NCBI RefSeq assembly: GCF_003315035.1
Contig: NZ_QNRE01000002.1
Span: forward strand, 124,001 to 188,000
Reading direction: 5' to 3'
DNA: 64,000 bases
DNA from: Nocardia puris
GTDB lineage: Bacteria > Actinomycetota > Actinomycetes > Mycobacteriales > Mycobacteriaceae
In this document: one piece after another, positions 1 to 64,000 of the stretch
Layout: each line of letters begins with the position of its first letter
Numbering within the stretch: the first letter of the stretch is position 1
Made by a program: the position numbers and the translations under genes
The notes under the pieces: model-generated
The model's database searches: none
Seen by the model: the letters and a program-made list of their open reading frames with translations, nothing else
Told to the model about the DNA's origin: nothing

Positions 1-240
1 CGGGCGTCGTGGTCGTCGCGCCAGGTGGTGAGGGAGAGGACGGCGGCCTTGCGGACGTCGAGGTGGGGGTCGGCCAGGGCTTCGGACAGCACGCCGACCG
101 CGAGTTCGCGGCCCGCGCCCGCCAGTCCGCGCGCGGCGCCGGGTCGTCGTCGGTCAGGTAGGTCGAAAGGTCTTCGGCAGTAGGCGAATCCAGCGCCAGC
201 AGGGTGACCAGCCGGGGCGAGGCGGCGAAACAGGCTCCGT
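1..240 (-). pseudogene. HEAT-repeat protein remnant (frameshifted, cut by window edge)
   Basis: Two minus-strand frames together read as helical HEAT-type repeat sequence. One frame gives LVTLLALDSPTAEDLSTYL followed by TDDDP; the text then continues in another frame as GLAGAGRELAVGVLSEALAD and DPHLDVRKAAVLSLTTW. The pattern of paired amphipathic helices with DPHLDVRKAAV is typical of HEAT repeats. The break at DDDP means bases were gained or lost, so the gene is disrupted here; the rest lies beyond base 1. HEAT proteins of this kind can accompany flavoprotein/ferredoxin operons, which fits the neighbour. A sequencing error instead of a true mutation cannot be excluded. Confidence 0.55.
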
Positions 241-1275
241 CGGTGCGACGGTCGGTGCGTCGTCGCGCTGCGGCGCACGTCCGGCCCGCACCTGCGGCTG
301 CTCCACCGGGATGATCGTGGGATCGGTGGACGGCACGTCGTCCAATCCGGGCACCGGCACGAGATACGGCGCGACCGGCCGCTCGAGGAACACCATCTCC
401 CCGTCGTCGCCCTTGCGCACGTTCAGGTGATAGCGCCACTCGTGGTCGTCGCGCTCCGGCAGATCGGCCCGATCGTGGTAGAGGCCCCAGCGGGATTCGG
501 TGCGGGTGAGCGAACTGCGCGCGGCCATCTCGGCGCAATCGCGGATGAACGACACCTCCACCGCGCGCATGAGCTCGTGCGGGGTGCGCGCGCCGATGCC
601 GTCGACCTCCGCGCGCATCCGCTCGAACGTCTCCACGGCGATCGACAGCTTCGTGGCCGTCTTCGGCGGCGCCACATAGTCGTTCACGAACCGGCGCAAC
701 TTGTACTCGACCTGCGGTTGCGGCGGGCCGTCGGGATGGGTGAGCGGACGGTAGATCAGCTCGTGCGCGGCGGTCAGCTGATCGGCGGGCAATTCGGCGG
801 GCGCGTCGAGCTCGGACAGCGTCGAGGCGGCGTGCGCCCCCGCCAGGTCGCCGTAGACGAACGCGCCGATCATGTAGTTGTGCGGCACGCACGCCAGGTC
901 GCCGGCCGCGTAGAGGCCGGGCACCGTGGTGCGGGCGTGTTCGTCCACCCAGACACCCGAGGCGGAATGCCCACTGCACAAACCGATTTCGGAGATGTGC
1001 ATCTCGATGTCGTGGGTGCGGTAATCGTGGCCCCGGTAGTCGTGGAAGGTGCCGCGCGTCGGGCGCTCGGTGGTGTGGAGGATGCCCTCCAGCGTCGACA
1101 GCGTCTCGTCGGGCAGGTGCGAGACCTTGAGATAGATGGGGCCGCGGGCGGATTCGATCTCCCGCTTGACCTCGGCCATCATCTGCCCCGACCAGTAGTC
1201 GCAGTCGACGAACCGGTTGCCTTCGGCGTTGACCTGGTAGCCGCCGAAGGGGTTGGCGACGTAGGCGCAGGCGTC
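241..1275 (-). pseudogene. Fumarate reductase/succinate dehydrogenase-like flavoprotein, C-terminal fragment
   Basis: The frame reads from about 1275 through FGGYQVNAEGNRFVDCDYW, a substrate-loop pattern, to VPGLYAAGDLACVPHNYM, the conserved C-terminal FAD-contact segment of the fumarate reductase / APS reductase flavoprotein family. About 340 residues remain, whereas the family needs roughly 550-600; the whole N-terminal FAD-binding domain (GxGxxG) is absent. The sequence upstream of 1275 is instead the P-loop of an ABC ATPase in another frame, so the gene is truncated at a deletion junction. The C-terminus also runs out of frame into the HEAT remnant. In intact relatives the product would be a cytoplasmic FAD oxidoreductase working with a ferredoxin; this copy should be inactive. 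Confidence 0.7.
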
Positions 1276-1436
1276 GACTTGCCGCAGCCGGATTTGCCCA
1301 CCACGACGAGGATTTCGCCGGGCGCGATCTCCAGATCCACGCCCGCCAGCACGGTCGTGCCGCCGTAGGCGATGCCGATCCCGTCCAGCGCGAGGCGCAT
1401 CCCGCCGGTGGCGGTGGACGCGGTGGTGACGGTCAT
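1276..1436 (-). pseudogene. ABC transporter ATP-binding protein, N-terminal fragment
   Basis: Starting from ATG at 1436, which overlaps the permease stop codon as ATGA, about 53 residues are preserved. They include GIGIAYGGTTVLAGVDLEI and the Walker A motif GKSGCGKST. Immediately after the P-loop lysine-serine-threonine the sequence changes to that of the flavoprotein, shifted by one base, at the hexamer GTCGAC. The Q-loop, signature motif and Walker B are therefore missing. The style of the N-terminus (TauB/SsuB-like) and the neighbouring permease suggest a nitrate/sulfonate/taurine-type importer. The product would not hydrolyse ATP. Confidence 0.7.
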
Positions 1437-2119
1437 CGCGTGACTCCTCTCGGCAGCCAGCGTGTGACGCGGCGCCCGGCCAGTTCGACCAATCCCGAAG
1501 TGGCGAAACCGAGTACGCCGATGGTGATCATGCCGACGAACACCGCCGGATAGTCCACGATGGTGTAGGCCTGCCAGGTGCGGTAGCCGACGCCGAGGCG
1601 CCCCGAGATCATCTCCGCGGAGATGAGGCAGATCCACGCCACCCCGACACCGACCGACAGGCCGCCGAGCACGCCGGGCAGGATGCCGGGAAACACCACC
1701 CGCAGCAGCACATCCCGGCGCGAGGCGCCCAGGGTGCGCACCGCGTCCTCCCAGATCGTCGGCAGCGCCCGCACCGCGTGCCTGGTGCTGATCAGCACCG
1801 GGAACAGCGAGGCGGTGATGGTGATGGACACGATGCCGGACTCGTCGCTGGGGAACAGCAGGATCGCCACCGGGACCAGCGCGATCGCCGGGATCGGGCG
1901 CACCAGTTCGGTGAGCGGGCCGAACGTCTCGGCCAGCAGGGCGGGAGCGGCCCAGGCCGATCCCGGCGACCACGCCCACCACGGCCGCCAGCCCGAACCC
2001 GGTGACGATCCGCACCAGCGACTGGGCGACGTCGAGGAGGTACTGATCGGAGCCGAGCTGCTGACCGAACTCGGCGACGATCTCGGTGACGGTCGGCAGG
2101 GCGTCGAAACGCAGGCCGG
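1433..2119 (-). pseudogene. ABC transporter permease (nitrate/sulfonate/taurine type), frameshifted and N-truncated
   Basis: The C-terminal part is open and reads LVRPIPAIALVPVAIL, then the EAA loop around EDAVRTLGASRRDVLLRVVF, and ends with several membrane helices, typical of the SsuC/TauC permease family. Upstream, in another frame, LLDVAQSLVRIVTGFGLAAV and VGVVAGIGLG give the preceding membrane segment. The two parts meet near 1940 out of frame, so a few codons have been lost. At the far end the protein begins abruptly at GLRFDALPTVTEIVAEFG with no start codon, directly after a stop codon of other sequence. The gene appears to have suffered at least two deletions. Confidence 0.7.
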
Positions 2120-2170
2120 TTACACCGGGTGGATCAGCGCGCTGACCTGGTGGTACGCGGATGGCGGGGG
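2120..2170 (-). pseudogene. Possible C-terminal tail of the ABC substrate-binding protein
   Basis: A short open stretch ending in a TAA codon at 2122-2120 reads AYHQVSALIHPV, preceded closely by an in-frame TAG. Its place upstream of the permease remnant and its stop codon suggest the last dozen residues of the periplasmic binding protein expected there. It is too short for family recognition, so this is a positional inference. Between this and the acyl-CoA dehydrogenase stop at 2239 nothing else is visible. Confidence 0.25.
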
Positions 2171-2238
2171 CTATTGCGCCACCCTGCGGGGCGGACCGTG
2201 ATTTCGATCAGGGCGATTCGAAATACGCGCCGGATCCG

Positions 2239-4035
2239 TCAGAACCAGGAGTCGCGCATCTCCAGGGTGGTGCGGTCGAGCGAGGCGAGCAGGTCGAGCT
2301 GCGGGCCCGTCTTGGGCAGCTCGTAGCGGAAGAAGTAGCGGGCGGCGGCGCGCTTGCCCTCGTAGAACTCGCCCGCACCGTCGGCGGCGGCGAGGGTCTG
2401 TTCCAGCCAGATCCACGCGACCACCAGGTGCCCGAACGCCTCGAGGTAGACGGTCGCGTTGGCCATCGCGGCGGCCGGGTCGCCCCCGGCGAACAGCCCG
2501 CCGGTGACGGTCAGCAGCCGCTGCCAGGACGCGTCGAGCAGCGCGGCGTGCTCGGCGAGTTCCCCGCCGCGCGCGGTCGCGGCCGCCGTGGTCTCGGCGA
2601 TGCGGTCGGTCAGCAGTCGCAGCGACGCGCCGTCGTGCTGGATCACCTTGCGCCCCAGCAGATCCAGGCCCTGGATGCCGTGCGTGCCCTCGTGGATCGG
2701 GTTGAGCCGGTTGTCCCGGTAGTGCTGTTCGACGTCGTACTCGCGGGTGTAGCCGTAGCCGCCGTGCACCTGGATGGCGAGGCTGTTGGCCTCCAGACAC
2801 CACTGGGAGGGCCAGCTCTTCGCGACGCCGGTGAGGATTTCCAGCAGCAGCGTGTGGTCGCGGGCCTGCTGCTCGTCGGTGGCCGTGCGGCGCAGGTCGA
2901 CGAGGCGGTTGCAGTAGAGCAGCAGGCCGAGCGCGCCCTCCACGTAGGCCTTCTGCGCGAGCAGCATGCGTTTGACGTCGGCGTGCTCGATGATCGGGAT
3001 CTGCGGTGTCGCAGGGTCTTTCGCGGTGAGCGCGCGGCCCTGGGTGCGCTCGCGCGCGTACTGGAGCGACTTGAGGTAGCCGGTGTAGCCGAGCGCCGTG
3101 GCGCCGAGGCCGACCCCGAGGCGGGCCTCGTTCATCATGTGGAACATGTACGACAGGCCACGGTGCGGTTCGCCGACCAGGTAGCCCACCGCGCCCGCGG
3201 CACCGCCCGGCGTGTGCGTGCCCTCGCCGAAGTTCAGCACCGTGTTGGTGGTGCCGCGGTAGCCCATCTTGTGGTTGAGGCCCGCCAGCGTCACGTCGTT
3301 GCGCTCACCGAGCGAACCGTCTTCGCGGACAAGGTATTTCGGCACGACGAACAGGGAGATGCCCTTGGTGCCCGCCGGCCCGCCCGGGATCTTGGCCAGC
3401 ACCAGGTGCACGATGTTCTCGGTGAGTTCGTGATCGCCGCCCGAGATCCACATCTTCGAGCCGAACACCCGGTAGGTGCCGTCCTCGCGCGGTTCGGCGC
3501 GGGTGACGATATCGGCCAGCGACGACCCGGCCTGCGGTTCGGACAGACACATGGTGCCGGTGAACCGGCCCTCGATCATGGGGCGTACGAACCGGTCGAC
3601 CTGCTCCTCGGTGCCGTGCGCGGCGAGCAGGTTGGCGTTGCCGACGGTGAGGAACAGGTAGCCCGCGGTGCCCACGTTGGCGGCCTGGAACCAGCTGAAC
3701 CCGGCCGCCTCGACGGTGGCGGGCAGTTGCAGCCCGCCGATGCGCTCGTCCATGCCCGCGCCGACCAGGTTGGCCTTGGCGAACGCCTCGACGGCGGTCT
3801 TGACCTCGGGGATGAGCGTCACGCGCGCGCCGTCGAAGGTGGGCTCCTGCGCGTCCGCGCGCTTGTTGTGCGGCGCGAAATACCTGGTCGCGATGTCCTC
3901 GCACAGGTCGAGGAATCCGTCGAAGGTCTCCTTGGAGTGTTCGCCGAAGCGGGGGAGCGCGGTGAGCCCTTCCACCCGCAACCACTCGTAGAGCAGGAAA
4001 TCGAGGTCCCTGCGGGAGATCAGATTCGAGCGCAC
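2239..4035 (-). CDS. Acyl-CoA dehydrogenase, large (FadE5-like) type
   Basis: This 598-residue protein should catalyse FAD-dependent alpha,beta-dehydrogenation of an acyl-CoA in the cytoplasm. It is of the long class that carries an extra helical C-terminal domain (normal members are about 380 residues; FadE5-like ones about 600). Visible signatures are CLSEPQAGSS at 163-172, KMWISGGDHELTEN after residue 190 for FAD contacts, and NPIHEGTHGIQGLDLLGRK in the C-terminal half, whose glutamate matches the usual catalytic base position. The start is GTG at 4035, with GAGAGGA about eight bases upstream; an ATG at 4042 is out of frame. It stands alone, 130 bases after cysNC ends. Chain-length specificity cannot be read from the sequence. 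Confidence 0.93.
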   Translation of the reverse strand: MRSNLISRRDLDFLLYEWLRVEGLTALPRFGEHSKETFDGFLDLCEDIATRYFAPHNKRADAQEPTFDGARVTLIPEVKTAVEAFAKANLVGAGMDERIGGLQLPATVEAAGFSWFQAANVGTAGYLFLTVGNANLLAAHGTEEQVDRFVRPMIEGRFTGTMCLSEPQAGSSLADIVTRAEPREDGTYRVFGSKMWISGGDHELTENIVHLVLAKIPGGPAGTKGISLFVVPKYLVREDGSLGERNDVTLAGLNHKMGYRGTTNTVLNFGEGTHTPGGAAGAVGYLVGEPHRGLSYMFHMMNEARLGVGLGATALGYTGYLKSLQYARERTQGRALTAKDPATPQIPIIEHADVKRMLLAQKAYVEGALGLLLYCNRLVDLRRTATDEQQARDHTLLLEILTGVAKSWPSQWCLEANSLAIQVHGGYGYTREYDVEQHYRDNRLNPIHEGTHGIQGLDLLGRKVIQHDGASLRLLTDRIAETTAAATARGGELAEHAALLDASWQRLLTVTGGLFAGGDPAAAMANATVYLEAFGHLVVAWIWLEQTLAAADGAGEFYEGKRAAARYFFRYELPKTGPQLDLLASLDRTTLEMRDSWF

Positions 4036-4165
4036 CGGCCATCCTCTCGCGACGTCACATCCGCCAAGGCCGCCGCTCTCCCGGCGGCCAATTTGATACG
4101 TTACTACCGATGTGTCGCGAATGTCACCCTCCGGGGGCGGCCGATCGCGCCGGCCGCCCCGCCGA

Positions 4166-5998
4166 TCAGGCGAGGTCGTCCAGGAGCGGCAGGATGCGCG
4201 CGGCCATGGCGGCCGGGTCGCCGTCGGCCGGGCGCAGGACCAGGTCCGGGGCGGCCGGTTCCTCGTAGGGGGCGTCGATGCCGGTGAAGTCCCGGATCTC
4301 GCCCGCCCGCGCCTTGGCGTACAGGCCCTTGGGGTCGCGGGACTCGCAGAGCTCCAGGGGCGTGTCGATGAAGACCTCGAGGAAGGGCAGGCCCGCGGCC
4401 TCGTGGGCGGCGCGGGCCCGGTCGCGGTCGGCGCGGTACGGGCTGATGAGCGAAACCACCGCCGTGACACCGGCTTCGGCGAACAGGCGGGCCACCTCGG
4501 CGACGCGGCGGATGTTCTCGGCGCGGTCCTCGGGCGCGAAGCCGAGGTCGGCGTTGAGTCCGTGGCGCAGGTTGTCGCCGTCCAGGAGGAACGCCGGGCG
4601 GCCCGACGCCACCAGCCTGCGCTCCAATTCGACCGCCACCGTTGACTTCCCGGAGCCCGATAGCCCCGTCAGCCACACCGTCGCCCCGCGCGTGGCGCGC
4701 TCTTCGCGCCCGACGGCCGTCGCGTGCCACACCACGCGTGAGGACGGCAGCGTCGGCCCGGTGATCATGCCCGCCGCGACCGTGTTATTGGTGACGTCGT
4801 CCACCAGGATGAAGCTGCCGGTTGTGCGGTTGCGCCGGTACGGATCGAACAGCAGCGGCTGGCGGGTGCGCAGCTGCACGCGCCCGATCTGGTTGAGCGA
4901 CAACGACTCCGCGTGCTCGTCGCGGTGCAGGGTGTTCACGTCGAGCCGGTAGTCGAGGCTGCGCACCTCGGCGGTGGCGGCCCGGGTGGTGTGGCGCAGT
5001 GTGTAGGTGTTGCCGGGCGTCAGCGTGGCGTCCTCGGCGAACCAGCACACCATCGCGTCCAGGTCCCGCCCCACCTGCGGCCGGTTCGCGGGGCGGCACA
5101 GCAGATCCCCGCGCGCGATGTCGATCTCGTCGGCCAGCTGCATCGTGACCGCCTGCGGCGGAAACGCTTCGGCCACCGGCGCACCGCCCGGCCCCCAGAT
5201 CGCCGACACCGTGGTGGTGAAACCCGAAGGCAGCACGGCGACTTCGTCCCCGGGCTTGAACACCCCGCCCGCGACCGTCCCGGCGTAACCGCGGAATTCG
5301 CTGCCGTGCCTGCGCGTTACGTACTGCACCGGGAACCGCGCGTCGATGAGATTTCGGTCCGAGGCGATGTGCACCTCCTCCAGGTGGTGCAGCAGGGGAG
5401 TGCCCTCGTACCACGGCATGCTCGCGCCCCGGTGCACCACATTGTCGCCGTGCAGCGCCGACACCGGCACGAACGTCAGGTCGGACACGTCCAGTTTGGT
5501 CGCGAAACCGGCGAACTCCTCGCGGATCTCCTCGAACCGCGCCCGCGACCAGCCCGCCAGATCCATCTTGTTCACGCACAGCACCAGGTGCGCGATGCCC
5601 AGCAGGCTCGCCAGGAACGCGTGGCGGCGGGTCTGCTCCACCACGCCCTTGCGCGCGTCCACCAGGATCAGCGCCACGTCGGCGGTGGACGCGCCGGTCA
5701 CCATGTTGCGCGTGTACTGGATGTGGCCTGGGGTGTCGGCGATGATGAATTTCCGCCTGGGTGTGGCGAAATAGCGGTGTGCGACGTCGATGGTGATGCC
5801 CTGTTCGCGTTCGGCGCGCAACCCGTCGGTGAGCAGCGCCAGGTCGGGGTAGTCGTCGCCGCGGTCGCGGCTGGCGCGCTCCACGGCGGCCAGCTGGTCG
5901 GCGAAGATCGTCTTGGAGTCGTAGAGCAGGCGGCCGATGAGCGTCGATTTGCCGTCGTCGACGCTGCCCGCGGTGGCCAGGCGCAGCAGGGTGGTCAT
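4166..5998 (-). CDS. cysNC: Bifunctional sulfate adenylyltransferase large subunit / APS kinase
   Basis: A 610-residue fusion. The N-terminal translation-factor-type GTPase (CysN) has the P-loop GSVDDGKST at 11-19, a DTPGH G3 motif and NKMD for guanine recognition; it drives ATP sulfurylase activity of CysD. The C-terminal APS kinase has its own P-loop GLSGSGKST at 445-453 and the [10 protein letters not shown] and ISPYRADRD elements. Together they turn sulfate into APS and then PAPS for cysteine synthesis or sulfotransferases. Its ATG shares one base with the cysD stop (TGATG), so translation is coupled. Fused CysNC is the normal actinobacterial arrangement. Confidence 0.97.
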
Positions 5999-6930
5999 CA
6001 GAAGTACCCTTCTCGTTTGCGATCTTCCATGCCCGCCTCGGAGATGCGGTCGTCGGCGCGGGTGGCGCCGCGTTCGGTGACGCGGGCCGCCGCGACCTCG
6101 GCCACCACCTCCTCGGGGCTGGCCGCCGCGGATTCCACGCACCCGGTGCACGTCGCGTCGCCGACCGTGCGGAACCGCACGGTGGCCTCGTAGGGTTGCT
6201 CGCCCGGCAGCAGCGTCAGGAACCTGGTGTGCGCCAACAGCATTCCGTCGCGCTGCACCACCTCGCGGCGGTGCGCGTAGTACAGCGGCGGCAGCTCGAT
6301 GCCCTCGGCCGCGATGTAGCCCCAGATGTCGAGCTCGGTCCAGTTCGACAGCGGGAACACCCGGATGTGCTCCCCGGGCCGGTGCCTGCCGTTGTACAGA
6401 TTCCACAGTTCGGGCCGCTGCGCGCGCGGCTCCCACTGCCCGTACTCGTCACGGAAGCTGAACACCCGCTCCTTGGCGCGCGCCTTCTCCTCGTCGCGGC
6501 GCGCGCCGCCGAACACCGCGTCGAACCCGCCCTCCCGGATCGTGCGCAGCAGCGTCGCGGTCTGGAGGCGGTTGCGCGAGGCGCGCGGCCCGGTGTCCTC
6601 CACGACGCGGCCCGCGTCGATGTCGTCCTGCACCCGCCCGACGATCAGGCGCAGGCCGAGGCGTTCGACGGTGCGGTCGCGGTACTCGACGACCTCGTCG
6701 AAGTTGTGCCCGGTGTCGATGTGCAGCACGGGGAACGGCAGCGGCGCGGGCCAGAAGGCCTTGGCCGCCAGGTGCAGCATCACCACCGAGTCCTTGCCGC
6801 CGGAGAACAGCAGCACCGGACGCTCGAATGTCGCTGCCACTTCACGGAATATGTGTGCCGACTCGGCCTCGAGCGCGTCCAGGTGGGGTAGCTCGTAGGT
6901 GCTCGCCGTCGACTTTGCGTACTGGCTCAC
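5998..6930 (-). CDS. cysD: Sulfate adenylyltransferase small subunit
   Basis: A 310-residue PAPS-reductase-fold ATP sulfurylase subunit that makes APS from ATP and sulfate with CysN. The PP-loop [16 protein letters not shown] lies near residue 41, and [35 protein letters not shown] and the C-terminal [16 protein letters not shown] block are all standard for CysD. The start is GTG at 6930 without an obvious ribosome-binding site. Only 25 bases separate it from the stop of the upstream iclR gene on the same strand, so it may be transcribed from within or through that gene. A KstR-like half-conserved palindrome sits at 6941-6954, just before the start. Confidence 0.97.
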
Positions 6931-6940
6931 GGATCAAAAC

Positions 6941-6954
6941 TAGAACACGTTTCG
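6941..6954. promoter_or_regulatory. Near-consensus KstR-type operator upstream of cysD
   Basis: TAGAACACGTTTCG matches seven of the eight fixed positions of the KstR consensus TnnAACnnGTTnnA and shares its first eleven bases with the perfect site at 7851. It lies between the iclR stop codon and the cysD start. Function is inferred from the match only. Confidence 0.4.
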
Positions 6955-6955
6955 A

Positions 6956-7840
6956 TCATCGGTCAACGGGTGCCCGTCCGCCGCTGGCCCGCGTCACCGC
7001 GTCGGCCGCCGCCATCAGCGCCGCGCCGCGCCGGGCGATCTCGGCTCCCGTGATGGCGGCGCCGACGTACATGGTGAGGATCATGTTCTGCCTGCCGTCG
7101 CCGCCGTAGGTGGGGGCGGCGAGCAGGCTCACCGGATGCTCCTTGCGCGGGCGCAGATCCGCGCCGAGGTAGACCCGCTCGCCCAGGCTGCTGACCAGTT
7201 CGCCGACGAGTTCGCGCAGCTCGTCGGGCAGATCGCGGTCGGCGACGCCGGCCAGCAGCGAGTAGAGCCGCCGGCCCGCGCCGGTCATACTCTCGATGAG
7301 GTAGCCGCGCGCCCGGCATTCCGCGACGACCTGGCGCAGGCGCGTCTCGTCCTGGCGCAGCGGCACGGTCGACGGGGTCGCCAGCCACGCGTCGAGGGCG
7401 GCGTCGGTGTCCCACAGCACGTACATCAATCCGACCGGCGGCGCGAAATGGTAGGACGCGCCCACCTTCACCATGCCGGGCCCGGTGCTCTCCAGTACCG
7501 AGATCCGGTCGCCGACCACGGCCGACGCGGTGCAGGTGGTGCGGTATTTCGCGCTGAGTTCGGCCAGTTCGCCGCGCGCGATGGCCGAGATGGCGAACCC
7601 CTCCTGGGCCACCCGGCCCGCGGCGATGAGCGCGGGCCCGAGGCCGTAGGTGTGGGTGTGCGGGTCGCGGACCAGATACCCGGCGGCGGTGAGCTCGGTG
7701 AGAATGCCCAGGCAGGTGGGCTTGGCCATGTCCAGCTCGCGGGCCAGCTCGGACAGGCCGTAGCGCTTGCCCCCGCGCTCGACGAGGAAATCCAGCAGCT
7801 GGACCACCCGCTGCGTGGGGGCGGATCGGCGCGCGACCAT
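6956..7840 (-). CDS. IclR family transcriptional regulator
   Basis: A 294-residue DNA-binding regulator with an N-terminal winged helix (RVVQLLDFLVERGGKRYGLS and LAKPTCLGILTELTAAGYL-like recognition region, residues about 10-65) and a C-terminal ligand-binding IclR domain. The ATG at 7840 is preferred because GGAG stands six bases upstream; a TTG two codons earlier would give an alternative start. It is divergent from the DUF1214/SDR/sulfotransferase operon, with 83 bases between the starts, and followed at 25 bases by cysD. It probably controls one or both neighbours, but the ligand is unknown. Confidence 0.9.
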   Translation of the reverse strand: MVARRSAPTQRVVQLLDFLVERGGKRYGLSELARELDMAKPTCLGILTELTAAGYLVRDPHTHTYGLGPALIAAGRVAQEGFAISAIARGELAELSAKYRTTCTASAVVGDRISVLESTGPGMVKVGASYHFAPPVGLMYVLWDTDAALDAWLATPSTVPLRQDETRLRQVVAECRARGYLIESMTGAGRRLYSLLAGVADRDLPDELRELVGELVSSLGERVYLGADLRPRKEHPVSLLAAPTYGGDGRQNMILTMYVGAAITGAEIARRGAALMAAADAVTRASGGRAPVDR

Positions 7841-7850
7841 GGACAACTCC

Positions 7851-7864
7851 TAGAACACGTTCTA
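7851..7864. promoter_or_regulatory. KstR-type operator (perfect match)
   Basis: TAGAACACGTTCTA is a palindrome with 6-base arms around a 2-base centre and fits the KstR consensus TnnAACnnGTTnnA at all eight fixed positions. It lies in the intergenic region between iclR and the DUF1214/SDR/sulfotransferase operon, where it could overlap either promoter. KstR is the TetR-type repressor of cholesterol catabolism in mycobacteria and rhodococci; the kstR gene itself is not in this window. Confidence 0.65.
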
Positions 7865-7881
7865 ATCTGACTCGTATCGAA

Positions 7882-7900
7882 ATGTACCAGAGCGGTACAT
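7882..7900. promoter_or_regulatory. Inverted repeat ahead of the DUF1214 gene
   Basis: ATGTACC and GGTACAT form perfect 7-base arms separated by AGAGC. The repeat lies 24 bases ahead of the preferred TTG start, so it probably falls in the leader or core promoter and may be a second operator, for example for the adjacent IclR protein. An ATG inside the left arm could also be read as an earlier start. Confidence 0.45.
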
Positions 7901-7923
7901 ATTTGGACCAGCAGGAGAAGCCT

Positions 7924-9087
7924 TTGCTGACCGCACCGTTCGCGGACGCGATCGCCGCCGCCGAGCAGCTCATCACCGCGGCCCCCCACGTGCAGACCGA
8001 GCAGGATCTGGTGGAGGGCTACGACTACCTGGCGGGCAGCATCCGCGCCTCGCTCCAGATGGCGTGGGCCTACGAGCGGGACTTCCCGTTCTTCGTCCAG
8101 TCCACGGGCCCGTACACCAAGATGGGCCTGGACAACCCCGACACCCTGTACTTCCACTCCTACCTGCGCCCGGACGCCGAATACGTGGTGACCGGCCGCC
8201 GGGGCACCACCCGCGACCTGAGCTTCCAGGTGCTCAACGGCGACTACTCGCCGGTCGACGTGCCCGACAGTCACACCGCCTTCGACGACCGGGAACTCGA
8301 CATCGCCGCCGACGGCTCCTTCGAACTGCGCCTCGGTCCGGGCGAGCCGCGGCGCGGTTACGTCCACCTCGCGCCCGATTCGGCGATGCTCGTGGTGCGC
8401 GAGGTGTTCAGCGACTGGGCCACCGAGCGCCCCGGACAGTTGCGCATCCAGCGTGTGGACCGGGTCGGTGACGCGCCCCCGCCGCTCACCCGGGATCTGC
8501 TCACGAAGCGCTACGGCGTGGCGGGCAAGATGCTCGTCTCGCGGATCCAGACCTTCCTGGCGTTCCCGAAGTGGTTCTACCTGAACCTGCCGGTGAACAC
8601 GATGACCGAACCGCGCCCCACCCCGGGCGGGCTGGCCACCCAGTTCTCCTCGGTGGGGCACTACGACCTGGCCGACGAGCAGGCCATGATCATCACGGTC
8701 CCGAAGTCCGACGCGCCGTACCAGGGCTTCCAGCTCGGCAGCATGTGGTACATCTCGCTGGACTACCTCAACCACCAGACCAGCCTCACCGCCGACCAGG
8801 CGCGCGTCGACCCCGACGGCATGATCCGCCTGGTGGTGAGCGAACGGAATCCCGGTCTGGCCAACTGGATCGAGCGCACCGGCCACGCGCGCGGCTATCT
8901 CCAGTTCCGGTGGCAGCGGCTCTCGCGCGATCTGAAACCCGAGGACGGGCCGGCGGTCGAGATCGTCGACGTGAGCGAATTGCCCGCCCGGTTGCCGTAT
9001 TACGAGGACGCCAGGGTGACGCCGGAGGAATGGAAGGCGCGGATCGCGGCGCGCCAGGTCGCCGTGGCGGAGAGGATGCTCGGCTGA
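7924..9087 (+). CDS. DUF1214 domain protein (Rv3531c-like)
   Basis: A 387-residue protein rich in aromatic residues (GSIRASLQMAWAYERDFPFF, DNPDTLYFHSYL, MWYISLDYLNHQTSLT) that matches my memory of the DUF1214 family. I chose the TTG at 7924 because AGGAG stands seven bases upstream; starting at ATG 7882 would place an operator-like inverted repeat inside the gene. It is the first gene of a tight operon: its stop overlaps the SDR start as TGATG. The order DUF1214, SDR, sulfotransferase equals Rv3531c-Rv3530c-Rv3529c of M. tuberculosis, which I recall as members of the KstR cholesterol regulon. The biochemical role is unknown. Confidence 0.85.
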   Translation: MLTAPFADAIAAAEQLITAAPHVQTEQDLVEGYDYLAGSIRASLQMAWAYERDFPFFVQSTGPYTKMGLDNPDTLYFHSYLRPDAEYVVTGRRGTTRDLSFQVLNGDYSPVDVPDSHTAFDDRELDIAADGSFELRLGPGEPRRGYVHLAPDSAMLVVREVFSDWATERPGQLRIQRVDRVGDAPPPLTRDLLTKRYGVAGKMLVSRIQTFLAFPKWFYLNLPVNTMTEPRPTPGGLATQFSSVGHYDLADEQAMIITVPKSDAPYQGFQLGSMWYISLDYLNHQTSLTADQARVDPDGMIRLVVSERNPGLANWIERTGHARGYLQFRWQRLSRDLKPEDGPAVEIVDVSELPARLPYYEDARVTPEEWKARIAARQVAVAERMLG

Positions 9088-9863
9088 TGTTGTTGCAGGA
9101 CAAGGTCGTTGTGGTGTCGGGCGTCGGCCCGGGTCTCGGGCGGGCCATCGCGGTGCAGAGCGCGAAGGCCGGTGCGGACGTGGTGCTGGCCTCGCGCACC
9201 GAATCGCGGCTCACCGAAGTCGCCAAGGAGATCGCCGAACTCGGCAGGCGGGCGGTGGTGGTGCCCACCGATATCAACGACGAGGACGCGGTGGGGCATC
9301 TGGTGGAGACCGCGACCGGTGCGTTCGGGCGCGTGGACACCCTGGTGAACAACGCGTTCGCCATCCCGCCCATCACCGATCTGGCCGTGGTGGATCTCGA
9401 CCAGGTGCGGGCCGGTTTCGAGACCAACGTGCTCGCCGCGCTGCGCCTCACCAGGTTGTTCGTCCCGGCGCTCACCGAGACGAAAGGCTCGGTGGTGATG
9501 ATCAATTCGGCGGTGCTGCGGCATTCGCGGCGCACCTTCGGCCCCTACAAGATGGCCAAGGCCAGCCTGCTGGCGCTCGCGCAGAGCCTGGCCACCGAGC
9601 TGGGGCCCCAAGGCATTCGGGTGAATTCGGTGGCGCCCGGCTACATCTGGGCCGACAACCTCAAGTGGTATTTCAACTACCTCGCCAAGGAGCGCGGGGT
9701 GACGCCCGAGGAGATCTACGCCGAGACCGCGAAGACCATCGATCTGCGCAAACTGCCCGAACCCGACGAGATCGCCGACGCGGTGGTGTTCTTCGCCTCG
9801 TCGCTGGCGCGCGCGATCACCGGGGCCTGCCTGGATGTCAACGGCGGCGAGTACCACCACTGA
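9087..9863 (+). CDS. Short-chain dehydrogenase/reductase (Rv3530c-like)
   Basis: A 258-residue classical SDR with the NAD(P)-binding SGVGPGLGRA motif at 11-20, the LVNNAF structural motif, a catalytic serine in INSAV and the YKMAK active-site pair. The basic residue in ASRTESR after the second strand suggests NADP use, although this is uncertain. It is translationally coupled to the upstream DUF1214 gene and followed at 17 bases by the sulfotransferase gene. Its substrate is probably a sterol- or lipid-derived alcohol or ketone by operon context; that is an inference. Confidence 0.9.
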   Translation: MLLQDKVVVVSGVGPGLGRAIAVQSAKAGADVVLASRTESRLTEVAKEIAELGRRAVVVPTDINDEDAVGHLVETATGAFGRVDTLVNNAFAIPPITDLAVVDLDQVRAGFETNVLAALRLTRLFVPALTETKGSVVMINSAVLRHSRRTFGPYKMAKASLLALAQSLATELGPQGIRVNSVAPGYIWADNLKWYFNYLAKERGVTPEEIYAETAKTIDLRKLPEPDEIADAVVFFASSLARAITGACLDVNGGEYHH

Positions 9864-9880
9864 TGAGGAGACAGCACGAC

Positions 9881-11044
9881 ATGATCGGCAGGGACGACGT
9901 CGGCACGGTCGACGATCTGCACGCCTCGGCCACGAAAGTGGTGGGGCTGGACGATTTCGGCGCCGACGACTACCGCGAGGGGCTGGGCGTGCTGCTCGAC
10001 TCCTACGCGAAGGAAGCCGAGCTCACGCCGTTCGGCAACAAGATCACTCGCGCGTTCCTGCGCGGTGCGCTCATCGCCCGCCTGCTCAGCGAGCACGCGT
10101 GGAAACAGCATCCCGACCACGAACAGGTGGCCATCGAGCGGCCGATCTTCGTCACCGGGTTGCCCCGGTCGGGCACCACGGCCGTGCACCGGCTGCTCAA
10201 CGCCGACCCGGCGCACCAGGGCTTGGAGATGTGGCTGACCGAGATGCCGCAGCCGCGCCCGCCGCGCGAGACCTGGCCGGGCAACCCGGTGTACCAGCGG
10301 ATCGAGGCCGCGTTCGAGCAGCACCACGTGGAGCATCCCGAGTTCATGGGCGTGCACCACATCTCCGCCGACCAGGTGGAGGAGTGCTGGCAGTTGCTGC
10401 GCCAGTCGGCGATGTCGGTGTCCTACGAATGCCTGGCGTACCTGCCCGGCTATTCGGAGTGGCTGGCCGGGCGCGACTGGACCGGCGCCTACCGCAGGCA
10501 CCGGCGCAACCTGCAATTGATCGGCCTGCCCGACGCCGGGAAGCGGTGGGTGCTGAAGAACCCGAGCCACCTGTTCGCGCTGGACGCGATCTTCGAGGTG
10601 TATCCGGACGCGCTGGTCATCCAGATGCACCGTGACCCGCGCACCATCATCGCCTCGGTGTGCAGCCTGAACGAGCAGGCGTCGGCGGGCTGGTCGGAGA
10701 AGTTCCGCGGGCCGGTGGTGGGCAGCACGCAGCTGGACCTGTGGGCGCGCGGCGCCGAGCGCTTCCGGCGCGATCGGGCGCGCCACGATCCGTCGCGATT
10801 CGCCGATGTGTACTACGACGATTTCGTGGCCGATCCCCTCGGTGCGGTCGCCGCGATCTACGGGAGGTTCGGGCTGACGCTGAGTCCGGAGGCCGAGCGG
10901 GCGATGGCGGCACTGCACGCCGAGAGCACGTCGGGCGCGGCGCGGCCCTCGCATCGGTACACGCTCGATGATTTCGGGCTCACCGCCGATCAGGTGGACG
11001 AGCGATTCGGCGAGTACCGGGCGGAGTTCTTCCCGGGGAAGTGA
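9881..11044 (+). CDS. Sulfotransferase family protein (Rv3529c-like)
   Basis: A 387-residue cytosolic-type sulfotransferase. The 5'-phosphosulfate loop GLPRSGTTAVHRLL starts at residue 93, and MHRDPRTIIASVCSL about 150 residues later supplies the 3'-phosphate-binding arginine and serine. It should move sulfate from PAPS to a hydroxyl acceptor. The ATG at 9881 follows GAGGAG by ten bases; an earlier ATG at 9863 overlaps the SDR stop. It ends the operon and is convergent with the thioesterase gene across a strong hairpin. The sulfate-activation genes cysD and cysNC lie only about 1 kb to the left of the operon, which may supply its donor. Confidence 0.88.
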   Translation: MIGRDDVGTVDDLHASATKVVGLDDFGADDYREGLGVLLDSYAKEAELTPFGNKITRAFLRGALIARLLSEHAWKQHPDHEQVAIERPIFVTGLPRSGTTAVHRLLNADPAHQGLEMWLTEMPQPRPPRETWPGNPVYQRIEAAFEQHHVEHPEFMGVHHISADQVEECWQLLRQSAMSVSYECLAYLPGYSEWLAGRDWTGAYRRHRRNLQLIGLPDAGKRWVLKNPSHLFALDAIFEVYPDALVIQMHRDPRTIIASVCSLNEQASAGWSEKFRGPVVGSTQLDLWARGAERFRRDRARHDPSRFADVYYDDFVADPLGAVAAIYGRFGLTLSPEAERAMAALHAESTSGAARPSHRYTLDDFGLTADQVDERFGEYRAEFFPGK

Positions 11045-11297
11045 ACGCGGCGCGCCGGGCGGTCTGCTGTACCGACCGACGTCTGTTCACGGTCTGCATA
11101 GTTGCATCACCTGCAAGAATCGGTGCCGATTCCGCGTGTCCGATACCTGAAAACCGGCTCTGTTCAGGTGGTTTCCCGTGCGTGGGCCGGGTATCGACGG
11201 GGGGCAATCGAATTGGTGCCGACCATGCAAAGGTGCATCGACTGCCATTCCGAAGGGCCTCGGCACGCACCATCGAGCATGGCACAGCACCACGAAA
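11045..11297. other. Intergenic region with small inverted repeats
   Basis: No gene is evident between the convergent sulfotransferase and thioesterase genes. It holds a small palindrome GAATCGG/CCGATTC around 11117-11132 and an ACCTGAA/TTCAGGT pair at 11145-11151 and 11163-11169 that could form weak hairpins at the end of the plus-strand transcript. Confidence 0.5.
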
Positions 11298-11349
11298 GGC
11301 CGCGACCCGAAATCCGCTGCGAAAAACGCGGATTCACCGGGTCGCGGCC
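11298..11349. terminator. Large bidirectional hairpin between convergent genes
   Basis: Perfect 12-base arms GGCCGCGACCCG (11298-11309) and CGGGTCGCGGCC (11338-11349) enclose a second perfect pair AATCCGC/GCGGATT. The 52-base structure sits just before the stop of the minus-strand thioesterase gene and after the plus-strand operon, so it can serve both. There is no T tract, as is usual in actinobacteria. Confidence 0.75.
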
Positions 11350-11362
11350 CTCGGGGTGATCC

Positions 11363-12031
11363 CTACTGCTGTCCCGGCTTCAGGACGATGAACAAGCCGT
11401 TCGCCTCCGCGCACAGGCGGTCGCCGTCGTGCAGGGTGGCGCGGACGTAGACCTTGCGGCCCTCGATGCGCTCGGCGAAGGCGTGCAGGCGCAGCGGGGT
11501 GTCGAGCGGGGTGATGGAGCGGTAGTCGACGGTAAGCGAGGCCGTGCGGGTGACCGCGCCCGCATGCAGGGCGGCGGCCATGCCGAGCAGATCGTCGAAG
11601 GCGACGCCGATGTGGCCGCCGTGCGCGGCGCGGTTGCCGCCGAGATGGAAGGTGCGGAACGTGACGCGGGCGGTGACGCCGTCGCGGCCCGCCTCGTCCA
11701 CCACGTACGGCGGCAGCGTGATGTTGCCGCGCGCCGGGAGGTCGGCGCGGGTCCAGGTGGGGGCGGACCACTCGTCCACCACCGCGCCGTCCAGCTTGGC
11801 GTTGAGTTCCTTCAGCAGGGTGATCGCCTCGAGCGCCAGGTCGTCGGACGGCGAGGACAGGCGGACCCGGTCCATCAGCGCGCGCGTCTGCTCGACCAGC
11901 TCGCCGTAGTGCGGGCCGCCGCGGGAGATGTCGACGTCGCGCGTCGCGGCGTCGATCAGTTCCGCCATCGGGCGGAAGCCGCCCTCGTGGTGTTCCGCGG
12001 TGGGTAGCGCGTCCACCCGCTGTTCGTCCAT
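11363..12031 (-). CDS. PaaI-family acyl-CoA thioesterase
   Basis: A 222-residue hotdog-fold protein. The core segment FHLGGNRAAHGGHIGVAFDDLLGMAA carries the HGG motif and the aspartate typical of PaaI/YbgC-type thioesterases, and TASLTVDYRSITPL forms the following strand. An N-terminal helical extension of about 90 residues precedes the hotdog domain. It should hydrolyse an acyl- or aroyl-CoA in the cytoplasm. It stands alone between a hairpin terminator and the tetR gene. An AACAAGTT core just before its ATG resembles half of a KstR box but lacks the outer T and A. Confidence 0.85.
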   Translation of the reverse strand: MDEQRVDALPTAEHHEGGFRPMAELIDAATRDVDISRGGPHYGELVEQTRALMDRVRLSSPSDDLALEAITLLKELNAKLDGAVVDEWSAPTWTRADLPARGNITLPPYVVDEAGRDGVTARVTFRTFHLGGNRAAHGGHIGVAFDDLLGMAAALHAGAVTRTASLTVDYRSITPLDTPLRLHAFAERIEGRKVYVRATLHDGDRLCAEANGLFIVLKPGQQ

Positions 12032-12087
12032 GAGAACAAGTTATCGGTTGCCCGCCGAATGCTCGCGGCCCGGGCCTGTGGGCCCGG

Positions 12088-12681
12088 TCACCGTCGGTAG
12101 GACTCCAGCAGGGTGCGGGCCGCGCCGGTGAGGTCCGCGTCGAGCCAGTCCGGCAGCGACGGCGCGTGCGCGTGCCTGCGCAGCGCGGCGTACGGCAGGT
12201 CCACCACGGCGCGGCTGATCGCGTCCAGCTCCCGCGCGCCGTCCCCGCCCAGCAGCTCGCGCGCCATGCGGCGCAACCGCCCGAACAGCGGCGCGTTCAT
12301 GGTGCTCAGCCGCTCGTGGAACTCCGCGTCCGGCGCGCCGTCGAGCAGATCGCGCGGCCGCAGTTCCAGCAGCAACCGCGCGTCGTCGGGCAGGTCGCGC
12401 CCGAAGCCCACCGCCGCGGCGACCATCGCCACGCCCGCCTCGACCGGGTCGTCCGGCGCGGCCGCCGCGAGCGTCCGCTCCTGGAAACGGGCGAGCGCAC
12501 GCAGCCAGGCGGCCGTCAGCACGCCGTTGCGGTTGCCGAACCGGTGGTAGAGCGTGCCCACGGGTGCGCCGCTCGCGGCGGCGATCGCGGCCACGCTCGC
12601 GGCGCGCGGGCCGTCGGCGAGGACGAGCGCGCGGGCCGCGTCGAGGATCGCATCGGTGTCGTGCTTGCGAGGTGGGGCCAC
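12088..12681 (-). CDS. TetR family transcriptional regulator
   Basis: A 197-residue repressor with an N-terminal helix-turn-helix (ILDAARALVLADGPRAASVA followed by GAPVGTLYHRFGNRNGV) and a divergent C-terminal ligand domain. It begins with GTG at 12681 and faces two small SRPBCC-like genes with only 20 bases between the start codons, so it almost certainly controls that divergent pair and itself. The ligand is unknown. Confidence 0.9.
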   Translation of the reverse strand: MAPPRKHDTDAILDAARALVLADGPRAASVAAIAAASGAPVGTLYHRFGNRNGVLTAAWLRALARFQERTLAAAAPDDPVEAGVAMVAAAVGFGRDLPDDARLLLELRPRDLLDGAPDAEFHERLSTMNAPLFGRLRRMARELLGGDGARELDAISRAVVDLPYAALRRHAHAPSLPDWLDADLTGAARTLLESYRR

Positions 12682-12701
12682 TACTAGTACGTTCCTTCTA
12701 T
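12682..12701. promoter_or_regulatory. Compact divergent control region of tetR and the SRPBCC pair
   Basis: Only 20 bases lie between the two start codons. They contain the perfect 8-base palindrome TACTAGTA (12682-12689), a plausible centre of a TetR operator. With so little space the plus-strand transcript may be leaderless or the operator may extend into the coding regions. Confidence 0.35.
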
Positions 12702-13070
12702 ATGGAGCGATTGTCCTATATCGATGAGCATGCCAGAGAAGTCGACGCGAATCGGGACCGGGCCTGGAAAGCGGTGTGTCGTGTCGCGGGGACCGACCCC
12801 GCGAACCCGTCCGGCGCGATGACCGGCTTCGCGGTCGAATCCGCCGAGGAACCGAGCCGCCTGGCGCTGCACGGGCGGCACTGGTTCTCCCGCTATCAGC
12901 TGATCTTCGAACTCGACGAGCACGGGCCCGGCCGCACCACGGTGCGCGCGATCACCCGCGCCGAGTTCCCGGGTCCGCACGGAAAGGTGTACCGCGCGTT
13001 GGTGATCGGCACCGGCGGCCACGTCCTGGTGGTGCGGTGGATGCTGCGGAAGATCGCGGCCGCGGCATGA
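12702..13070 (+). CDS. Small SRPBCC/DUF2867-like protein
   Basis: A 122-residue protein. Its centre reads SRYQLIFELDEHGPGRTTVR and FPGPHGKVYRALVIGTGGHV, resembling the beta-sheet of polyketide-cyclase-like (SRPBCC) or DUF2867 proteins, which bind small hydrophobic ligands. The ATG at 12702 lacks a clear ribosome-binding site, perhaps because the transcript is leaderless. Its stop overlaps the next start as ATGA. The function is unknown; family assignment is by overall pattern only. Confidence 0.7.
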   Translation: MERLSYIDEHAREVDANRDRAWKAVCRVAGTDPANPSGAMTGFAVESAEEPSRLALHGRHWFSRYQLIFELDEHGPGRTTVRAITRAEFPGPHGKVYRALVIGTGGHVLVVRWMLRKIAAAA

Positions 13071-13582
13071 CGCCCGGACAGGTCTGGGGCGCCACCGAAG
13101 CCGAGTGCGAGACGCCGCTGCCGTGTGACCGGGTACTGCCCGGCGCGTTCGCGGCGGACCGCGCCATCAGCATCGACGCCCCGCCCGCGCTCGTGTTCGG
13201 CTGGCTGTGCCAGCTGCGGGTCGCGCCCTACAGCTACGACCTGCTCAACAATCTGGGCCGCCGCAGTCCGCGCCGCCGTGACCCGGAACTCACCGAACTC
13301 GCGGTGGGGCAGCGGTTCATGCGGCTGTTCACGCTGGAATCGTTCGTGCTCGGGCGCCACCTCACCCTCGTGTCGGGCGACGGCATCTGCGTCACGTACG
13401 CGGTGCGGGCCGAGGGCGGCGGCACGCGTCTGGCGGTCCGGGTCCGGTGCGCCGCACCCGCGTTCGCCGCGCGGCTGCTGGTAGCCGGCGACGTGATCAT
13501 GATGCGCAAACAACTGCGGACCTTGCGCGCACTGGCCGAGGCCGAAGCGCGGGACGCGCGGGCGGCGGCCGGAGAGTCCTGA
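13067..13582 (+). CDS. SRPBCC family protein
   Basis: A 171-residue protein whose strand pattern AISIDAPPALVFGWLCQLRV is the classic opening of the SRPBCC fold (a ligand- or lipid-binding helix-grip). Later parts (LTLVSGDGICVTYAVRAEGG, TRLAVRVRC) complete the sheet and a C-terminal helix follows. It overlaps the preceding gene by four bases and must be co-expressed with it under the divergent TetR. No catalytic residues can be named. Confidence 0.8.
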   Translation: MTPGQVWGATEAECETPLPCDRVLPGAFAADRAISIDAPPALVFGWLCQLRVAPYSYDLLNNLGRRSPRRRDPELTELAVGQRFMRLFTLESFVLGRHLTLVSGDGICVTYAVRAEGGGTRLAVRVRCAAPAFAARLLVAGDVIMMRKQLRTLRALAEAEARDARAAAGES

Positions 13583-13606
13583 GCCGGGGGTGCTCGCCGG
13601 ACGGTC

Positions 13607-15976
13607 GTGCTCCCGATGTGGCGGAACCGGTTTCCGAAACGGCCGATTGTCGGTAAAACGCCCGCCGTGCGGCATGGCCGTGCGAAAGTATTCGGCGTGG
13701 TGCGGCGTGGTACCGGGAACCTTCCCGTCGAGGTGACGAGCTTCGTCGGACGCGGGGACGAGGTCGCATCGGCCAAGCGGCTGCTGGGGAGTGCGCGGGT
13801 GGTCACCCTGACCGGGCCCGGCGGCGTGGGCAAGACGCGGCTGTCGCGGCGAGTCGGGGAGGTGGTGCGCCGCGCGTTCCCGGACGGTGTGTGGCTGGTC
13901 GAGGTCGCGCACGTCAGCGAGGGGGAGTTGGTCGCGTTGAGCGTGGCGCAGGCGCTCGGCGTGCGCGACGACACGAGCGCGCCCCTGGCCGGGCTCATCG
14001 ACTATCTCGCGGACCGGCACCTGCTGATCGTGCTCGACAACTGCGAACACCTCATCGACGCCTGCGCGGCGCTGGTGAGCAAGCTGATCCCCGCGACCGC
14101 GCACGTGCGGGTGCTCGCGACGAGCCGCGAACCCCTCGGCGTGGACGGCGAACAGGTCGTGCCGGTCGCGCCGCTGCCGGTGCCGGAGGTGGACGAGCAC
14201 ACCGGCGAGATCCTCGGCGAGGCCGAGGCGTTGCGCCTGCTGATCGACCGCGCCGCCGCCGCGAACCCGGATTTCGTTGTCACACCGGAGAATCGGGCCA
14301 CCCTCGCCGCGATCACCCGGCGGCTGGAGGGGATTCCACTCGCTTTGGAACTGGCCGCGCTGCGGCTGCGGATGTTCACGCCCGAGCAGGTGCTGGCCCG
14401 GCTGGACGACGCGATGCGCCTGCTCACCACAGGGCTGCGCACCGCCCCGCGCCGCCAGCAGACGCTGGAGGCGGCGATCCGCTGGAGCTACGACCTGTGC
14501 ACCCCCGACGAGCAGCGCCTGTGGGCCCAATTGGCTGTTTTCGCGGGCGGTTTCGACCTGGATGCCGCCGAGGCGGTGTGCCGGGTGGACCCGCCCGGCG
14601 CGCTGGTCGACGCCCTCACCGGACTGGTCGAGAAGTCCGTCCTCGGCCACCGGCACGACCAAGGCGGCCGCTACACCATGCTGGAACCGCTGCGCCAGTT
14701 CGCGCTGGCCCGGCTGCGCGACGCCGGGGACGAACGCGCCGTCCGCATCCGCCACCGCGACCACTACCACGCGATCGCCCGCCGCGGCCGCGCCGCCTAC
14801 TGGGGTGGCGAGGACGTGCGGTGGTTCCGCGATGTCACCACCGAGCACGCCAATATGCGTGCGGCCCTGCGCTTCTCGCTCGCCGATCCGGAGGGCGCGC
14901 ACCGGGCGCTGGAGATCGCCACCGAACTGCGCCCGTTCTGGGAGCACTACCGGTTCCTGCTCGAGGGCTACCGCTGGCTGCTCGACGCGCTGGACAAGGA
15001 CCGCGCGCCCACCGTGGACCGGGCGCGCGCCCTGGCCGCCGCCTCGGTGATCGCGGCCATGCTCTCCGATATCGGGATGGCGACCCACTACGCGCGCGAA
15101 TGCGTCGAGCTGGCAACGGAACTCGATGCCGCCCAGGTGCTGGTGGAGGCCACGCTGCTGTCGGCGCTGCTGACGTTCGGCGACGATCCGCGCCGGGCGC
15201 TGGAGATCGCGCTGACCGGAGCGGACCGCGCGCGGGAGGTGGCGCACCACGGCACCGAGATGGAGTGCTACGCGTTCGCCTACGTGTGTGCGCTGGTGCT
15301 CGACGACGAGCGTGCGTCGGCCATCGCCACCGAACTCGCCGCCAGGACCGCCGCGCACGATTCGCACCTGCTGGGCGGGCTGGCGTACTGGGCGACCGGC
15401 ACCGACCGCTGGCGGCGCGGTGAGCTGCTCGAAGCGGCCGCGGACCTGCGGCGGGCGGTGGAACTGTTCCGCCGGTTCGACCGGTGCGTGTGGACGGCGT
15501 CGGGTCTGGACGGCCTGGCCTGGGTCGCCGCGTCGGCGGGCGCGCACGAGCGCGCGGCTCGGTTGATGGGCGCGGCGACCACGATCCGGCGCGGCAGCAC
15601 CCAGCGCCTCGCACACGCGATGACCCAGGTGGTCGGCGACAAGGTGTCCGACGAGGTACGGGAAGCCATGGGGGACAGTGCCTTCCGCGCCGCGTTCGAG
15701 CGTGGCGCGGCACTCGGCACGGAGGCCGCCGTGGCGTACGCGCTGGGCGACGAGCCCGCCGCGCCCGAGCCGAAACCCGGTGCGGCCGAGGTGCTCACGC
15801 GCCGCGAGAAGGATGTGGCGCGGCTGGTGGCCGCCGGCTACAGCAACAAGCGCATCGCCGCCGAGCTGGTGATCTCGGTGCGCACGGCCGAGAGCCACGT
15901 CGACCACATCATGACCAAACTCGGCTTCGGCTCCCGCGCCGGGATCGCCGGCTGGGTGGCCGATCACCTGCGCTGA
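13607..15976 (+). CDS. LuxR-type ATPase transcriptional regulator
   Basis: A protein of up to 789 residues: an N-terminal NB-ARC-like ATPase (NLPVEVTSFVGR, P-loop GPGGVGKT at 70-77, Walker B LLIVLDNCEHL), a winged-helix-like connector (GLVEKSVLGHR), a long helical TPR-like section and a C-terminal LuxR helix-turn-helix (LTRREKDVARLVAAGYSNKR and SHVDHIMTKLG). Such proteins act as ligand- or stress-responsive regulators in actinobacteria. The start is uncertain: GTG 13607, ATG 13616 or a GTG near VRRGTGNLP are all possible, the last placing the conserved NLP motif at the usual distance. No target genes can be named. Confidence 0.88.
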   Translation: MLPMWRNRFPKRPIVGKTPAVRHGRAKVFGVVRRGTGNLPVEVTSFVGRGDEVASAKRLLGSARVVTLTGPGGVGKTRLSRRVGEVVRRAFPDGVWLVEVAHVSEGELVALSVAQALGVRDDTSAPLAGLIDYLADRHLLIVLDNCEHLIDACAALVSKLIPATAHVRVLATSREPLGVDGEQVVPVAPLPVPEVDEHTGEILGEAEALRLLIDRAAAANPDFVVTPENRATLAAITRRLEGIPLALELAALRLRMFTPEQVLARLDDAMRLLTTGLRTAPRRQQTLEAAIRWSYDLCTPDEQRLWAQLAVFAGGFDLDAAEAVCRVDPPGALVDALTGLVEKSVLGHRHDQGGRYTMLEPLRQFALARLRDAGDERAVRIRHRDHYHAIARRGRAAYWGGEDVRWFRDVTTEHANMRAALRFSLADPEGAHRALEIATELRPFWEHYRFLLEGYRWLLDALDKDRAPTVDRARALAAASVIAAMLSDIGMATHYARECVELATELDAAQVLVEATLLSALLTFGDDPRRALEIALTGADRAREVAHHGTEMECYAFAYVCALVLDDERASAIATELAARTAAHDSHLLGGLAYWATGTDRWRRGELLEAAADLRRAVELFRRFDRCVWTASGLDGLAWVAASAGAHERAARLMGAATTIRRGSTQRLAHAMTQVVGDKVSDEVREAMGDSAFRAAFERGAALGTEAAVAYALGDEPAAPEPKPGAAEVLTRREKDVARLVAAGYSNKRIAAELVISVRTAESHVDHIMTKLGFGSRAGIAGWVADHLR

Positions 15977-15980
15977 GCGC

Positions 15981-16496
15981 TCAGCGGCCGGTGCGGCCGT
16001 CGATGTGTTCGCGCACCAGGTCGGCGTGCCCGTTGTGGCGCGCGTACTCCTCGATCATGTGCGCGTACACCCAGCGCAGGCCGAACCGCACGCCGCGGAA
16101 TTCGAAGGTGTGGTCCAGCGGCAGGTCCGCGACGGACGCGTCGGCGGCCGCCACCTCCCGGTGGTAGACCTCGAACGCCTCGGCCGGGTCGGCGTCGGCG
16201 ATGTCGTCGAAATCGCCGTCCGGGTTCGCCTCGTCGCAGTAGAGATAGTCGAGCGGCTGCCCGGCGGCGGCGATGCGGAACCAGCCGCGCTCGACCTCGC
16301 TGAGGTGGCGGACGAGCCCGAGCAGCGAGAGGGTGGACGGCACGAGCGGGCGCAGGCGTAGGGTGTCGGCGTCCAGCCCCGCGCATTTCCACAGCAGGGT
16401 GCGGCGGTGCTGATCGAGCCACCCCTGCAGCATCGGGCGTTCGTCGGCGACGAACGGAGCATGGGTCCGTTCGACATCCGGAGCGATCCACGTCAT
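15981..16496 (-). CDS. DinB/DUF664 family protein
   Basis: A 171-residue four-helix-bundle protein. HLSEVERGWF in the middle and HMIEEYARHNGHADLVREHI at the end are the metal-binding histidine blocks of the DUF664 branch of the DinB superfamily, whose members include mycothiol- or bacillithiol-dependent transferases. It is convergent with the LuxR-type gene, with four bases between the stop codons. The reaction is unknown. Confidence 0.88.
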   Translation of the reverse strand: MTWIAPDVERTHAPFVADERPMLQGWLDQHRRTLLWKCAGLDADTLRLRPLVPSTLSLLGLVRHLSEVERGWFRIAAAGQPLDYLYCDEANPDGDFDDIADADPAEAFEVYHREVAAADASVADLPLDHTFEFRGVRFGLRWVYAHMIEEYARHNGHADLVREHIDGRTGR

Positions 16497-16556
16497 ATGC
16501 GCAGGCTAGCGCCCGCCACCGCTCCGGCGCGCCCCGTTTTCGGTGCGTTTCGTGGG

Positions 16557-17420
16557 TCAGCCGTGGCCGTGGGTCAGGAAGTCCAGGACCGCCCGTTCGA
16601 ACGCGGCTTTGCGCTCGATCTGCACCCAGTGCCCGCAGCGGCCGAAATACCGCAGGTCGGCGTTGGGCAGCTGGCGGGAGGGCAGCAGCGCGCCCTCGGG
16701 CGGCGTCACCCGGTCGTCGCGCCCCCACAGCAGCAGCACTTCGTGCCGGAGTCCGCGCAACCGCGCCCACAGTGGAACCCGTTCGGCGAGAGCGGGATCG
16801 GCGAAGGTCGCGTACGCGTCGCGCAGCGCGGCGACGGCGGCGGGATCGGTCGCGGCGGCCAGCCGGGTGCGCACCAGATCCTCGGTGAGCGTCGCCGGAT
16901 CGGACACCATGGTGCGCAACCAGTCCCGCACGCGGTCGGGGCCGGGGTCGGCCAGGAAGTCCAGTAGCCGGCGAATCCCTTCGGACGGTTCGGGTCCCAG
17001 CACATTCGCGCCGACCCCGCCCGGCGCCATGAGCACCAGCCGGTCCACGCGGTCGCCGTGCTCGAGGGCAACGAGGGTGGCCACCGCGCCGCCCATCGAG
17101 TTCCCCAGCAGATGCGCGCGGGGCACCTCGAGCGCGTCGAGCAGAGCTAGCACCGCGTCGGCGGCGATGCGCAGATAGTTGCGGTCGTAGACGGCGGGCC
17201 GCGCGCTGTCGCCGAAACCGGGCTGATCCAGGATCAGGCAGCGGAAGCGCGCGGCCAGCGCGGGCAAGTTCGCGCCGAAATTCGCCCAGCCCGACACGCC
17301 GGGGCCGGAGCCGTGCAGCAGCACCAGCGGCGGACCCGAACCCGCCTCGTGGTAGCGCAGATCCAGTCCGTCGGCGCGCACGTGGCGCGCGGTGCCGGTC
17401 TCGGTAGGCGCCACCGTCAC
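16557..17420 (-). CDS. Alpha/beta hydrolase, HsaD/BphD-like C-C bond hydrolase
   Basis: A 287-residue meta-cleavage-product hydrolase by pattern, close to the length of HsaD and BphD. The oxyanion segment LLHGSGPGVSGWANFGANLP, nucleophile elbow GNSMGG, acid in LLWGRDDRVTP and base in CGHWVQIER are all present. Such enzymes cleave the ring-opened product of an extradiol dioxygenase (in steroid degradation, DSHA). GTG at 17420 overlaps the stop of the HsaA-like gene as GTGA, so the two are coupled. No extradiol dioxygenase is adjacent; the nearest is at 45182. The true substrate may be another aromatic acid. Confidence 0.85.
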   Translation of the reverse strand: MTVAPTETGTARHVRADGLDLRYHEAGSGPPLVLLHGSGPGVSGWANFGANLPALAARFRCLILDQPGFGDSARPAVYDRNYLRIAADAVLALLDALEVPRAHLLGNSMGGAVATLVALEHGDRVDRLVLMAPGGVGANVLGPEPSEGIRRLLDFLADPGPDRVRDWLRTMVSDPATLTEDLVRTRLAAATDPAAVAALRDAYATFADPALAERVPLWARLRGLRHEVLLLWGRDDRVTPPEGALLPSRQLPNADLRYFGRCGHWVQIERKAAFERAVLDFLTHGHG

Positions 17421-18583
17421 ACCATCCGGTCTTCGACGGCGAGCCCGAATTCGCCCCGCCCGTACATCGCCAGCGCGCGCTCCACGTCGTTGATGACGTG
17501 CACGCTGCCCGCGTGCGCGTCGCGCCAGTGCCGTTCGATCGGGTTCGGCGTGCGGATGCTGTGCCCGCCGGAGTTGTCGAACAGCAGCTCGATCGCGGCG
17601 ATGGCGCGCTCGGTGCCGCGCACCTGGTCGCGGCGGGTGCGCAGGCGCACTTCGTCCGGAATCGGCTCGCCCGCTTCGGCATAGCGCAACTGCTCGGTGA
17701 TATTGCGTTCCATTTGCAGGATCGCGGCGTCGATCTCGGAGGCGGCGCGCGCGACCCGCACGTGCGCGAACGCATCCTCGGCCACCTTCTGCCCGCCGTA
17801 GGACAAACGGACCCGTTCGCGCATCCGCTCGATGTGCGCCCGGTAGGCGCCCTGCGCGGCGCCGATGATGGGCGCGGTGATGGTGTTGGAGAACACCCCG
17901 GCGAACGGAATCCGGTACAGCGCAGCGGGATTGGCCTCCTGGCCCGGCCCGCGCAACTGCGACTGCTCGGTGGCGCTGTAGGCGCGGTGGTGCGGCACGA
18001 ACGCGCGCTCGATGACGATGTCGTTGCTGCCGGTGCCGGACAGGCCGACCACGTGCCACACGTCGTCGATCGCGTAGTCCGCGCGCGGCACCAGGATCGT
18101 GAGATAGTCGCTGGGCGTGCCGTTCTCGTCGGGCGCGAGCGCGCCGAGGAACGCCCAGCGCGCGTGATCGCAGCCGGAGGAGAAGCTCCAGCGCCCGGTC
18201 ACCTCGTAGCCGCCCTCGACCGGGGTGAGCGTGCCGGTGGGCGCGTACGACGAGGAGATGAGGGTGTCGGGGTCCTCGCCCCACACGTCCTCCTGCGCGC
18301 GCAGCGGGAACAGCGCCAGCTGCCACGGATGCACGCCGAGCACCGACGACACCCACCCGGTGGACGGGCACGCCGCCGCGATCGCCCGGATCACCTCGTA
18401 GAACGCGACCGGCGAGGACTCGTCACCGCCGAAGCGCGACGGTTGCAGCATGCGGAACACGCCGGCCTCGGTGAGCTCGGCGATGCTCGCGGCGGGCACC
18501 CGCCGGTCCCGGTCGGTACCGGCGGCGCGGTCCCGCAGCGCGGGCGACAGGTCTTCGACCCGGTCGAGCACCTTGTTGGTCAT
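17417..18583 (-). CDS. HsaA-like flavin-dependent monooxygenase (acyl-CoA dehydrogenase fold)
   Basis: A 388-residue class D flavin monooxygenase with the acyl-CoA dehydrogenase fold. AACPSTGWVSSVLGVHPWQL, GYEVTGRWSFSSGCDHARWA and the C-terminal NPIERHWRDAHAGSVH are typical of the HsaA/HpaH oxygenase family, and the length equals HsaA (about 394). These enzymes hydroxylate a phenol ortho to its hydroxyl, using FADH2 or FMNH2 from a separate reductase. An HsaB-like reductase exists in the window at 48617 rather than next door. It is coupled to the hydrolase gene downstream; a truncated FAD dehydrogenase gene precedes it. Confidence 0.85.
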   Translation of the reverse strand: MTNKVLDRVEDLSPALRDRAAGTDRDRRVPAASIAELTEAGVFRMLQPSRFGGDESSPVAFYEVIRAIAAACPSTGWVSSVLGVHPWQLALFPLRAQEDVWGEDPDTLISSSYAPTGTLTPVEGGYEVTGRWSFSSGCDHARWAFLGALAPDENGTPSDYLTILVPRADYAIDDVWHVVGLSGTGSNDIVIERAFVPHHRAYSATEQSQLRGPGQEANPAALYRIPFAGVFSNTITAPIIGAAQGAYRAHIERMRERVRLSYGGQKVAEDAFAHVRVARAASEIDAAILQMERNITEQLRYAEAGEPIPDEVRLRTRRDQVRGTERAIAAIELLFDNSGGHSIRTPNPIERHWRDAHAGSVHVINDVERALAMYGRGEFGLAVEDRMV

Positions 18584-18614
18584 GTGGGTGTCCTCCTGTG
18601 TATCGGATGGCGGG

Positions 18615-19110
18615 TCAGGCGGTGCGAGCGGCGGCGCGTCCCGCGCGCCTGCCGAAGTAGGTGCCCTCGCCCAGCGAGGTGCCGCTGATGTAGCCCTCGC
18701 CGTGCAGGCCGCCGAGGGTGAACACCGAGGCCCCGGTGCCGCGCCGGTCGCCCGATTCTGCGGGCGGGCGCATCCCGGTGCGCACGTCGATCGCGGCCAG
18801 CGGATCTCGCAGGGGACGCAGCCGGCGGGCGGCCTTGTGGAAGTCCGGATCCTCGGCGCGCGAGGCGAATTCGTTGTAGCGGGTGAGGGTGGCGGCGAGC
18901 GCGCCCGGGGGAGTGCCGATCAACCGTTCCAGTTCCTCGGCGGTCTCCGCGACGTGGGTGGGGCGCACACCCCAGCGCTGCTGTTCGGGGACTTCCTCGA
19001 ACGCCTGCTCGTCCACCACGACCCATACGTTCATGTCGCGCTGGAACGGGCGGCGGTCTCGGGGGAGTCCCGCCGGCAGGAGGTGCCCTCGGTCCGTTCG
19101 CTCATGCCGT
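18615..19110 (-). pseudogene. C-terminal fragment of an FAD-binding (KstD/fumarate reductase-like) dehydrogenase
   Basis: About 165 residues remain in one frame. The block LPAGLPRDRRPFQRDMNVWV precedes VVDEQAFEEVP, and the end GEGYISGTSLGEGTYFGRRAG is the C-terminal FAD-contact motif of 3-ketosteroid-dehydrogenase-like flavoproteins. The N-terminal FAD domain is missing, and the middle segment that normally carries the GLYAAG motif is replaced by RTGMRPPAESGDRRGTG. A start at ATG 19034 would give a 139-residue protein that cannot bind FAD properly. It is the same kind of erosion seen at 1-2170 and 44701-45171. Confidence 0.65.
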
Positions 19111-19266
19111 CAGCGTGGTGGCCGGCGTGCCTCACGGATACCGGTGGTCCCGGTGGTCGATCGATGCCTCCCGGTGAGTGGGACTGCGGCGGTTGCGCGG
19201 GCGCGCCGCTGGGAATGGTGTGTGAACGGCGTCACGTTCGCGCCCGGGTAGTGAGGAGAGATGTCG

Positions 19267-21693
19267 ATGCGGGTTCTGATCACCGGAATCACCGAGCCGG
19301 GCGGTCCCGCGCCCGCGCGCATGCTGCTGGCCGCCGGCCACCGGGTGATCGGCCTCGACCGCCGGTGGCACCGGCACGTCGATCCGCGCGTCGAGTTCGT
19401 CGCGGGTGACCCCACCGACCGGGCGGTGTGCACGCGCGCGGCGGCCGGTTGCGACGCCGTCCTGCACCTCGCGGGTCCCGATGTGTCCGCTATCGGCGTG
19501 GCGGCGCGGGAAGCCGGTGCGCACCTGATCGTTCCGGTGGTGGCGGGCGCGCGGTGGTCCGGCATCGCGGAATCCGCGGTGGCGCAAGCCGTCCGGAGCT
19601 GCGGTGCGGATGTCCTGCTGATCCGCACGGCGCCGGTCGTCGGTCGCCGGGTGGGTCACCAGACGCGGCGGGCGCTGGAGCCGATCCTGGGCGCGGGGTC
19701 GCCGACCGCCGAGTTCCAGCTGCTGCACGCCGACGATCTGGACCGGTTCCTGGTGGCGGCGGTGACCGCACCCCGCGTGGGGGAGGTCGAGCTGGCCGCG
19801 CCCGGTGTGATCACGAAGGGCCAGCTGCGGATTCTGTTGCGCGGGGCCGGTGTTCGCTATTCGGCGTGGGCGCCGGGGTGGTCGGGAACCAGGCCGGTGC
19901 TGGATCCGGCTGCCGCGCGGGAGGAATGGGGTTTCCGCTGCGGATGGAACGCGGGGGAGGCGGCGGCTGATCTGGTGCGCGGTCTGGTCGGCCGTGCCCC
20001 GGCCGGCGGGGCGTTCCGAACGCGGCGCGGTGCGATCCCGTTGCCCGCGCACGTGATTCCCGCCCGCGCGGCCACCTCGGACGGGCACCAGCTGGTCGAC
20101 GTCGCGCCCGAGAGGCTGGAGGGCGAGTTCGACGATCGCGTCGACCCGCGCTACCCGGTGCACACCGCCACCAACACCTCCGAGGCGCTGCCCGGCCCGA
20201 TGACCCCGCTCACCATCGACCTGCACGCCGGCGCCATCCGGCTCGCCAACGAGGCCATGGGCACCATGATCGCCCTGGACGGTATCGCGTTGGAACACTG
20301 GACGAGTCGCGTCACCACCGTGCTCGGGCACCACATCTACATCAACGCCTCGATCGGCGTCCTCGCCGCCGAGAACATGCCCGGCTGGGACGAGGAGAGC
20401 ATCCGCCGCGACGCCTACGGGAACATTCCCGCCGAGATCGCCCTGCAACCGCACGGGAAACCGCCGATGCCCACGGGCCTGGCCGGCACGGCGGCGACCT
20501 GGCGCGCGACCGCCCGGGTGCTGGCCACGGCCCGGCGCTACGCCGCGACGGCCGAGGCGATCAACGCCGCCGCGCGCGCCGAAGCGCTGCCGTCCGAGCG
20601 GATCGCGGCCCTCACCGACGAACAACTGCACGTGCGGGCGCTGCTCTGGCGCGACCGGCTGCACCAGGCGTGGCAGGCGGCCTCGATCGGCGTCATGATG
20701 ACCGGCGCCGCCACCGCCGTGCACGCGCGCGGCAAGGACGCGGGCGAGGTGCCGATCGACCTGAGCCGCCTCGAATCGGCGAAACCCATGCTGGCGGTGG
20801 AACGCCTGGCGGCGCTGTGCCGGGCCGACAGCGCGCTCTACGACCGGGCGCGCGAGGGCGACGTGGACGGCGCGCGGGCCGCGTCACCGGCGTTCGCGGC
20901 CGCGCTGGACGCGGAGCTGGCCACGGTCGGGCACCGCGGGCCCGGCGAATGCGAACTGAGCAATCCGACCTTCGGCGACCGGCCCGCTCTGCTGGTCACG
21001 GCCGCCGCGCGGGCCGCGCAACTGCCCGCACCGCAGCGCCCGCCGGCCGAGCCCGCGACCAGCCGCACGGCGCGGATGGCGGCCGGGGCGACCGTGGCGC
21101 GGGAGCGGGCGCGCGACGCCGTCGTCCGGATCACCCACTGCCTGCGCGGGGCGGTGCGCGAGCGCGGCGAGCGCCTGGTGCGCGCCACGGTGCTGCCCGA
21201 CGCCACCGACGTGCACTACCTGACTCTGGACGAAATCTTCGTTCCCCCAGCGGATGTGGCCGAGCGGGCGCGCCGCCGCCGCGCGGAGCGCGAACGGCTG
21301 CGGGCGATCCGGATGCCGGACGTGATCACCGGGCGGTGGGAGCCGGTGCCCGCGGCGGGTGCGCTGGACGCCGGCGAGAGCCTCGGCGGGATCGGCGTGT
21401 CCGCGGGCGTGGTGGAGGGCACGGTGAAACTCGTGCTCTCCCTGGACGACGACATCGAACCGGGCGACGTTCTGGTCGCGTCGGTCACCGACACCGGCCA
21501 CACCGCCATGTTCGCCTACGCCGCCGCCGTGGTCACCGATATCGGCGGGTCGGCCTCGCACGCGGCCATCGTCGCCCGCGAGTTCGGCATCCCGTGCGTG
21601 GTCGACACCAAGACCGCCAGCGCCCGGCTGCGCGACGGGCAGAAGGTGCGCGTCGACGGCGCCGCGGGCACGGTGACCCTGCTCTCGGACTGA
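19267..21693 (+). CDS. Epimerase / rifampicin-phosphotransferase-like / swivelling-His domain fusion (Rv2047c-like)
   Basis: An 808-residue multidomain protein. Residues 1-245 form a Rossmann NAD-dependent epimerase-like domain (LITGITEPGGPAPARMLLAAG). About 255-690 resembles the substrate-binding domain of rifampicin phosphotransferases, with TATNTSEALPGPMTP near 301-314. The C-terminus is a PEP-utilising mobile domain with TDIGGSASHAAIVAREFG and the phospho-acceptor histidine at about 765. No ATP-grasp domain is present, so it cannot make its own phosphohistidine in the usual way. ATG 19267 is preferred because AGGAG stands eight bases upstream; ATG 19261 is only two bases from it. A similar architecture occurs in M. 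tuberculosis Rv2047c as I recall. Confidence 0.85.
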   Translation: MRVLITGITEPGGPAPARMLLAAGHRVIGLDRRWHRHVDPRVEFVAGDPTDRAVCTRAAAGCDAVLHLAGPDVSAIGVAAREAGAHLIVPVVAGARWSGIAESAVAQAVRSCGADVLLIRTAPVVGRRVGHQTRRALEPILGAGSPTAEFQLLHADDLDRFLVAAVTAPRVGEVELAAPGVITKGQLRILLRGAGVRYSAWAPGWSGTRPVLDPAAAREEWGFRCGWNAGEAAADLVRGLVGRAPAGGAFRTRRGAIPLPAHVIPARAATSDGHQLVDVAPERLEGEFDDRVDPRYPVHTATNTSEALPGPMTPLTIDLHAGAIRLANEAMGTMIALDGIALEHWTSRVTTVLGHHIYINASIGVLAAENMPGWDEESIRRDAYGNIPAEIALQPHGKPPMPTGLAGTAATWRATARVLATARRYAATAEAINAAARAEALPSERIAALTDEQLHVRALLWRDRLHQAWQAASIGVMMTGAATAVHARGKDAGEVPIDLSRLESAKPMLAVERLAALCRADSALYDRAREGDVDGARAASPAFAAALDAELATVGHRGPGECELSNPTFGDRPALLVTAAARAAQLPAPQRPPAEPATSRTARMAAGATVARERARDAVVRITHCLRGAVRERGERLVRATVLPDATDVHYLTLDEIFVPPADVAERARRRRAERERLRAIRMPDVITGRWEPVPAAGALDAGESLGGIGVSAGVVEGTVKLVLSLDDDIEPGDVLVASVTDTGHTAMFAYAAAVVTDIGGSASHAAIVAREFGIPCVVDTKTASARLRDGQKVRVDGAAGTVTLLSD

Positions 21694-21756
21694 GCGCGGC
21701 TCCGCGGATCCGAGGGTGGTGGCGGGTTTCGGTCGCCGACGGGTGATACTGGCTCG

Positions 21757-22167
21757 ATGGGTGATGTGCCGAACGACGGGGGCGAACCGGGGGCGGCGCC
21801 GCGCGGGCCGTGGCTGGAGCTCGCCCGCGGGCGGGAGGTGATCACGGCCCGGCGCCTGCCCGACGGCATGTACCAGGTGGAGCACCGCCGGTGCGAGGGC
21901 GACCGACTCGAGTTCTACACGACCGACCACTGCCTGGTGCGCGACGTGCTGTGCGGCTGGCTGGACGACGCCGAGGGGTGGCGCGCGGGCGTGGTCTGGG
22001 CGCCGGTGGATCCGGACATCGCCGAACTGGAGCGAATGCGGGGCGAACTGTCCGGGATGCTGGGCGGGCTGTCGCTGCTGGACGATCTCGGCGCGAGCAT
22101 GGATCAGGCGCTGGCGCGCGCCGATGATCTCCTCGCCGGATTCGACGAGGATCCGTTGGCGCGGTGA
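21757..22167 (+). CDS. Conserved-looking hypothetical protein, 136 residues
   Basis: I do not recognise this family. It is an acidic small protein with a first half of probable beta strands (LELARGREVITARRLPDG, MYQVEHRRCEGDRLEFYTTD) and a helical second half rich in Leu and Asp (ELERMRGELSGMLGGLSLLD). There is no signal peptide or membrane segment. Coding is supported by strong third-position GC bias and by its fit between two genes, 63 bases after the fusion gene on the same strand. It is convergent with the thioredoxin gene. Confidence 0.65.
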   Translation: MGDVPNDGGEPGAAPRGPWLELARGREVITARRLPDGMYQVEHRRCEGDRLEFYTTDHCLVRDVLCGWLDDAEGWRAGVVWAPVDPDIAELERMRGELSGMLGGLSLLDDLGASMDQALARADDLLAGFDEDPLAR

Positions 22168-22186
22168 GGATTCCGGTGCGGACGGA

Positions 22187-22642
22187 TCAGAGACCCGGCC
22201 AGCCGTAGCGGGCCGGGCCGTGCGCCGGTCCGGCCGTGCGCGGCGGCGCCGAGGGGGCGGCGGGCTGCCCCTGCGCCTCGGCCTGCAACAGCCCGGTCAT
22301 CTGCCTGCGCACCTCGTCCATGTCCAGCCAGCGCACCTGCTGGACCACCTCCTCGAGATCCGCCGCGGGCAGGAAGCCGGCCTGGTTGAACACCAGCAGG
22401 CCCTCGCGGAACGCCATGAGCGTCGGGAACCGGTCCACCTGCGCGCTCGCGGTGAGGGCGGTCTCGGCCTCGGTGTCGACCTTGCCGTGCACGATCTCCG
22501 GATGCAGTTCCGAGGACGCCTCGTACACCGGCGCGAAATGACGGCACGGGCCGCACCAGCCCGCCCACCAGTCGACCAGCACGATGTGGTTCGCACTCAC
22601 GACCTGCTGAAAGTTCTGCTGTGTCAGGGTCACTGTCGCCAT
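22187..22642 (-). CDS. Thioredoxin family protein
   Basis: A 151-residue thioredoxin with the active site WAGWCGPCR (cysteines 30 and 33) and the cis-proline loop RFPTLMAFR. It lacks an export signal, so it should act in the cytoplasm as a dithiol reductant. Residues beyond about 110 form an extension rich in Gln, Pro and Ala (EAQGQPAAPSAPPRTAGPAH) not needed for the fold. It reads towards the PtpB-like and PPDK-like genes' shared strand but is separated by 71 bases. Confidence 0.93.
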   Translation of the reverse strand: MATVTLTQQNFQQVVSANHIVLVDWWAGWCGPCRHFAPVYEASSELHPEIVHGKVDTEAETALTASAQVDRFPTLMAFREGLLVFNQAGFLPAADLEEVVQQVRWLDMDEVRRQMTGLLQAEAQGQPAAPSAPPRTAGPAHGPARYGWPGL

Positions 22643-22713
22643 CGGCGCCCTCCTCACGATTCGCCTCCAGCATCCTGACACGCCGGAGGGCTCCCGGCGA
22701 AGCGCGGGGTGCG

Positions 22714-23475
22714 TCAGCCGTGCACCAGGACGCGGCGCAGCGCGGTCAGCTCGGTCCCGGTGAGTCCGTGGGCGCGCAGCCACCCCGCCGCACCGCCGTG
22801 CTCGGCGCGCAATTCGGCGAGGAATCGGAGCATCACGGCGGGGTCGACGGCGAGGATGCCGGTGCGGACCGGCGGCAGGCCGCGGTAGGAGGGGAGCGCG
22901 TCGAGCCGGGCGCGCACGCGCGGCATCCGCTCGCCGGACAGCGCGTAGTCCGCCGCGATCGCCTCGGCGGGCACACCGACGGCGTCCAACAGGACGGCCG
23001 CCAGCACGCCGGTCCGGTCTTTGCCCGCCGCACAGTGGAAGACGAGCGCCGGCGTCTCCGGCGCGATGATCAGGCGCACCGCCGCGAGCACGGAATCGAC
23101 ACTGCCGGAGAGGAGTTCGCGATAGAGGGCGGCCAGGTCGTAGTGCACCCCGTCCGGGACGAGGTCGGTGGGTGTGGCGGTGACGCGTGCGGCCTTGCGC
23201 ACCGGCAGGTTCACCAGCCGGACCGAGGTGGTGGTGAGCAGTCCGTAGCCCTCGCGCTCGACCTCGTCGGGATTGCGCAGATCGAGCAGGGTGCGCAATC
23301 CGATCTCGCCGACCAGCCGGTCCAGGTCCGCGGCGGTGAGGTGCTGCGGGGTGCTGGCGCGGTAGACCGTGCCGAAGCGCGTGGTGGCGCCGCCGTGGAC
23401 GGGGAGACCGCCGAGGTCGCGCACATTGTCGATCTCGGCGAATTCGAGCCAGCGGCTTGCGGTGTGGGTCGTCAT
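22714..23475 (-). CDS. Tyrosine/phosphoinositide phosphatase, PtpB-like
   Basis: A 253-residue protein phosphatase. The signature loop HCAAGKDRTG (147-156) contains the nucleophilic cysteine 148 and arginine 154, and NVRDLGGLPVHGG plus GTVYRASTPQHLT near the start are typical of the Y_phosphatase3 (PtpB/IphP) family. It dephosphorylates Tyr/Ser or inositol lipids; in mycobacteria PtpB is secreted. It lies eight bases downstream of the PPDK-like gene on the same strand, so the two are probably one transcript. Confidence 0.92.
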   Translation of the reverse strand: MTTHTASRWLEFAEIDNVRDLGGLPVHGGATTRFGTVYRASTPQHLTAADLDRLVGEIGLRTLLDLRNPDEVEREGYGLLTTTSVRLVNLPVRKAARVTATPTDLVPDGVHYDLAALYRELLSGSVDSVLAAVRLIIAPETPALVFHCAAGKDRTGVLAAVLLDAVGVPAEAIAADYALSGERMPRVRARLDALPSYRGLPPVRTGILAVDPAVMLRFLAELRAEHGGAAGWLRAHGLTGTELTALRRVLVHG

Positions 23476-23482
23476 GGCCGGA

Positions 23483-25624
23483 TCAGTGGGCTCGGCCTGC
23501 GGCGGCCTCGGCGGCGCGATCCAGCCCGCACAGGCCGATGAGGTCTTCGTGCAGTTCGAACCAGACGGTGTGATAGCTGTCGGTGATCGGCCGGGCCACC
23601 CACGTGTGGTCGCCCGCCTCGATGCGGGCGACGGCGTGGTCGAGGCGCCCGGCGTAGCGGGCCAGGCGCGGGGCCAGCGCGCCGAGCCGCCGGACCAGCG
23701 GGGCGATCCGGTGGTGGACGGCGGTGAGGCGGGCCAGGACGGCGGCGTCGTAGGCGGCGTCGGTGTGATCGTTCACGGTGGCGGCGTCCTTCATCTGCCA
23801 GGCGGTGATGATCTCCTTGAGTTCGGCGTTGGCGGCGCAGAATTCGTCGTAGGCCGCGGTGAGGGCGTCGCGGTCGACGGTGTCGCGTTCGCGAATCAAG
23901 AGGTCGGCGAGGATGTTCCGGCCGTGCGGGGTGAGGCGCAGCGCCGTCGGCGTGCCCGCGCAGCGGCCGTCGTCGAGGAAAGCGGCGCAGCGGGTGGCGA
24001 CATCGGCGTGGTCGGCGGCGAGGCTGTCGGCGAGCGCGGTGGTGCCCACCCGGCCCTTGATGCCGATGAGGCGGAGCACCGCGAGGTCGGTGACGGGCCC
24101 GGCCGCGTGTCCATTGGTTGCAGTGGAAATCATTGTGGCAGAACCGGAATTGGGTGCTTCGAGGGCGTCCGCCAGCCGGTCGGGGTCCACTCCCGCCCAT
24201 CGCGCGAGGATGTCGATGTCGTCCAGAACGTCGCGCGCGACGGGCTTTCCGGCGATCTCACCCGCCCACACCGCGCCCGCGCCGCCGTCCACGGTCACCA
24301 GGCGGCCCGCCAGGGCCACGACCGTGCCGGTGCCGCAGCCGACCACACACGGGCGGCCGAGTTCGCGGCTCACCAGCGCGGCGTGCGAGGTGGCGCCACC
24401 CAGTTCGGTCACCACCGCGCGGGCGGCGATCATGCCGTGCAGGTCGTCGGGGCTGGTGGTGGGCCGCGCGAGGATTACGGGTTCGCCTGCGGCGGCGCGT
24501 CTTTCGGCCTCGTCGGAGTCCGTGACCACCACGCCGGTCGCCAGGCCCGGACAGGCCGCCTCGCCGCGCGCGATCGGCGGTGTGGTCGTCTCGCCCGTTG
24601 CCGGGCGCAACACCGCGCGCACGTGGTCGGCCTCCACGCGCCGCAGCGCGGTCGGCGCGTCGATGAGCCCTTCGCTCACCATCGCCACGGCGGTGCGCAC
24701 GGCGGCGCGAGCCGAGCGCTTCGCCGGGCGGGCCTGGAGCAGCCACAGGGCGCCGGACTCCACGGTGAACTCGATGTCCTGCATGTCGCGGCCGTCGCGT
24801 TCGAGTGTGTCGGCGGCGGCGAGCAGGCGTGCGTGCACGTCGGGCAGGGCGGCGGCGAGGTCGTCCAGCGGGCGCGGGGTGATCCGGCCGGAGACGACGT
24901 CCTCGCCCTGGCCGCCGGGCAGCCACTCGCCGAATACGCGGCGCACGCCCGTGTTCGGGTCGCGGCTGAACAGCACGCCGGTGCCGGAGCGGGTGTCGAG
25001 ATTGCCGAACACCATGGCCTGCACCGTGACCGCCGTGCCGAGATCGTCGGCGATGCCCTTGGCGCGGCGATAGGTGCGGGCGCGCGGGGAATCCCAGGAA
25101 CGGAACACCGCCGCGATCGCGGCCCGCAACTGCTCCCACGGGTCGGCGGGGACGGGACCCGCCGGATCGCCCAGCACGATCTCGCGGAACTGCGCCAGGA
25201 AGCGGCGGTGGGTGTCGGCGGCGTACCGGGGGTCGCGGGTCTCGGCGGCCAGCACCCGCTCGGCGCCGTCGTTCACGCCCAGATTGAGGACCGTGTCCAT
25301 CATGCCGGGCATGCTCACCGCCGCGCCGGACCGCACCGACACCAGCAGCGGACGGTGCGCGTCGCCGAACCGGCGCCCGGTGCCGCGCTCCAACGCGGCG
25401 ATCCCCTCGCGCACGCCAGCCCAGATATGTTCTCCCACAACGCCAGTCGCGCGGAAGTCCGCCCAGCCGGCCGTGGTGACGACGAACGCGGGCGGAACCG
25501 GCAGCCCGAGGGCGCGCATCCGATCGACGCTGTGCGCCTTACCGCCGATGCTGTCGCGTCCCAGCGCGCACGCGCCGTCCAGCTCGGCAACGGGCGGTGC
25601 GGGGCGCTGCACTCCGGTCGTCAT
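23483..25624 (-). CDS. ppdK: Pyruvate phosphate dikinase-like protein lacking the PEP-binding barrel
   Basis: A 713-residue protein. Residues 1-330 are the PPDK ATP-grasp domain (GRDSIGGKAHSVDRMRALGL, SVRSGAAVSMPGMMDTVLNLG, DIEFTVESGALWLLQARPAK). Residues 355-465 are the swivelling domain with TELGGATSHAALVSRELG and catalytic histidine 414. The PEP/pyruvate TIM barrel of ordinary PPDK (about 870 residues) is absent. Instead residues 470-713 form a winged-helix-like then helical region (LRLIGIKGRVGTTALADSLA; DDAAYDAAVLARLTAVHHRI-like). M. tuberculosis PpdK (Rv1127c) also lacks the barrel. The ATG at 25624 follows GGAG closely. It may transfer phosphate from ATP to an unknown acceptor. Confidence 0.85.
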   Translation of the reverse strand: MTTGVQRPAPPVAELDGACALGRDSIGGKAHSVDRMRALGLPVPPAFVVTTAGWADFRATGVVGEHIWAGVREGIAALERGTGRRFGDAHRPLLVSVRSGAAVSMPGMMDTVLNLGVNDGAERVLAAETRDPRYAADTHRRFLAQFREIVLGDPAGPVPADPWEQLRAAIAAVFRSWDSPRARTYRRAKGIADDLGTAVTVQAMVFGNLDTRSGTGVLFSRDPNTGVRRVFGEWLPGGQGEDVVSGRITPRPLDDLAAALPDVHARLLAAADTLERDGRDMQDIEFTVESGALWLLQARPAKRSARAAVRTAVAMVSEGLIDAPTALRRVEADHVRAVLRPATGETTTPPIARGEAACPGLATGVVVTDSDEAERRAAAGEPVILARPTTSPDDLHGMIAARAVVTELGGATSHAALVSRELGRPCVVGCGTGTVVALAGRLVTVDGGAGAVWAGEIAGKPVARDVLDDIDILARWAGVDPDRLADALEAPNSGSATMISTATNGHAAGPVTDLAVLRLIGIKGRVGTTALADSLAADHADVATRCAAFLDDGRCAGTPTALRLTPHGRNILADLLIRERDTVDRDALTAAYDEFCAANAELKEIITAWQMKDAATVNDHTDAAYDAAVLARLTAVHHRIAPLVRRLGALAPRLARYAGRLDHAVARIEAGDHTWVARPITDSYHTVWFELHEDLIGLCGLDRAAEAAAGRAH

Positions 25625-26194
25625 GGCACTCCTTCGGATTCACGATGCGCGACACGCCGCCGCACTCCGGCGGGCGTGGGTCACGAGCGCCGCGCGGGCC
25701 GGGGCATCCGGGCACCGAGACGCGGCCTCGGCATAGTTCCACCCTGCCGGGGTGGTGCGGGATGGAGTACCGGTCGTCCCGGTCAGCAGGATGTTGGGGC
25801 ATGGCGACCGGTTGGGGCCGCGTGGTGGTCGAGCAGGCAGCGCGGTGTGGCTGGTTGGGCGTCGTGTTGTGGTCGGGCGGAGGCAGGGCGGGCGGGCAAC
25901 CGCGGCCGCGTGTGGGTGCTGCGAGGTCGGCGAACCCGACCAGTTCGCCGAGGTGATCCGGGTATTCGCGGCAGAACGGCCAGGTGGGCGGCGTGGTGGC
26001 CGAGTGGGCGGCATAGTGCTGGCGGGTGGGCGCTGTGGTGACTGGGTGGGCAGCAAGGTGGTCGGGTGGGCGGTGCAGGTGTGGCTGGTTGGGCGTGGCG
26101 GTGGGTGAGCGGCAAGCTGGGCGGCAGCTGGGTCCTTCGCGGTGTCGGGCGCTCGAGTCCGTCGTGCGAGGGGCCGCCGCGCGGCGCGGGCGGT
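25625..26194. other. Gene-free, G/T-skewed tract with imperfect repeats
   Basis: No convincing gene lies between ppdK and marR. The plus strand is rich in TGGGCGG, GTGGTCGGG and similar words, and the 19-mer GGTGTGGCTGGTTGGGCGT occurs twice (25844-25862 and 26078-26096). The open frames here are side-effects of the skew. The section nearest ppdK should hold its promoter. Confidence 0.6.
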
Positions 26195-26635
26195 CTACAG
26201 GTACGGGTCGGTGTGGGTGCGCAAGGTGGTGAGGGCGCGGCGTAGCTGACCCATGGTGCGGGTGCCGAGGTGGGCGGTCCATTCCGCTTCGACCTCGGCG
26301 ACCGTGCGGTTGGCGAGGTCGGTCGCGGCCGCGCCTCGGGCGGTGAGGCGGATGCGGCGGGCGCGGCCGTCGGCGGGGTCGGGGACCCGTTCCACGTAGC
26401 CGGTGCGTTCCAGCTGGTCGACCAGGAATCCGGCGGTCTGCTTGGTGACCTGCGCCTGGTCGGCGAGGTCGGTGAGGCGGGTGCCGTCGGGGGCGAGGCG
26501 CTGCACGAGGCGGGCCTGCGCGACGGTGATGTCGTCGTACCCCGCCTCGGCGAGCGCGTCGAACACGCGCTGCTCCATGGCGCGGTACGGGATGAACAGC
26601 AGCAGTCCCACGTTGGGCTCGGCCGAATCGGGCAC
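26195..26635 (-). CDS. MarR family transcriptional regulator
   Basis: A 146-residue winged-helix repressor: TVAQARLVQRLAPDGTRLTD, LADQAQVTKQTAGFLVDQLE (recognition helix region) and GYVERVPDPADGRARRIRLT (wing) are diagnostic. GTG at 26635 is preferred because GGAG lies five bases upstream; GTG 26641 is almost on top of it. It is divergent from a DinB-family gene across a 78-base region full of GTCAG/CTGAC repeats, so it surely controls that gene and itself. Confidence 0.92.
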   Translation of the reverse strand: MPDSAEPNVGLLLFIPYRAMEQRVFDALAEAGYDDITVAQARLVQRLAPDGTRLTDLADQAQVTKQTAGFLVDQLERTGYVERVPDPADGRARRIRLTARGAAATDLANRTVAEVEAEWTAHLGTRTMGQLRRALTTLRTHTDPYL

Positions 26636-26652
26636 GCACACTCCTTGTATTC

Positions 26653-26689
26653 GTCAGTTTCTCTGACTATATTTGTCAGTGAAGCTGAC
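26653..26689. promoter_or_regulatory. Tandem MarR operator
   Basis: Two identical-format inverted repeats, GTCAGTTTCTCTGAC (26653-26667) and GTCAGTGAAGCTGAC (26675-26689), are centred 22 bases apart, about two helical turns. The inner arms also pair with each other (CTGAC-N7-GTCAG). They lie between marR and the divergent gene. Confidence 0.7.
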
Positions 26690-26713
26690 CTATTCTACGT
26701 CGGGAGGCGAACG

Positions 26714-27364
26714 ATGGACCGTGCCGGGCAGTGGCGGGTCGTCGCATGGCAGCGCCTCGTCATCGCGGACCTGCTGGACGAGCTCACGCCCGCCGAATGG
26801 GACGTGCCCTCCCTGTGCGCGGGCTGGCGCGTGCGGGATGTGGCGGCGCACCTGGCGCTCGCGCCGCAGCCGCCGGGCCTGGCCGACATGGTGCGCGAAG
26901 GCTGGCGCGCCCGTGGGCGTTTTCACCGCCTCAACCACGACGTGGCGGTCCGCTACGCCGACGAGCCGGGCCGCGACCTGGCCGCCGAGATCCGCGCCAC
27001 GGCGTCCTCGCGCACTCTGCCCGCGGTGACCAACTATCGCAATATCTTCTTCGACGTGATGGTGCACGGCCAGGACATCGCGATCCCGCTCGGCCGCACG
27101 ATCGAGCTCCCCGCCCGCGCCGCCGCCACCGCCGCCACCCGGGTCTGGACGATGGGCTGGCCCTTCTGGGCCGAACACCGCCTGAAGGGCCTGCGCCTGC
27201 GCGCCACCGACACCGATTGGTCGGTGGGCAAGGGACTCGAAATCACCGGCCCCATAACGCCTTTGCTTCTACTGCTCACCGGCCGCCCCGCCGCCCTACC
27301 TCACCTGTCCGGACCGGGCACGGCCCTGCTGGCCGACCGCCTCCGCACCCCGGACACGGTGTGA
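26714..27364 (+). CDS. Maleylpyruvate isomerase family (mycothiol-dependent DinB) protein
   Basis: A 216-residue TIGR03083-type protein. The opening (LVIADLLDELTPAEWDVPSL, CAGWRVRDVAAHLA) contains the conserved W and the first metal histidine, and FFDVMVHGQDIAIPLG supplies the second histidine block. The family uses mycothiol and a divalent metal for isomerase or transferase reactions, often in detoxification. It is divergent from marR with GGAGG upstream of ATG 26714, and its induction by a MarR ligand is a reasonable guess. The substrate is unknown. Confidence 0.88.
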   Translation: MDRAGQWRVVAWQRLVIADLLDELTPAEWDVPSLCAGWRVRDVAAHLALAPQPPGLADMVREGWRARGRFHRLNHDVAVRYADEPGRDLAAEIRATASSRTLPAVTNYRNIFFDVMVHGQDIAIPLGRTIELPARAAATAATRVWTMGWPFWAEHRLKGLRLRATDTDWSVGKGLEITGPITPLLLLLTGRPAALPHLSGPGTALLADRLRTPDTV

Positions 27365-27840
27365 ACACCCGATGCCTGCGGCATCGGCCCACTGCCCCGG
27401 AACCACTTCGAGGCTCGGGCGAGGTCGGCCTGGATGACGACTTCTGCGTGCCTGGCGGCGACTCGCGGCTCACTACCCACGCGCCGCAACGCCGCGCTCG
27501 ACGCGAATGTCGAAGTGCGCGAACTGTTCGAGGCGCCCGGCATGTCCTCGCGCGAGGACGTCGAATCGGGTAGGTCCGTGCCACGCGAGGGGTGCGGCAC
27601 GGGCCTGCTCGGGCTGTGGGAATCAGCTCGGGCGGCGCAGGCCCGTCGAACTCGGCAGCTCGGTAGGGGCTCGGCGGAGGGGCGACCGACGACAGTGCCG
27701 GGCCGGAAATCACGGCACCACCTACCCCCGGCTCGGTGAGCACGGCAGCAGCCCCGCGGGCCGAACTGGAGGATCGACTGCCCGTGCGGCCACGCGTACG
27801 CCACGGGCTCGAGCCTGCTTCCGCCGACGCTACCAGGGCT
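27365..27840. other. Gene-free region
   Basis: Nothing convincing is visible between the convergent DinB-family gene and the SDR gene. Small open frames occur on both strands but show no recognisable motif and overlap one another. No strong hairpin was found by eye. Confidence 0.5.
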
Positions 27841-28659
27841 TCAGCTCACCTCTCTGCGCATCTGGGCGGTGATGACGTGCTGGTAGCCGGAGCCGAGGAG
27901 GCGGGGGAGGAGGTCGATGACGCGGGCGTCGGCGCCGACGAGGATTTTGGCCTTGTCGCGGCGGATGCCGCGCAGGATGGTCTTGGCGGCGGCTTCGGGG
28001 GTGGTGCGGGCCAGGCGGTCGAAATTCGCGGCCAGCGCGTCGCGGTCGCGGTCGCCGCCCGCGCGGGCCTTCCAGGCGATGCCGGTGCGTACCATGCCGG
28101 GGTGCACGCTGCTCACGCCGACCGGGTGGCCCGCGATGCGCATCTCTTGGCGCAGCGCGTCGGTGAAGCCGCGGATGCCGAATTTCGTGGCGTTGTAGGC
28201 GCCTTGGCTCGGGCACGCGGCGAGACCGAACATGCTGGACACGTTGGCGATATGCCCGTCACCGGAGGCGATCACCTGCGGCAGAAAGGCTTTCGTGCCG
28301 TGCATGACACCCCAGAAGTTGATGTTCACGATCCATTCGAAGTCCTCCCAGCTGAGTTCCTCGACGGTGGCGGTGAGCGACACCCCGGCGTTATTGACCA
28401 GCAGATTCGCCGGTCCGAAGTCGGCCCGCACCTCGTCGGCGTGCGCATAGACGGCGGCACGATCGGTCACGTCGAGCTGATACGCCCGCGCCCGCGCACC
28501 GGCCTTCTCACACAGCGCGGCGGTCTCGGCCACGTTCTCGAGATTGCGACCCGAGAGCGCAAGATGCGCACCGACACCGGCCAATTCGAGAGCCAGTGCC
28601 CGCCCGATTCCCGCGCCCGCGCCGGTGATGACGGCGACTTTGTCCTGGAAGTTCTTCAC
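27841..28659 (-). CDS. Short-chain dehydrogenase/reductase
   Basis: A 272-residue SDR: NAD(P) motif TGAGAGIGRALALEL near residue 13, NNAGVS, catalytic serine in NVSSMFG and YNATK active site. The NRNLENV-like basic residue after strand 2 (LSGRNLENV) suggests NADP. A C-terminal extension with FDRLARTTPEAAAKTILRGI is common in lipid-type SDRs. It is last in a same-strand run SDR, KstD, SDR, SDR and 13 bases after the previous gene, so it is probably co-transcribed. The substrate is not predictable. Confidence 0.9.
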   Translation of the reverse strand: MKNFQDKVAVITGAGAGIGRALALELAGVGAHLALSGRNLENVAETAALCEKAGARARAYQLDVTDRAAVYAHADEVRADFGPANLLVNNAGVSLTATVEELSWEDFEWIVNINFWGVMHGTKAFLPQVIASGDGHIANVSSMFGLAACPSQGAYNATKFGIRGFTDALRQEMRIAGHPVGVSSVHPGMVRTGIAWKARAGGDRDRDALAANFDRLARTTPEAAAKTILRGIRRDKAKILVGADARVIDLLPRLLGSGYQHVITAQMRREVS

Positions 28660-28672
28660 GGATGTCCTCGGT

Positions 28673-29404
28673 TCATCGGGTGGTGTAGCCGCCGTCGGCG
28701 ACGAATTCCGCGCCGGTGCAATACCCCGACTCGGCGGAGATCAGGAACAGGACCAGATCGGCGAGTTCGCGCGCGGTCGCGGCGCGGGGGAGCGGCTGAT
28801 CGTGCACCATCCCCTGCGACCGCTCGGAGGTGGCCGTCATATCGGTCGCCACCACCCCCGGATGCACCGAGTTGACCCGCACCCCGTCGGCCCCGAACTC
28901 CTGCGCGGCCGCCTTGGTCATCCCGCGCACCGCCCACTTGGACGCCACGTACCCGAGAATCCCGCTGAACGCGATGATCCCGCCGATGGAGGAGATGTTC
29001 ACGATGGACCCGCCACCCGCCCGGCGCATGGACGGCAGCACCGCCTTCATCCCGAGGAACACCCCGACCTGGTTGACGTCGATCACCTTGCGGTAGTCGG
29101 CTTCCGACAGTTTCTCGATCGGATCGACGTGCACGATGCCCGCGTTGTTCACCAGGCCCGAGACGGGCCCGAAGGCGCTCTCGGCCCGTTCGACCACCGC
29201 CTGCCACGCCGCCTCGTCGGTGACGTCGAGGGGTTCGAACCGCGCCCGTTCCCCGAGTTCGGCGGCCACGGCCGCGCCCTCCTCGGCCAGCACATCGGCG
29301 ATCACCACCGACGCGCCCTCCTCGACGAGCCGCCGCGCGAACGCCGCACCCATCCCGCGCGCGCCACCGGTGATCAGGACCGTCCGGTCGCTCACCCTGC
29401 CCAT
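28673..29404 (-). CDS. Short-chain dehydrogenase (hydroxysteroid dehydrogenase-like)
   Basis: A 243-residue classical SDR with TGGARGMGAAFARRLVEEGA, an aspartate at the end of strand 2 (VVIADVL) indicating NAD preference, NNAGIV, SSIGG and YVASK. The GARGMG motif and overall pattern resemble 3-alpha/20-beta-hydroxysteroid dehydrogenases (FabG3/Rv2002 type). Its ATG lies 13 bases inside the end of kstD, so the genes are coupled. It has a sister gene of the same type at 31120 on the other side of kstD. Confidence 0.9.
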   Translation of the reverse strand: MGRVSDRTVLITGGARGMGAAFARRLVEEGASVVIADVLAEEGAAVAAELGERARFEPLDVTDEAAWQAVVERAESAFGPVSGLVNNAGIVHVDPIEKLSEADYRKVIDVNQVGVFLGMKAVLPSMRRAGGGSIVNISSIGGIIAFSGILGYVASKWAVRGMTKAAAQEFGADGVRVNSVHPGVVATDMTATSERSQGMVHDQPLPRAATARELADLVLFLISAESGYCTGAEFVADGGYTTR

Positions 29405-31107
29405 GTTCCGCTCCTGTCCTCGGGTGCCCGGGCCGCGTGCGCGGCCAGGTGGGTGGCGGCGATGTAGCCGAACACCATGGCGGGGCCGATGGTGGCGCCC
29501 GCGCCCGCGTAGCTGTTGCCCATCACGGCGGCCGAATTATTGCCCGCCGCATACAGTCCCGCGATCGGCGCGCCGTCGGCGCGCAGCACGCGGGAGTGCT
29601 CGTCGGTGACCAGTCCGCCCTTGGTGCCGAGATCGCCCGGCACCATCTCCACGGCGTAGTAGGGCGGCTTCTCCAGCGGCGCGAGGCACGGATTCGGGCG
29701 CACCGTCGGATCGCCGTAGTAGCGGTCGTAGGCGGATTCGCCGCGGCCGTAATCCTCGTCGCGGCCCGCGCGGGCGAAGCCGTTGAAGCGCTCCACCGTC
29801 GCGGTCAGCGTCGCGGCGGGCACGCCGATCAGCCCGGCCAGTTCGGCGAGCGTGCCGGCCTTCTTGATGATCCCGGCATCGAAGTACTTCTGCGGAATCG
29901 GCTGGCGCGGAAAGGTTCCCAGGAACAGGTAACGGTCGCGGAACCGCTGATCCATGAGGAAGTGCGCGGGCACGTGCCCGACACCGGTGGCGTGCCGCTC
30001 GTACATGGTGTGCACCACGTCGACGTAGCTGGCGGACTCGTTGGTGAACCGTTCCCCGGCCGCGTTGACCATGAGGCCGCCCGGCTGGGACCGTTCGGCC
30101 AGGCAGAAGAACGGCGGTCCGTCCGGATTGCGCACGGAAGGACCCCACCAGGCGTCGTCCATGAGATCCAGTGCCGCGCCCACGTTTTCGCCCGCGAGAA
30201 TGCCCTCGCCCACGTTCTCGGTGGCGCCGACGGTCCACTCGGTGCTCACCGGCCCGGTGAAGAAGCGCTCGCGCAAGGCGAGGTTGTGCTCGAACCCGCC
30301 CGCCGCCAGCACGACTCCGCGCCGGGCGCGCAGCGTGATCGGCACGCCGTCGCGTTCGGCGCGCACGCCGACCACCGCGTCGCCTTCGGTGAGCAGTTCC
30401 GTGAGCGGCGTGTTCAACCACACCGGCACCCCGGCGTCGCGCAGCGCCAGCCACAGCCGCGCGACGAGGGCCTTGCCCAGGCTCAGCGGCTGCCTGCCGC
30501 GCACCCGGTCCAGCACCGCCCGCGCGCCGACCTTCAGCGCCGTCCGTTTGCCGCGCCAGGTGCGGGCGATCATGTTCAGGTCGTGGAAGTCGCTGACGGT
30601 GAACGCGATTCCCTTCGGGCCCGACATGGTGGGCCGGTTGATCAGCGCGAGATCCGCGCCGAGGAGCCGTCCGTCGATGACCGCCGGTTCGATGCTGCGT
30701 CCCTGCGCGAGACCGCCCGGACGTTCCGGATGGTAGTCGGAATACCCACGGTCGTAGACGAATTCGAGGTGGGGCGTCCGCGCGCACAGGTAGGTCATCA
30801 TGCGTGGCCCGTGCGTGAGGAACGCGTCCTGTTTCGCGTGCGGAACGCGGTCTCCGACCACCGCTTTCAGGTAGGTGCGGGCCAGTTCCGCGCTGTCGGG
30901 CACGCCTTCGCGCACCAGCACGGGGTTATTGGGAATCCACACCCCGCCGCCGGAACGCGCCGTCGACCCGCCGAACGACCGGCTCTTCTCGATCAGCACC
31001 ACCGAGAGGCCGCGATAGGCGGCGGTGAGCGCGGCGGTCATCCCCGCCGCGCCCGAGCCGACGACCACCACGTCGTAGACCGCCGCGCGGTCCTGCTGCT
31101 GCGACAT
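29392..31107 (-). CDS. kstD: 3-ketosteroid delta-1-dehydrogenase-type flavoprotein
   Basis: A 571-residue FAD protein. It has the N-terminal VVVVGSGAAGMTAALTAAYR dinucleotide fold and the KstD loop SFGGSTARSGGGVWIPNN. Three residues match the known KstD active site: a tyrosine in RGYSDYHPERPGG, another in NESASYVDVVHTMYE, and the PPYYAVEMVPGDLGTKGG block with the oxyanion glycine. It should introduce a 1,2 double bond into a 3-ketosteroid A ring. ATG 31107 is chosen since GGGAG lies five bases upstream. It sits between two hydroxysteroid-dehydrogenase-like SDR genes, supporting a steroid substrate, though KstD paralogues vary in preference. Confidence 0.88.
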   Translation of the reverse strand: MSQQQDRAAVYDVVVVGSGAAGMTAALTAAYRGLSVVLIEKSRSFGGSTARSGGGVWIPNNPVLVREGVPDSAELARTYLKAVVGDRVPHAKQDAFLTHGPRMMTYLCARTPHLEFVYDRGYSDYHPERPGGLAQGRSIEPAVIDGRLLGADLALINRPTMSGPKGIAFTVSDFHDLNMIARTWRGKRTALKVGARAVLDRVRGRQPLSLGKALVARLWLALRDAGVPVWLNTPLTELLTEGDAVVGVRAERDGVPITLRARRGVVLAAGGFEHNLALRERFFTGPVSTEWTVGATENVGEGILAGENVGAALDLMDDAWWGPSVRNPDGPPFFCLAERSQPGGLMVNAAGERFTNESASYVDVVHTMYERHATGVGHVPAHFLMDQRFRDRYLFLGTFPRQPIPQKYFDAGIIKKAGTLAELAGLIGVPAATLTATVERFNGFARAGRDEDYGRGESAYDRYYGDPTVRPNPCLAPLEKPPYYAVEMVPGDLGTKGGLVTDEHSRVLRADGAPIAGLYAAGNNSAAVMGNSYAGAGATIGPAMVFGYIAATHLAAHAARAPEDRSGTWAG

Positions 31108-31119
31108 CCGCACTCCCGC

Positions 31120-31869
31120 TCAGTATCCGGCGCCGGTCAGCATGCCGCCGTCCACGACGACCTCGGCGCCGCTGCAATAGCTCGCGCCGTCGGAGGCGAG
31201 GAACAGCACCGCCTCGGTGACCTCCTCGGGCCGGCCCCAGCGCGGGATCGGCAGCGTGGAGAAGAACGCGTCACCCCCGACCTCCGAGGCGACCCGCGCC
31301 GTCATCGGCGTCGAAATCCCGCCTGGATGCACGGAATTCACGCGCACACCCCGGGGGCCGAGTTCGCGCGCGGCCGATTTCGTGAGCCCGCGCACCGCGA
31401 ACTTGCTCGCGCTGTAGGCGGACAGGCCGGCCGCCCCGATGAAGCCCTCCACCGAGGAGACGTTCACGATCGCGCCGCCGCCCGCCGCGATGATCGCCGG
31501 CGCGGCCGCCTTGATGCCCAGCCACGCGCCGGTCACGTTGACCGAGAGGATGGTGGTGAACTCGGTCGGCGTCATCTCGGCGATGCTGCTGAACTTCAGG
31601 ATGCCCGCGTTGTTCACCAGGATGTCGAGCTTGCCGAACTCCGCCCGCGCGGTGGACACCGCGGTGTCCCAACCGGATTCGCTGGTCACGTCGTGGTGGA
31701 CGAACCGGACGTTATCGCCGAGGTCGGCGGCCAGCTTCTCGCCCTCCTCGTCGAGCACATCGCCGAACACCACCCGCGCGCCTTCGGCGGCGAAGCGGCG
31801 CACATGGGCCGCGCCCATGCCGCGCGCGCCTCCGGTGACCAGCGCGACCTTGCCTTCGAGTCGACTCAC
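31120..31869 (-). CDS. Short-chain dehydrogenase (3-alpha/20-beta-hydroxysteroid dehydrogenase-like)
   Basis: A 249-residue classical SDR with TGGARGMGAAHVRRFAAEGA, an NAD-type aspartate (VVFGDVLDEEG), NNAGIL, VSSVEG and YSASK. It closely resembles the FabG3 branch that oxidises hydroxysteroids. It starts with GTG at 31869, is the first gene of the run ending at 27841, and is divergent from the LLM monooxygenase operon, with which it shares a 151-base control region. Confidence 0.9.
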   Translation of the reverse strand: MSRLEGKVALVTGGARGMGAAHVRRFAAEGARVVFGDVLDEEGEKLAADLGDNVRFVHHDVTSESGWDTAVSTARAEFGKLDILVNNAGILKFSSIAEMTPTEFTTILSVNVTGAWLGIKAAAPAIIAAGGGAIVNVSSVEGFIGAAGLSAYSASKFAVRGLTKSAARELGPRGVRVNSVHPGGISTPMTARVASEVGGDAFFSTLPIPRWGRPEEVTEAVLFLASDGASYCSGAEVVVDGGMLTGAGY

Positions 31870-31980
31870 CGCGGACCTTCCTTTCTCTGGGGTTCGACTC
31901 GACGCTATGGCCGCGGGTCCGGTCCGCCCCGGCGCAGTCCCATCCAGCGAGACATGGTCCTGACCTCCACCTCAGCATCG

Positions 31981-31996
31981 GAAATATTTCTACTAG
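31981..31996. promoter_or_regulatory. AT-rich palindromic element shared with the 49.3 kb control region
   Basis: GAAATATTTC is a perfect palindrome inside GAAATATTTCTACTAG. The 12-mer GAAATATTTCTA recurs with one change at 49293-49304, and TATTTCTACTAG recurs with one change at 50889-50900. In both divergent regions it stands about 30 bases ahead of the plus-strand start codon. It may be an operator or simply a similar promoter. Confidence 0.35.
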
Positions 31997-32020
31997 GCAT
32001 AGTCAGATGTGGAGGAACGC

Positions 32021-33199
32021 ATGAAGTTCTCGATGATCTTCGAGGCGCAGATGACCGATCCGTCGGCGGCGCACGAGCGGCAGGTGCTGCGCGACTGCGT
32101 GGCGCAGGCCGTGCTCGCCGAGGAGATGGGTTTCGACACCGTGTGGGCGGTCGAGCACCACGGGCTCAAGTGGTACGCGCATATGAGCGCGCCGGAGATC
32201 TTCCTGACCTGGGTCGCCGCGCGCACCGAGCGGATCAGACTCGGTCACGGCGTGGTGTGCATGCCGTTCAACTTCAACCACCCGGTGCGGGCGGCCGAGC
32301 GCGCCGCCATGCTGGACGTGCTCTCCAACGGGCGGGTGAACCTGGGCGCGGGCCGTGGCGCGACACCGCAGGAGACGTCCATGTGCGGGGTCGATCCGGA
32401 GCGCACCTACCAGGAGGTGGAGGAGGCGCTGCGCATCATCGGCCGCGCGTGGCAGGACCCGGAGGGCGAATTCGAGTGGCACGGTGAGCTTCTCGACATC
32501 GACCCGAATCCACTGCTGCCGCGCCCCGTCCAGCTGCCGCACCCGCCGCTGTTCATGGCGTGCACCAAGAAGGAGACCCTGCAGCTGGCCGCGGACTACG
32601 GCATCGGCGCGCTGGTGCTGGGTTTCGCCGGCGTGGAGGAGATCGCCGAGCTGCGCCGCACCTACGATCGCGCGATCGCCGCGCGCACGGGGGAGAAATT
32701 TGTCTCTACCGTGGTCAACGACCATTTCGCGGCCTTGTGCCCGACCGTGGTGCTGGAGGATCGGGAGCGGGCGCAGCAGATCGGCGCACGCGGGCAGCGG
32801 TTCTTCGCCCAGTCGATCAAGCACTGGTACGGCGCGGGCCCGGTGCCGGACGAGGCGGTGGACCGGTCGGTGGACGAGGTCGCGGCGATCCAGCAGGCCG
32901 CCGAGGAGCACGTGGCGTACCTGCACGAGGCGAAGATCCCGGTGAAGCCGGGCGCGACCTCGGTGTTCAACGTCGAACACGCCTACGGGCGCCCCGAGGA
33001 CGCCATCGCCTACGTGGAGCGGCTGCGGGAGGCGGGTGCGGACGAGATCCTGTGCCTGATCCAGATGGGCACCGTGCCGCAGGAGGTGTGCCTGGAGACG
33101 ATCCGGCACTGGGGTGAGACGGTGATCCCGCACTTCCGCGCGCAGTCGAACGGATCAGCCGTGTCGGCGGGACGGCATGCCGCGCCGAGCGAGGTGTGA
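32021..33199 (+). CDS. LLM-class flavin-dependent monooxygenase
   Basis: A 392-residue luciferase-like TIM-barrel protein: AEEMGFDTVWAVEHH, the non-prolyl cis-bond region RIRLGHGVVCMPFNFNHPVR and RAAMLDVLSNGRVNLGAGRG are typical. It should use FMNH2 (or F420) to oxygenate or oxidise an organic substrate. ATG 32021 follows GGAGG by five bases. It leads a same-strand group with an alpha/beta hydrolase and a VOC protein and is divergent from the KstD/SDR run. The substrate is unknown; context suggests steroids or terpenoids. Confidence 0.9.
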   Translation: MKFSMIFEAQMTDPSAAHERQVLRDCVAQAVLAEEMGFDTVWAVEHHGLKWYAHMSAPEIFLTWVAARTERIRLGHGVVCMPFNFNHPVRAAERAAMLDVLSNGRVNLGAGRGATPQETSMCGVDPERTYQEVEEALRIIGRAWQDPEGEFEWHGELLDIDPNPLLPRPVQLPHPPLFMACTKKETLQLAADYGIGALVLGFAGVEEIAELRRTYDRAIAARTGEKFVSTVVNDHFAALCPTVVLEDRERAQQIGARGQRFFAQSIKHWYGAGPVPDEAVDRSVDEVAAIQQAAEEHVAYLHEAKIPVKPGATSVFNVEHAYGRPEDAIAYVERLREAGADEILCLIQMGTVPQEVCLETIRHWGETVIPHFRAQSNGSAVSAGRHAAPSEV

Positions 33200-33243
33200 G
33201 ATGAGCGGCCCGGTAATGGAATTCGCTCTCGGGAGGTGGTGAC

Positions 33244-34209
33244 GTGTTGAAACCGGAAGCGCGGGTGATCGTGGACCTGGCCTCGGCGGCGTTCCCGAAA
33301 CTGGGCACCGAGGTGTTCGACGCGGCCGAGGCGCGGAGGATGCTGGCTGCCCGGCCCAGCCCGGTGCTGGAGCCTATCGAGGTGGGGGCCGTGGTGGATC
33401 GGACGGTGCCAGGGCTGCCGGGTGGGTCGGAGGTCCGCGTGCGGGTGTACTGGCCGGTGGGGGATGACGGTGGGCAGCGTGAGTCGCGCGAAGGTGATCT
33501 GCCGGTCGTGGTGTTCCTGCACGGTGGGGGATTCACGTTGTGCGGCTTGGACAGTCACGATCGGCTGTGCCGGACGCTGGCGAACGGTGTCGGGACCGTC
33601 GTGGTGTCGGTGGACTACCGGCAGGCGCCCGAGGACCGGTTTCCGGCAGCCGCCGAGGACGCCTACGCGGTGGTGCGGTGGGTCGCCGCACACGCCGCCG
33701 AGATCGGGGGTGACCCGGCGCGGATCGCGGTGGCGGGCGACAGTTCCGGCGGGAATCTCGCGGCGGTGACGGCGCTCATGGCGCGCGATCGGGGCGGCCC
33801 GACGCTCGCGTCTCAGGCGCTGATCTATCCGATGCTCGATCCGTCGTGCGACACGGACTCGTATCGGGAATACGCCGACGACCACTTCACCACGGCGGCC
33901 CACTTACGTTGGTACTGGGAGCAATATCTGGGCCCCGGTGGTGCGACCGCCGACCCGTACGCGGCACCCGTACTGGCGGAGGACCTTTCGGGCCTACCGC
34001 CCGCGTACATCCTGACCGCCGAATGCGATCCGCTGCGCGATGAAGGCGAGGCCTACGGTGCGCGGTTGCGTGCCGCGGGGGTCGACACCGAGATCGTGCG
34101 GTGCGCGGGGCAGTTCCACGGCTTCGTCAGTATGGCCGACCACCTGCCGGACGCGAAAGAGGCGGTGGCGGGGCTGTTCTCGGTGCTGCGCCGGGCACTG
34201 GGGGTGTGA
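33244..34209 (+). CDS. Alpha/beta hydrolase, hormone-sensitive-lipase family
   Basis: A 321-residue esterase. The oxyanion motif HGGGFTLCGLDSHDR, nucleophile elbow GDSSGGN, acidic block AECDPLRDEGEAYG and C-terminal histidine in QFHGFVSM define the HSL (GDSAG) family IV. No signal peptide is present, so it acts in the cytoplasm on short acyl esters or lactones. GTG 33244 follows GGAGG. Its stop overlaps the VOC gene start as TGATG. A Baeyer-Villiger-type product from the upstream monooxygenase would be a natural ester substrate, which is an inference. Confidence 0.9.
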   Translation: MLKPEARVIVDLASAAFPKLGTEVFDAAEARRMLAARPSPVLEPIEVGAVVDRTVPGLPGGSEVRVRVYWPVGDDGGQRESREGDLPVVVFLHGGGFTLCGLDSHDRLCRTLANGVGTVVVSVDYRQAPEDRFPAAAEDAYAVVRWVAAHAAEIGGDPARIAVAGDSSGGNLAAVTALMARDRGGPTLASQALIYPMLDPSCDTDSYREYADDHFTTAAHLRWYWEQYLGPGGATADPYAAPVLAEDLSGLPPAYILTAECDPLRDEGEAYGARLRAAGVDTEIVRCAGQFHGFVSMADHLPDAKEAVAGLFSVLRRALGV

Positions 34210-34550
34210 TGAGCATCGAGCGCGTGGGCACGATCCTGCCCGCGGAGAACCTGCTCGCGACCGTGGGCTTGCTCGAGGCGGTGCTCGGCGCGCCACCGAC
34301 ATTCGTCGACGATGATCGCTGGGCCCAGTTCGACGTGGGCCCGGCCCGCATCATGGTCGCAGGCACCGACCGTGAGAACGACGGTGCCGCACTGTCGGTG
34401 AAGGTGTCCGGTCTGGACGAGATCCTGGATCGATTGCGAGCGGCGGGAATTCGCGTCGGTGATCCGGTGACCGGTCCGCACGAACGTCGCGTGGTGGTGG
34501 ACTCCGGCGCGGTGTGGTCGATCATCTTGTACGAGCCGCTGGGCGGCTGA
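34209..34550 (+). CDS. VOC (glyoxalase-fold) family protein
   Basis: A 113-residue single-module VOC protein with two beta-alpha-beta-beta-beta units (VGTILPAENLLATVGLLEAV; LSVKVSGLDEILDRLRAAGI; DSGAVWSIILYEP). Metal ligands cannot be assigned with confidence. It is translationally coupled to the hydrolase gene. Roles in the family range from isomerases to dioxygenases and drug-binding proteins, so the function is open. Confidence 0.8.
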   Translation: MSIERVGTILPAENLLATVGLLEAVLGAPPTFVDDDRWAQFDVGPARIMVAGTDRENDGAALSVKVSGLDEILDRLRAAGIRVGDPVTGPHERRVVVDSGAVWSIILYEPLGG

Positions 34551-34730
34551 CTGCCGCGTGTACCCGACCCCGAGCGCTTCCCGGCGCGCGGTCGCCCGCC
34601 ACGGGAATCGACGCCGCGGACATCCGGGCGGTGCGCCTAACGCGCTGAGCCGGCGTGTTCGCCCCAGACAGGCGAGGTCCTCCGCTCGGGCCGGGGCAGA
34701 TCCATCGCGGCCCCTGCGTCGGGCTCTCCT

Positions 34731-35618
34731 TCACCCGTCCCGCGCGGTCAACGTCTCCGTCAGCGCGCGCGCCGCGTCGAGCGTCGCCCTCACGAAACCG
34801 TCGCGTTCGGCGCGGGTGGTGGTGGGGCGCAGGGGGCCGAGCTGGACCTCGTAGGCGGCGGCGCCGTCGGCGTCGAAGACCGGGGCGGCGAGGTAGCTGA
34901 GCGGGAGGTCGGCGTCGGCGTCGAGTTCGGCGGCGGTGAACGGGCGGGCGGTGAGCGCGGCCAGCTGGCGCAGCGCCCGCGCGCGCAGATTCGGTTGCAG
35001 CAGTTCGGTTCCCGCCGCTGACAGCAGATCCGCGAGCAGGGCGACCAGGCCGGCGTCGTCGGAGGTCGGGCGGAACAGCGCGACCCCGCGACGGCGGACC
35101 AGCGTCAGCAACGCGCTCGCCGTGCGCAGGTCCGCGGCCGCGGCGGTCGCCAGCCAGGCGTTCTGCTCGGCGGCGGCGCGCCACGGCATCACCGCCGCCC
35201 CGGCCGGGAAACGCAACGGAATGCGATGTCCCACGGGGATTCCCGGAATCGCGCGGTCCGGGCCCTGCCGCACGTCGAGCACGGTGAGGTGCTCGGATTC
35301 GATGCGGCTGAGCGTGGCGCCGCACCCGGTGCGCTCGGCGAGCGCGGTGAGCACGTCGCCCACCGCGCCGGGCAGCGGGGCGGAGGTCAGCGCGAGAAAC
35401 CCGGGACCGAGGCGATAGCCGCGCTCGGGCACCCGCACCACCCAGCCCGCCGCTTCGAGCTCGGCGAGCACCGCCGTGGCCGTCGCGCGGGCGATGCCGA
35501 GCTGTTCGGCGATCCCCGCCACCGTCCTCGGTCCGGGACGCGCGGCGAGCAGCCCGACGATCTCGACTACCCGCCGCGTCGGCGGCGACGGTGAGCGCGC
35601 GGACGCGATATCAGGCAT
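34731..35618 (-). CDS. IclR family transcriptional regulator
   Basis: A 295-residue regulator with a winged helix (RRVVEIVGLLAARPGPRTVA then LGIARATATAVLAELEAAGW) and a C-terminal effector domain (ESEHLTVLDVRQGPDRAIPG). It starts with ATG at 35618 and is divergent from an SDR gene across 140 bases containing a perfect 16-base palindrome. It most likely controls the SDR and the dehydrogenase gene after it. Confidence 0.88.
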   Translation of the reverse strand: MPDIASARSPSPPTRRVVEIVGLLAARPGPRTVAGIAEQLGIARATATAVLAELEAAGWVVRVPERGYRLGPGFLALTSAPLPGAVGDVLTALAERTGCGATLSRIESEHLTVLDVRQGPDRAIPGIPVGHRIPLRFPAGAAVMPWRAAAEQNAWLATAAAADLRTASALLTLVRRRGVALFRPTSDDAGLVALLADLLSAAGTELLQPNLRARALRQLAALTARPFTAAELDADADLPLSYLAAPVFDADGAAAYEVQLGPLRPTTTRAERDGFVRATLDAARALTETLTARDG

Positions 35619-35656
35619 GGCGACCCCTTGTGCCGGTGTGCTTCTGGACCCTACGA

Positions 35657-35693
35657 TGTCGAATATAGAACAAGCGGTGTCGAATATTCGACA
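35657..35693. promoter_or_regulatory. IclR-type operator: palindrome plus spaced half-repeat
   Basis: TGTCGAATATTCGACA (35678-35693) is a perfect 16-base palindrome. Its left half TGTCGAATAT is repeated at 35657-35666, 21 bases upstream, so both copies lie on the same face of the helix. The pair is in the iclR/SDR divergent region. Confidence 0.65.
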
Positions 35694-35758
35694 GTGATCC
35701 GGGTCGGCACCGCGCCGAGAGCGACGCGCGCCGCACCCCGGCGCGGATCGGAGCGCAC

Positions 35759-36550
35759 ATGATCCTGGACAGATTCCGGATCGACGGGCAGGTCGCGGTG
35801 GTCACCGGCGCCGGGCGCGGGCTCGGGCGGGCGATCGCCGTCGCCTTCGCCGAGGCGGGCGCCGACGTGCTCATCGCGTCCCGCACCGAGAGCGAACTGA
35901 AGGACGTGGCCGAGCAGGTCGCCACCACCGGCCGCCACGCACACGTGGTACCCGCCGACCTGCGCGATCCGGCCGCCGCGGCCGCGCTGGCCGGCGCGGC
36001 GGTGGAACGGTTCGGCCGCCTCGACATCGTGGTCAACAATGTCGGCGGCGCGCTGCCCTGCCCGCTGCTGGACACCACGCCGGAGATGCTGAGTGAAGCG
36101 TTCACCTTCAACGTGGTCAACGCGCACGCCCTGGTGCGCGCGGCGGTGCCGCACATCCTGGCCACCGCGGGCGGGGGATCGGTCCTCAATATCACCTCCA
36201 CCATGGGCAGGCTGCCCGGTCGCGCGTTCGCCGCGTACGGCACCGCGAAAGCGGCGCTGGCGCACTACACCCGCCTGGCCGCGCTCGATCTCAATCCCCG
36301 TATCCGCGTCAACGCGATCGCGCCGGGCTCCATCCGCACCTCGGCGCTGGAGATCGTCGCCGCGAACGACGCGATGCGCGGCGAACTGGAGGCGAAGACG
36401 CCGCTGCACACGCTCGGTGCGCCCGAGGACATCGCCGCCGCGGCGCTCTATCTCGTCTCCCCGGCCGGCGGGTATCTCACGGGCAAAGTGCTCGAACCCG
36501 ACGGCGGGCTCATCTCTCCCAACCTCGACCTCCCGATACCGGACCTGTGA
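35759..36550 (+). CDS. Short-chain dehydrogenase/reductase
   Basis: A 263-residue [36 protein letters not shown] and YGTAK. Arg-Thr after strand 2 ([10 protein letters not shown]) suggests NADP use, as in the SDR at 9087, which shares the same wording. The C-terminus has the usual LEPDGG segment. It precedes a dihydrodipicolinate-reductase-like gene by one base and is divergent from iclR. The natural substrate is unknown. Confidence 0.9.
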
Positions 36551-36551
36551 C

Positions 36552-37640
36552 ATGACTTTTCGCGTAGTGCAATGGGGCACCGGCAATGTCGGCCGCCACG
36601 CTCTGGCGGGCATCCTCGCCAACCCCGACCTGGAACTGGCCGGCGTGTGGGTGTCCGGGCCCGCCAAGAACGGCGTGGACGCGGGCACCCTCGCGGGGCT
36701 CGACGAGACCGTCGGCGTCGCCGCCACCACCGACGCCGAGGCGCTGATCGCGTCGCGTCCCGACTGCGTCGTCTACTGCTCGATGACCGACAACCGCCTC
36801 GTGGAGGCGCTCGAGGACCTGCGCCGGTTCCTCGCCGCGGGTATCAACGTGGTGGCGTGCGCGCCGGTGTTCTTCCAATACCCGTACGGCGTGCTGCCCG
36901 ACGACCTGCTGAAACCGGTCGAGGAGGCGGCGGCGCGGGGCAACGCGTCGCTGTGGGTCAACGGCATCGACCCGGGCTTCGCCAACGACCTGCTGCCGCT
37001 CGCGCTGGCGGGCACCTGCCTGCGCATCGATGAGCTGCGCTGCGTGGAGATCGTCGACTACGCCAGCTACGACAACCGCGCCGTGATGTTCGACATCATG
37101 GGCTTCGGGCAGCCCATGGACGAGACGCCGATGCTGTTGCAGCCCGGCGTGTTGTCGCTGGCGTGGGGCAGCGTGGTGCGCCAGCTGGCCGCGGGCATCG
37201 GCGTCACCCTCGACGCCGTCACCGAGACCTACGAGCGGGTGCCCGCCCCCGACGCGTTCGACATCGCCACCGGGCACATCGCCGAAGGCACCGCCGCCGC
37301 ACTGCGTTTCGAGGTGCGCGGCATGGTCGGGGACCGGGTGGTCACCGTGCTCGAGCACGTCACGCGGTTGCGTCCGGATCTGCGCCCCGACTGGCCCCAG
37401 CCCGCCCACCCGGAGGGCTGCTACCGCGTCCAGATCACCGGAGACCCCTGCTACGCACTGGATCTCGTCACCTCCAGCCCGCGCGGCGACCACAACTTCG
37501 CCACCCTGCTCGCCACCGCCATGCGCGTCGTCAACGCGGTCCCCGCCGTCGTAGCGGCCCCGCCCGGCATCCGCACCGCCCTCGACCTCCCCCTGATCAC
37601 GGCCCCGGCGACGAGGCCGGGGCGGGAGGCGGCGGAATAG
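36552..37640 (+). CDS. Dihydrodipicolinate reductase-like NAD(P)-binding protein
   Basis: A 362-residue protein with an N-terminal Rossmann domain (RVVQWGTGNVGRHALAGILA) of the type annotated as dihydrodipicolinate reductase-like in mycobacteria, and a long C-terminal domain unlike true DapB (about 245 residues). The motif NGIDPGFANDLLPLALAG is well conserved in this group. It may reduce or isomerise a ketone or acid in lipid catabolism; the DapB function in lysine synthesis is unlikely. It is co-transcribed with the SDR upstream. Confidence 0.85.
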   Translation: MTFRVVQWGTGNVGRHALAGILANPDLELAGVWVSGPAKNGVDAGTLAGLDETVGVAATTDAEALIASRPDCVVYCSMTDNRLVEALEDLRRFLAAGINVVACAPVFFQYPYGVLPDDLLKPVEEAAARGNASLWVNGIDPGFANDLLPLALAGTCLRIDELRCVEIVDYASYDNRAVMFDIMGFGQPMDETPMLLQPGVLSLAWGSVVRQLAAGIGVTLDAVTETYERVPAPDAFDIATGHIAEGTAAALRFEVRGMVGDRVVTVLEHVTRLRPDLRPDWPQPAHPEGCYRVQITGDPCYALDLVTSSPRGDHNFATLLATAMRVVNAVPAVVAAPPGIRTALDLPLITAPATRPGREAAE

Positions 37641-37667
37641 CGGCGGCCGACGTGACCGCCGCCCAGC

Positions 37668-38714
37668 TCAGCCCGCCAGTGCGTTCAATGCCCGGTCCAC
37701 GTCGGCGTCGTCGTTGTGCAGGTGGAACGCGAACCGCAGCCCGCCTGCCCGCGCCGACGCGACCACGCCCGCCGCGTCCAGCCGGGGCGCGAGATCACCG
37801 GCGCCCGGGACCGCGACGATCGCGGAATCGCCTGGGACAGGGTCGAATCCGAGGTCGCGGAGTCCGGTGCGGAACTGGTTTGCCAGGCGGAGGTTGTGCG
37901 CGTGCACGCGGTCGATGCCCAGCTCCTCGAGCAGTTCGAGGGCCGCGTGCGCGGCGACCACGCCGAGCCAGTCCGGCGTCGCGTCGAAGCGGCGGGCGGT
38001 GTCGGGCAGGGCGATCGGGTCGTAGAGTTCCGCCCACGGATCGCGCGCCGCGTACCAGCTCGGCGCGAGCGGGCGCAGCGCGGCGGCCGCCTCGGGCGCC
38101 GCGGCGAAGAACGCCACGCTCCGCGCGCCGAGCAACCACTTGAACGTCGCGCACACCCAGTAGTCGGCGTCGGCGAACCGCAACGGCAACCACCCGGCTG
38201 CCTGCGTGGCGTCCACCAGCAGGCGCGCCCCGGCCGCCTCGGTCGCGGCGCGCAACGGCGCGAGATCGGTGACCCGCCCGTCCGCGGACTGCACCACGCT
38301 CACCGCCACCAGGTCGGTCCCCGGCCGCACCTCCGCCGCCAGCTTCTCCAGCGGCACCGCTCGCACCACCAGATCACCCCGATGCACGAAAGGCATGGTG
38401 ACCGAGGCGAATTCCCCTTTCGCCACCAGCACCTCCGCGCCGGGCGCGAGCGCGGCCGCGACCGGTCCGATCAGCGTGGCCGCCCCGCCGCCGATCGCGA
38501 GGTGATCGGCATGCGCCCCAGCCAGCAGCCGCGCACAGGCCGCGCGGAACTCCGGCACCAGGTGATCACTGCTCATCGGCGCACCGCGCCCGGCCGCCCA
38601 GCGTTCGGTCACCTCCGCGACCGCCGCCAGCGACCGCCGGGGCGGCAGCCCGTGCGAGGCCGTGTTCAGATAGATCGTCTCGGAGCGGAATTCATCGGGC
38701 GCGAGCGAGGTCAT
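37668..38714 (-). CDS. Class V PLP-dependent aminotransferase
   Basis: A 348-residue fold-type I PLP enzyme of the NifS/isopenicillin-N-epimerase group. LNTASHGLPPRRS begins the fold, LLVDATQAAGWLPL supplies the cofactor-binding aspartate and YWVCATFKWLLGARS the Schiff-base lysine. A cysteine desulfurase cysteine loop is not obvious, so an epimerase, lyase or transaminase role is more likely. The ATG at 38714 is followed downstream by convergence with the dehydrogenase gene. Confidence 0.87.
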   Translation of the reverse strand: MTSLAPDEFRSETIYLNTASHGLPPRRSLAAVAEVTERWAAGRGAPMSSDHLVPEFRAACARLLAGAHADHLAIGGGAATLIGPVAAALAPGAEVLVAKGEFASVTMPFVHRGDLVVRAVPLEKLAAEVRPGTDLVAVSVVQSADGRVTDLAPLRAATEAAGARLLVDATQAAGWLPLRFADADYWVCATFKWLLGARSVAFFAAAPEAAAALRPLAPSWYAARDPWAELYDPIALPDTARRFDATPDWLGVVAAHAALELLEELGIDRVHAHNLRLANQFRTGLRDLGFDPVPGDSAIVAVPGAGDLAPRLDAAGVVASARAGGLRFAFHLHNDDADVDRALNALAG

Positions 38715-38877
38715 CCCCTGAGCATGCTGCCCCGCTCGCCCGTCGTCCACCGATTACGGCACCGCCGGGTCCACGGGCGACCCGGGCTCGTCCAGGACGG
38801 CGGGGCGAACCGCGGACGTGTCCGCGCGCCGGCTCGTGGAGCGGGCGTGGGTGACCGCTCCGGCCGCTGGACCGCCC

Positions 38878-39513
38878 CTACGCCGACGCCAGCAGGGCGG
38901 TGCGGGCCTCCGCGACGCAGTCGGCCCACGGACGGTCGCCGAGGGTGGTGACGCCGGTGTCGCCCATGAACGCGCTCGAGACCACCACGTCGGGGGTGAG
39001 GGTGGCCAGCAGGTCGAGGGTGGCCAGCAGGGGTTCGCGGTCGCTGTGGCCCTCGATGTAGCCCGCCATCCAGCGGCCGTCGGCGCGGCGGAAGAGGGTG
39101 TCGCCGGTGAACAGGTGGGTCCTGCCGTCGATGGTGGCGAGGTAGCAGGCGCTGCCGGGGGTGTGGCCGGGGGTCGGGATCACCTCCAGCCCCGCGACGG
39201 CGGTGTGGCGGGTGTCGAAGGGGTCGTCGACGGTGGTCTGGGTGACCTCGTCGGCGTCGGCCTTGTGGATGTGCAGCCGCGCGCCGAACCGCTCGCGCAC
39301 GGTGGCCAGGGAGGACGCCACCTCGTCGCGATGGCTGAGGTACTGGTGCGCCACGCCGCCGAGTTCGGCCATGTGGTCGAACTCGGCCGGGAACGTCGTG
39401 TTGTAGAACAGCACGTTGCCCTCGGGGGAGGTCCACAGGTAGGCGCTGGTGGTGAGTCCCGGGAACGGGCTGAGGGTCTCGGTCTGCCAGAGGGACGGTG
39501 TCAGCTGTCGCAT
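38878..39513 (-). CDS. MBL-fold metallo-hydrolase
   Basis: A 211-residue metallo-beta-lactamase-fold protein. The usual HxHxDH motif is replaced by YLSHRDEV, where only the first His and Asp are seen; IPTPGHTPGSACYLA and LFTGDTLFRR supply the later metal residues. It may bind a single metal or have altered chemistry. It lies directly downstream of the large AAA protein gene (62 bases) and is likely controlled with it. GGAG precedes ATG 39513 by several bases. Confidence 0.87.
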   Translation of the reverse strand: MRQLTPSLWQTETLSPFPGLTTSAYLWTSPEGNVLFYNTTFPAEFDHMAELGGVAHQYLSHRDEVASSLATVRERFGARLHIHKADADEVTQTTVDDPFDTRHTAVAGLEVIPTPGHTPGSACYLATIDGRTHLFTGDTLFRRADGRWMAGYIEGHSDREPLLATLDLLATLTPDVVVSSAFMGDTGVTTLGDRPWADCVAEARTALLASA

Positions 39514-39575
39514 GGTCGTGCTCCTTTCGCTGTCACTCACAAGGCGCTGGATCGGAACCAGCGGCGCGAGACGAT

Positions 39576-42500
39576 TCAGAGCCGCCAAGCCACGTCGCGC
39601 GCGGGCTCGTAGCGGCACACCGTGCCCAGCGCCACGCCGGCGCGCAGGTGCTCGGCCAGTTCCGGGTGGACCCGCGCGACCCGGCGCAGACTGTCGCGGA
39701 CGCGGGAGGACACCGTTTTGCGGGCGCGTTCGGCGTCGTCCCCGAGGCGGCGGGTCCGCCCGCCCAGCCCCGCCGCGACCCGCAACTGCTCGAGCAGCGC
39801 GGCGCGTTCGCCGTCCAGGCGGGACGCGCGCTCGTCGTCGCCGCGGGCGAGGGCGCGTTCGATCTCCGCGTCGAGGGTGTCCAGGCGGTGCCGGTAGGCG
39901 GTCTTGGCGGTGTCGTCGAGGAGCGGATCGGCGCCCAGCTTCGTCGCCGCGCGCACGACCCCGGCGTCGGGCGCGCCGAACAGCTCCAGCGACGAGATGT
40001 CGTGCCCCGGATGGCCGAGCAGGGTGTGCAGGTCGCGCAGCCCTTTGGCGTCGGACAGGTGCGCCGTGTGCCCGGCGAACCGCAGCACCCAGACCGAGCC
40101 GTCGAAGCGGAACTCGTTGTCCAGCTGCGGTTCCCGCGCGGCAAGGGAATGGCCGGGTCGGTGGGCCAGCAACCGGAGCCGATGGCGGGCGGCGCTCCGC
40201 CACGGGTCGGCGCGCAGCCGGTGCGCCGCCTCGGCGGCCGCCGTGAAGTGCTCGACGGCGCCGTCCGGATCGCCCGACGCCTGGCACACCCGGCCCAGCC
40301 AATAGGCGTACGGGCCGTAGACCACACCGCCGCCCGCGACCACCGCCCAGTACTCCCGCAGCGGAAACAACCTGGCGCGCAAGGTCTCTCGTAACCCCTC
40401 GTCGGCCACGACCACGGCCGCGTGCGCCTGCGCGACGAGGATGCCCGCGTGGAAGTGTGCCGGATACCGCGTGTACATCGCCTCGACCGCGTCCAGCCGG
40501 GCCGTGACCCCCGCGATGTCGCCGTGGTTCGCGGCGGTGATCACCTCGGGCACCGTCGTGTAGTCGCCCGCGAGTTCGCGGTAGCGCGCCAGGAAGCCGT
40601 CCGCGTCGGACAGGTTCTCCGTGAACAGTGCCAGCGCCCACCGCTGTTCGAGCCACAGCGGGATCCGGTCCACCTCGCCCAGCCGCTCGCCGAGCGCGTA
40701 GGCCTCGTCGATGTCGGTGCGCGCGTTGGTGAAACGGCCGCACAGCATAGCCAGCGCCCCGGTGCGGGAACGCGCGACGAACCGATGGCGCGGTTGCGCG
40801 GAACGGTCGGCGCGCGCGGCCAGTGCGGTCAGCTCGGCGTGGGCGCGCGGATCGCCGAGTTCGAGCAGCGCGGTGGCGCGCAGCAGTGCGGCCTGGACGG
40901 CGGTGTCGTCGCGGTCGAGCGGGTCGGCGACGGCTAGTTCACCGGCCAGCGCGAGACGTTCGCGCGCCGTGCCCGGCCGCCACACCGCATCGTGGCGGGC
41001 CAACAGCGCGGCCGTCAACGCGGTCGGGTCCTCGGATTCGCGTGCCAGAGCGAGGGTTTCGGCGCTGTCGCGCTCGATCTCGGTGCGGTCGAAGGGCAAT
41101 CCGGTGTGGACGCGCACCCGCAGACCCGCCGCGCGCACCCGCACCGCCAAGGCGTCGGCGGGCGGCCGTTCGGCGCGCAGCATGCCGGAAGCCGTGTCCA
41201 TCAGCGCGATTTCGCGGCGGCCCTCGCGCTCCGGGTCCGGCATGCCGAGTTCGTGCAGGCCGAGCGCGGCGCGGGCGAACAACTCGGCGGCGCCGCGTGC
41301 CCGCGCGTCGTCGAGCGCGGCATGAAAAGTGCGGCGAGCGGCGCCGAGCTCTCCCGCGTCCTGCTGGGCGGCCGCCATACCGAGAATCACGGTGTCGCGC
41401 AGCGCCGTTCGCTCGGGTGGGAGCAGCGCCAGCGCGCGGCCGTAGTGGCCGGCCACTTCCGCCGCGGCGAGGCGTCCGCAGGCATCGGCGGCGGCGTCGA
41501 GCAGCAGGCGCACCGTGCGCTCGGGATCGACGGCGTCGCCGGCCAGGTCGGCGTGGTGGGCGAGGTCGGCCGCGGTCGCGCCGGACACCGCGCGGGGGAG
41601 ACGTTCGAGCGCGGTCAGGATGGCGGCGTGACGGGCGCTCGAGCCGGCGGAACCGGCTCGTGCGCCCAAGGTTTCGCGGATCAAGTCGTGGGCGAATCGG
41701 TAGCGGCCGTCGCGCTCCGCGACGATCAGACGGGCGCGGACGGCTTCGGCGAGCGCGCCGTCCACCTCCGCGTCGGACGCGGCGGCACCGTTCGCTCCCG
41801 CACCGACCACTGCCGCGCCGCTCGCGGCCGCACCGACCACGCCCGACGTGTCGAGGCTCGAGTCGACCCGGCCGGCCGCGTCGGTCGTGGCCGCGAGCGC
41901 GGGCACCGCGAAGGAGCGTCCGAGCAGGGCCGCGGTGGTGAGCACCTCGACGGTGGCGGGCGCGAGCGGGGCCAGACGGGCCTCGAGGGTGTGCCGCACG
42001 CCGGGAGTGAGGGTGTCGATGGGATTGCCGGTCTGCCACAGCCGCGCCACCTGGTCGACCAGGAACGGGTTGCCGCCGGTGAGGGCGTGCGCGGTGGCGG
42101 CGATCCGCTCCGGCGGCGCCTGGCCGGTCAGCGCGGCGATGAGGGCGGCGGTGTCGCTGGGGTCCAGTCCGCCGAGTTCGATCGTGTGCGCGGTGGCCGC
42201 GATATCGGCGAAGGCGGTGTGCGACGGGTGATCCGGACGGTCGATCTCGGCGGCGCGCACCGTGGCGACCACCGCGATCCGCTCGAACCAGGAGTGCCGG
42301 GCGACGAACGCGAGCAGTGCGAGGGAGGCCGCGTCGGCGGCGTGCAGATCGTCGATCACCACGAACACCGCGCGCTCGGCGCAGGCCGCCAGCAGCGCCT
42401 CGGTGACCGCATCACCGAGGCGGAACAGCGGGGTGGCGGGCGGCGTCGGAGCGTGGGTCTCGCCGATCAGGTGCGCGAGCGCGGCGTCCACCTGCGCCCA

Positions 42501-42761
42501 GCCCGCCCGCCGCAGCCCGCGCAGGATCTGGACCCACGGCCACAGTCCTGGCGTGCCGTCGCCGGACCAGGCGGTCGCGGTGAGCACGAGCGCGTCGGAG
42601 GCGGGGAATTCGCCGACCACCTCGGTGACGAGCGCGGTCTTGCCGATGCCCGCCTCACCCGACACCAGCGTCACGCCGCCGTGGCTGGACACCGTGCGGC
42701 GCAACCGCTCCCGCAGCAGCGCCGCCGGATGATCCCTGCCGATCAGGGAGTGTGCGGGCAC
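39576..42761 (-). CDS. Large AAA/ATPase signalling protein without helix-turn-helix
   Basis: A 1061-residue protein. The N-terminal ATPase resembles those of LuxR/MalT-type regulators: SLIGRDHPAALLRERLRRTV, P-loop GEAGIGKT at 35-42, Walker B VFVVIDDLHAADAASLALLA. A low-complexity Ala/Gly/Ser stretch follows (about 298-330), then long TPR-like helical arrays. The C-terminus has no LuxR helix-turn-helix; instead VLRFAGHTAHLSDAKGLRDL followed by HTLLGHPGHDISSLEL forms a separate small domain seen in many actinobacterial ATPases. GTG 42761 follows GGAGG. It may regulate the adjacent MBL gene, or act through a partner. Confidence 0.85.
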   Translation of the reverse strand: MPAHSLIGRDHPAALLRERLRRTVSSHGGVTLVSGEAGIGKTALVTEVVGEFPASDALVLTATAWSGDGTPGLWPWVQILRGLRRAGWAQVDAALAHLIGETHAPTPPATPLFRLGDAVTEALLAACAERAVFVVIDDLHAADAASLALLAFVARHSWFERIAVVATVRAAEIDRPDHPSHTAFADIAATAHTIELGGLDPSDTAALIAALTGQAPPERIAATAHALTGGNPFLVDQVARLWQTGNPIDTLTPGVRHTLEARLAPLAPATVEVLTTAALLGRSFAVPALAATTDAAGRVDSSLDTSGVVGAAASGAAVVGAGANGAAASDAEVDGALAEAVRARLIVAERDGRYRFAHDLIRETLGARAGSAGSSARHAAILTALERLPRAVSGATAADLAHHADLAGDAVDPERTVRLLLDAAADACGRLAAAEVAGHYGRALALLPPERTALRDTVILGMAAAQQDAGELGAARRTFHAALDDARARGAAELFARAALGLHELGMPDPEREGRREIALMDTASGMLRAERPPADALAVRVRAAGLRVRVHTGLPFDRTEIERDSAETLALARESEDPTALTAALLARHDAVWRPGTARERLALAGELAVADPLDRDDTAVQAALLRATALLELGDPRAHAELTALAARADRSAQPRHRFVARSRTGALAMLCGRFTNARTDIDEAYALGERLGEVDRIPLWLEQRWALALFTENLSDADGFLARYRELAGDYTTVPEVITAANHGDIAGVTARLDAVEAMYTRYPAHFHAGILVAQAHAAVVVADEGLRETLRARLFPLREYWAVVAGGGVVYGPYAYWLGRVCQASGDPDGAVEHFTAAAEAAHRLRADPWRSAARHRLRLLAHRPGHSLAAREPQLDNEFRFDGSVWVLRFAGHTAHLSDAKGLRDLHTLLGHPGHDISSLELFGAPDAGVVRAATKLGADPLLDDTAKTAYRHRLDTLDAEIERALARGDDERASRLDGERAALLEQLRVAAGLGGRTRRLGDDAERARKTVSSRVRDSLRRVARVHPELAEHLRAGVALGTVCRYEPARDVAWRL

Positions 42762-42946
42762 CCGGCCTCCTCGGTGGTCTGGTCACCGTCGAGATTAGGC
42801 CCTGCCCGGAATCGTCCGGGGATCCCGCGGTCCGGATCGCCGCCGGCCACGCTGTCGTCGCCGGGACAACCCTGGGCTCGCCTGGCGACGGTTCGTCAGT
42901 CACGACCCTCTGGCCGACTACCGGGAGAGGCCGGGCCGTACCGCAC

Positions 42947-44038
42947 TCAGCCGGTGAACACGCTCCCGCCCGGGCCCGCGCCGGTGGCGATGGGCGCGCC
43001 CGCAGGCGTCAGGTCGGACGCGTCGAACGGCACCAGCGCGCCCGGTGCGCCCGCCGCACGCAGGATCGGTTGCAGCACGGAGGTGACCTCGAAACCGGCG
43101 GCGGGCAGCAGCAGCGGCGCGGCCTGCGGGCCGAGGCTGCCGACGTACATCTTGGCGCCGTCGGCGGTGAAGCCCACCGACACGGGCGCGTCGACCGGCA
43201 CCGAACCGGTCACCGCGCCGGCGGCGACATCGATGATCTGCACCGCGTCCGCGCCGGGCGTCGCGACCAGCAGGCGGTCGCCGCCCGGGCTGAACGCGCC
43301 CGACACCGGCGCGCTACCGGAAGGCAGCATGATGGCGCCGACCCGGGACCAGGACGCGGTGTCGATCACCGACACGTTGTCGCCGATCGCGTTCATCACG
43401 TAGAGCGTGCCGCCGTCGGGGGACACGGCGGCGCCCGACGGCGCGGAGCCGTCGATCTGAATGCGTTCGCCCAGTTGGAATCCCGTCTCCGGATCGAAGA
43501 CGGCGGCGGTGCTGTCGGCGAACACCGCGTAGAGACGGCTGCCGTCGGGCGCGATCTCGGCGGCCAGCGGCAGACCGGGCAGCGGCATCGAGCGCACCAG
43601 CGTGTGGGTGGTCGTGTCGATCACGTCGATCGCCGGGTACGCGGTCACCACGTACACGAGGTCGCGGACCGGGTCGGCGAGGGGAGCGGTGAAGCCGTCG
43701 GTGCCGGAGATCGGCACGCGGGCGCTGACCTCGCCGGTGGCGGTGTCGACCACCGCGACGTCGTCGGCGCCGAGGAACGGCGGGTTGAACGCCTGCACGT
43801 ACACGTGCCGCCCGTCGCGGGCGGCGGCCACCGACGCCGTGTGCGGGCCGACGCCCTCGACGCGCCCCACGATCCGGTCGGAGACGGTGTCGACCACCAC
43901 GACGGAGCCGTCGCCCGCGACGGGCACGTACGCGCGCGGGTTCCCCTCGTCGGCCGCGGCGGTCGGCGCGAGCAGCGCCAGGGCGGCCGCGGTGAGCGCG
44001 AACGCGCGCGACGGCAATCCACGGAACCGGATCGGCAT
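42947..44038 (-). CDS. Secreted YVTN-type beta-propeller protein
   Basis: A 363-residue protein with a clear signal peptide (AFALTAAALALLAPTAAADE) and repeated propeller blades such as DGSVVVVDTVSDRIVGRVEG, DVAVVDTATGEVSARVPI and DAVQIIDVAAGAVTGSVPVD. YVTN/NHL-type propellers act as binding scaffolds or lactonases outside the membrane. ATG 44038 places the signal peptide at the expected position; an upstream in-frame extension is not needed. No catalytic residues can be named. It reads towards the AAA protein gene from 185 bases upstream. Confidence 0.87.
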   Translation of the reverse strand: MPIRFRGLPSRAFALTAAALALLAPTAAADEGNPRAYVPVAGDGSVVVVDTVSDRIVGRVEGVGPHTASVAAARDGRHVYVQAFNPPFLGADDVAVVDTATGEVSARVPISGTDGFTAPLADPVRDLVYVVTAYPAIDVIDTTTHTLVRSMPLPGLPLAAEIAPDGSRLYAVFADSTAAVFDPETGFQLGERIQIDGSAPSGAAVSPDGGTLYVMNAIGDNVSVIDTASWSRVGAIMLPSGSAPVSGAFSPGGDRLLVATPGADAVQIIDVAAGAVTGSVPVDAPVSVGFTADGAKMYVGSLGPQAAPLLLPAAGFEVTSVLQPILRAAGAPGALVPFDASDLTPAGAPIATGAGPGGSVFTG

Positions 44039-44170
44039 CGTGTGACCTTTCGTGTCGGGTGTCGAAGGGACTATTGCGTGTTCTCGTCGCGCTCGCAAGC
44101 TGTCGCGTGAGTAACTTCGCCCGGATTGCGATGCGGGGCACGGTGATACGGGGGAGTCGCGCGGGCCCGA

Positions 44171-44647
44171 TCAGTCGGTAGCGGCCCACATGTTCGACAG
44201 GAGCCGGTGGCTCGGGGTGTCGGCGAGCGAGCGGCTGGCCTCATAAATTCGCCGGTACCCGGTCTCGGCGATCCGCCACACGCCGTCGTCCTCGCGCCGG
44301 TAGCGGTCGGTGTAGTAGCCCGCCCCGCGGATCTCCACGCCATAGGCGGTCGCGAGGACGGTGTCCTCGAAGGCCCAGGACCCGGTGGCGGTGTCGCCGT
44401 CGACGGTGATCTCGGGATGGTTCGCGATATGAACGGTGATCACGTCGGGGCCGAGGTTCTCGCGTAGGAATGCGGTGATGGCCGCGCGCCCGTCGAGGAC
44501 GAGCGGCTCGCCGAGGGCCCGGGTCCCGTATCGCCCGATCGCGTCCTCGGTGAGCGTGTCCGCGAACTCGGTCCACGCCTTGAGGTCCAAAGTCCGGAAG
44601 TACCGGTACTTCAGCTGCCGGATGGCTTCTACGGCCGCGAGATCCAC
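44171..44647 (-). CDS. SnoaL/NTF2-like protein
   Basis: A 158-residue cone-shaped NTF2-fold protein: AIRQLKYRYFRTLDLKAWTE, the long strand ITVHIANHPEITVDGDTATG and the final VWRIAETGYRRIYE. Such proteins are ligand-binding or act as isomerases/dehydratases of the ketosteroid-isomerase superfamily. GTG 44647 is favoured, as GGAGGG lies seven bases upstream. A KstR-like box begins 34 bases upstream, suggesting a place in sterol catabolism. The catalytic dyad cannot be fixed by eye. Confidence 0.85.
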   Translation of the reverse strand: MDLAAVEAIRQLKYRYFRTLDLKAWTEFADTLTEDAIGRYGTRALGEPLVLDGRAAITAFLRENLGPDVITVHIANHPEITVDGDTATGSWAFEDTVLATAYGVEIRGAGYYTDRYRREDDGVWRIAETGYRRIYEASRSLADTPSHRLLSNMWAATD

Positions 44648-44680
44648 GGGTCCACCCTCCCACAGCCCACCGGTCCGGAC

Positions 44681-44694
44681 AAGAACGTGTTCCA
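44681..44694. promoter_or_regulatory. Near-consensus KstR-type operator upstream of the SnoaL-like gene
   Basis: Read on the gene's strand, TGGAACACGTTCTT matches seven of the eight fixed KstR positions. It begins about 34 bases ahead of the GTG start at 44647, the usual place for a repressor site. Confidence 0.4.
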
Positions 44695-44700
44695 GTTTGT

Positions 44701-44780
44701 TCAGTCGAACCGGCCGCGCAGCGACGCCACCCCGGGACCGTCGACGAAGTCCAGCGCGACCGGGCGCCCGGTCGCCGTAG
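44701..44780 (-). pseudogene. C-terminal remnant of an unidentified minus-strand gene
   Basis: One frame ends PVALDFVDGPGVASLRGRFD at a TGA at 44703-44701, while a second frame just upstream reads GEGPPPNWSFYGDR. Both have the look of real protein but are joined out of frame, and no gene body precedes them. I cannot identify the family. It probably marks a gene mostly lost by deletion. Confidence 0.35.
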
Positions 44781-44799
44781 AAACTCCAGTTGGGTGGAG

Positions 44800-45171
44800 G
44801 GCCCTCGCCGGGCGGCGGCACGAGATCGAACGCGAGATCGGCGCACTGGAATGGCGGTGCGCGCTGCTCGACGGTGCGGTGGCCCGGCCGGGCAGGGGAT
44901 CGGCTGGCCCTGCTACGGCGAGGTGCTGCCGCTGGTGGCCGCCGGCGTCGCGCCGCGGCCCGGCGCGGAGCTGGACCGGTTCGTCGCGGCGCACGCCGCG
45001 GCGAGGGGCGTCCCCGACCTCCCCGCGTTGCGCGGGCGATTGCTCGCCGCCTCGGCCCACGACGACCCGTGTTTCGACCGGTACTGGGCGTTGACCGCCG
45101 AGGCGGGGATGGTCGAGACCGCGGGACCCGCGCATCGGTGGTTATACGACGCCCTGCGGGTGTCGGGGTGA
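44800..45171 (+). pseudogene. Frameshifted remnant, possibly of a MerR-type regulator
   Basis: One plus-strand frame gives RRHEIEREIGALEWRCALLD, the coiled-coil style that follows a MerR DNA-binding domain. The continuation GWPCYGEVLPLVAAGVAPRP to MVETAGPAHRWLYDALRVSG is in a different frame, and the N-terminal DNA-binding domain is missing. Identification as MerR is tentative, but disruption is clear. Confidence 0.4.
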
Positions 45172-45181
45172 TCGGGGCCGG

Positions 45182-46060
45182 TCACCGGGCCCAAGCGTGC
45201 CCCCAATAGCTGTCGGCGGTGATTTCCTCTGCGGTGTAAGCGGTTTCGTCAACCAGCAGGCCGTCGGTGCCGTACTCCAGATCCCAGCCGCCGGGGGTGC
45301 GGACGTAGAAGGAGACCATCTTGTCGTTGGTGTGGCGGCCGAGCGTGGAGGACAGGTGGTAGCCGGCGGCGGTGACGCGGTCCAGCGCGCGGCCCACATC
45401 GTCGAGGGAGTCCACCTCCACCATCACGTGCACGAGACCGGGCCCGTCCGCCCCGCCGGCCGGGATGAGGGCGAGGCTGTGGTGGCGCGGGTTGACACCG
45501 AGGAAGCGCAGCCGCATCGGCCCGGCCTCCGGCGGCGCGGGGAGCCGGAACGCCCCGCGCGGCAGGAAACCCAGCACGTCGGTGTAGAAGCGGAACGCCT
45601 CGTCCAGGTCGGGCACCGGAAGCACCACGTGGCCCAGCCCGAGACCCCCGGTGACGAAACGGCTGCCGTACTTGGGGACGACGGGACTATGGTCGAGCAC
45701 CGGCCCGTGGAAGATCTCCACCGGCGTGCCCGCCGGATCGGTGAACGCGAGCGCCTCCTCCACGCGCAGCGCGTCGGTCTCGGCGACCGACAGCGTCTTC
45801 ACCTCGATACCGGCGTCGCGCAGGGCGTTTCGCGCCTCCCACAGGGCCCGCCCGTCCCGCACTTCCCACCCGACGGCGAGCACGCTGTCGGTCGCGCCGG
45901 GGACGAGTTCCAGCCGCGCGCTGCGCTCGTCCATCCGCAGCCGGAGGGTGTCGGTGCCGCCGCCGTCGGCGAAGCCGAGCACGTCGAACGCGAACTCCCG
46001 CCACGCCGCCGCCTCGCGCACCGAGACCCGCACGTAGCCGAGTGAACTGATCACACCCAT
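45182..46060 (-). CDS. Extradiol (type I VOC) ring-cleavage dioxygenase, HsaC/BphC-like
   Basis: A 292-residue two-module VOC dioxygenase. The catalytic module has histidine 144 (GLGHVVLPVPDLDEAFRFY), histidine 211 (GLVHVMVEVDSLDD) and glutamate 262 (GGWDLEYGTDG), the 2-His-1-carboxylate iron site, at spacings nearly identical to BphC and HsaC (146/210/260). Histidine 193/194 and 243 and tyrosine 252 also fit the active site. It should cleave a catechol next to its hydroxyls. It is the last gene of the KshA/KshB-type operon, 12 bases after the reductase, so the catechol may be steroid-derived. Confidence 0.9.
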   Translation of the reverse strand: MGVISSLGYVRVSVREAAAWREFAFDVLGFADGGGTDTLRLRMDERSARLELVPGATDSVLAVGWEVRDGRALWEARNALRDAGIEVKTLSVAETDALRVEEALAFTDPAGTPVEIFHGPVLDHSPVVPKYGSRFVTGGLGLGHVVLPVPDLDEAFRFYTDVLGFLPRGAFRLPAPPEAGPMRLRFLGVNPRHHSLALIPAGGADGPGLVHVMVEVDSLDDVGRALDRVTAAGYHLSSTLGRHTNDKMVSFYVRTPGGWDLEYGTDGLLVDETAYTAEEITADSYWGHAWAR

Positions 46061-46072
46061 GGATTGTTTCTC

Positions 46073-47065
46073 CTAGTCGTAGCTGATCCGGACCGTGTCG
46101 GTGACCGGAACCGCCTGGCAGGCCAGCACGTAGCCGTCGGCCAGGTCCTCCTGTTCGAGGACGTCGTTGCGCAGCAGCTTCACCTCACCGTCGCGCACCC
46201 GGCACACACAGGCGCTGCACGCGCCCTCCCGGCACGAGTAGGGCGCGTCGACGCCGCGCGCGAGCAGGGCGTCGAGCAGGACGCGCTCGCGCGGCCAGGC
46301 GAATTCGTGTGTGATGCCGTCGATCTCGACGGAAGCGGCGGCGGAGTCGGCCGACGTGGACAGCGCGGCGAACGGATCCGCCGACATCGAGACGAACCGT
46401 TCGGAACACACGCGCTCGATGCCGAGGGCGCCGGCGGCCACCCCGACCGCGTCCATGAAAGGTTCTGGGCCGCAGACGAACACGGGCCGCCGCGACCACG
46501 GCGCCATCAGCGCGGTCAACCGCTCGGGTGTCGGCAGTCCTTGCCCGGACTCCAGCCAGTGCACCACCGTGAACCGGTCGGCGTGGGCCTGCGTGAGCGC
46601 GGCTAGCTCCCGCGCGAAGATCACGGACCGTTCGTCGCGGTTGGCGTACACCAGGGCGCAGCGCCCGGTTCCGTTGGCCAGCACGGACTTCAGGATCGAC
46701 AGCACCGGCGTGATCCCGCTCCCCGCCGCCAGCAACAGCAGATCCTCGGCATCGGATTCGGGCGTGAACACGCCACCCGGCGGCAGCGACTCCAGTACCA
46801 GACCCTCGGCGGCGTTGTCGCACAACCAGTTCGAACCGCGCCCGCCCGCCACCCGCTTCACGGTGACCTGCCACGGACCTCCCTCGTGCGGCGCGCTGGA
46901 CAGCGAATACGACCGGGCCACCGCGCCTTCCGCACACGGCAGACGCAACGTCAGGAATTGCCCGGCGCGGTACGGCGGCAGCTCGCCCGACACCGGTTCG
47001 AACCGGATCGACACGGCGTCGGCGGTCTCGGGCACGACCTCCACGATGCGCAGCGACAGACTCAT
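46073..47065 (-). CDS. kshB: Ferredoxin reductase component, KshB-like
   Basis: A 330-residue reductase: FAD-binding motif RSYSLSSAP after residue 70, NAD-binding GSGITPVLSILKSVL, and a C-terminal plant-type 2Fe-2S domain with CREGACSACVCRVRDG and a fourth cysteine in LACQAVP. This order (FNR domain then ferredoxin) is that of KshB/HmpA and phenol-type reductases. It should pass electrons from NADH to the Rieske oxygenase encoded at 47359. Symbol assigned by context; a paralogue for another oxygenase is possible. Confidence 0.87.
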   Translation of the reverse strand: MSLSLRIVEVVPETADAVSIRFEPVSGELPPYRAGQFLTLRLPCAEGAVARSYSLSSAPHEGGPWQVTVKRVAGGRGSNWLCDNAAEGLVLESLPPGGVFTPESDAEDLLLLAAGSGITPVLSILKSVLANGTGRCALVYANRDERSVIFARELAALTQAHADRFTVVHWLESGQGLPTPERLTALMAPWSRRPVFVCGPEPFMDAVGVAAGALGIERVCSERFVSMSADPFAALSTSADSAAASVEIDGITHEFAWPRERVLLDALLARGVDAPYSCREGACSACVCRVRDGEVKLLRNDVLEQEDLADGYVLACQAVPVTDTVRISYD

Positions 47066-47132
47066 ACCCGCTCCTCGCCGGGATGCGGCCTTTGTACGGT
47101 GCGGCGGCGCCGGTTTCGCTCCTCGCGCTCGT

Positions 47133-47351
47133 TCACAGCAGATCCTGCTCCCGCATACTCAACCCCAGCGCCCCCGCCGTCACCGCGCCGTCGATGCTGC
47201 GCCGCAGCGCCGCGCACCCCGGCGACGGCCCGTCACCGAGTTCGGCGCACGAGCGTGCGGCGGCGGCGCTCCACTGCACGCTGGTGTGCGCGGGGCTGAA
47301 TTTCACGACGGCGACGCGGTTTCCGCAGCGCAGGCAGTCGACGGCGGCCAC
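47133..47351 (-). CDS. Small CxxC protein between the kshA-like and kshB-like genes
   Basis: A 72-residue protein starting with GTG eight bases after the kshA-like stop. It contains DCLRCGNRVAVVKFSPAHTS near the start and further cysteines in RSCAELGDGPSPGCAALRRS; the first CxxC could bind zinc, iron or act in redox. Its position inside a tight operon and codon bias support a real gene. I do not recognise the family. It may assist assembly or electron transfer of the Rieske system, which is speculation. Confidence 0.65.
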   Translation of the reverse strand: MAAVDCLRCGNRVAVVKFSPAHTSVQWSAAAARSCAELGDGPSPGCAALRRSIDGAVTAGALGLSMREQDLL

Positions 47352-47358
47352 GGCGCGC

Positions 47359-48504
47359 TCACGCCCCCGCGGCCCGCGCGGCCAGGTTCTCGGCCACCTC
47401 GGCCTCCCACGCGGTGACGGCGCGCGAGGTGTCGACCTCGAATTCGAAACGGGCCGTCATCTTCTCGTCCACCTCGGCCACATCGCGGTAGAACTGCTCG
47501 TACCAGCGGCGCAGCTGGTAGACCGGCCCGTCCTCCTCGCACAGCAGCGGATTGTCGATGCGGGTCTTGCGCCGCCAGATGGCCACATCCTGCTCGAACC
47601 CGCGCCCCAGGCTGCTCGCGTACCGCTGGGCCATCGCGTCGGCCTCCTCGGGCGTGAGACCGGGCGACTTCTCCACGATCGCGCCGTACTGGAGGACGAA
47701 TTTCGTGCGCGTCACGGGATAGTGGCAGTTGATCAGCACCGCGCGGGTGCGCTGCCCGCCGGACTCGTTGACCAGGTTGTCGATCATGTAAGAGGGGCCG
47801 TAGTAGTGCGCCTCGGAGTGCAGCACGTTCTCGCCGCCCGCCTCCTTGGCCAGCTCGCCCTGTACGTCGGCGCGGCCGATCGAGGTCATGTACTGGCTGG
47901 CGACGTGGCCCTCGAAGACGTTCTTGAAGTACGTCGGAAAAGCGAAGTGCACGTAGAAGAAATGCGCCATGTCGACCACGTTGTCGATCACCTCGCGGCA
48001 GTTGGCGCCGTCGATGACGATGCGGTTCCACGTCCAGTCGCTCCACCCCGCGCTGCCCGCGCCCTCGATCTCCGGAATGGTGATGTGCTCCGGCGGCGGA
48101 TTGCCCTCGGGGTCGTGCCACACGAACAGCTGCCCGTTGCGTTCCAGCGTCGGCCACGCGCGGGTGCGCGCCAGCGGCGGCACCCGCCGCGCGTACGGGA
48201 TGCCGGAACAGCGTCCGTTGCCCTTCCAGCGCCAGTCGTGGAACGGGCAGGCCAGCGCGTCGCCCTTCACGGTCCCGTCGCCGAGGTTGCCGCCCATGTG
48301 CCGGCAGTAGGCGTCGAGCACGTGCAGGCCGCCGTCCGACGCGGCGAACACCACCAGTTCGGTGCCGAAGACGGCGACCGTGTGCGGCTTGCCGTCCCGG
48401 AACTCGCGCGCCAGTCCCAGGCAGTGCCAGCCGCGCGCGTAGCGGGCCGGGGGCGCGCCGGTGTCGATCACGCGCACCTGGTCGTCGGTGTTCGCCGTGC
48501 TCAT
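47359..48504 (-). CDS. kshA: Rieske oxygenase, KshA-like (3-ketosteroid 9-alpha-hydroxylase type)
   Basis: A 381-residue terminal oxygenase. The Rieske cluster ligands are C67, H69, C86 and H89 (YCRHMGG ... CPFHDW), and the mononuclear iron site is NVVDMAHFFYVHF with H181 and H186, the same numbering as KshA. The Gly-Asn-Leu Rieske loop and the KSTR-like middle domain fit the family. It should 9-alpha-hydroxylate a 3-ketosteroid, opening ring B with KstD activity. It lies second in the operon after the flavin reductase. Multiple KshA paralogues with different preferences are usual in Nocardia and Rhodococcus. Confidence 0.92.
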   Translation of the reverse strand: MSTANTDDQVRVIDTGAPPARYARGWHCLGLAREFRDGKPHTVAVFGTELVVFAASDGGLHVLDAYCRHMGGNLGDGTVKGDALACPFHDWRWKGNGRCSGIPYARRVPPLARTRAWPTLERNGQLFVWHDPEGNPPPEHITIPEIEGAGSAGWSDWTWNRIVIDGANCREVIDNVVDMAHFFYVHFAFPTYFKNVFEGHVASQYMTSIGRADVQGELAKEAGGENVLHSEAHYYGPSYMIDNLVNESGGQRTRAVLINCHYPVTRTKFVLQYGAIVEKSPGLTPEEADAMAQRYASSLGRGFEQDVAIWRRKTRIDNPLLCEEDGPVYQLRRWYEQFYRDVAEVDEKMTARFEFEVDTSRAVTAWEAEVAENLAARAAGA

Positions 48505-48616
48505 GATGTCGCTTCCTCCACGGTGTTTCGCTCAGGACTATGCCGATCCGGACCCTTTCGATGCTGCGGTCCGCACGGGGACGCGCGGTAGGCGCGGTCC
48601 CACTGATCGGGAGGTG

Positions 48617-49093
48617 TCAGACGGCGGCCAGCCGCTCGTAGGCGGACCGGTAGAACAGCAGGGGAGCGGCCTCGCGCAGTTCGGCGAGGCCGGTGACGCG
48701 CGCGATGGCGATGGTGTGATCGCCGCCGTCCACCTCGCGCTCGAGCACGCAGTCGATCCAGGCCAGCGAATCGTCCAGCAGCGGTGAGCCGTTCGGCGAG
48801 GGCCGCCAGCCCAGGCCGTCGAACTTGTCCGCGCCGCTGCGCCCGAGCCTGCGGCACACCTCGCGCTGGTCGTCGGCCAGGATGTTGACGCAGAACTGTC
48901 CGGCCGACCGGATGCGCGGCCAGGTGGTGGAGGTGCGGGCGGGGAAGAGCGCGACGGCCGGCGGGTCCAGCGAAAGCGCCGAGAAGGACTGGCAGGCGAA
49001 GCCGACCGGTTGCCCGTCGCTGTGCGCGGTGATCGCGGTGACACCGGTGCAGAACCGGCCCAGGACGGCCTTGTAGTCGGGTGCGGCGGTCAT
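48617..49093 (-). CDS. Flavin reductase, HsaB-like
   Basis: A 158-residue flavin:NADH reductase of the DIM6/NTAB family: FCTGVTAITAHSDGQPVGFA, CQSFSALSLDPPAVALFP and QFCVNILADDQREVCRR are diagnostic. It supplies reduced FMN or FAD to a partner monooxygenase such as HsaA. The HsaA-like oxygenase in this window is 30 kb away at 17417. It is the first gene of the operon running to 45182 and is divergent from iclR across 242 bases with a perfect inverted repeat. Confidence 0.9.
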   Translation of the reverse strand: MTAAPDYKAVLGRFCTGVTAITAHSDGQPVGFACQSFSALSLDPPAVALFPARTSTTWPRIRSAGQFCVNILADDQREVCRRLGRSGADKFDGLGWRPSPNGSPLLDDSLAWIDCVLEREVDGGDHTIAIARVTGLAELREAAPLLFYRSAYERLAAV

Positions 49094-49259
49094 GGTGCTC
49101 CAGATTTCGATTCGGAATATGTCGTTTCGCCATGACGGTAGGCGGTGGCGCGCGGATGCTGTCAAGCGCGGATTCCGGCTGCCGGGAGAGTTCCGTACCG
49201 ATCTCCGTAGTTTCCGGGATTCGCCCCGGCCGGGCGGACGGCACTGTGATGGGTGACAC

Positions 49260-49288
49260 AGGAATGTGTGCCGAAACCACACATTCCT
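49260..49288. promoter_or_regulatory. Perfect 11-base inverted repeat in the iclR / hsaB-like divergent region
   Basis: AGGAATGTGTG (49260-49270) and CACACATTCCT (49278-49288) pair perfectly around CCGAAAC. Located 47 bases ahead of the iclR start and 167 bases from the flavin-reductase start, it is the best candidate operator for the IclR protein. A CRP-like TGTGA-N6-ACACA word lies just upstream but departs from consensus. Confidence 0.7.
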
Positions 49289-49335
49289 AATCGAAATACT
49301 TCTATGCTGGACCCGCTAGATGATGGAGGTGCCCC

Positions 49336-50175
49336 ATGACGGTCGAGATGTTGACCCATCCCGAGTCCGGTGAGTGGACGGGAGCGGGTCGTGCGACCGC
49401 CAGGACGGCGCCGCCGCCGGTGTCGATGATCGAGCGGATGACGCTGATCCTAGACGCCTTCGACGGCGCGACGCCGACCCTGACCCTGCTCGGACTGGCC
49501 GAGCGCACCGGCCTGCCGCGCTCCACGGTGCACCGCATCCTGGACCAGATGATCCGCCTGCGCTGGCTCGCGCACGCGCCCGGCGGGTACCGGCTGGGTA
49601 TGCGGTCGCTCGAACTGGGCGGACTCGTGGCCGACCACAACGAGATTCGCGATGTGGTGAGCCCGCTGCTGCACGATCTGTGCCAGCGCACCGGCATGGT
49701 CGGCCACCTCGGCGTGCTGGACGGGCGCGAGGTGCTGTATCTCGACAAGGCGGGCGGGCGCCTGGCCGCCACCATTCCGACCCGCCTCGGCGGGCGGATG
49801 CCCGCGCACAGCACCGCGCTGGGCAAGGCGCTGCTGGCCACGCTGGAGCCGAGCATCGTGGAGGCGTCGCTGCGGGATCGGTTGCCCCAGTTGACCTCCC
49901 GCACGGTGTGCGACCGCGCCGAACTGCACCGCGAACTGCACCGGGTGCGCAACCGCCAGGGTGTCGCGGTGGACAACGAGGAGTCGCTGGCGGGTGTCTC
50001 CTGCGTCGCCGTGCCGATCCGCGGGCGGGGCGCGGCCATCGCGGCGCTCTCGCTCTCGGGGCGGGTCACCGCCGAACGCCCGGCGCTGGACACCGCGCGC
50101 CTGGCCCGCGTGCTCGTCGAGGTCTCGCACGAAGCCGGCCGTGCGCTGTTCCCGCGCCACGCGCGCTGGCGTTGA
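49336..50175 (+). CDS. IclR family transcriptional regulator
   Basis: A 279-residue regulator: winged helix (MTLILDAFDGATPTLTLLGL, GLPRSTVHRILDQMIRLRWL) and effector domain with GREVLYLDKAGGRLAATIPT and HSTALGKALLATL, standard IclR features. ATG 49336 follows GGAGG by six bases. It is divergent from the flavin-reductase/KshA/KshB/dioxygenase operon and followed by padR on the same strand. It probably senses a pathway intermediate and controls that operon. Confidence 0.92.
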   Translation: MTVEMLTHPESGEWTGAGRATARTAPPPVSMIERMTLILDAFDGATPTLTLLGLAERTGLPRSTVHRILDQMIRLRWLAHAPGGYRLGMRSLELGGLVADHNEIRDVVSPLLHDLCQRTGMVGHLGVLDGREVLYLDKAGGRLAATIPTRLGGRMPAHSTALGKALLATLEPSIVEASLRDRLPQLTSRTVCDRAELHRELHRVRNRQGVAVDNEESLAGVSCVAVPIRGRGAAIAALSLSGRVTAERPALDTARLARVLVEVSHEAGRALFPRHARWR

Positions 50176-50196
50176 CAGCAAGTTACCGTCCGGCAT

Positions 50197-50856
50197 ATGC
50201 CTGAGCGATATAGTCCGGTGGTGACCGAAGCCAAGCGTGACGCGGTGGGCGCGATCCCCGAGTTGCCCGCCACGAGCTGGGCCGTGCTCGGGATGCTCTC
50301 GCACGCCGACGAGTTGTCCGGCTACGACCTGAAGAAGTGGGCCGACTGGAGCCTCCAGTTCTTCTACTGGAGTCCGTCGTTCAGCCAGATCTACGCCGAA
50401 CTCAAACGGCTGGAGAAACACGGCTACGCGCGCTCGCGCACCGTCCTCCAGGACGACGGCGTGCGCGGCAAGCGGGTCTACGCCATCACCGAGACCGGCC
50501 GCGACGCCGTGGCGCACTGGGTCAACCACGCGCCGGTGGAACCGCCCGTGCTCAAGCACACGGTGATGCTGCGCGCCTGGCTCGGCCACCTCGCCGAGCC
50601 CGAACGCCTGCGCGAGATCCTCACCGAGCACATCGCCAACGTGGAACGCATGCGCCACTTCGCCGAGGTGGATGCCGAAGGCGCGGAAGAGAATCCGCAG
50701 TGGGCCTATCCCGGAGCGGTGCTGCGCTGGTGCGTGCGGCACTACGAGGCCGAGCGCGATCTCGCCCGGGAACTGCTGGCCGACGTGGAGAAGCTGACCG
50801 CGCAGCGCAAGCCGAAGCGGGCGGCCAAGGGCAAGGCGCGCGGCGCGGCCCGCTGA
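50197..50856 (+). CDS. PadR family transcriptional regulator
   Basis: A 219-residue PadR with the winged helix SWAVLGMLSHADELSGYDLK, the recognition segment SPSFSQIYAELKRLEKHGYA, wing GVRGKRVYAITETGRDAV and a C-terminal dimerisation helix domain (HTVMLRAWLGHLAEPERLRE). ATG 50197 begins 21 bases after iclR; GTG 50218 or 50221 are alternative starts. It is followed by a ribBA gene across a long inverted repeat that may be its operator. A basic tail (AQRKPKRAAKGKARGAAR) ends the protein. Confidence 0.9.
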   Translation: MPERYSPVVTEAKRDAVGAIPELPATSWAVLGMLSHADELSGYDLKKWADWSLQFFYWSPSFSQIYAELKRLEKHGYARSRTVLQDDGVRGKRVYAITETGRDAVAHWVNHAPVEPPVLKHTVMLRAWLGHLAEPERLREILTEHIANVERMRHFAEVDAEGAEENPQWAYPGAVLRWCVRHYEAERDLARELLADVEKLTAQRKPKRAAKGKARGAAR

Positions 50857-50873
50857 GCGGGACACCGCCTTCC

Positions 50874-50905
50874 TATGACTACTAGATCTATTTCTAATAG
50901 TCATA
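50874..50905. promoter_or_regulatory. Long interrupted palindrome ahead of ribBA
   Basis: TATGACTA (50874-50881) pairs with TAGTCATA (50898-50905), and just inside them TAGA pairs with TCTA, with one mismatch between. The AT-rich palindrome begins 17 bases after the padR stop and ends 14 bases before the ribBA ATG, overlapping its probable core promoter. It is a strong candidate PadR operator. Confidence 0.65.
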
Positions 50906-50919
50906 TAGGAGGTGTGGTC

Positions 50920-52161
50920 ATGGCACACGAACGGACCTTGGACCCGATCCCGGCGGCAGTCGCCGCGATCGCGGCGGGCGGCATGGTCGTGGTGGTGGAC
51001 GACGAGGACCGCGAGAACGAAGGCGATCTCGTGCTGGCCGCCGCGGCGGCGACCCCGGCCGCGATCGCGTTCCTGGTGCGGCACACCAGCGGCGTGCTGT
51101 GCGCGCCGATGCCGGGCGAGGCGCTGGACCGGCTGGCGCTGCCGCCGATGACGGCGGTGAACGAGGACCCGAAGGGCACCGCCTACGCCGTGTCGGTCGA
51201 CGCGGCGCGCGGCGTCTCCACGGGCATCTCGGCGGCCGATCGGGCCCGGACCCTGCGCGCGCTGGCCGACCCCGCCACCACACCCGCCGATCTGACCAGG
51301 CCGGGCCATGTATTCCCGCTGCGCGCCCACCCGGACGGCGTGCTGGGCAGGCCCGGACACACCGAGGCGGCCGTGGATCTCACCCGGCTGGCCGGACTCC
51401 CGCCCGCCGGTGTGATCGCGGAGGTCGTGCGCGACGACGGCGAGGTCGCGCGCCTGCCCGAACTGCTGGCATTCGCTCGCGCGCACGGTCTTCCGATCAT
51501 CTCCATCGCCGATCTGATCGAGCACCGCCGCCGCGCGGAGCGGACGCTCGCGCGGGTCGCCGAGACGCGAATGCCCACCGCGCACGGGGATTTTCGCGCC
51601 CTCGGCTATCTCGACGCGGCCACCGGCGTCGAAACGCTGGCGCTCGTGCTCGGACAGCCCGGCCCGGAGGACGCCTTGGTGCGGCTGCATTCCGAATGCC
51701 TCACCGGCGACGCGTTCGGGTCGCTGCGCTGCGACTGCGGTGACCAACTGGACGCCGCCCTGCGCGCCGTGGCGGCCGAGGGCAGCGGTGTGGTCGTCTA
51801 CCTGCGCGGGCAGGAGGGGCGCGGCATCGGGTTGCTGAACAAGTTGCGCGCCTACGAGTTACAGGACCTTGGCGCCGACACCGTCGAGGCCAATCTGGCG
51901 CTCGGCCTGCCCGTGGACGCGCGTGACTACGGGGCGGGCGCCGAGGTGCTGGCCGATCTCGGCATCCGATCCGTGCGTCTGCTGACCAACAATCCGGCCA
52001 AGCGCGGCGGGCTCGAGGCGCACGGGATCGCGGTGACGCGCGCCGTGCCGCTGCGGACGGCCCCGACCGAACACAACATCCGGTACCTGCGTGCCAAACG
52101 CGATCGCATGGACCACCGATTGCCGGAGATCGGCGCGGAGCTCGAGCGCGTGGGGTCGTAG
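50920..52161 (+). CDS. ribBA: Bifunctional DHBP synthase / GTP cyclohydrolase II
   Basis: A 413-residue fusion for the two entry steps of riboflavin synthesis. The RibB half has [19 protein letters not shown] and [14 protein letters not shown]; the RibA half has [20 protein letters not shown] and CGDQ (zinc cysteines) and [11 protein letters not shown]. Both active sites look complete. ATG 50920 follows AGGAGG by seven bases. It is not beside other rib genes and no FMN riboswitch is visible; instead it is coupled to padR and lies near flavin-dependent oxygenase genes, so it is likely an extra, pathway-linked copy. Confidence 0.93.
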
Positions 52162-52376
52162 CGGCCGAACCGGAGCTTTTCCGACGGTCCGGGCGTGTCC
52201 CCGGCACCCCGCCTCGCGTTTGCCGAGAAATTGCCAGCACGCGACACGCGCCCGGTGGAGAATTTTCGTTCGACTACCGCCCGCCGCCGCGGGATGGTTT
52301 GCTGTACCGGTCGGGATGGACAGTCCGTGTGCGGGGTGCGAGTCGGAGGTCTGAGTCAGCGGTGCATCGAACACCG

Positions 52377-53246
52377 ATGGAGCAGCGCGGTTTTCGGAGT
52401 GGGTTCTGGTGGTCGGCGGTGGGTGCCGCGCTGGTCGCGGTCGCGGTCGGCGTATGGGTTGCCCGGCCGGGCGCGGCGGGTTGTGAGTCTGTGCCGCCGG
52501 AGGGCGAGCGGGTGGTAGCTACGAAGACCTTCCCGTTCGGCGGATCCGGTGTGGCGGCGCGGCCGACGCACGCCGGGCCGCAGGTGCCGGGTGAGGCCAG
52601 GTATTACGCGTCGTCGCAGGCTGTGGCGTGTTCGTTCGGTGATCTGCCGCCCGACGGCCTGTACGTCGGGCTGTCGGGAACCGAGTACGGGCAGGCCGAT
52701 CTGTGCGGCGCGTACCTGGATGTGCACGGGCCGCGCGGCGAGGTGCGGGTGCTGGTGGCGGACCGCTGCCCGGGATGTGCTCCGGGACAGGTGGATCTGA
52801 GCGCCGCCGCCTTCGACCGCATCGCCGATCGCGCGCAGGGCGTCGCGACGGTCGGCTACAACCTGGTGCGCGACCCCGAGCCCGCGCCGCGGCTGAGCGT
52901 GGTGGTGAAGCCGGACTCGTCGCCCGCGTGGTTCGCGGTGCTCGTGACCGGGGCGGGAAATCCGCTGCGGCAGGTGGCGTTACGCGGCTCCGACGGCCAC
53001 TGGCGCGAACTGTACCGGGGCATGGACAACTACTGGACCGTCTCCGGTGCCGGGGCGGGGCCGTTCGCCCTGCGCATCACCGACGCGTTCGGGCGGGAAG
53101 TGGAGATCGAGGGTGTATCGCCGGATTCGGGGGTGGTTCCGGTCGACGCGTCGCTGTACGGCTCGCCGGTCGCCGTACCGGACCCGGCCCCGCCCGCGAC
53201 CGCCGCGCCGCCGGTGGACGTGGACGCCGTGCGCTATGAGCCGTGA
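52377..53246 (+). CDS. Secreted expansin-like protein (double-psi barrel plus CBM63-like domain)
   Basis: A 289-residue protein with an N-terminal membrane/signal segment (WWSAVGAALVAVAVGVWVA). The double-psi beta-barrel follows: GEARYYASSQAVACSFGDLP, CGAYLDVHGPRGEVRVLVAD and RCPGCAPGQVDLSAAAF, with the aspartate-lined groove of expansins. The second half (VVVKPDSSPAWFAVLVTGAG, REVEIEGV) resembles the cellulose-binding CBM63 of EXLX1. Expansins loosen cell-wall polysaccharides without hydrolysis. A Pro/Ala tail ends it. The start is uncertain: ATG 52377 lacks a good ribosome site and GTG 52362 is an alternative. Confidence 0.8.
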   Translation: MEQRGFRSGFWWSAVGAALVAVAVGVWVARPGAAGCESVPPEGERVVATKTFPFGGSGVAARPTHAGPQVPGEARYYASSQAVACSFGDLPPDGLYVGLSGTEYGQADLCGAYLDVHGPRGEVRVLVADRCPGCAPGQVDLSAAAFDRIADRAQGVATVGYNLVRDPEPAPRLSVVVKPDSSPAWFAVLVTGAGNPLRQVALRGSDGHWRELYRGMDNYWTVSGAGAGPFALRITDAFGREVEIEGVSPDSGVVPVDASLYGSPVAVPDPAPPATAAPPVDVDAVRYEP

Positions 53247-53671
53247 TCGACACCGGACCTTCCTCCGCGCGCTGCGCGCGCCCTGCACCTGCCTGCGCCC
53301 GGCGACAGCATTCGCGCCAGGGGCACCCTCGTGTCCTTGCCGCAGGCATTTGCCGGAAGGATGCTGAGAGTGGCTGCGGCCACGCCGAATTCGTCGTCAC
53401 CGGGTGGATAACCGAGGTGTGGACGGGGTACTCACCGGATGAGGTTGCCGCCGCGCGGGACTCGTCTCGCGCGGCGTCGCCGCACGGCCGGGCGCAGCCG
53501 CCTGTTCGCGCGAATCGGCCACGCGCACAACGATTGTGCACTGAACCGGTGTCGGTTGGATCGCATCGCTCGACGCGATACCCCGCCGTTCGTACCCTCG
53601 CGGATACCGAGTAATTGTCAGTGACAATCGTCACTCGGTGAGTCTCACAACGGCGTGAGTGGGTGGTCGAC
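53247..53671. other. Gene-free leader of the cutinase gene
   Basis: No convincing gene is visible. Near its right end ATTGTCA and TGACAAT (53614-53628) form a perfect palindrome with a one-base centre, 43 bases ahead of the cutinase ATG, a possible operator or promoter element. The rest carries only short, motif-free frames. Confidence 0.5.
53614..53628. promoter_or_regulatory. Palindrome upstream of the cutinase gene
   Basis: ATTGTCAGTGACAAT has perfect 7-base arms around a single G. It is followed at once by CGTCACTCGGTGA, another imperfect dyad. The place, just over 40 bases ahead of the start codon, fits an operator. Confidence 0.45.
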
Positions 53672-54334
53672 ATGGCGAATCGGAAGGGAACTCTGCACGG
53701 AAACCGGCGACTGGCACGGGTATTCGCGGTGCTCTTGCTGGTGGTCGGGATCGGGGCGGCGACAGGGCTGGGTACCAGGGCGTCCGCGGACGCCTGCGCT
53801 CCCGTCGATGTGGTCGTGGCGCGCGGCACCGGGGAACCCGGGTGGCTGGGCGCCGTCGTCGGCGATCCACTGTTCGGCACCTTGCGGCAGGTGCTGCCCG
53901 CGGGTGCGTCGGCGTACGCGGTGCGCTACCCGGCCGACCTGCTGGCGCCGTCCTCGCTGAGCGACGGAACACGCGATATGACACGGCATCTCGTGGAGCA
54001 GTCCGCGCGCTGCCCGCATCAGCGCTTCCTCCTGGTGGGGTATTCGCAGGGTGCGGTCGTGACGCACGGCGTACTCGGTACGGGTTTCGTCACGACGGTG
54101 CCCGGTGTCCATCCGGCGCCACCTGCCTTGGCGCCGAGGATCGCGGCGGTGCTGTTGTTCGGTGATCCGCTGCGGCTCGCCGGGTGGGGCGTGCCGGGGC
54201 ACTACGCGGAACGCACCGGGAACTACTGTGCCGGAGGCGATCCCGTGTGCAGTAGCGGAATCGACACCGGGGCGCACACCCTGTACGGATGGGCGATCCG
54301 GCCCGCCGCGCACTTCGCGGTGAGCCGGATCTGA
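53672..54334 (+). CDS. Secreted cutinase family esterase
   Basis: A 220-residue secreted serine esterase. A signal peptide (RVFAVLLLVVGIGAATGLGT) precedes CAPVDVVVARGTGEPGWLG, the cutinase opening; FLLVGYSQGAVVTHGV holds the nucleophilic serine; CAGGDPVCSSGIDTGAHTLY supplies the acidic residue, cysteine pair and histidine region. Such enzymes attack cutin, triglycerides or polyesters outside the cell. ATG 53672 is taken; GTG 53663 is possible. It lies next to the expansin-like gene on the same strand and is followed by a strong hairpin. Confidence 0.92.
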   Translation: MANRKGTLHGNRRLARVFAVLLLVVGIGAATGLGTRASADACAPVDVVVARGTGEPGWLGAVVGDPLFGTLRQVLPAGASAYAVRYPADLLAPSSLSDGTRDMTRHLVEQSARCPHQRFLLVGYSQGAVVTHGVLGTGFVTTVPGVHPAPPALAPRIAAVLLFGDPLRLAGWGVPGHYAERTGNYCAGGDPVCSSGIDTGAHTLYGWAIRPAAHFAVSRI

Positions 54335-54350
54335 ACCCGTCGAAAGACGA

Positions 54351-54386
54351 ACGGTGGGGCCGGATTTCGCGATCCGGCCCCACCGT
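54351..54386. terminator. Strong hairpin terminator, cutinase / acyl reductase
   Basis: Perfect 15-base arms ACGGTGGGGCCGGAT and ATCCGGCCCCACCGT enclose a TTCGCG loop. The structure lies between the convergent cutinase and acyl reductase genes and can end both transcripts, although no T tract follows. Confidence 0.85.
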
Positions 54387-54403
54387 CTGTGCTCAGCAGG
54401 GGC

Positions 54404-56431
54404 TCACCACTGGAGACCCGGCACCACCCGGGCGACCCGCGCCGCAGGGTTGGGCAACGCCATCAGCGGCAGGATCACCGGCGCGAGGAGGGTGAGCGGG
54501 CCGCGCGACGGGCTGTCCGCGGACGCGCCCGGCGACACCTGCGCGGGAACCTTGGTGCCCTGGGCGGCGGTGGACTCCCCGAACATCCGGAACCCCTGGT
54601 GCAGGATGGTGCGCTTCACCGAGGGGAACAGCAACTCCACGGCCTGGGCGAATGTGCCGACCGGGGTGTCGATGCGGTCCGGGCGATCCTCCAGCGCGCG
54701 CACCACGATGGCGGCGGCCCGGTCGGGATCGGGCACCGGCAGCGACCGGTACAGGTCGGTGGGCGCGATCATCGGCGTGCGCACCAGCGGCATCCGCACC
54801 GAGGTGAACGTGATGCCCGCATCGCGATTCTCGACCGCCGCGATCTCGCTGAAATTGTCCAGCGCCGACTTGCTCGCCACGTACGCGGCGAACCGGGGGA
54901 CCTTGGTCTGCACCGCGATCGAGGAGATGTTCACGACGTGGCCGAAGCGCCGGGCCCGCATCGACGGCAGCAGGCCGAGGATGAGGCGGACCGCGCCGAA
55001 GTAGTTGACCGCCATGGTGCGCTCGAAATCGTGCATGCGGTCGGTGGAGTTCACCACCGCGCGGCGGATCGAGCGGCCCGCGTTGTTCACCAGGTAGTCG
55101 ACGTGGCCGTGCTCGTCGAGCACGGTGCGCACCAGCTCGTCGACGCCAGCCGGATCGGTGATGTCGCACGGATAGACATGCGCGACACCGCCTTCGGCGC
55201 GCACCGACTCCGCCGCGGCGGCCAGATCGTCGCGGCGGCGCGCCACCATCAGCACGATCGCGCCCCGCTTGGCGACGGCGTGCGCGGTGGCCAGGCCGAT
55301 CCCCGAGGACGCGCCGGTGATCAGGACCGTGCGGCCGGCGAGCTGATCGCCGGTCGCGACGGGCCGGTCGCGGTCGGGGTTCATGTTCTCGCGCCAGAAG
55401 GTCCACAGCCGTTCGGCGTAGGACTCGAAGGGCGGCACCGTGATGCCGCTCGGGCGCAGCTGCGCCTGGGTGAAATCGGAGACGAACTCGGAGGCGAACG
55501 AGGTGTGCGGCGCGACCTCCGCCGGAATCCCCACCTGCCCCAACAGGAAATCGCGGACCGCGGGCACGCCGGGCAGCTGCGCGAGCCCCTCGAGGACGCG
55601 GCCGCTGCCGGGCACCGGGCCGATCCCGGTGGGTCCGCCGGCCGCGGCGGCCAGCGCGCCGTAGACGGCGTCGAAGGGCTGCGGCTCCGGATTCACCAGG
55701 TGGAAGGTGCGTCCGTCGAGGCCGGGCCTGCGCACCAGCTCCACCATGGCGTCGGCGACGAAGTCGACCGGCACGATATTGGTGGCGCCCAGGTCGGGCA
55801 GCGGCACCGGCAGTTCCGCGGGCAGGCTCGCCAGTTTCGCGATGGCGGGGAAGAAGTAGTACGGGCCGTCCACCTTGTCCATTTCGCCGGTGCGCGAGTC
55901 ACCGACCACGATCGCGGGCCGGTACACCCGCCAGCGCAGGTCACGCGACTCGCGGACCAGCTTCTCGGCGGTGAACTTGGTGCGATGGTAGGGCGAGGTG
56001 AGGTTCTGGCCGAGGTCGAAATCCTCCTCGAAGAACTTGCCCTTGTGGTCGCCCGCGACGGCGACCGAGGAGACGTGGTGCAGCACCGCGCCCAGCTCGC
56101 GCGCCAGGGCGATCACCGACTTGGTGCCGGTGACGTTGGCGGCGTGCGAGGTGTGCTCGTCGGCGGTCATGTCGTAGACCGCGCCCAGGTGCACGATGTG
56201 GTCGGCCTGCGGCGCCTCGCGGCGCAGGCCGAGGTGCTCGGCCGTGAGGTCGCCGGGCAGCGCGAACGCGCGCTCGCCGCCGTGCCAGTTCTCGGCCAGC
56301 TCGGCGAACTTCGCCGCCGACGCGGGGCGGACCAGCACGTGGACGATGGCGTCGGGGTCGGCGTCGAGCAGGCCCTGCACCACCCGCCGCCCGAGAAATC
56401 CGGTTCCGCCCGTCACGATGTAGGAGACCAT
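54404..56431 (-). CDS. Two-domain fatty acyl-CoA/ACP reductase, AcrA1-like
   Basis: A 675-residue protein. The N-terminal half is an extended SDR of the male-sterility/thioester-reductase type: YIVTGGTGFLGRRVVQGLLD, VHLGAVYDMTA, SPYHRTKFTAEKLV with the YxxxK-like pair. The C-terminal half is a classical SDR: LITGASSGIGLATAHAVAKR, NNAGRS, ISSIAV and YVASK, ending in hydrophobic residues. This is the layout of mycobacterial AcrA1 (Rv3391) and wax-ester-forming acyl reductases, which reduce acyl-CoA to aldehyde and alcohol. GGAGGAAA precedes ATG 56431. It is convergent with the cutinase gene. Confidence 0.9.
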   Translation of the reverse strand: MVSYIVTGGTGFLGRRVVQGLLDADPDAIVHVLVRPASAAKFAELAENWHGGERAFALPGDLTAEHLGLRREAPQADHIVHLGAVYDMTADEHTSHAANVTGTKSVIALARELGAVLHHVSSVAVAGDHKGKFFEEDFDLGQNLTSPYHRTKFTAEKLVRESRDLRWRVYRPAIVVGDSRTGEMDKVDGPYYFFPAIAKLASLPAELPVPLPDLGATNIVPVDFVADAMVELVRRPGLDGRTFHLVNPEPQPFDAVYGALAAAAGGPTGIGPVPGSGRVLEGLAQLPGVPAVRDFLLGQVGIPAEVAPHTSFASEFVSDFTQAQLRPSGITVPPFESYAERLWTFWRENMNPDRDRPVATGDQLAGRTVLITGASSGIGLATAHAVAKRGAIVLMVARRRDDLAAAAESVRAEGGVAHVYPCDITDPAGVDELVRTVLDEHGHVDYLVNNAGRSIRRAVVNSTDRMHDFERTMAVNYFGAVRLILGLLPSMRARRFGHVVNISSIAVQTKVPRFAAYVASKSALDNFSEIAAVENRDAGITFTSVRMPLVRTPMIAPTDLYRSLPVPDPDRAAAIVVRALEDRPDRIDTPVGTFAQAVELLFPSVKRTILHQGFRMFGESTAAQGTKVPAQVSPGASADSPSRGPLTLLAPVILPLMALPNPAARVARVVPGLQW

Positions 56432-57400
56432 CGTTTCCTCCTGCTGTTCACTCGAACCTGTTGTCGCACAATGTGATCCGGCATGCGGCGGTGAATGCGG
56501 GCATCGACGATTCGGCCCCCCAGAACTGCGGCCGGGCCGAAAGTAGGAACACCTTCGTCCTGACTGATAGGGAACAGTAATGGGTGCGGCGTCGCCGGGG
56601 CAAGCGGGGGCGGCTCCGCGACGGTGTGGGAATCCTCACCCATCGCACCAGGTCAAACGGTATGTGTGACAAGCTTTTCCAGTTACTTCGAGTGCGGGTA
56701 CCGGGCGTCGCTAATCTTCAGCTATCACTGTGACTGTTCAGGGCGCCCCTCGTGGTTCGCGTATCGGTGCTCCCGGCGTCGCGGTCTGTGGGGCGTGCGG
56801 CCAGTCGTCCGTCGCGACCCGGTACCGCCCGCCGCCGAGGTCGGCATCCTCGGGGGACCGCCGTCGCGCCGGGCGCTTGTGGGTGGGGAATGATCCGGTC
56901 GCGCGGACGGCGCGATGAATCCGTGGATGCGAACCTCTCGGCGCGCCGAACTCAATTCTCCCAATACGCATCGGAATACGCGGGAACCGTGAACAGTGCC
57001 GGCCGATCAATGCGGAAATCCGCACGGGGAGGCATTTCTCACACCGGCGCGCAGGCGGTGGGTGAATCGGCTGAAAAGGACCGAGTTCGCGTCTCGCTAC
57101 CGGTGACACGCCGTGTGCGGCATGCCGGTCGGACACCTGGTGGCAATCGTCCGTCGAGGGTTCTTCGTGAGATTCCCGTGGCGGGGTTCGAGATATCCGC
57201 GGTGAATTCCCCGTGCGCGAGTCTTCAGCTAATTGTCGGAATACCTTGCGCGCCTTGCGATCCGATTCCCGAAACGCAATTTGTTCTGTAACAATCGTCT
57301 GTTGGCCGTCGACAGAGCGAGCATCCCGCCGGCGGTCCGGTGCGGGGCGGCGGGCCCGATCGACGGGGATCGGGGCGACGAATCACTCCCAGGGGGAGGT
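56432..57400. other. Long gene-free divergent region, partly AT-richer
   Basis: Nearly 1 kb separates the acyl reductase and the sugar transferase starts. From about 56920 to 57290 the sequence is noticeably less GC-rich than its surroundings. It holds a TGCGGA/TCCGCA palindrome (57011-57024) and two copies of TCTTCAGCTA (near 56716 and 57221). Small frames exist but none with a recognisable motif. It should contain both promoters and perhaps an untranslated leader or a small RNA. Confidence 0.5.
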
Positions 57401-58888
57401 ATGAGTTCCATGACCTACGAGATCGGTGGCGACGGCCTCGCGGCGCCGCGCTCCGCGCGAGAACGCTGGCAGGCCACCTACATTCGCAGGCTGGTGGTGA
57501 CCGACTCGGTCGTGGTCGCGGCGGCGGTGGGGCTGGCGCAGCTGATCCGCTTCGGCGGACCCGTCGCGCCGCCGCTGGCGTGGAATCTGCCCTACGACGT
57601 GGGGTACACGGCGGTGTCGCTGTCGCTGGCCCTCACCTGGGCGGGATTCCTCGCCGTCTGTCACACCCGCTCGCCCCAGGTGGTGGGTAGCGGCACCGAG
57701 GAGTACCGGCGGCTGGTCGCGGCCACGCTGCGCCTGTTCGGCGCGCTGGCGATCGTGTCGCTGCTGTTCCGGATCGATGTGGCGCGTGGGTATCTGGCCA
57801 TCGCGTTCCCGCTCGGCCTGCTCGGGTTGATGCTGAGCAGGCTGGGCTGGCGCGTGCACGCCAGGAGTCGCAGGCGCGGGTACGCCGAATACCTCACCTC
57901 GGTGCTGGTGGTCGGCGTCCCCGAGGCGGCGCGGGCCATGGCGGACGCGTTCTCCCAGGACCCGGATTCCGGGTATCGCGTGGTGGGTGTGTGCGTTCCG
58001 CGCGGTGCGCACGGCGGTTTCGAGGCGTCGGGGCGGATGGTCTCGGTGGTGGGTGACGATCGCACGGTTCTGGACGCGGTGCGCCGCAGCGGCGCCGACA
58101 CCGTCGCGGTGACGGCCACCGAACATCTCGGCCCGGCCGAATTGCGCCGCATGGCTTGGGAATTGGACCCGCTCGGGGTGGAACTCATCGTCGCGCCCGG
58201 CGTGGTCGACGTGGCGGGCACCCGTCTGACCAATCGGCTGGTGGCGGGAATGCCCATGCAGCACATCGCCAAACCCCAGTACGACCGCGCCAAGTCGACC
58301 GGCAAGGCGGTGTTCGACCTGTGCTTCGCGGGGATCGTGCTGCTCGCCATCGCGCCCGTCCTCGTCGCGATCGCCGTGGCGGTGAAACTCACCAGCCCCG
58401 GGCCGGTCTTCTACCTCTCCGAGCGGATCGGGCGCGGCGGGCTGCCGTTCCGGATGATCAAGTTCCGCAGTATGTACGCCGACGCCGATCGCGAGGTGGC
58501 GGCGCTGATCGAGGCGGACGGCGGGAATCCGGTGTTCTTCAAACTGAAGGACGATCCGCGGGTGACGCCGGTCGGGCGCGTGATCCGCAAATTCAGCCTG
58601 GACGAGCTGCCGCAGTTCCTCAACGTGCTGCGCGGGGAGATGAGCGTGGTCGGCCCGCGCCCGCAGGTGCGGCGCGAGGTGGACTGCTACGACGGCGAGA
58701 CGCGCAGGCGGTTGCTGGTGAAACCGGGCGTCACGGGACTGTGGCAGGTCAGCGGCAGATCCGATCTGTCACCGGAGGATTCGGTGCGCCTGGACCTGTC
58801 CTACGTGGAGAACTGGTCCATGGTGCTGGATCTGCTGCTGATCGCCAAGACCCTCGGCGCGGTCGCCCGCGGCGAGGGCGCGTACTGA
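57401..58888 (+). CDS. Membrane polyprenyl-phosphate sugar-1-phosphate transferase
   Basis: A 495-residue WcaJ/WbaP-type transferase. Four to five N-terminal membrane helices, a CoA-binding-like Rossmann region (VLVVGVPEAARAMADAFSQD) and a fifth helix (AVFDLCFAGIVLLAIAPVLV) precede the catalytic domain, with PVFYLSERIGRGGLPFRMIK, the KFRSMYADAD motif, DELPQFLNVLRGEMSVVGPR and VKPGVTGLWQVSGRSDLS. It starts the assembly of an exopolysaccharide or capsule on a lipid carrier. ATG 57401 is only one base from GGAGG, so ATG 57410 is a serious alternative. No other glycosyltransferase gene lies beside it. Confidence 0.92.
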   Translation: MSSMTYEIGGDGLAAPRSARERWQATYIRRLVVTDSVVVAAAVGLAQLIRFGGPVAPPLAWNLPYDVGYTAVSLSLALTWAGFLAVCHTRSPQVVGSGTEEYRRLVAATLRLFGALAIVSLLFRIDVARGYLAIAFPLGLLGLMLSRLGWRVHARSRRRGYAEYLTSVLVVGVPEAARAMADAFSQDPDSGYRVVGVCVPRGAHGGFEASGRMVSVVGDDRTVLDAVRRSGADTVAVTATEHLGPAELRRMAWELDPLGVELIVAPGVVDVAGTRLTNRLVAGMPMQHIAKPQYDRAKSTGKAVFDLCFAGIVLLAIAPVLVAIAVAVKLTSPGPVFYLSERIGRGGLPFRMIKFRSMYADADREVAALIEADGGNPVFFKLKDDPRVTPVGRVIRKFSLDELPQFLNVLRGEMSVVGPRPQVRREVDCYDGETRRRLLVKPGVTGLWQVSGRSDLSPEDSVRLDLSYVENWSMVLDLLLIAKTLGAVARGEGAY

Positions 58889-58893
58889 CCGGC

Positions 58894-59556
58894 TCAGGAC
58901 GGGCGGCGGGCCGGGAACTCCGCCGCCAGCTCCGCGAAGAGCGCGGTGTTGTAGTCGAAGGCGCGCTGGCTCTCCTCCAGCACCCGCCTGCGCTCGAGCT
59001 CGTCGACGTTGAGATCGTCGAGCAGTGCCCGGTATTCGCGTTTGAACGCCGCCGGGTTGGCGATGCCGTCGAAGACGTAGAACCGCACGCCGTCGCCGCG
59101 GCGCGGCAGATCCCACAGCTTCTCCGCGGTGCCGCGGATGACCTGGCCGCCCGACAGGTCGCCGAGGTAGCGGGTGTAGTGGTGCGCCACGTAGCCCGCG
59201 GGCCAGTCGCGGGCGCACTCCTCGATGCGCTCGGCGTAGGTGCGGGTGGCCGGCAGCGGCGTGACCTCCGCGCGCCAGTTCGTGCCGAGCAGCGCCGCGA
59301 GATCACGTTCCAGTTCGGCGGTCCTGGCCAGCTCGGGCTTGATGAACGGACCCGCCACCGGATCGGCCGCCAGCTCCTCCCAGCGGGATTCCAGGGCGCG
59401 GTAGACGAACCACAACTGGCCGGTGTAGCGGTGGTAGGAATCGATCCCCAGCGCGCCGCCCAGCATGTCACCGATGAAGCTCGAGTTCTCGGCCTGCTCG
59501 TGCTGACGTGCGGTGGCGGACTGGATGCGCGCCGAGAACGGCACCGTCTCCGACAT
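58894..59556 (-). CDS. hmuO: Heme oxygenase (biliverdin-producing)
   Basis: A 220-residue heme oxygenase of the HmuO/HO-1 type, which opens heme to biliverdin, CO and iron. The proximal histidine is H19 in SATARQHEQAENSSF, and the distal helix GDLSGGQVIRG carries the hallmark glycines. TRYLGDLSGG and FYVFDGI are also conserved. It ends six bases from the sugar transferase stop (convergent). An IdeR/DtxR-like box 33 to 51 bases upstream indicates iron repression. Confidence 0.95.
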   Translation of the reverse strand: MSETVPFSARIQSATARQHEQAENSSFIGDMLGGALGIDSYHRYTGQLWFVYRALESRWEELAADPVAGPFIKPELARTAELERDLAALLGTNWRAEVTPLPATRTYAERIEECARDWPAGYVAHHYTRYLGDLSGGQVIRGTAEKLWDLPRRGDGVRFYVFDGIANPAAFKREYRALLDDLNVDELERRRVLEESQRAFDYNTALFAELAAEFPARRPS

Positions 59557-59588
59557 GGTTCTCCACCTCGTTCCTCTGCGGCGACCCG

Positions 59589-59607
59589 CGAAGTATGGCT
59601 ACCCTAA
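59589..59607. promoter_or_regulatory. IdeR/DtxR-like iron box upstream of hmuO
   Basis: Read on the gene's strand, TTAGGGTAGCCATACTT aligns to the iron-box consensus TTAGGTTAGGCTAACCTAA at most positions, strongest in the left half. It lies about 35-50 bases before the hmuO ATG. The assignment rests on the match plus the known iron control of heme oxygenases. Confidence 0.55.
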
Positions 59608-59789
59608 CCAACCGGTCCGACGATACCGTTTTCGATCTTCTCGCGCACCGGTGTTCCCACGACAGTCCCAGTGTGCCGGACGCCCGCGCTCGGTGGGTGG
59701 GTCCGGGGGCGTGCGCCGCCCGAGCGGTCGCGGGGGAGCGGCCCCCGCAACCCGCATCGCCGGTCCCGGCACAGGCCCGCCCGGCGTGC

Positions 59790-61334
59790 TCAGCGCATGG
59801 GTTTGGGACGGGAGGTCGGGGGTCCTGGGCGTCGGCGTCGGCGCACGATGATGGGGCGGCGCAGGGAGCCGAAGCGGCTGAGGATCTGGGGTTGGCGCAG
59901 CGTGCGGTCGCACCATTCGCCGAGGGTGACGCCCGCGGCCAGCGCGCAGCCGATGCCGAAGGCGCCGAGCAGTTGGTTCAGGCCGAGCAGCGGATCGTCG
60001 TCGAGCAACGAGTACAGCCCGCGGTAGACCGCGAGTCCGGGCAGCAGCGGCGTGATGCCCGCGACCGCGACGACCAGCGGCGGGGTGAGCGCGCGCCGCG
60101 CCATCAGACCGCCGGCCATGCCGATCGCGGTGGCCGCGACCCCCGAGGAGATGACCGGCCCGAAGCCCGCCTGCTGCACCAGGAAGTAGCAGATGGTGCC
60201 CGCCGCGCCGCCGAACGCCGCGGCGGCCAGCGCGCGCCGCTCCGCGTAGCAGGCGAGCGCGAACGCCACGGCCGCCACCGCGCCCGCCGCGATCTTGACG
60301 GGCAGATCGGTGATGTCGCGGCCGGAGGTCATCTCGATCGAGGGCACCGGCAGTCCCGCCACCTGCGCCAAGCGCAGCGCCAGCGCGATACCCGCGACGA
60401 TACCGCCCGTCATCATCACCACCTCGAGCATGCGGGCGGTCGCCGTGATGGGTGCGCCGGTGATCGCGTCCTGCACCGATCCGACCAGTTGCAGACCGCT
60501 GAGCAGCACCGTGATGCCCGCGGCGACGATCAGGGTGGAGTCCACCTCGAGTTGCAGCGGTTCGGCGAGCGCGGTGAGCACGATGGCGGGGGTGACCGCG
60601 ATCAGGCCGCCCATCATGTGCTGGAAGAAGAACGGCAGGCCGAAGCGGTTCAGCAGCCGGTTCACCCGATCGATGGCGGCGGTGGTGGCGAAGCTGACCG
60701 CGGCGACGAGCGCGCCGCCGCCGAGCAGCACCGCGATGGCGGCGGCGAGCAGCGACCAGCCGAACGTCGCCGACCACCTCGGGTAGGGGTGGGGCGCGGT
60801 GACGATGGCGTCCAGGGCCGCGCGGGCTTCGTCGGGCGGCACCACCTGGGTGCGGATGCGGCGGGTCAGCCGGTCGACGGCGGCCAGGCGGGTGAAGTCC
60901 AGCGAGCGGTAGTGCACGACCCGCATGGTGCTGGCCGGGGGGAGCTGGGGGCCGCGGTCGGCCCAGATGCGGATGGAGTCGTAGGTGACGTCGACGTCGC
61001 AGCGGGCCAGTCCGTAGGTGGCGGCGATGAAGCGGACCTGGGTGGCGGTGTCCACCACGCCGGTGCCCGAGGCGAGCACCACCTCGCCGACGCGGATGGC
61101 GAGGCCGAGCACTTCGGCCACCGCGGCGTCGTCGGTGAGATCGATCGGTTGCAGCGGCGCGGGCGCGGCGACGATGGTGTCGGCCGTGGCTTGGCGGTCG
61201 GCGACGAGCAGGCTGATGGCCTGCGTGACCACCGGCAGTTTCACTGCCTTCGGTGGCCACCGCCGGTGCCGCCGGCCGATGGGATCGGCTCGCGGATCGA
61301 CATTGTCTCCTCCCGGTAGCGCGTCCACATCCAT
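59790..61334 (-). CDS. thrE: Threonine/serine exporter, ThrE family
   Basis: A 514-residue inner-membrane protein. The cytoplasmic N-terminal part (AVAEVLGLAIRVGEVVLASG, RCDVDVTYDSIRIWADRG, MRVVHYRSLDFTRLAAVDRL) is the ThrE hydrolase-like domain, and about ten hydrophobic helices follow (LLAAAIAVLLGGGALVAAVS, IVLTALAEPLQLEVDSTLIV and so on). ThrE of corynebacteria exports threonine and serine with the proton gradient. It ends with a basic Pro/Arg-rich tail. ATG 61334 is divergent from the LLM oxidoreductase gene, with a KstR-type box between. Confidence 0.93.
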   Translation of the reverse strand: MDVDALPGGDNVDPRADPIGRRHRRWPPKAVKLPVVTQAISLLVADRQATADTIVAAPAPLQPIDLTDDAAVAEVLGLAIRVGEVVLASGTGVVDTATQVRFIAATYGLARCDVDVTYDSIRIWADRGPQLPPASTMRVVHYRSLDFTRLAAVDRLTRRIRTQVVPPDEARAALDAIVTAPHPYPRWSATFGWSLLAAAIAVLLGGGALVAAVSFATTAAIDRVNRLLNRFGLPFFFQHMMGGLIAVTPAIVLTALAEPLQLEVDSTLIVAAGITVLLSGLQLVGSVQDAITGAPITATARMLEVVMMTGGIVAGIALALRLAQVAGLPVPSIEMTSGRDITDLPVKIAAGAVAAVAFALACYAERRALAAAAFGGAAGTICYFLVQQAGFGPVISSGVAATAIGMAGGLMARRALTPPLVVAVAGITPLLPGLAVYRGLYSLLDDDPLLGLNQLLGAFGIGCALAAGVTLGEWCDRTLRQPQILSRFGSLRRPIIVRRRRRPGPPTSRPKPMR

Positions 61335-61446
61335 GCCCGCGAACGTAGTCGCCCGGGGTGGGGTCCGGCATCGTGCCCTGGCACACGCCGCGCGCCCGCC
61401 GCGTATCGATCGAGGCCGAACCCTTGGACACGGCCGTCGAGGATGG

Positions 61447-61460
61447 TAGAACTTGTTCTA
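61447..61460. promoter_or_regulatory. KstR-type operator (perfect match) upstream of an LLM oxidoreductase
   Basis: TAGAACTTGTTCTA has 6-base arms around a 2-base centre and fits all eight fixed positions of TnnAACnnGTTnnA. It lies 25 bases ahead of the preferred GTG start at 61486 and 113 bases from the thrE start. Confidence 0.65.
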
Positions 61461-61485
61461 GTTTCCGGCGATGGGAGTGCGGACG

Positions 61486-62331
61486 GTGCGGTACGGAATC
61501 GTGTTGTTCACCAGTGACAGGGGCATTACGCCCGCCGAGGCCGCGGCGGCGGCCGAACAGGCGGGGTTCTCCTCGTTCTACGTTCCCGAGCACACCCACA
61601 TCCCGGTGGTGCGCGCGGCGGCGCATCCGCAGACGGGGGACGCGAGCCTGCCCGACGATCGCTACCTGCGCACCCTCGATCCGTGGGTGGCGCTGGGCAC
61701 GGCGGCCGCGGTGACCGAGCGGATCACGCTGTCCACGGCGGTGGCGCTGCCCGCCGAACACCACCCCATCACGCTGGCCAAGACCATCGCGTCGCTGGAC
61801 CATCTGTCCGGCGGCCGGGTCAGCCTGGGTGTCGGATTCGGTTGGAACACCGACGAACTCGCCCACCACGGGGTGCCGCCGAACAAGCGCCGCACCGTGC
61901 TGCGCGAGCACCTCGAGGCGATGCGCGCCCTCTGGACCGACGAAGAGGCCTCCTACAGCGGGGATTTCGTGCGGTTCGGGGCCAGCTGGTCGTGGCCCAA
62001 GCCGGTGCAGAAGCACATCCCCGTCCTGCTCGGCGCGGCCGGTACCGAGAAGACCTTCGGCTGGCTCGCCGACAACGCCGACGGCTGGATCACCACTCCC
62101 ACCGAAGGCGGCATCGACGACAAGATCGCACTCCTGCACCGGGTCTGGCGCGAGAAAGGGCGCGAGGGCGCTCCGGAGATCATCGCCCTGGCCGGCCGCC
62201 CGGATGCCACCCAACTGGCCCACTGGGCCGAGCGGGGCGTGACCGAGGCCGTCTTCGGCGTCCCCGACCGCTCCGCCGACGAGGTCCGCGCCTATCTGGA
62301 ACGCCTCGCCGGCAAGCTCGGCCTGACCTGA
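61486..62331 (+). CDS. LLM-class (TIGR03619-type) F420-dependent oxidoreductase
   Basis: A 281-residue luciferase-like protein: ITPAEAAAAAEQAGFSSFYV, PEHTHIPVVRAA, ERITLSTAVALPAEHHPITL, KTIASLDHLSGGRVSLGVGF and GWNTDELAHHGV are typical of the actinobacterial TIGR03619 group, which uses F420. GTG 61486 is chosen because GGGAG stands eight bases upstream; the ATG at 61471 would leave only ten bases after the KstR-type box and no ribosome site. The box suggests derepression by sterol metabolites. A strong hairpin follows the gene. Confidence 0.88.
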   Translation: MRYGIVLFTSDRGITPAEAAAAAEQAGFSSFYVPEHTHIPVVRAAAHPQTGDASLPDDRYLRTLDPWVALGTAAAVTERITLSTAVALPAEHHPITLAKTIASLDHLSGGRVSLGVGFGWNTDELAHHGVPPNKRRTVLREHLEAMRALWTDEEASYSGDFVRFGASWSWPKPVQKHIPVLLGAAGTEKTFGWLADNADGWITTPTEGGIDDKIALLHRVWREKGREGAPEIIALAGRPDATQLAHWAERGVTEAVFGVPDRSADEVRAYLERLAGKLGLT

Positions 62332-62413
62332 CGCCCGACTCGAAAGATGTTCCGGTGCGGCGTGCTTCCTGCCGTCCGGGATGCGCGCCGCGGCCCCGAT
62401 CGCCCGGCGCGCG

Positions 62414-62456
62414 AGGTGACCCCGCCCGGTTCAGGCCCGGACGGGGTCACCTTTTT
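62414..62456. terminator. Intrinsic terminator after the LLM gene
   Basis: Arms AGGTGACCCCG (62414-62424) and CGGGGTCACCT (62442-62452) are perfect and are followed directly by a run of T on the plus strand. It ends the plus-strand oxidoreductase transcript; the convergent ABC permease gene stops at 62468 and can use the same stem. Confidence 0.85.
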
Positions 62457-62467
62457 GTCGAGCTCTC

Positions 62468-64000
62468 TCAGCCGATGTCGCGGCGCCGGTAGGCGAACAA
62501 CCCCGCCGTGAGGAGGGCGGCGGCGATCGCCAGGAGCCACAGGATCGGGGTGGCGGTGAATTCGGCGCCGGGGAGTTTGGGCGGGTGGTTGAACGGGACG
62601 AGGTTCATCGTCCAGTCGGGGAGCAGGTCGAAGGAACCGATGAAGTAGACGGCGATCAGGGTGGACAGGACGCCCCAGGCCAGCGGCGCGTAGCGGGGGA
62701 GGAAGCCGAGCAGCGCGACCGTGAGTCCCGTGACGACCCAGACCGCGGGGAGCTGGACCAGGGCCGCGCCCAGCGTGCCGGACAACTGCCCGCCGAGGTC
62801 GTCGGTGGTGGCGCCGTGGATGCCGCCGATGGCGAGCGCCGCGGCCAGCAGGGCCACCGCCGGGCCGAGCAGGGCGTAGCCGAGGTGGCTCGCGGCGTAG
62901 CGGATCCGGCCGACCGAGCAGGCCAGCACCAACTCGGTGCGGGTGCCGGTCTCCTCCTCGTGCAGGCGCAGCGCCGCCGACACCGAATAGGCGGCGGCCG
63001 CGGCGGCCAGCACGGTGACGGCGTAGGCGATGAAGGAGTCCTCCAGGCTCTCCGAACCGCCCATGCGGGTGACGAGTTCGGCGAGCTCCTCGCTCTCGGC
63101 GAGCATGTCGCCGATGCTGCCGACGGTGCCGCCGATCAGCAGGCCGTAGAGCACGAACCCGAACGTCCAACCCAGCAGGGTGCCGCGCTGCAAGCGCGTC
63201 GCCAATCCCCACGGCCCGTTCAGCGTCGGGGCCGCGCGGGCGGGGCCGGGCCGTTCGGCCAGCATGCCCGAGCCCGTATCACGGTGCCGCAGCAGCGAAT
63301 ACGCCGCCGTGACGGTGAGCGCGGTGCCGCCGGACAACAGGATCAGCACCCACCAGCGCTCGTCGGCGAACGGACGGATCTGCGCGCTCCACCCCAGCGG
63401 TGAGAACCACGACAGCACACCGTTTCCCGCGTCACCGGCGGCGCGCAGGCCGAACGCCGCGCCGAGTGCCGAGAACGCCACACCGCGCGCGACCCGGGCG
63501 CCCGCACTCGCCTGGGCGGCCACGGCCGACACACCCGCCCACAGCGCACCCGACCCGGCCAGCGCCGCGCCGAACGCCACCGACCCGGCGGCGGGCAGAT
63601 CGGACGCGTACAGCGATGCGCCGCAGACGATTCCGGCGAGCAGCGCGCCACCCCAGGTCAGCAGCAGCGCCGAGGTGAGCCCGGCGAAGCGCCCGACGGC
63701 GGTGGAGGCCATCAGCTCCGCACGCCCGGACTCCTCTTCGACGCGGGTGTGCCGGATGACCGTGAGGACGGCCGCGATCGCGATGACGGAGTACATCGCC
63801 CCGCCCTCCCAGGTGCCGATCGACCCGAGCTCCGAGCTGAACACCGGCCCGTACATGGCGCGCAGCGCCGGATTGGCGGCGGTGGTCTGCGCCAAGGTGT
63901 CCAGCTGCGCCTGCGTGGTGTACAGGTCGCGGATGCTGAGGAACTGGAACACCGGCATGAGGCCGATGAGAATCGCCCAGACCGGCAACACGCTTCGGTC
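62468..64000 (-). CDS. ABC exporter permease (polyketide antibiotic type), 5' end outside window
   Basis: At least 507 residues of a large integral membrane protein with about twelve helices, arranged as two similar halves (MYSVIAIAAVLTVIRHTRVE ... EEESGRAELMASTAVGRFAG in the first; EEETGTRTELVLACSVGRIR in the second). The repeated EE-x-GR/TR-E motif is typical of actinobacterial exporters annotated as polyketide antibiotic exporters (ABC-2 superfamily). The frame stays open to base 64000, so the start and probably a preceding ATPase gene lie beyond the window. Its cargo is unknown. Confidence 0.85.
   Translation of the reverse strand, partial: DRSVLPVWAILIGLMPVFQFLSIRDLYTTQAQLDTLAQTTAANPALRAMYGPVFSSELGSIGTWEGGAMYSVIAIAAVLTVIRHTRVEEESGRAELMASTAVGRFAGLTSALLLTWGGALLAGIVCGASLYASDLPAAGSVAFGAALAGSGALWAGVSAVAAQASAGARVARGVAFSALGAAFGLRAAGDAGNGVLSWFSPLGWSAQIRPFADERWWVLILLSGGTALTVTAAYSLLRHRDTGSGMLAERPGPARAAPTLNGPWGLATRLQRGTLLGWTFGFVLYGLLIGGTVGSIGDMLAESEELAELVTRMGGSESLEDSFIAYAVTVLAAAAAAYSVSAALRLHEEETGTRTELVLACSVGRIRYAASHLGYALLGPAVALLAAALAIGGIHGATTDDLGGQLSGTLGAALVQLPAVWVVTGLTVALLGFLPRYAPLAWGVLSTLIAVYFIGSFDLLPDWTMNLVPFNHPPKLPGAEFTATPILWLLAIAAALLTAGLFAYRRRDIG

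What the first reader, a model, noticed from the sequence alone, without database searches (positions are those of the whole stretch)
47133..47351. Undescribed 72-residue CxxC protein inside a Rieske oxygenase operon
A small protein with LRCG and further cysteines lies eight bases after the kshA-like stop and before the kshB-like gene. A dedicated small metal or thiol protein for a KSH-type oxygenase would be new.
Basis: partly seen in the sequence, partly recalled or inferred. Interest (0 to 1): 0.5.

Follow-up and report, generated by a model that had tools for sequence, protein, structure and literature searches.

The report
Unstudied partner gene of steroid hydroxylase
A tiny four-cysteine protein, missing from the protein-family catalogues we searched, sits beside the key ring-opening enzyme of steroid breakdown in many actinobacteria, which suggests that this supposedly two-part enzyme has an overlooked helper.

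Summary
It is under purifying selection (dN/dS 0.14-0.34, 15 of 15 pairs). Its family reaches no cut-off in Pfam or NCBIfam and has no credible PDB match. Of 202 distinct members 201 keep four cysteines. In 298 genomes of the order 100 carry it, and all 100 carry kshA; a 101st genome has only a weak KshA_C match. Of 147 copies 135 directly follow kshA, 11 lie within 13 kb of one, 1 has none. By synteny the tuberculosis-bacterium member is Rv3527, in print a hypothetical gene marked as needed in macrophages and mice. I read it as a Cys4, probably zinc, accessory protein of 3-ketosteroid 9alpha-hydroxylase; metal and binding are untested. The boldest open reading is the third component reported for Nocardia KSH in 1982. 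Against: one KshA clade and five proteobacterial kshA loci lack it, some copies sit beside other genes, and KshA with KshB works without it in vitro.

The parts
47133..47351 (-). the small Cys4 protein gene (72 aa, GTG start)
   Evidence: ORF; family
47325..47336 (-). codons C6-x-x-C9, the CxxC knuckle
   Evidence: both Cys columns C in 201 of 201 members that have them
47271..47273 (-). codon W27 of the (H/Q)-T-S-V-Q-W motif
   Evidence: W in 202 of 202 members
47247..47249 (-). codon C35
   Evidence: C in 202 of 202 members
47214..47216 (-). codon C46
   Evidence: C in 202 of 202 members
47359..48504 (-). kshA-like Rieske oxygenase, directly upstream
   Evidence: PF19298 E 8.1e-92, PF00355 E 1.3e-21; PDB 4qdc E 2.8e-176, 2zyl E 1.3e-163
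46073..47065 (-). kshB-like reductase (FAD, NAD, plant-type 2Fe-2S), directly downstream
   Evidence: PF00111 E 5.5e-19, PF00175 E 7e-15
45182..46060 (-). hsaC-like extradiol dioxygenase
   Evidence: NF045631 HsaC E 7.1e-99, below its cut-off
48617..49180 (-). hsaB-like flavin reductase (start not settled)
   Evidence: PF01613 E 1.7e-42; NF045630 HsaB E 1.1e-63, just below cut-off
49336..50175 (+). divergent IclR-type regulator
   Evidence: PF01614 E 1.2e-36

Best explanation
The gene encodes a small accessory protein of 3-ketosteroid 9alpha-hydroxylase (KSH). SHOWN: it is a conserved gene whose presence and position track kshA in the actinobacteria examined. INFERRED: the CxxC knuckle (C6, C9), C35 and C46 hold one metal ion, most likely zinc, which ties a three-stranded sheet to the C-terminal helix (in the AlphaFold models C35 and the last Cys lie just before helices). 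INFERRED: the conserved K-x-S-x2-(H/Q)-T-S-V-Q-W face docks on KshA (perhaps also KshB) and keeps the oxygenase trimer assembled, active or loaded with iron in the cell. It is probably translated together with KshA, since the window copy starts 7 bases after the kshA stop.
For: Co-occurrence: 100 of 298 order genomes have it and all 100 have KshA_C; the extra KshA_C genome (G108) has only E 4.2e-33. Within genera g15, g16 and g19 a KshA-less genome lacks it and a KshA-bearing one has it. Position: 135 of 147 copies directly follow kshA, 11 more lie within 13 kb. It stays with kshA where no kshB is in the fetched flanks: kshB in 90 of 145 pair loci. Pairing is stable: within-genome paralogue quartets agree in 208 of 225, against a mean of 114 (sd 9.7, max 144) when partners are swapped. 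Four Cys in 201 of 202, Trp in 202 of 202, dN/dS 0.14-0.34. AlphaFold pLDDT 75.5, pTM 0.61 for the member L243. Literature, PMC4064121 section 4: M. smegmatis KshA lost most activity on purification, and aerobically purified R. rhodochrous KshA stayed active only together with KshB.
Against: KshA and KshB alone are active in vitro and in E. coli (PMC4064121), so the protein is not indispensable for catalysis. Of 150 listed KshA_C genes in the order 16 have no copy nearby; 11 of these 16 form one clade. Five proteobacterial kshA loci and two actinobacterial plasmid kshA loci (L298, L301) lack it. Some Nocardia and Rhodococcus copies sit beside a FAD_binding_2 flavoprotein and a SnoaL-like gene, or OYE/FMO-type genes, rather than kshA; 25 of 80 named loci have no kshA within about 5 kb. 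One KshA-positive genome (G774) of 16 sampled lacks it, and one copy (G314:C26) has no kshA within 10 kb. Co-inheritance of neighbours can arise from linkage alone. No interface pattern was found in KshA. N. crassostreae L249 lacks the CxxC. No metal data.
Confidence: 0.5

Rival explanations
1. It is an electron-transfer component of KSH: an iron (rubredoxin-like or unusual Fe-S) carrier between KshB and KshA, the second iron-sulphur protein of the Nocardia sp. M117 system.
For: Review PMC4064121 reports that the first KSH, from Nocardia sp. [quoted passage not shown] Four conserved Cys. The gene lies between oxygenase and reductase in the window. The two iron-sulphur proteins could equally have been KshA and something unrelated.
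Against: The conserved columns hold one CxxC and two lone cysteines, which do not fit rubredoxin or plant-type ferredoxin (spacings recalled). Among 27 members only stray Fe-S-type matches appear, one member each, E 0.09-0.35, and one redox-protein match at E 0.063. KshB already carries a 2Fe-2S domain, and KshA with KshB is active in vitro.
Confidence: 0.13
2. It is a metallochaperone or repair protein that delivers or restores the labile mononuclear iron (or the Rieske cluster) of KshA.
For: PMC4064121 calls the mononuclear centre more labile than haem iron and describes losses of KshA activity on purification; a Cys4 protein is encoded beside the oxygenase gene.
Against: KshA is matured in E. 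coli without it. No metal data.
Confidence: 0.15
3. It is a small regulator (zinc-ribbon type) of the steroid cluster, sensing metal, redox or a steroid intermediate.
For: Weak zinc-ribbon resemblances, e.g. Zn_ribbon_RPAB4 in 7 of 27 members, best E 0.0034. Some copies lie elsewhere in the cluster.
Against: The position right after the kshA stop in 135 of 147 copies suits a protein partner better; other regulators are at hand (IclR and PadR beside the window operon; KstR in mycobacteria, PMC1995591 passages).
Confidence: 0.1
4. It serves the steroid-ring step as a whole (e.g. protecting from the reactive 9alpha-hydroxy-diene or seco intermediate) rather than KshA itself.
For: Paralogues sit beside FAD_binding_2 (KstD-like), SnoaL-like, SDR and OYE genes in Nocardia-type genomes and beside flavoprotein and SDR genes on a Rhodococcus plasmid.
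Against: Across the order the direct neighbour is kshA in 136 of 147 copies (135 after it, 1 before it).
Confidence: 0.1

Closest known systems
Rv3527 of the tuberculosis bacterium (hypothetical protein numbered after kshA Rv3526)
   Same: A member by synteny: genome G787, whose KshA is 95% identical to PDB 2zyl, has a family member (open to 149 aa) directly downstream of it. In print: marked as proven needed in macrophages and mice, and not found, like Rv3526, in M. leprae (PMC6429209 passages).
   Different: The sequence of Rv3527 itself was not read here. The mycobacterial-type members have an N-terminal extension of some 55-75 aa, depending on the start.
Three-component KSH of Nocardia sp. 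M117 (Strijewski 1982, via PMC4064121)
   Same: Same enzyme activity and a Nocardia host; a second iron-sulphur protein was reported.
   Different: Not tied to a gene in the text read; the cysteine spacing here is not that of a known ferredoxin.
Zinc-ribbon / zinc-knuckle small proteins (Pfam Zn_ribbon_RPAB4, zf-FPG_IleRS)
   Same: CxxC knuckle plus two further cysteines.
   Different: Window score below the curated cut-off (14.4 against 21.3 bits); weak matches only in the family; no fold match with E <= 0.001.
Ferredoxins and beta subunits of other Rieske oxygenase operons
   Same: Small third gene beside oxygenase and reductase.
   Different: No 2Fe-2S ferredoxin, Rieske or Ring_hydroxyl_B family among the matches of 27 members; different cysteine pattern.

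Membership tests
KSH-linked Cys4 family (this report) | Four Cys (C-x2-C, C, C) and W before the third Cys | tested here: met
   C6, C9, W27, C35, C46 in the window copy; 201 of 202 members keep the four Cys, 202 of 202 the W
KSH-linked Cys4 family (this report) | Next to or in the cluster of a kshA | tested here: met
   window: kshA 7 bases upstream; 146 of 147 copies in the order within 13 kb
KSH enzyme system (component of) | Encoded with kshA | tested here: met
KSH enzyme system (component of) | Physically bound to or needed by KshA/KshB | not testable with these tools
   no complex prediction or bench data
Zinc ribbon / zinc knuckle | Four conserved candidate ligand cysteines | tested here: met
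Zinc ribbon / zinc knuckle | Score over a curated family cut-off, or matching fold | tested here: inconclusive
   Zn_ribbon_RPAB4 in 7 of 27 members, best E 0.0034; window zf-FPG_IleRS 14.4 bits under 21.3; no Foldseek match with E <= 0.001 on models of pLDDT 68.9 and 75.5
Zinc ribbon / zinc knuckle | Binds zinc | not testable with these tools
   -
Rubredoxin | Two CxxC knuckles (recalled) | tested here: not met
   conserved columns hold one CxxC and two lone Cys; extra unconserved Cys occur in some members
Plant-type 2Fe-2S ferredoxin | C-x4-C-x2-C-xn-C (recalled) | tested here: not met
   conserved pattern is C-x2-C-x23-25-C-x8-19-C in the 15 commonest spacings (190 of 201 members)
Rieske-type ferredoxin | Two Cys and two His ligands, CxH and CxxH (recalled) | tested here: not met
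   the window protein has one His and no such pairs; that His is Q in part of the family
Rieske oxygenase beta subunit | Ring_hydroxyl_B domain | tested here: inconclusive
   no such family among the listed matches with E <= 1 for 27 members

The most novel reading that the evidence does not exclude
This is the missing third component of steroid 9alpha-hydroxylase seen biochemically in Nocardia in 1982: a Cys4 iron protein of a new type that passes or gates electrons between KshB and KshA in vivo, so that KSH in most actinobacteria, the tuberculosis bacterium included, is a three-protein enzyme.
Probability: 0.12. Interest if true: 0.85.

Novelty: new variant of a known kind. Interest (0 to 1): 0.62.

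Why it matters
KSH initiates opening of the steroid nucleus, has industrial use, and both its components are reported essential for pathogenesis of the tuberculosis bacterium (PMC4064121 passages). It is treated as a two-component enzyme. A small gene that stays with kshA across much of the actinobacterial kshA tree and is absent where kshA is absent says that something about KSH in cells may be missing from the reconstituted enzyme. It gives a candidate for the 1982 three-component report and a lead on a 'hypothetical' gene marked as needed in macrophages. It could also be tried as a co-expressed helper in steroid bioconversion strains.

Tried and rejected
Chance ORF: rejected (dN/dS and homologues). 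Annotated family: none over cut-off for the window protein; only weak matches for 27 members. Solved relatives: none credible (best E 0.11, a T-cell receptor chain). Fold search with two AlphaFold models (pLDDT 68.9 and 75.5): no match with E <= 0.001 and one VIA row at Z 2.5, not informative. RNA element: no Rfam match in 44000-51000. Promoters and terminators in 45000-49500: no terminator-like site; one promoter-like site, on the plus strand, the wrong one. Interface residues in KshA by contrast of partnered and unpartnered KshAs: five scattered positions, mostly private to one clade, given up. Function in print: searches for kshA + small protein, Rv3527, kshA/kshB + zinc/operon, Rieske + accessory protein, kshA + hypothetical protein, Rv3526/Rv3527 + transposon, KSH + zinc finger, neighbour locus tags of RHA1 and M. 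smegmatis (no paper), three-component. In what was listed or read, nothing describes the protein beyond 'hypothetical'. The library holds open-licence papers only. Of PMC4064121 I read section 4 whole and passages elsewhere; of PMC6429209, PMC4881515, PMC3068626, PMC8228715, PMC1995591, PMC5270728, PMC9782250, PMC2905415, PMC3207917 and PMC6153880 passages only; of the rest listings only. Strijewski 1982 and other works cited inside these papers were not seen.

Full report
THE OBSERVATION. Upstream is a kshA-like gene whose stop ends at 47359; downstream is a kshB-like gene starting at 47065, then an hsaC-like gene; an hsaB-like gene precedes kshA. The nearest relatives, in Nocardia lijiangensis, N. 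amikacinitolerans and N. xishanensis, start with ATG at the same place and have the same gene order (L182-L184). Codon comparison of six such genes gives dN/dS 0.14-0.34 in 15 of 15 pairs, with the third codon position changing most often in 15 of 15. So it is a real, selected gene.

THE FAMILY. The single sequence finds homologues in 23 of 40 genomes, own genome included. A 27-member alignment as a profile finds 147 copies in 100 of 298 genomes of the order, own included. Pooled loci give 202 distinct members of at least 45 residues (213 matches before removing repeats and short ones): C6 and C9 are C in 201 of the 201 that have those columns, C35, C46 and W27 in 202 of 202, T23 in 199, Q26 in 200. 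Spacing is C-x2-C-x25-C in most, with 8 to 19 residues before the last Cys in the 15 commonest spacings (190 of 201). Two members (L138, L156) read CxC, and several Nocardia members have an extra Cys after the knuckle. The one exception, N. crassostreae L249, lacks the CxxC through a short in-frame gap. For the window protein no Pfam or NCBIfam family reaches its cut-off; among 27 members the most frequent weak Pfam match is a zinc ribbon (7 of 27, best E 0.0034) (NCBIfam). Some members carry an N-terminal extension.

LINKAGE TO KSHA. PF19298 (KshA_C, E <= 1e-30) is in 101 of the same 298 genomes: the 100 with the small gene plus G108, whose match is weak (4.2e-33). Contrasts within genera point the same way: g15, g16 and g19 each show a KshA-less genome without the gene and a KshA-bearing one with it. 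Phylum-wide, 15 of 396 genomes have it and the same 15 have a strong KshA_C (best E 6.5e-86 or lower); six genomes with only weak KshA_C (E 7.4e-34 to 3.6e-41) lack it. Fourteen of these 15 are also in the order set; the new one, G659, belongs to another family. Of the 16 without, 15 lack the gene; the exception G926 has it near the end of a 4250-base contig that holds no kshA. Of 16 KshA-positive genomes that I picked by hand, 15 have it; G774 does not. The window's own genome has two kshA and two copies, one beside each.

POSITION. Of the 147 copies, a script placed 124 directly after a kshA on the same strand (129-474 bases from the end of the KshA_C domain), 10 elsewhere within 15 kb (largest 12.7 kb), and 13 with no listed kshA near, in part because the list was cut off. 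Of those 13, eleven directly follow a kshA in fetched loci (the kshA in L173 and L333 look broken, and the one in L153 runs off its contig), one has a kshA 7.6 kb away (L336), and one fragmentary copy has none within 10 kb (L337). Total: 135 directly after, 11 elsewhere within 13 kb (one of them directly before kshA), 1 without. From the kshA side: of 150 listed, 124 have an adjacent copy, 10 a copy within 15 kb (counted by hand), 16 none; the loci of all 16 were fetched and none holds a relative, two of them on contigs of about 4 kb. Eleven of these 16 form one clade (SH-aLRT 98), nine of the eleven from genus g18. Another clade (7 rows, Gordonia, Nocardia, Rhodococcus) has the small gene before kshA. 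Five proteobacterial kshA loci have none, nor have the kshA of a Rhodococcus and of a Prescottella plasmid within the fetched flanks. Among 80 named loci, the best of 261 confirmed, 48 follow kshA, 5 precede it, 2 have it elsewhere and 25 have no kshA in the roughly 5-kb flanks. By sequence most of those 25 are the '...PVPGR' subtype, which in the handle loci examined sits beside a FAD_binding_2 flavoprotein, a SnoaL-like gene or an SDR; five such high-scoring copies (G018, G003, G255, G275, G271) lie 4.3-12.7 kb from a kshA. The pairing is with kshA rather than kshB: kshB is found in 90 of 145 loci with an adjacent pair, though flanks were limited.

CO-INHERITANCE. Of 150 adjacent pairs, 145 with different KshA were kept. 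Distances of KshA and its small neighbour correlate (Mantel r 0.80; none of 2000 permutations reached it), which also reflects species kinship. A test meant to remove kinship, quartets of paralogues in 17 genomes with two or more pairs (quartets with little KshA contrast left out), agrees in 208 of 225, against a mean of 114 (sd 9.7, highest 144) in 200 partner swaps. This shows stable pairing; linkage alone could cause it.

STRUCTURE. AlphaFold models are of middling quality (window: pLDDT 68.9, pTM 0.52; L243, with a longer loop: 75.5, 0.61): three strands with the CxxC turn between the first two, a helix starting right after C35, and a long helix right after the last Cys. No solved fold matches.

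LITERATURE. The KSH review PMC4064121 (section 4 read whole) says KSH was first characterised as a partly purified three-component system of Nocardia sp. [quoted passage not shown] smegmatis KshA lost most activity on purification and that aerobically purified R. rhodochrous KshA stayed active only with KshB. It also says that KshA and KshB were purified in active forms and work together in E. coli, the main objection to an essential third part. Rv3527 is named in three papers: as a hypothetical gene marked proven needed in macrophages and mice and, like Rv3526, not found in M. leprae (PMC6429209 passages); in a list under 'Hypoxia-Repressed, Reaeration-Induced Genes' (PMC2905415 passage); and in a transcript table (PMC3207917 passage). 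A KstR motif lies before kshA, with binding shown for M. smegmatis MSMEG_5925 and not determined for the tuberculosis site in the table seen (PMC1995591 passages); that Rv3527 shares it is inferred. That Rv3527 is a member rests on synteny in close relatives: G787, KshA 95% identical to 2zyl, followed by a member open to 149 aa.

VERDICT. The linkage is shown; the biochemistry is inferred. I think a Cys4, probably zinc, accessory protein of KshA most likely (0.5), ahead of iron chaperone (0.15), electron carrier (0.13), regulator (0.1) and general steroid-ring helper (0.1).

Noticed in passing
L173 (G228:C1), about 5263-6070; L333 (G275:C30), about 5747-6867: kshA matches that fall into pieces or change frame directly before a small gene with an open frame: the small gene may outlive its kshA there, or these are sequencing errors.
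   Followed up: partly
L249, around 4947-5195 (Nocardia crassostreae NBRC 100342): The only one of 202 members without the CxxC; a short in-frame gap against its relatives. Real loss or assembly error is not settled.
   Followed up: partly
L318-L328: A clade of eleven KshA paralogues, nine of them from genus g18 (taken for Mycobacterium), without a small partner: a natural comparison group.
   Followed up: partly
L180, 6001-6219 (Rhodococcus erythropolis R138 plasmid): The family gene has no entry in the listed gene table (which PLSDB says is incomplete); the slot lies between two annotated genes.
   Followed up: yes
L296, 5273-5698 (Sphingobium plasmid): A 'hypothetical protein' also follows kshA in a proteobacterium, but it does not match the family profile.
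   Followed up: partly
window 27841-33199: Three SDR genes, a FAD_binding_2 protein (KstD-like by recall) and a luciferase-like monooxygenase: possibly a second steroid-type catabolic block, 11-15 kb from the KSH operon.
   Followed up: partly
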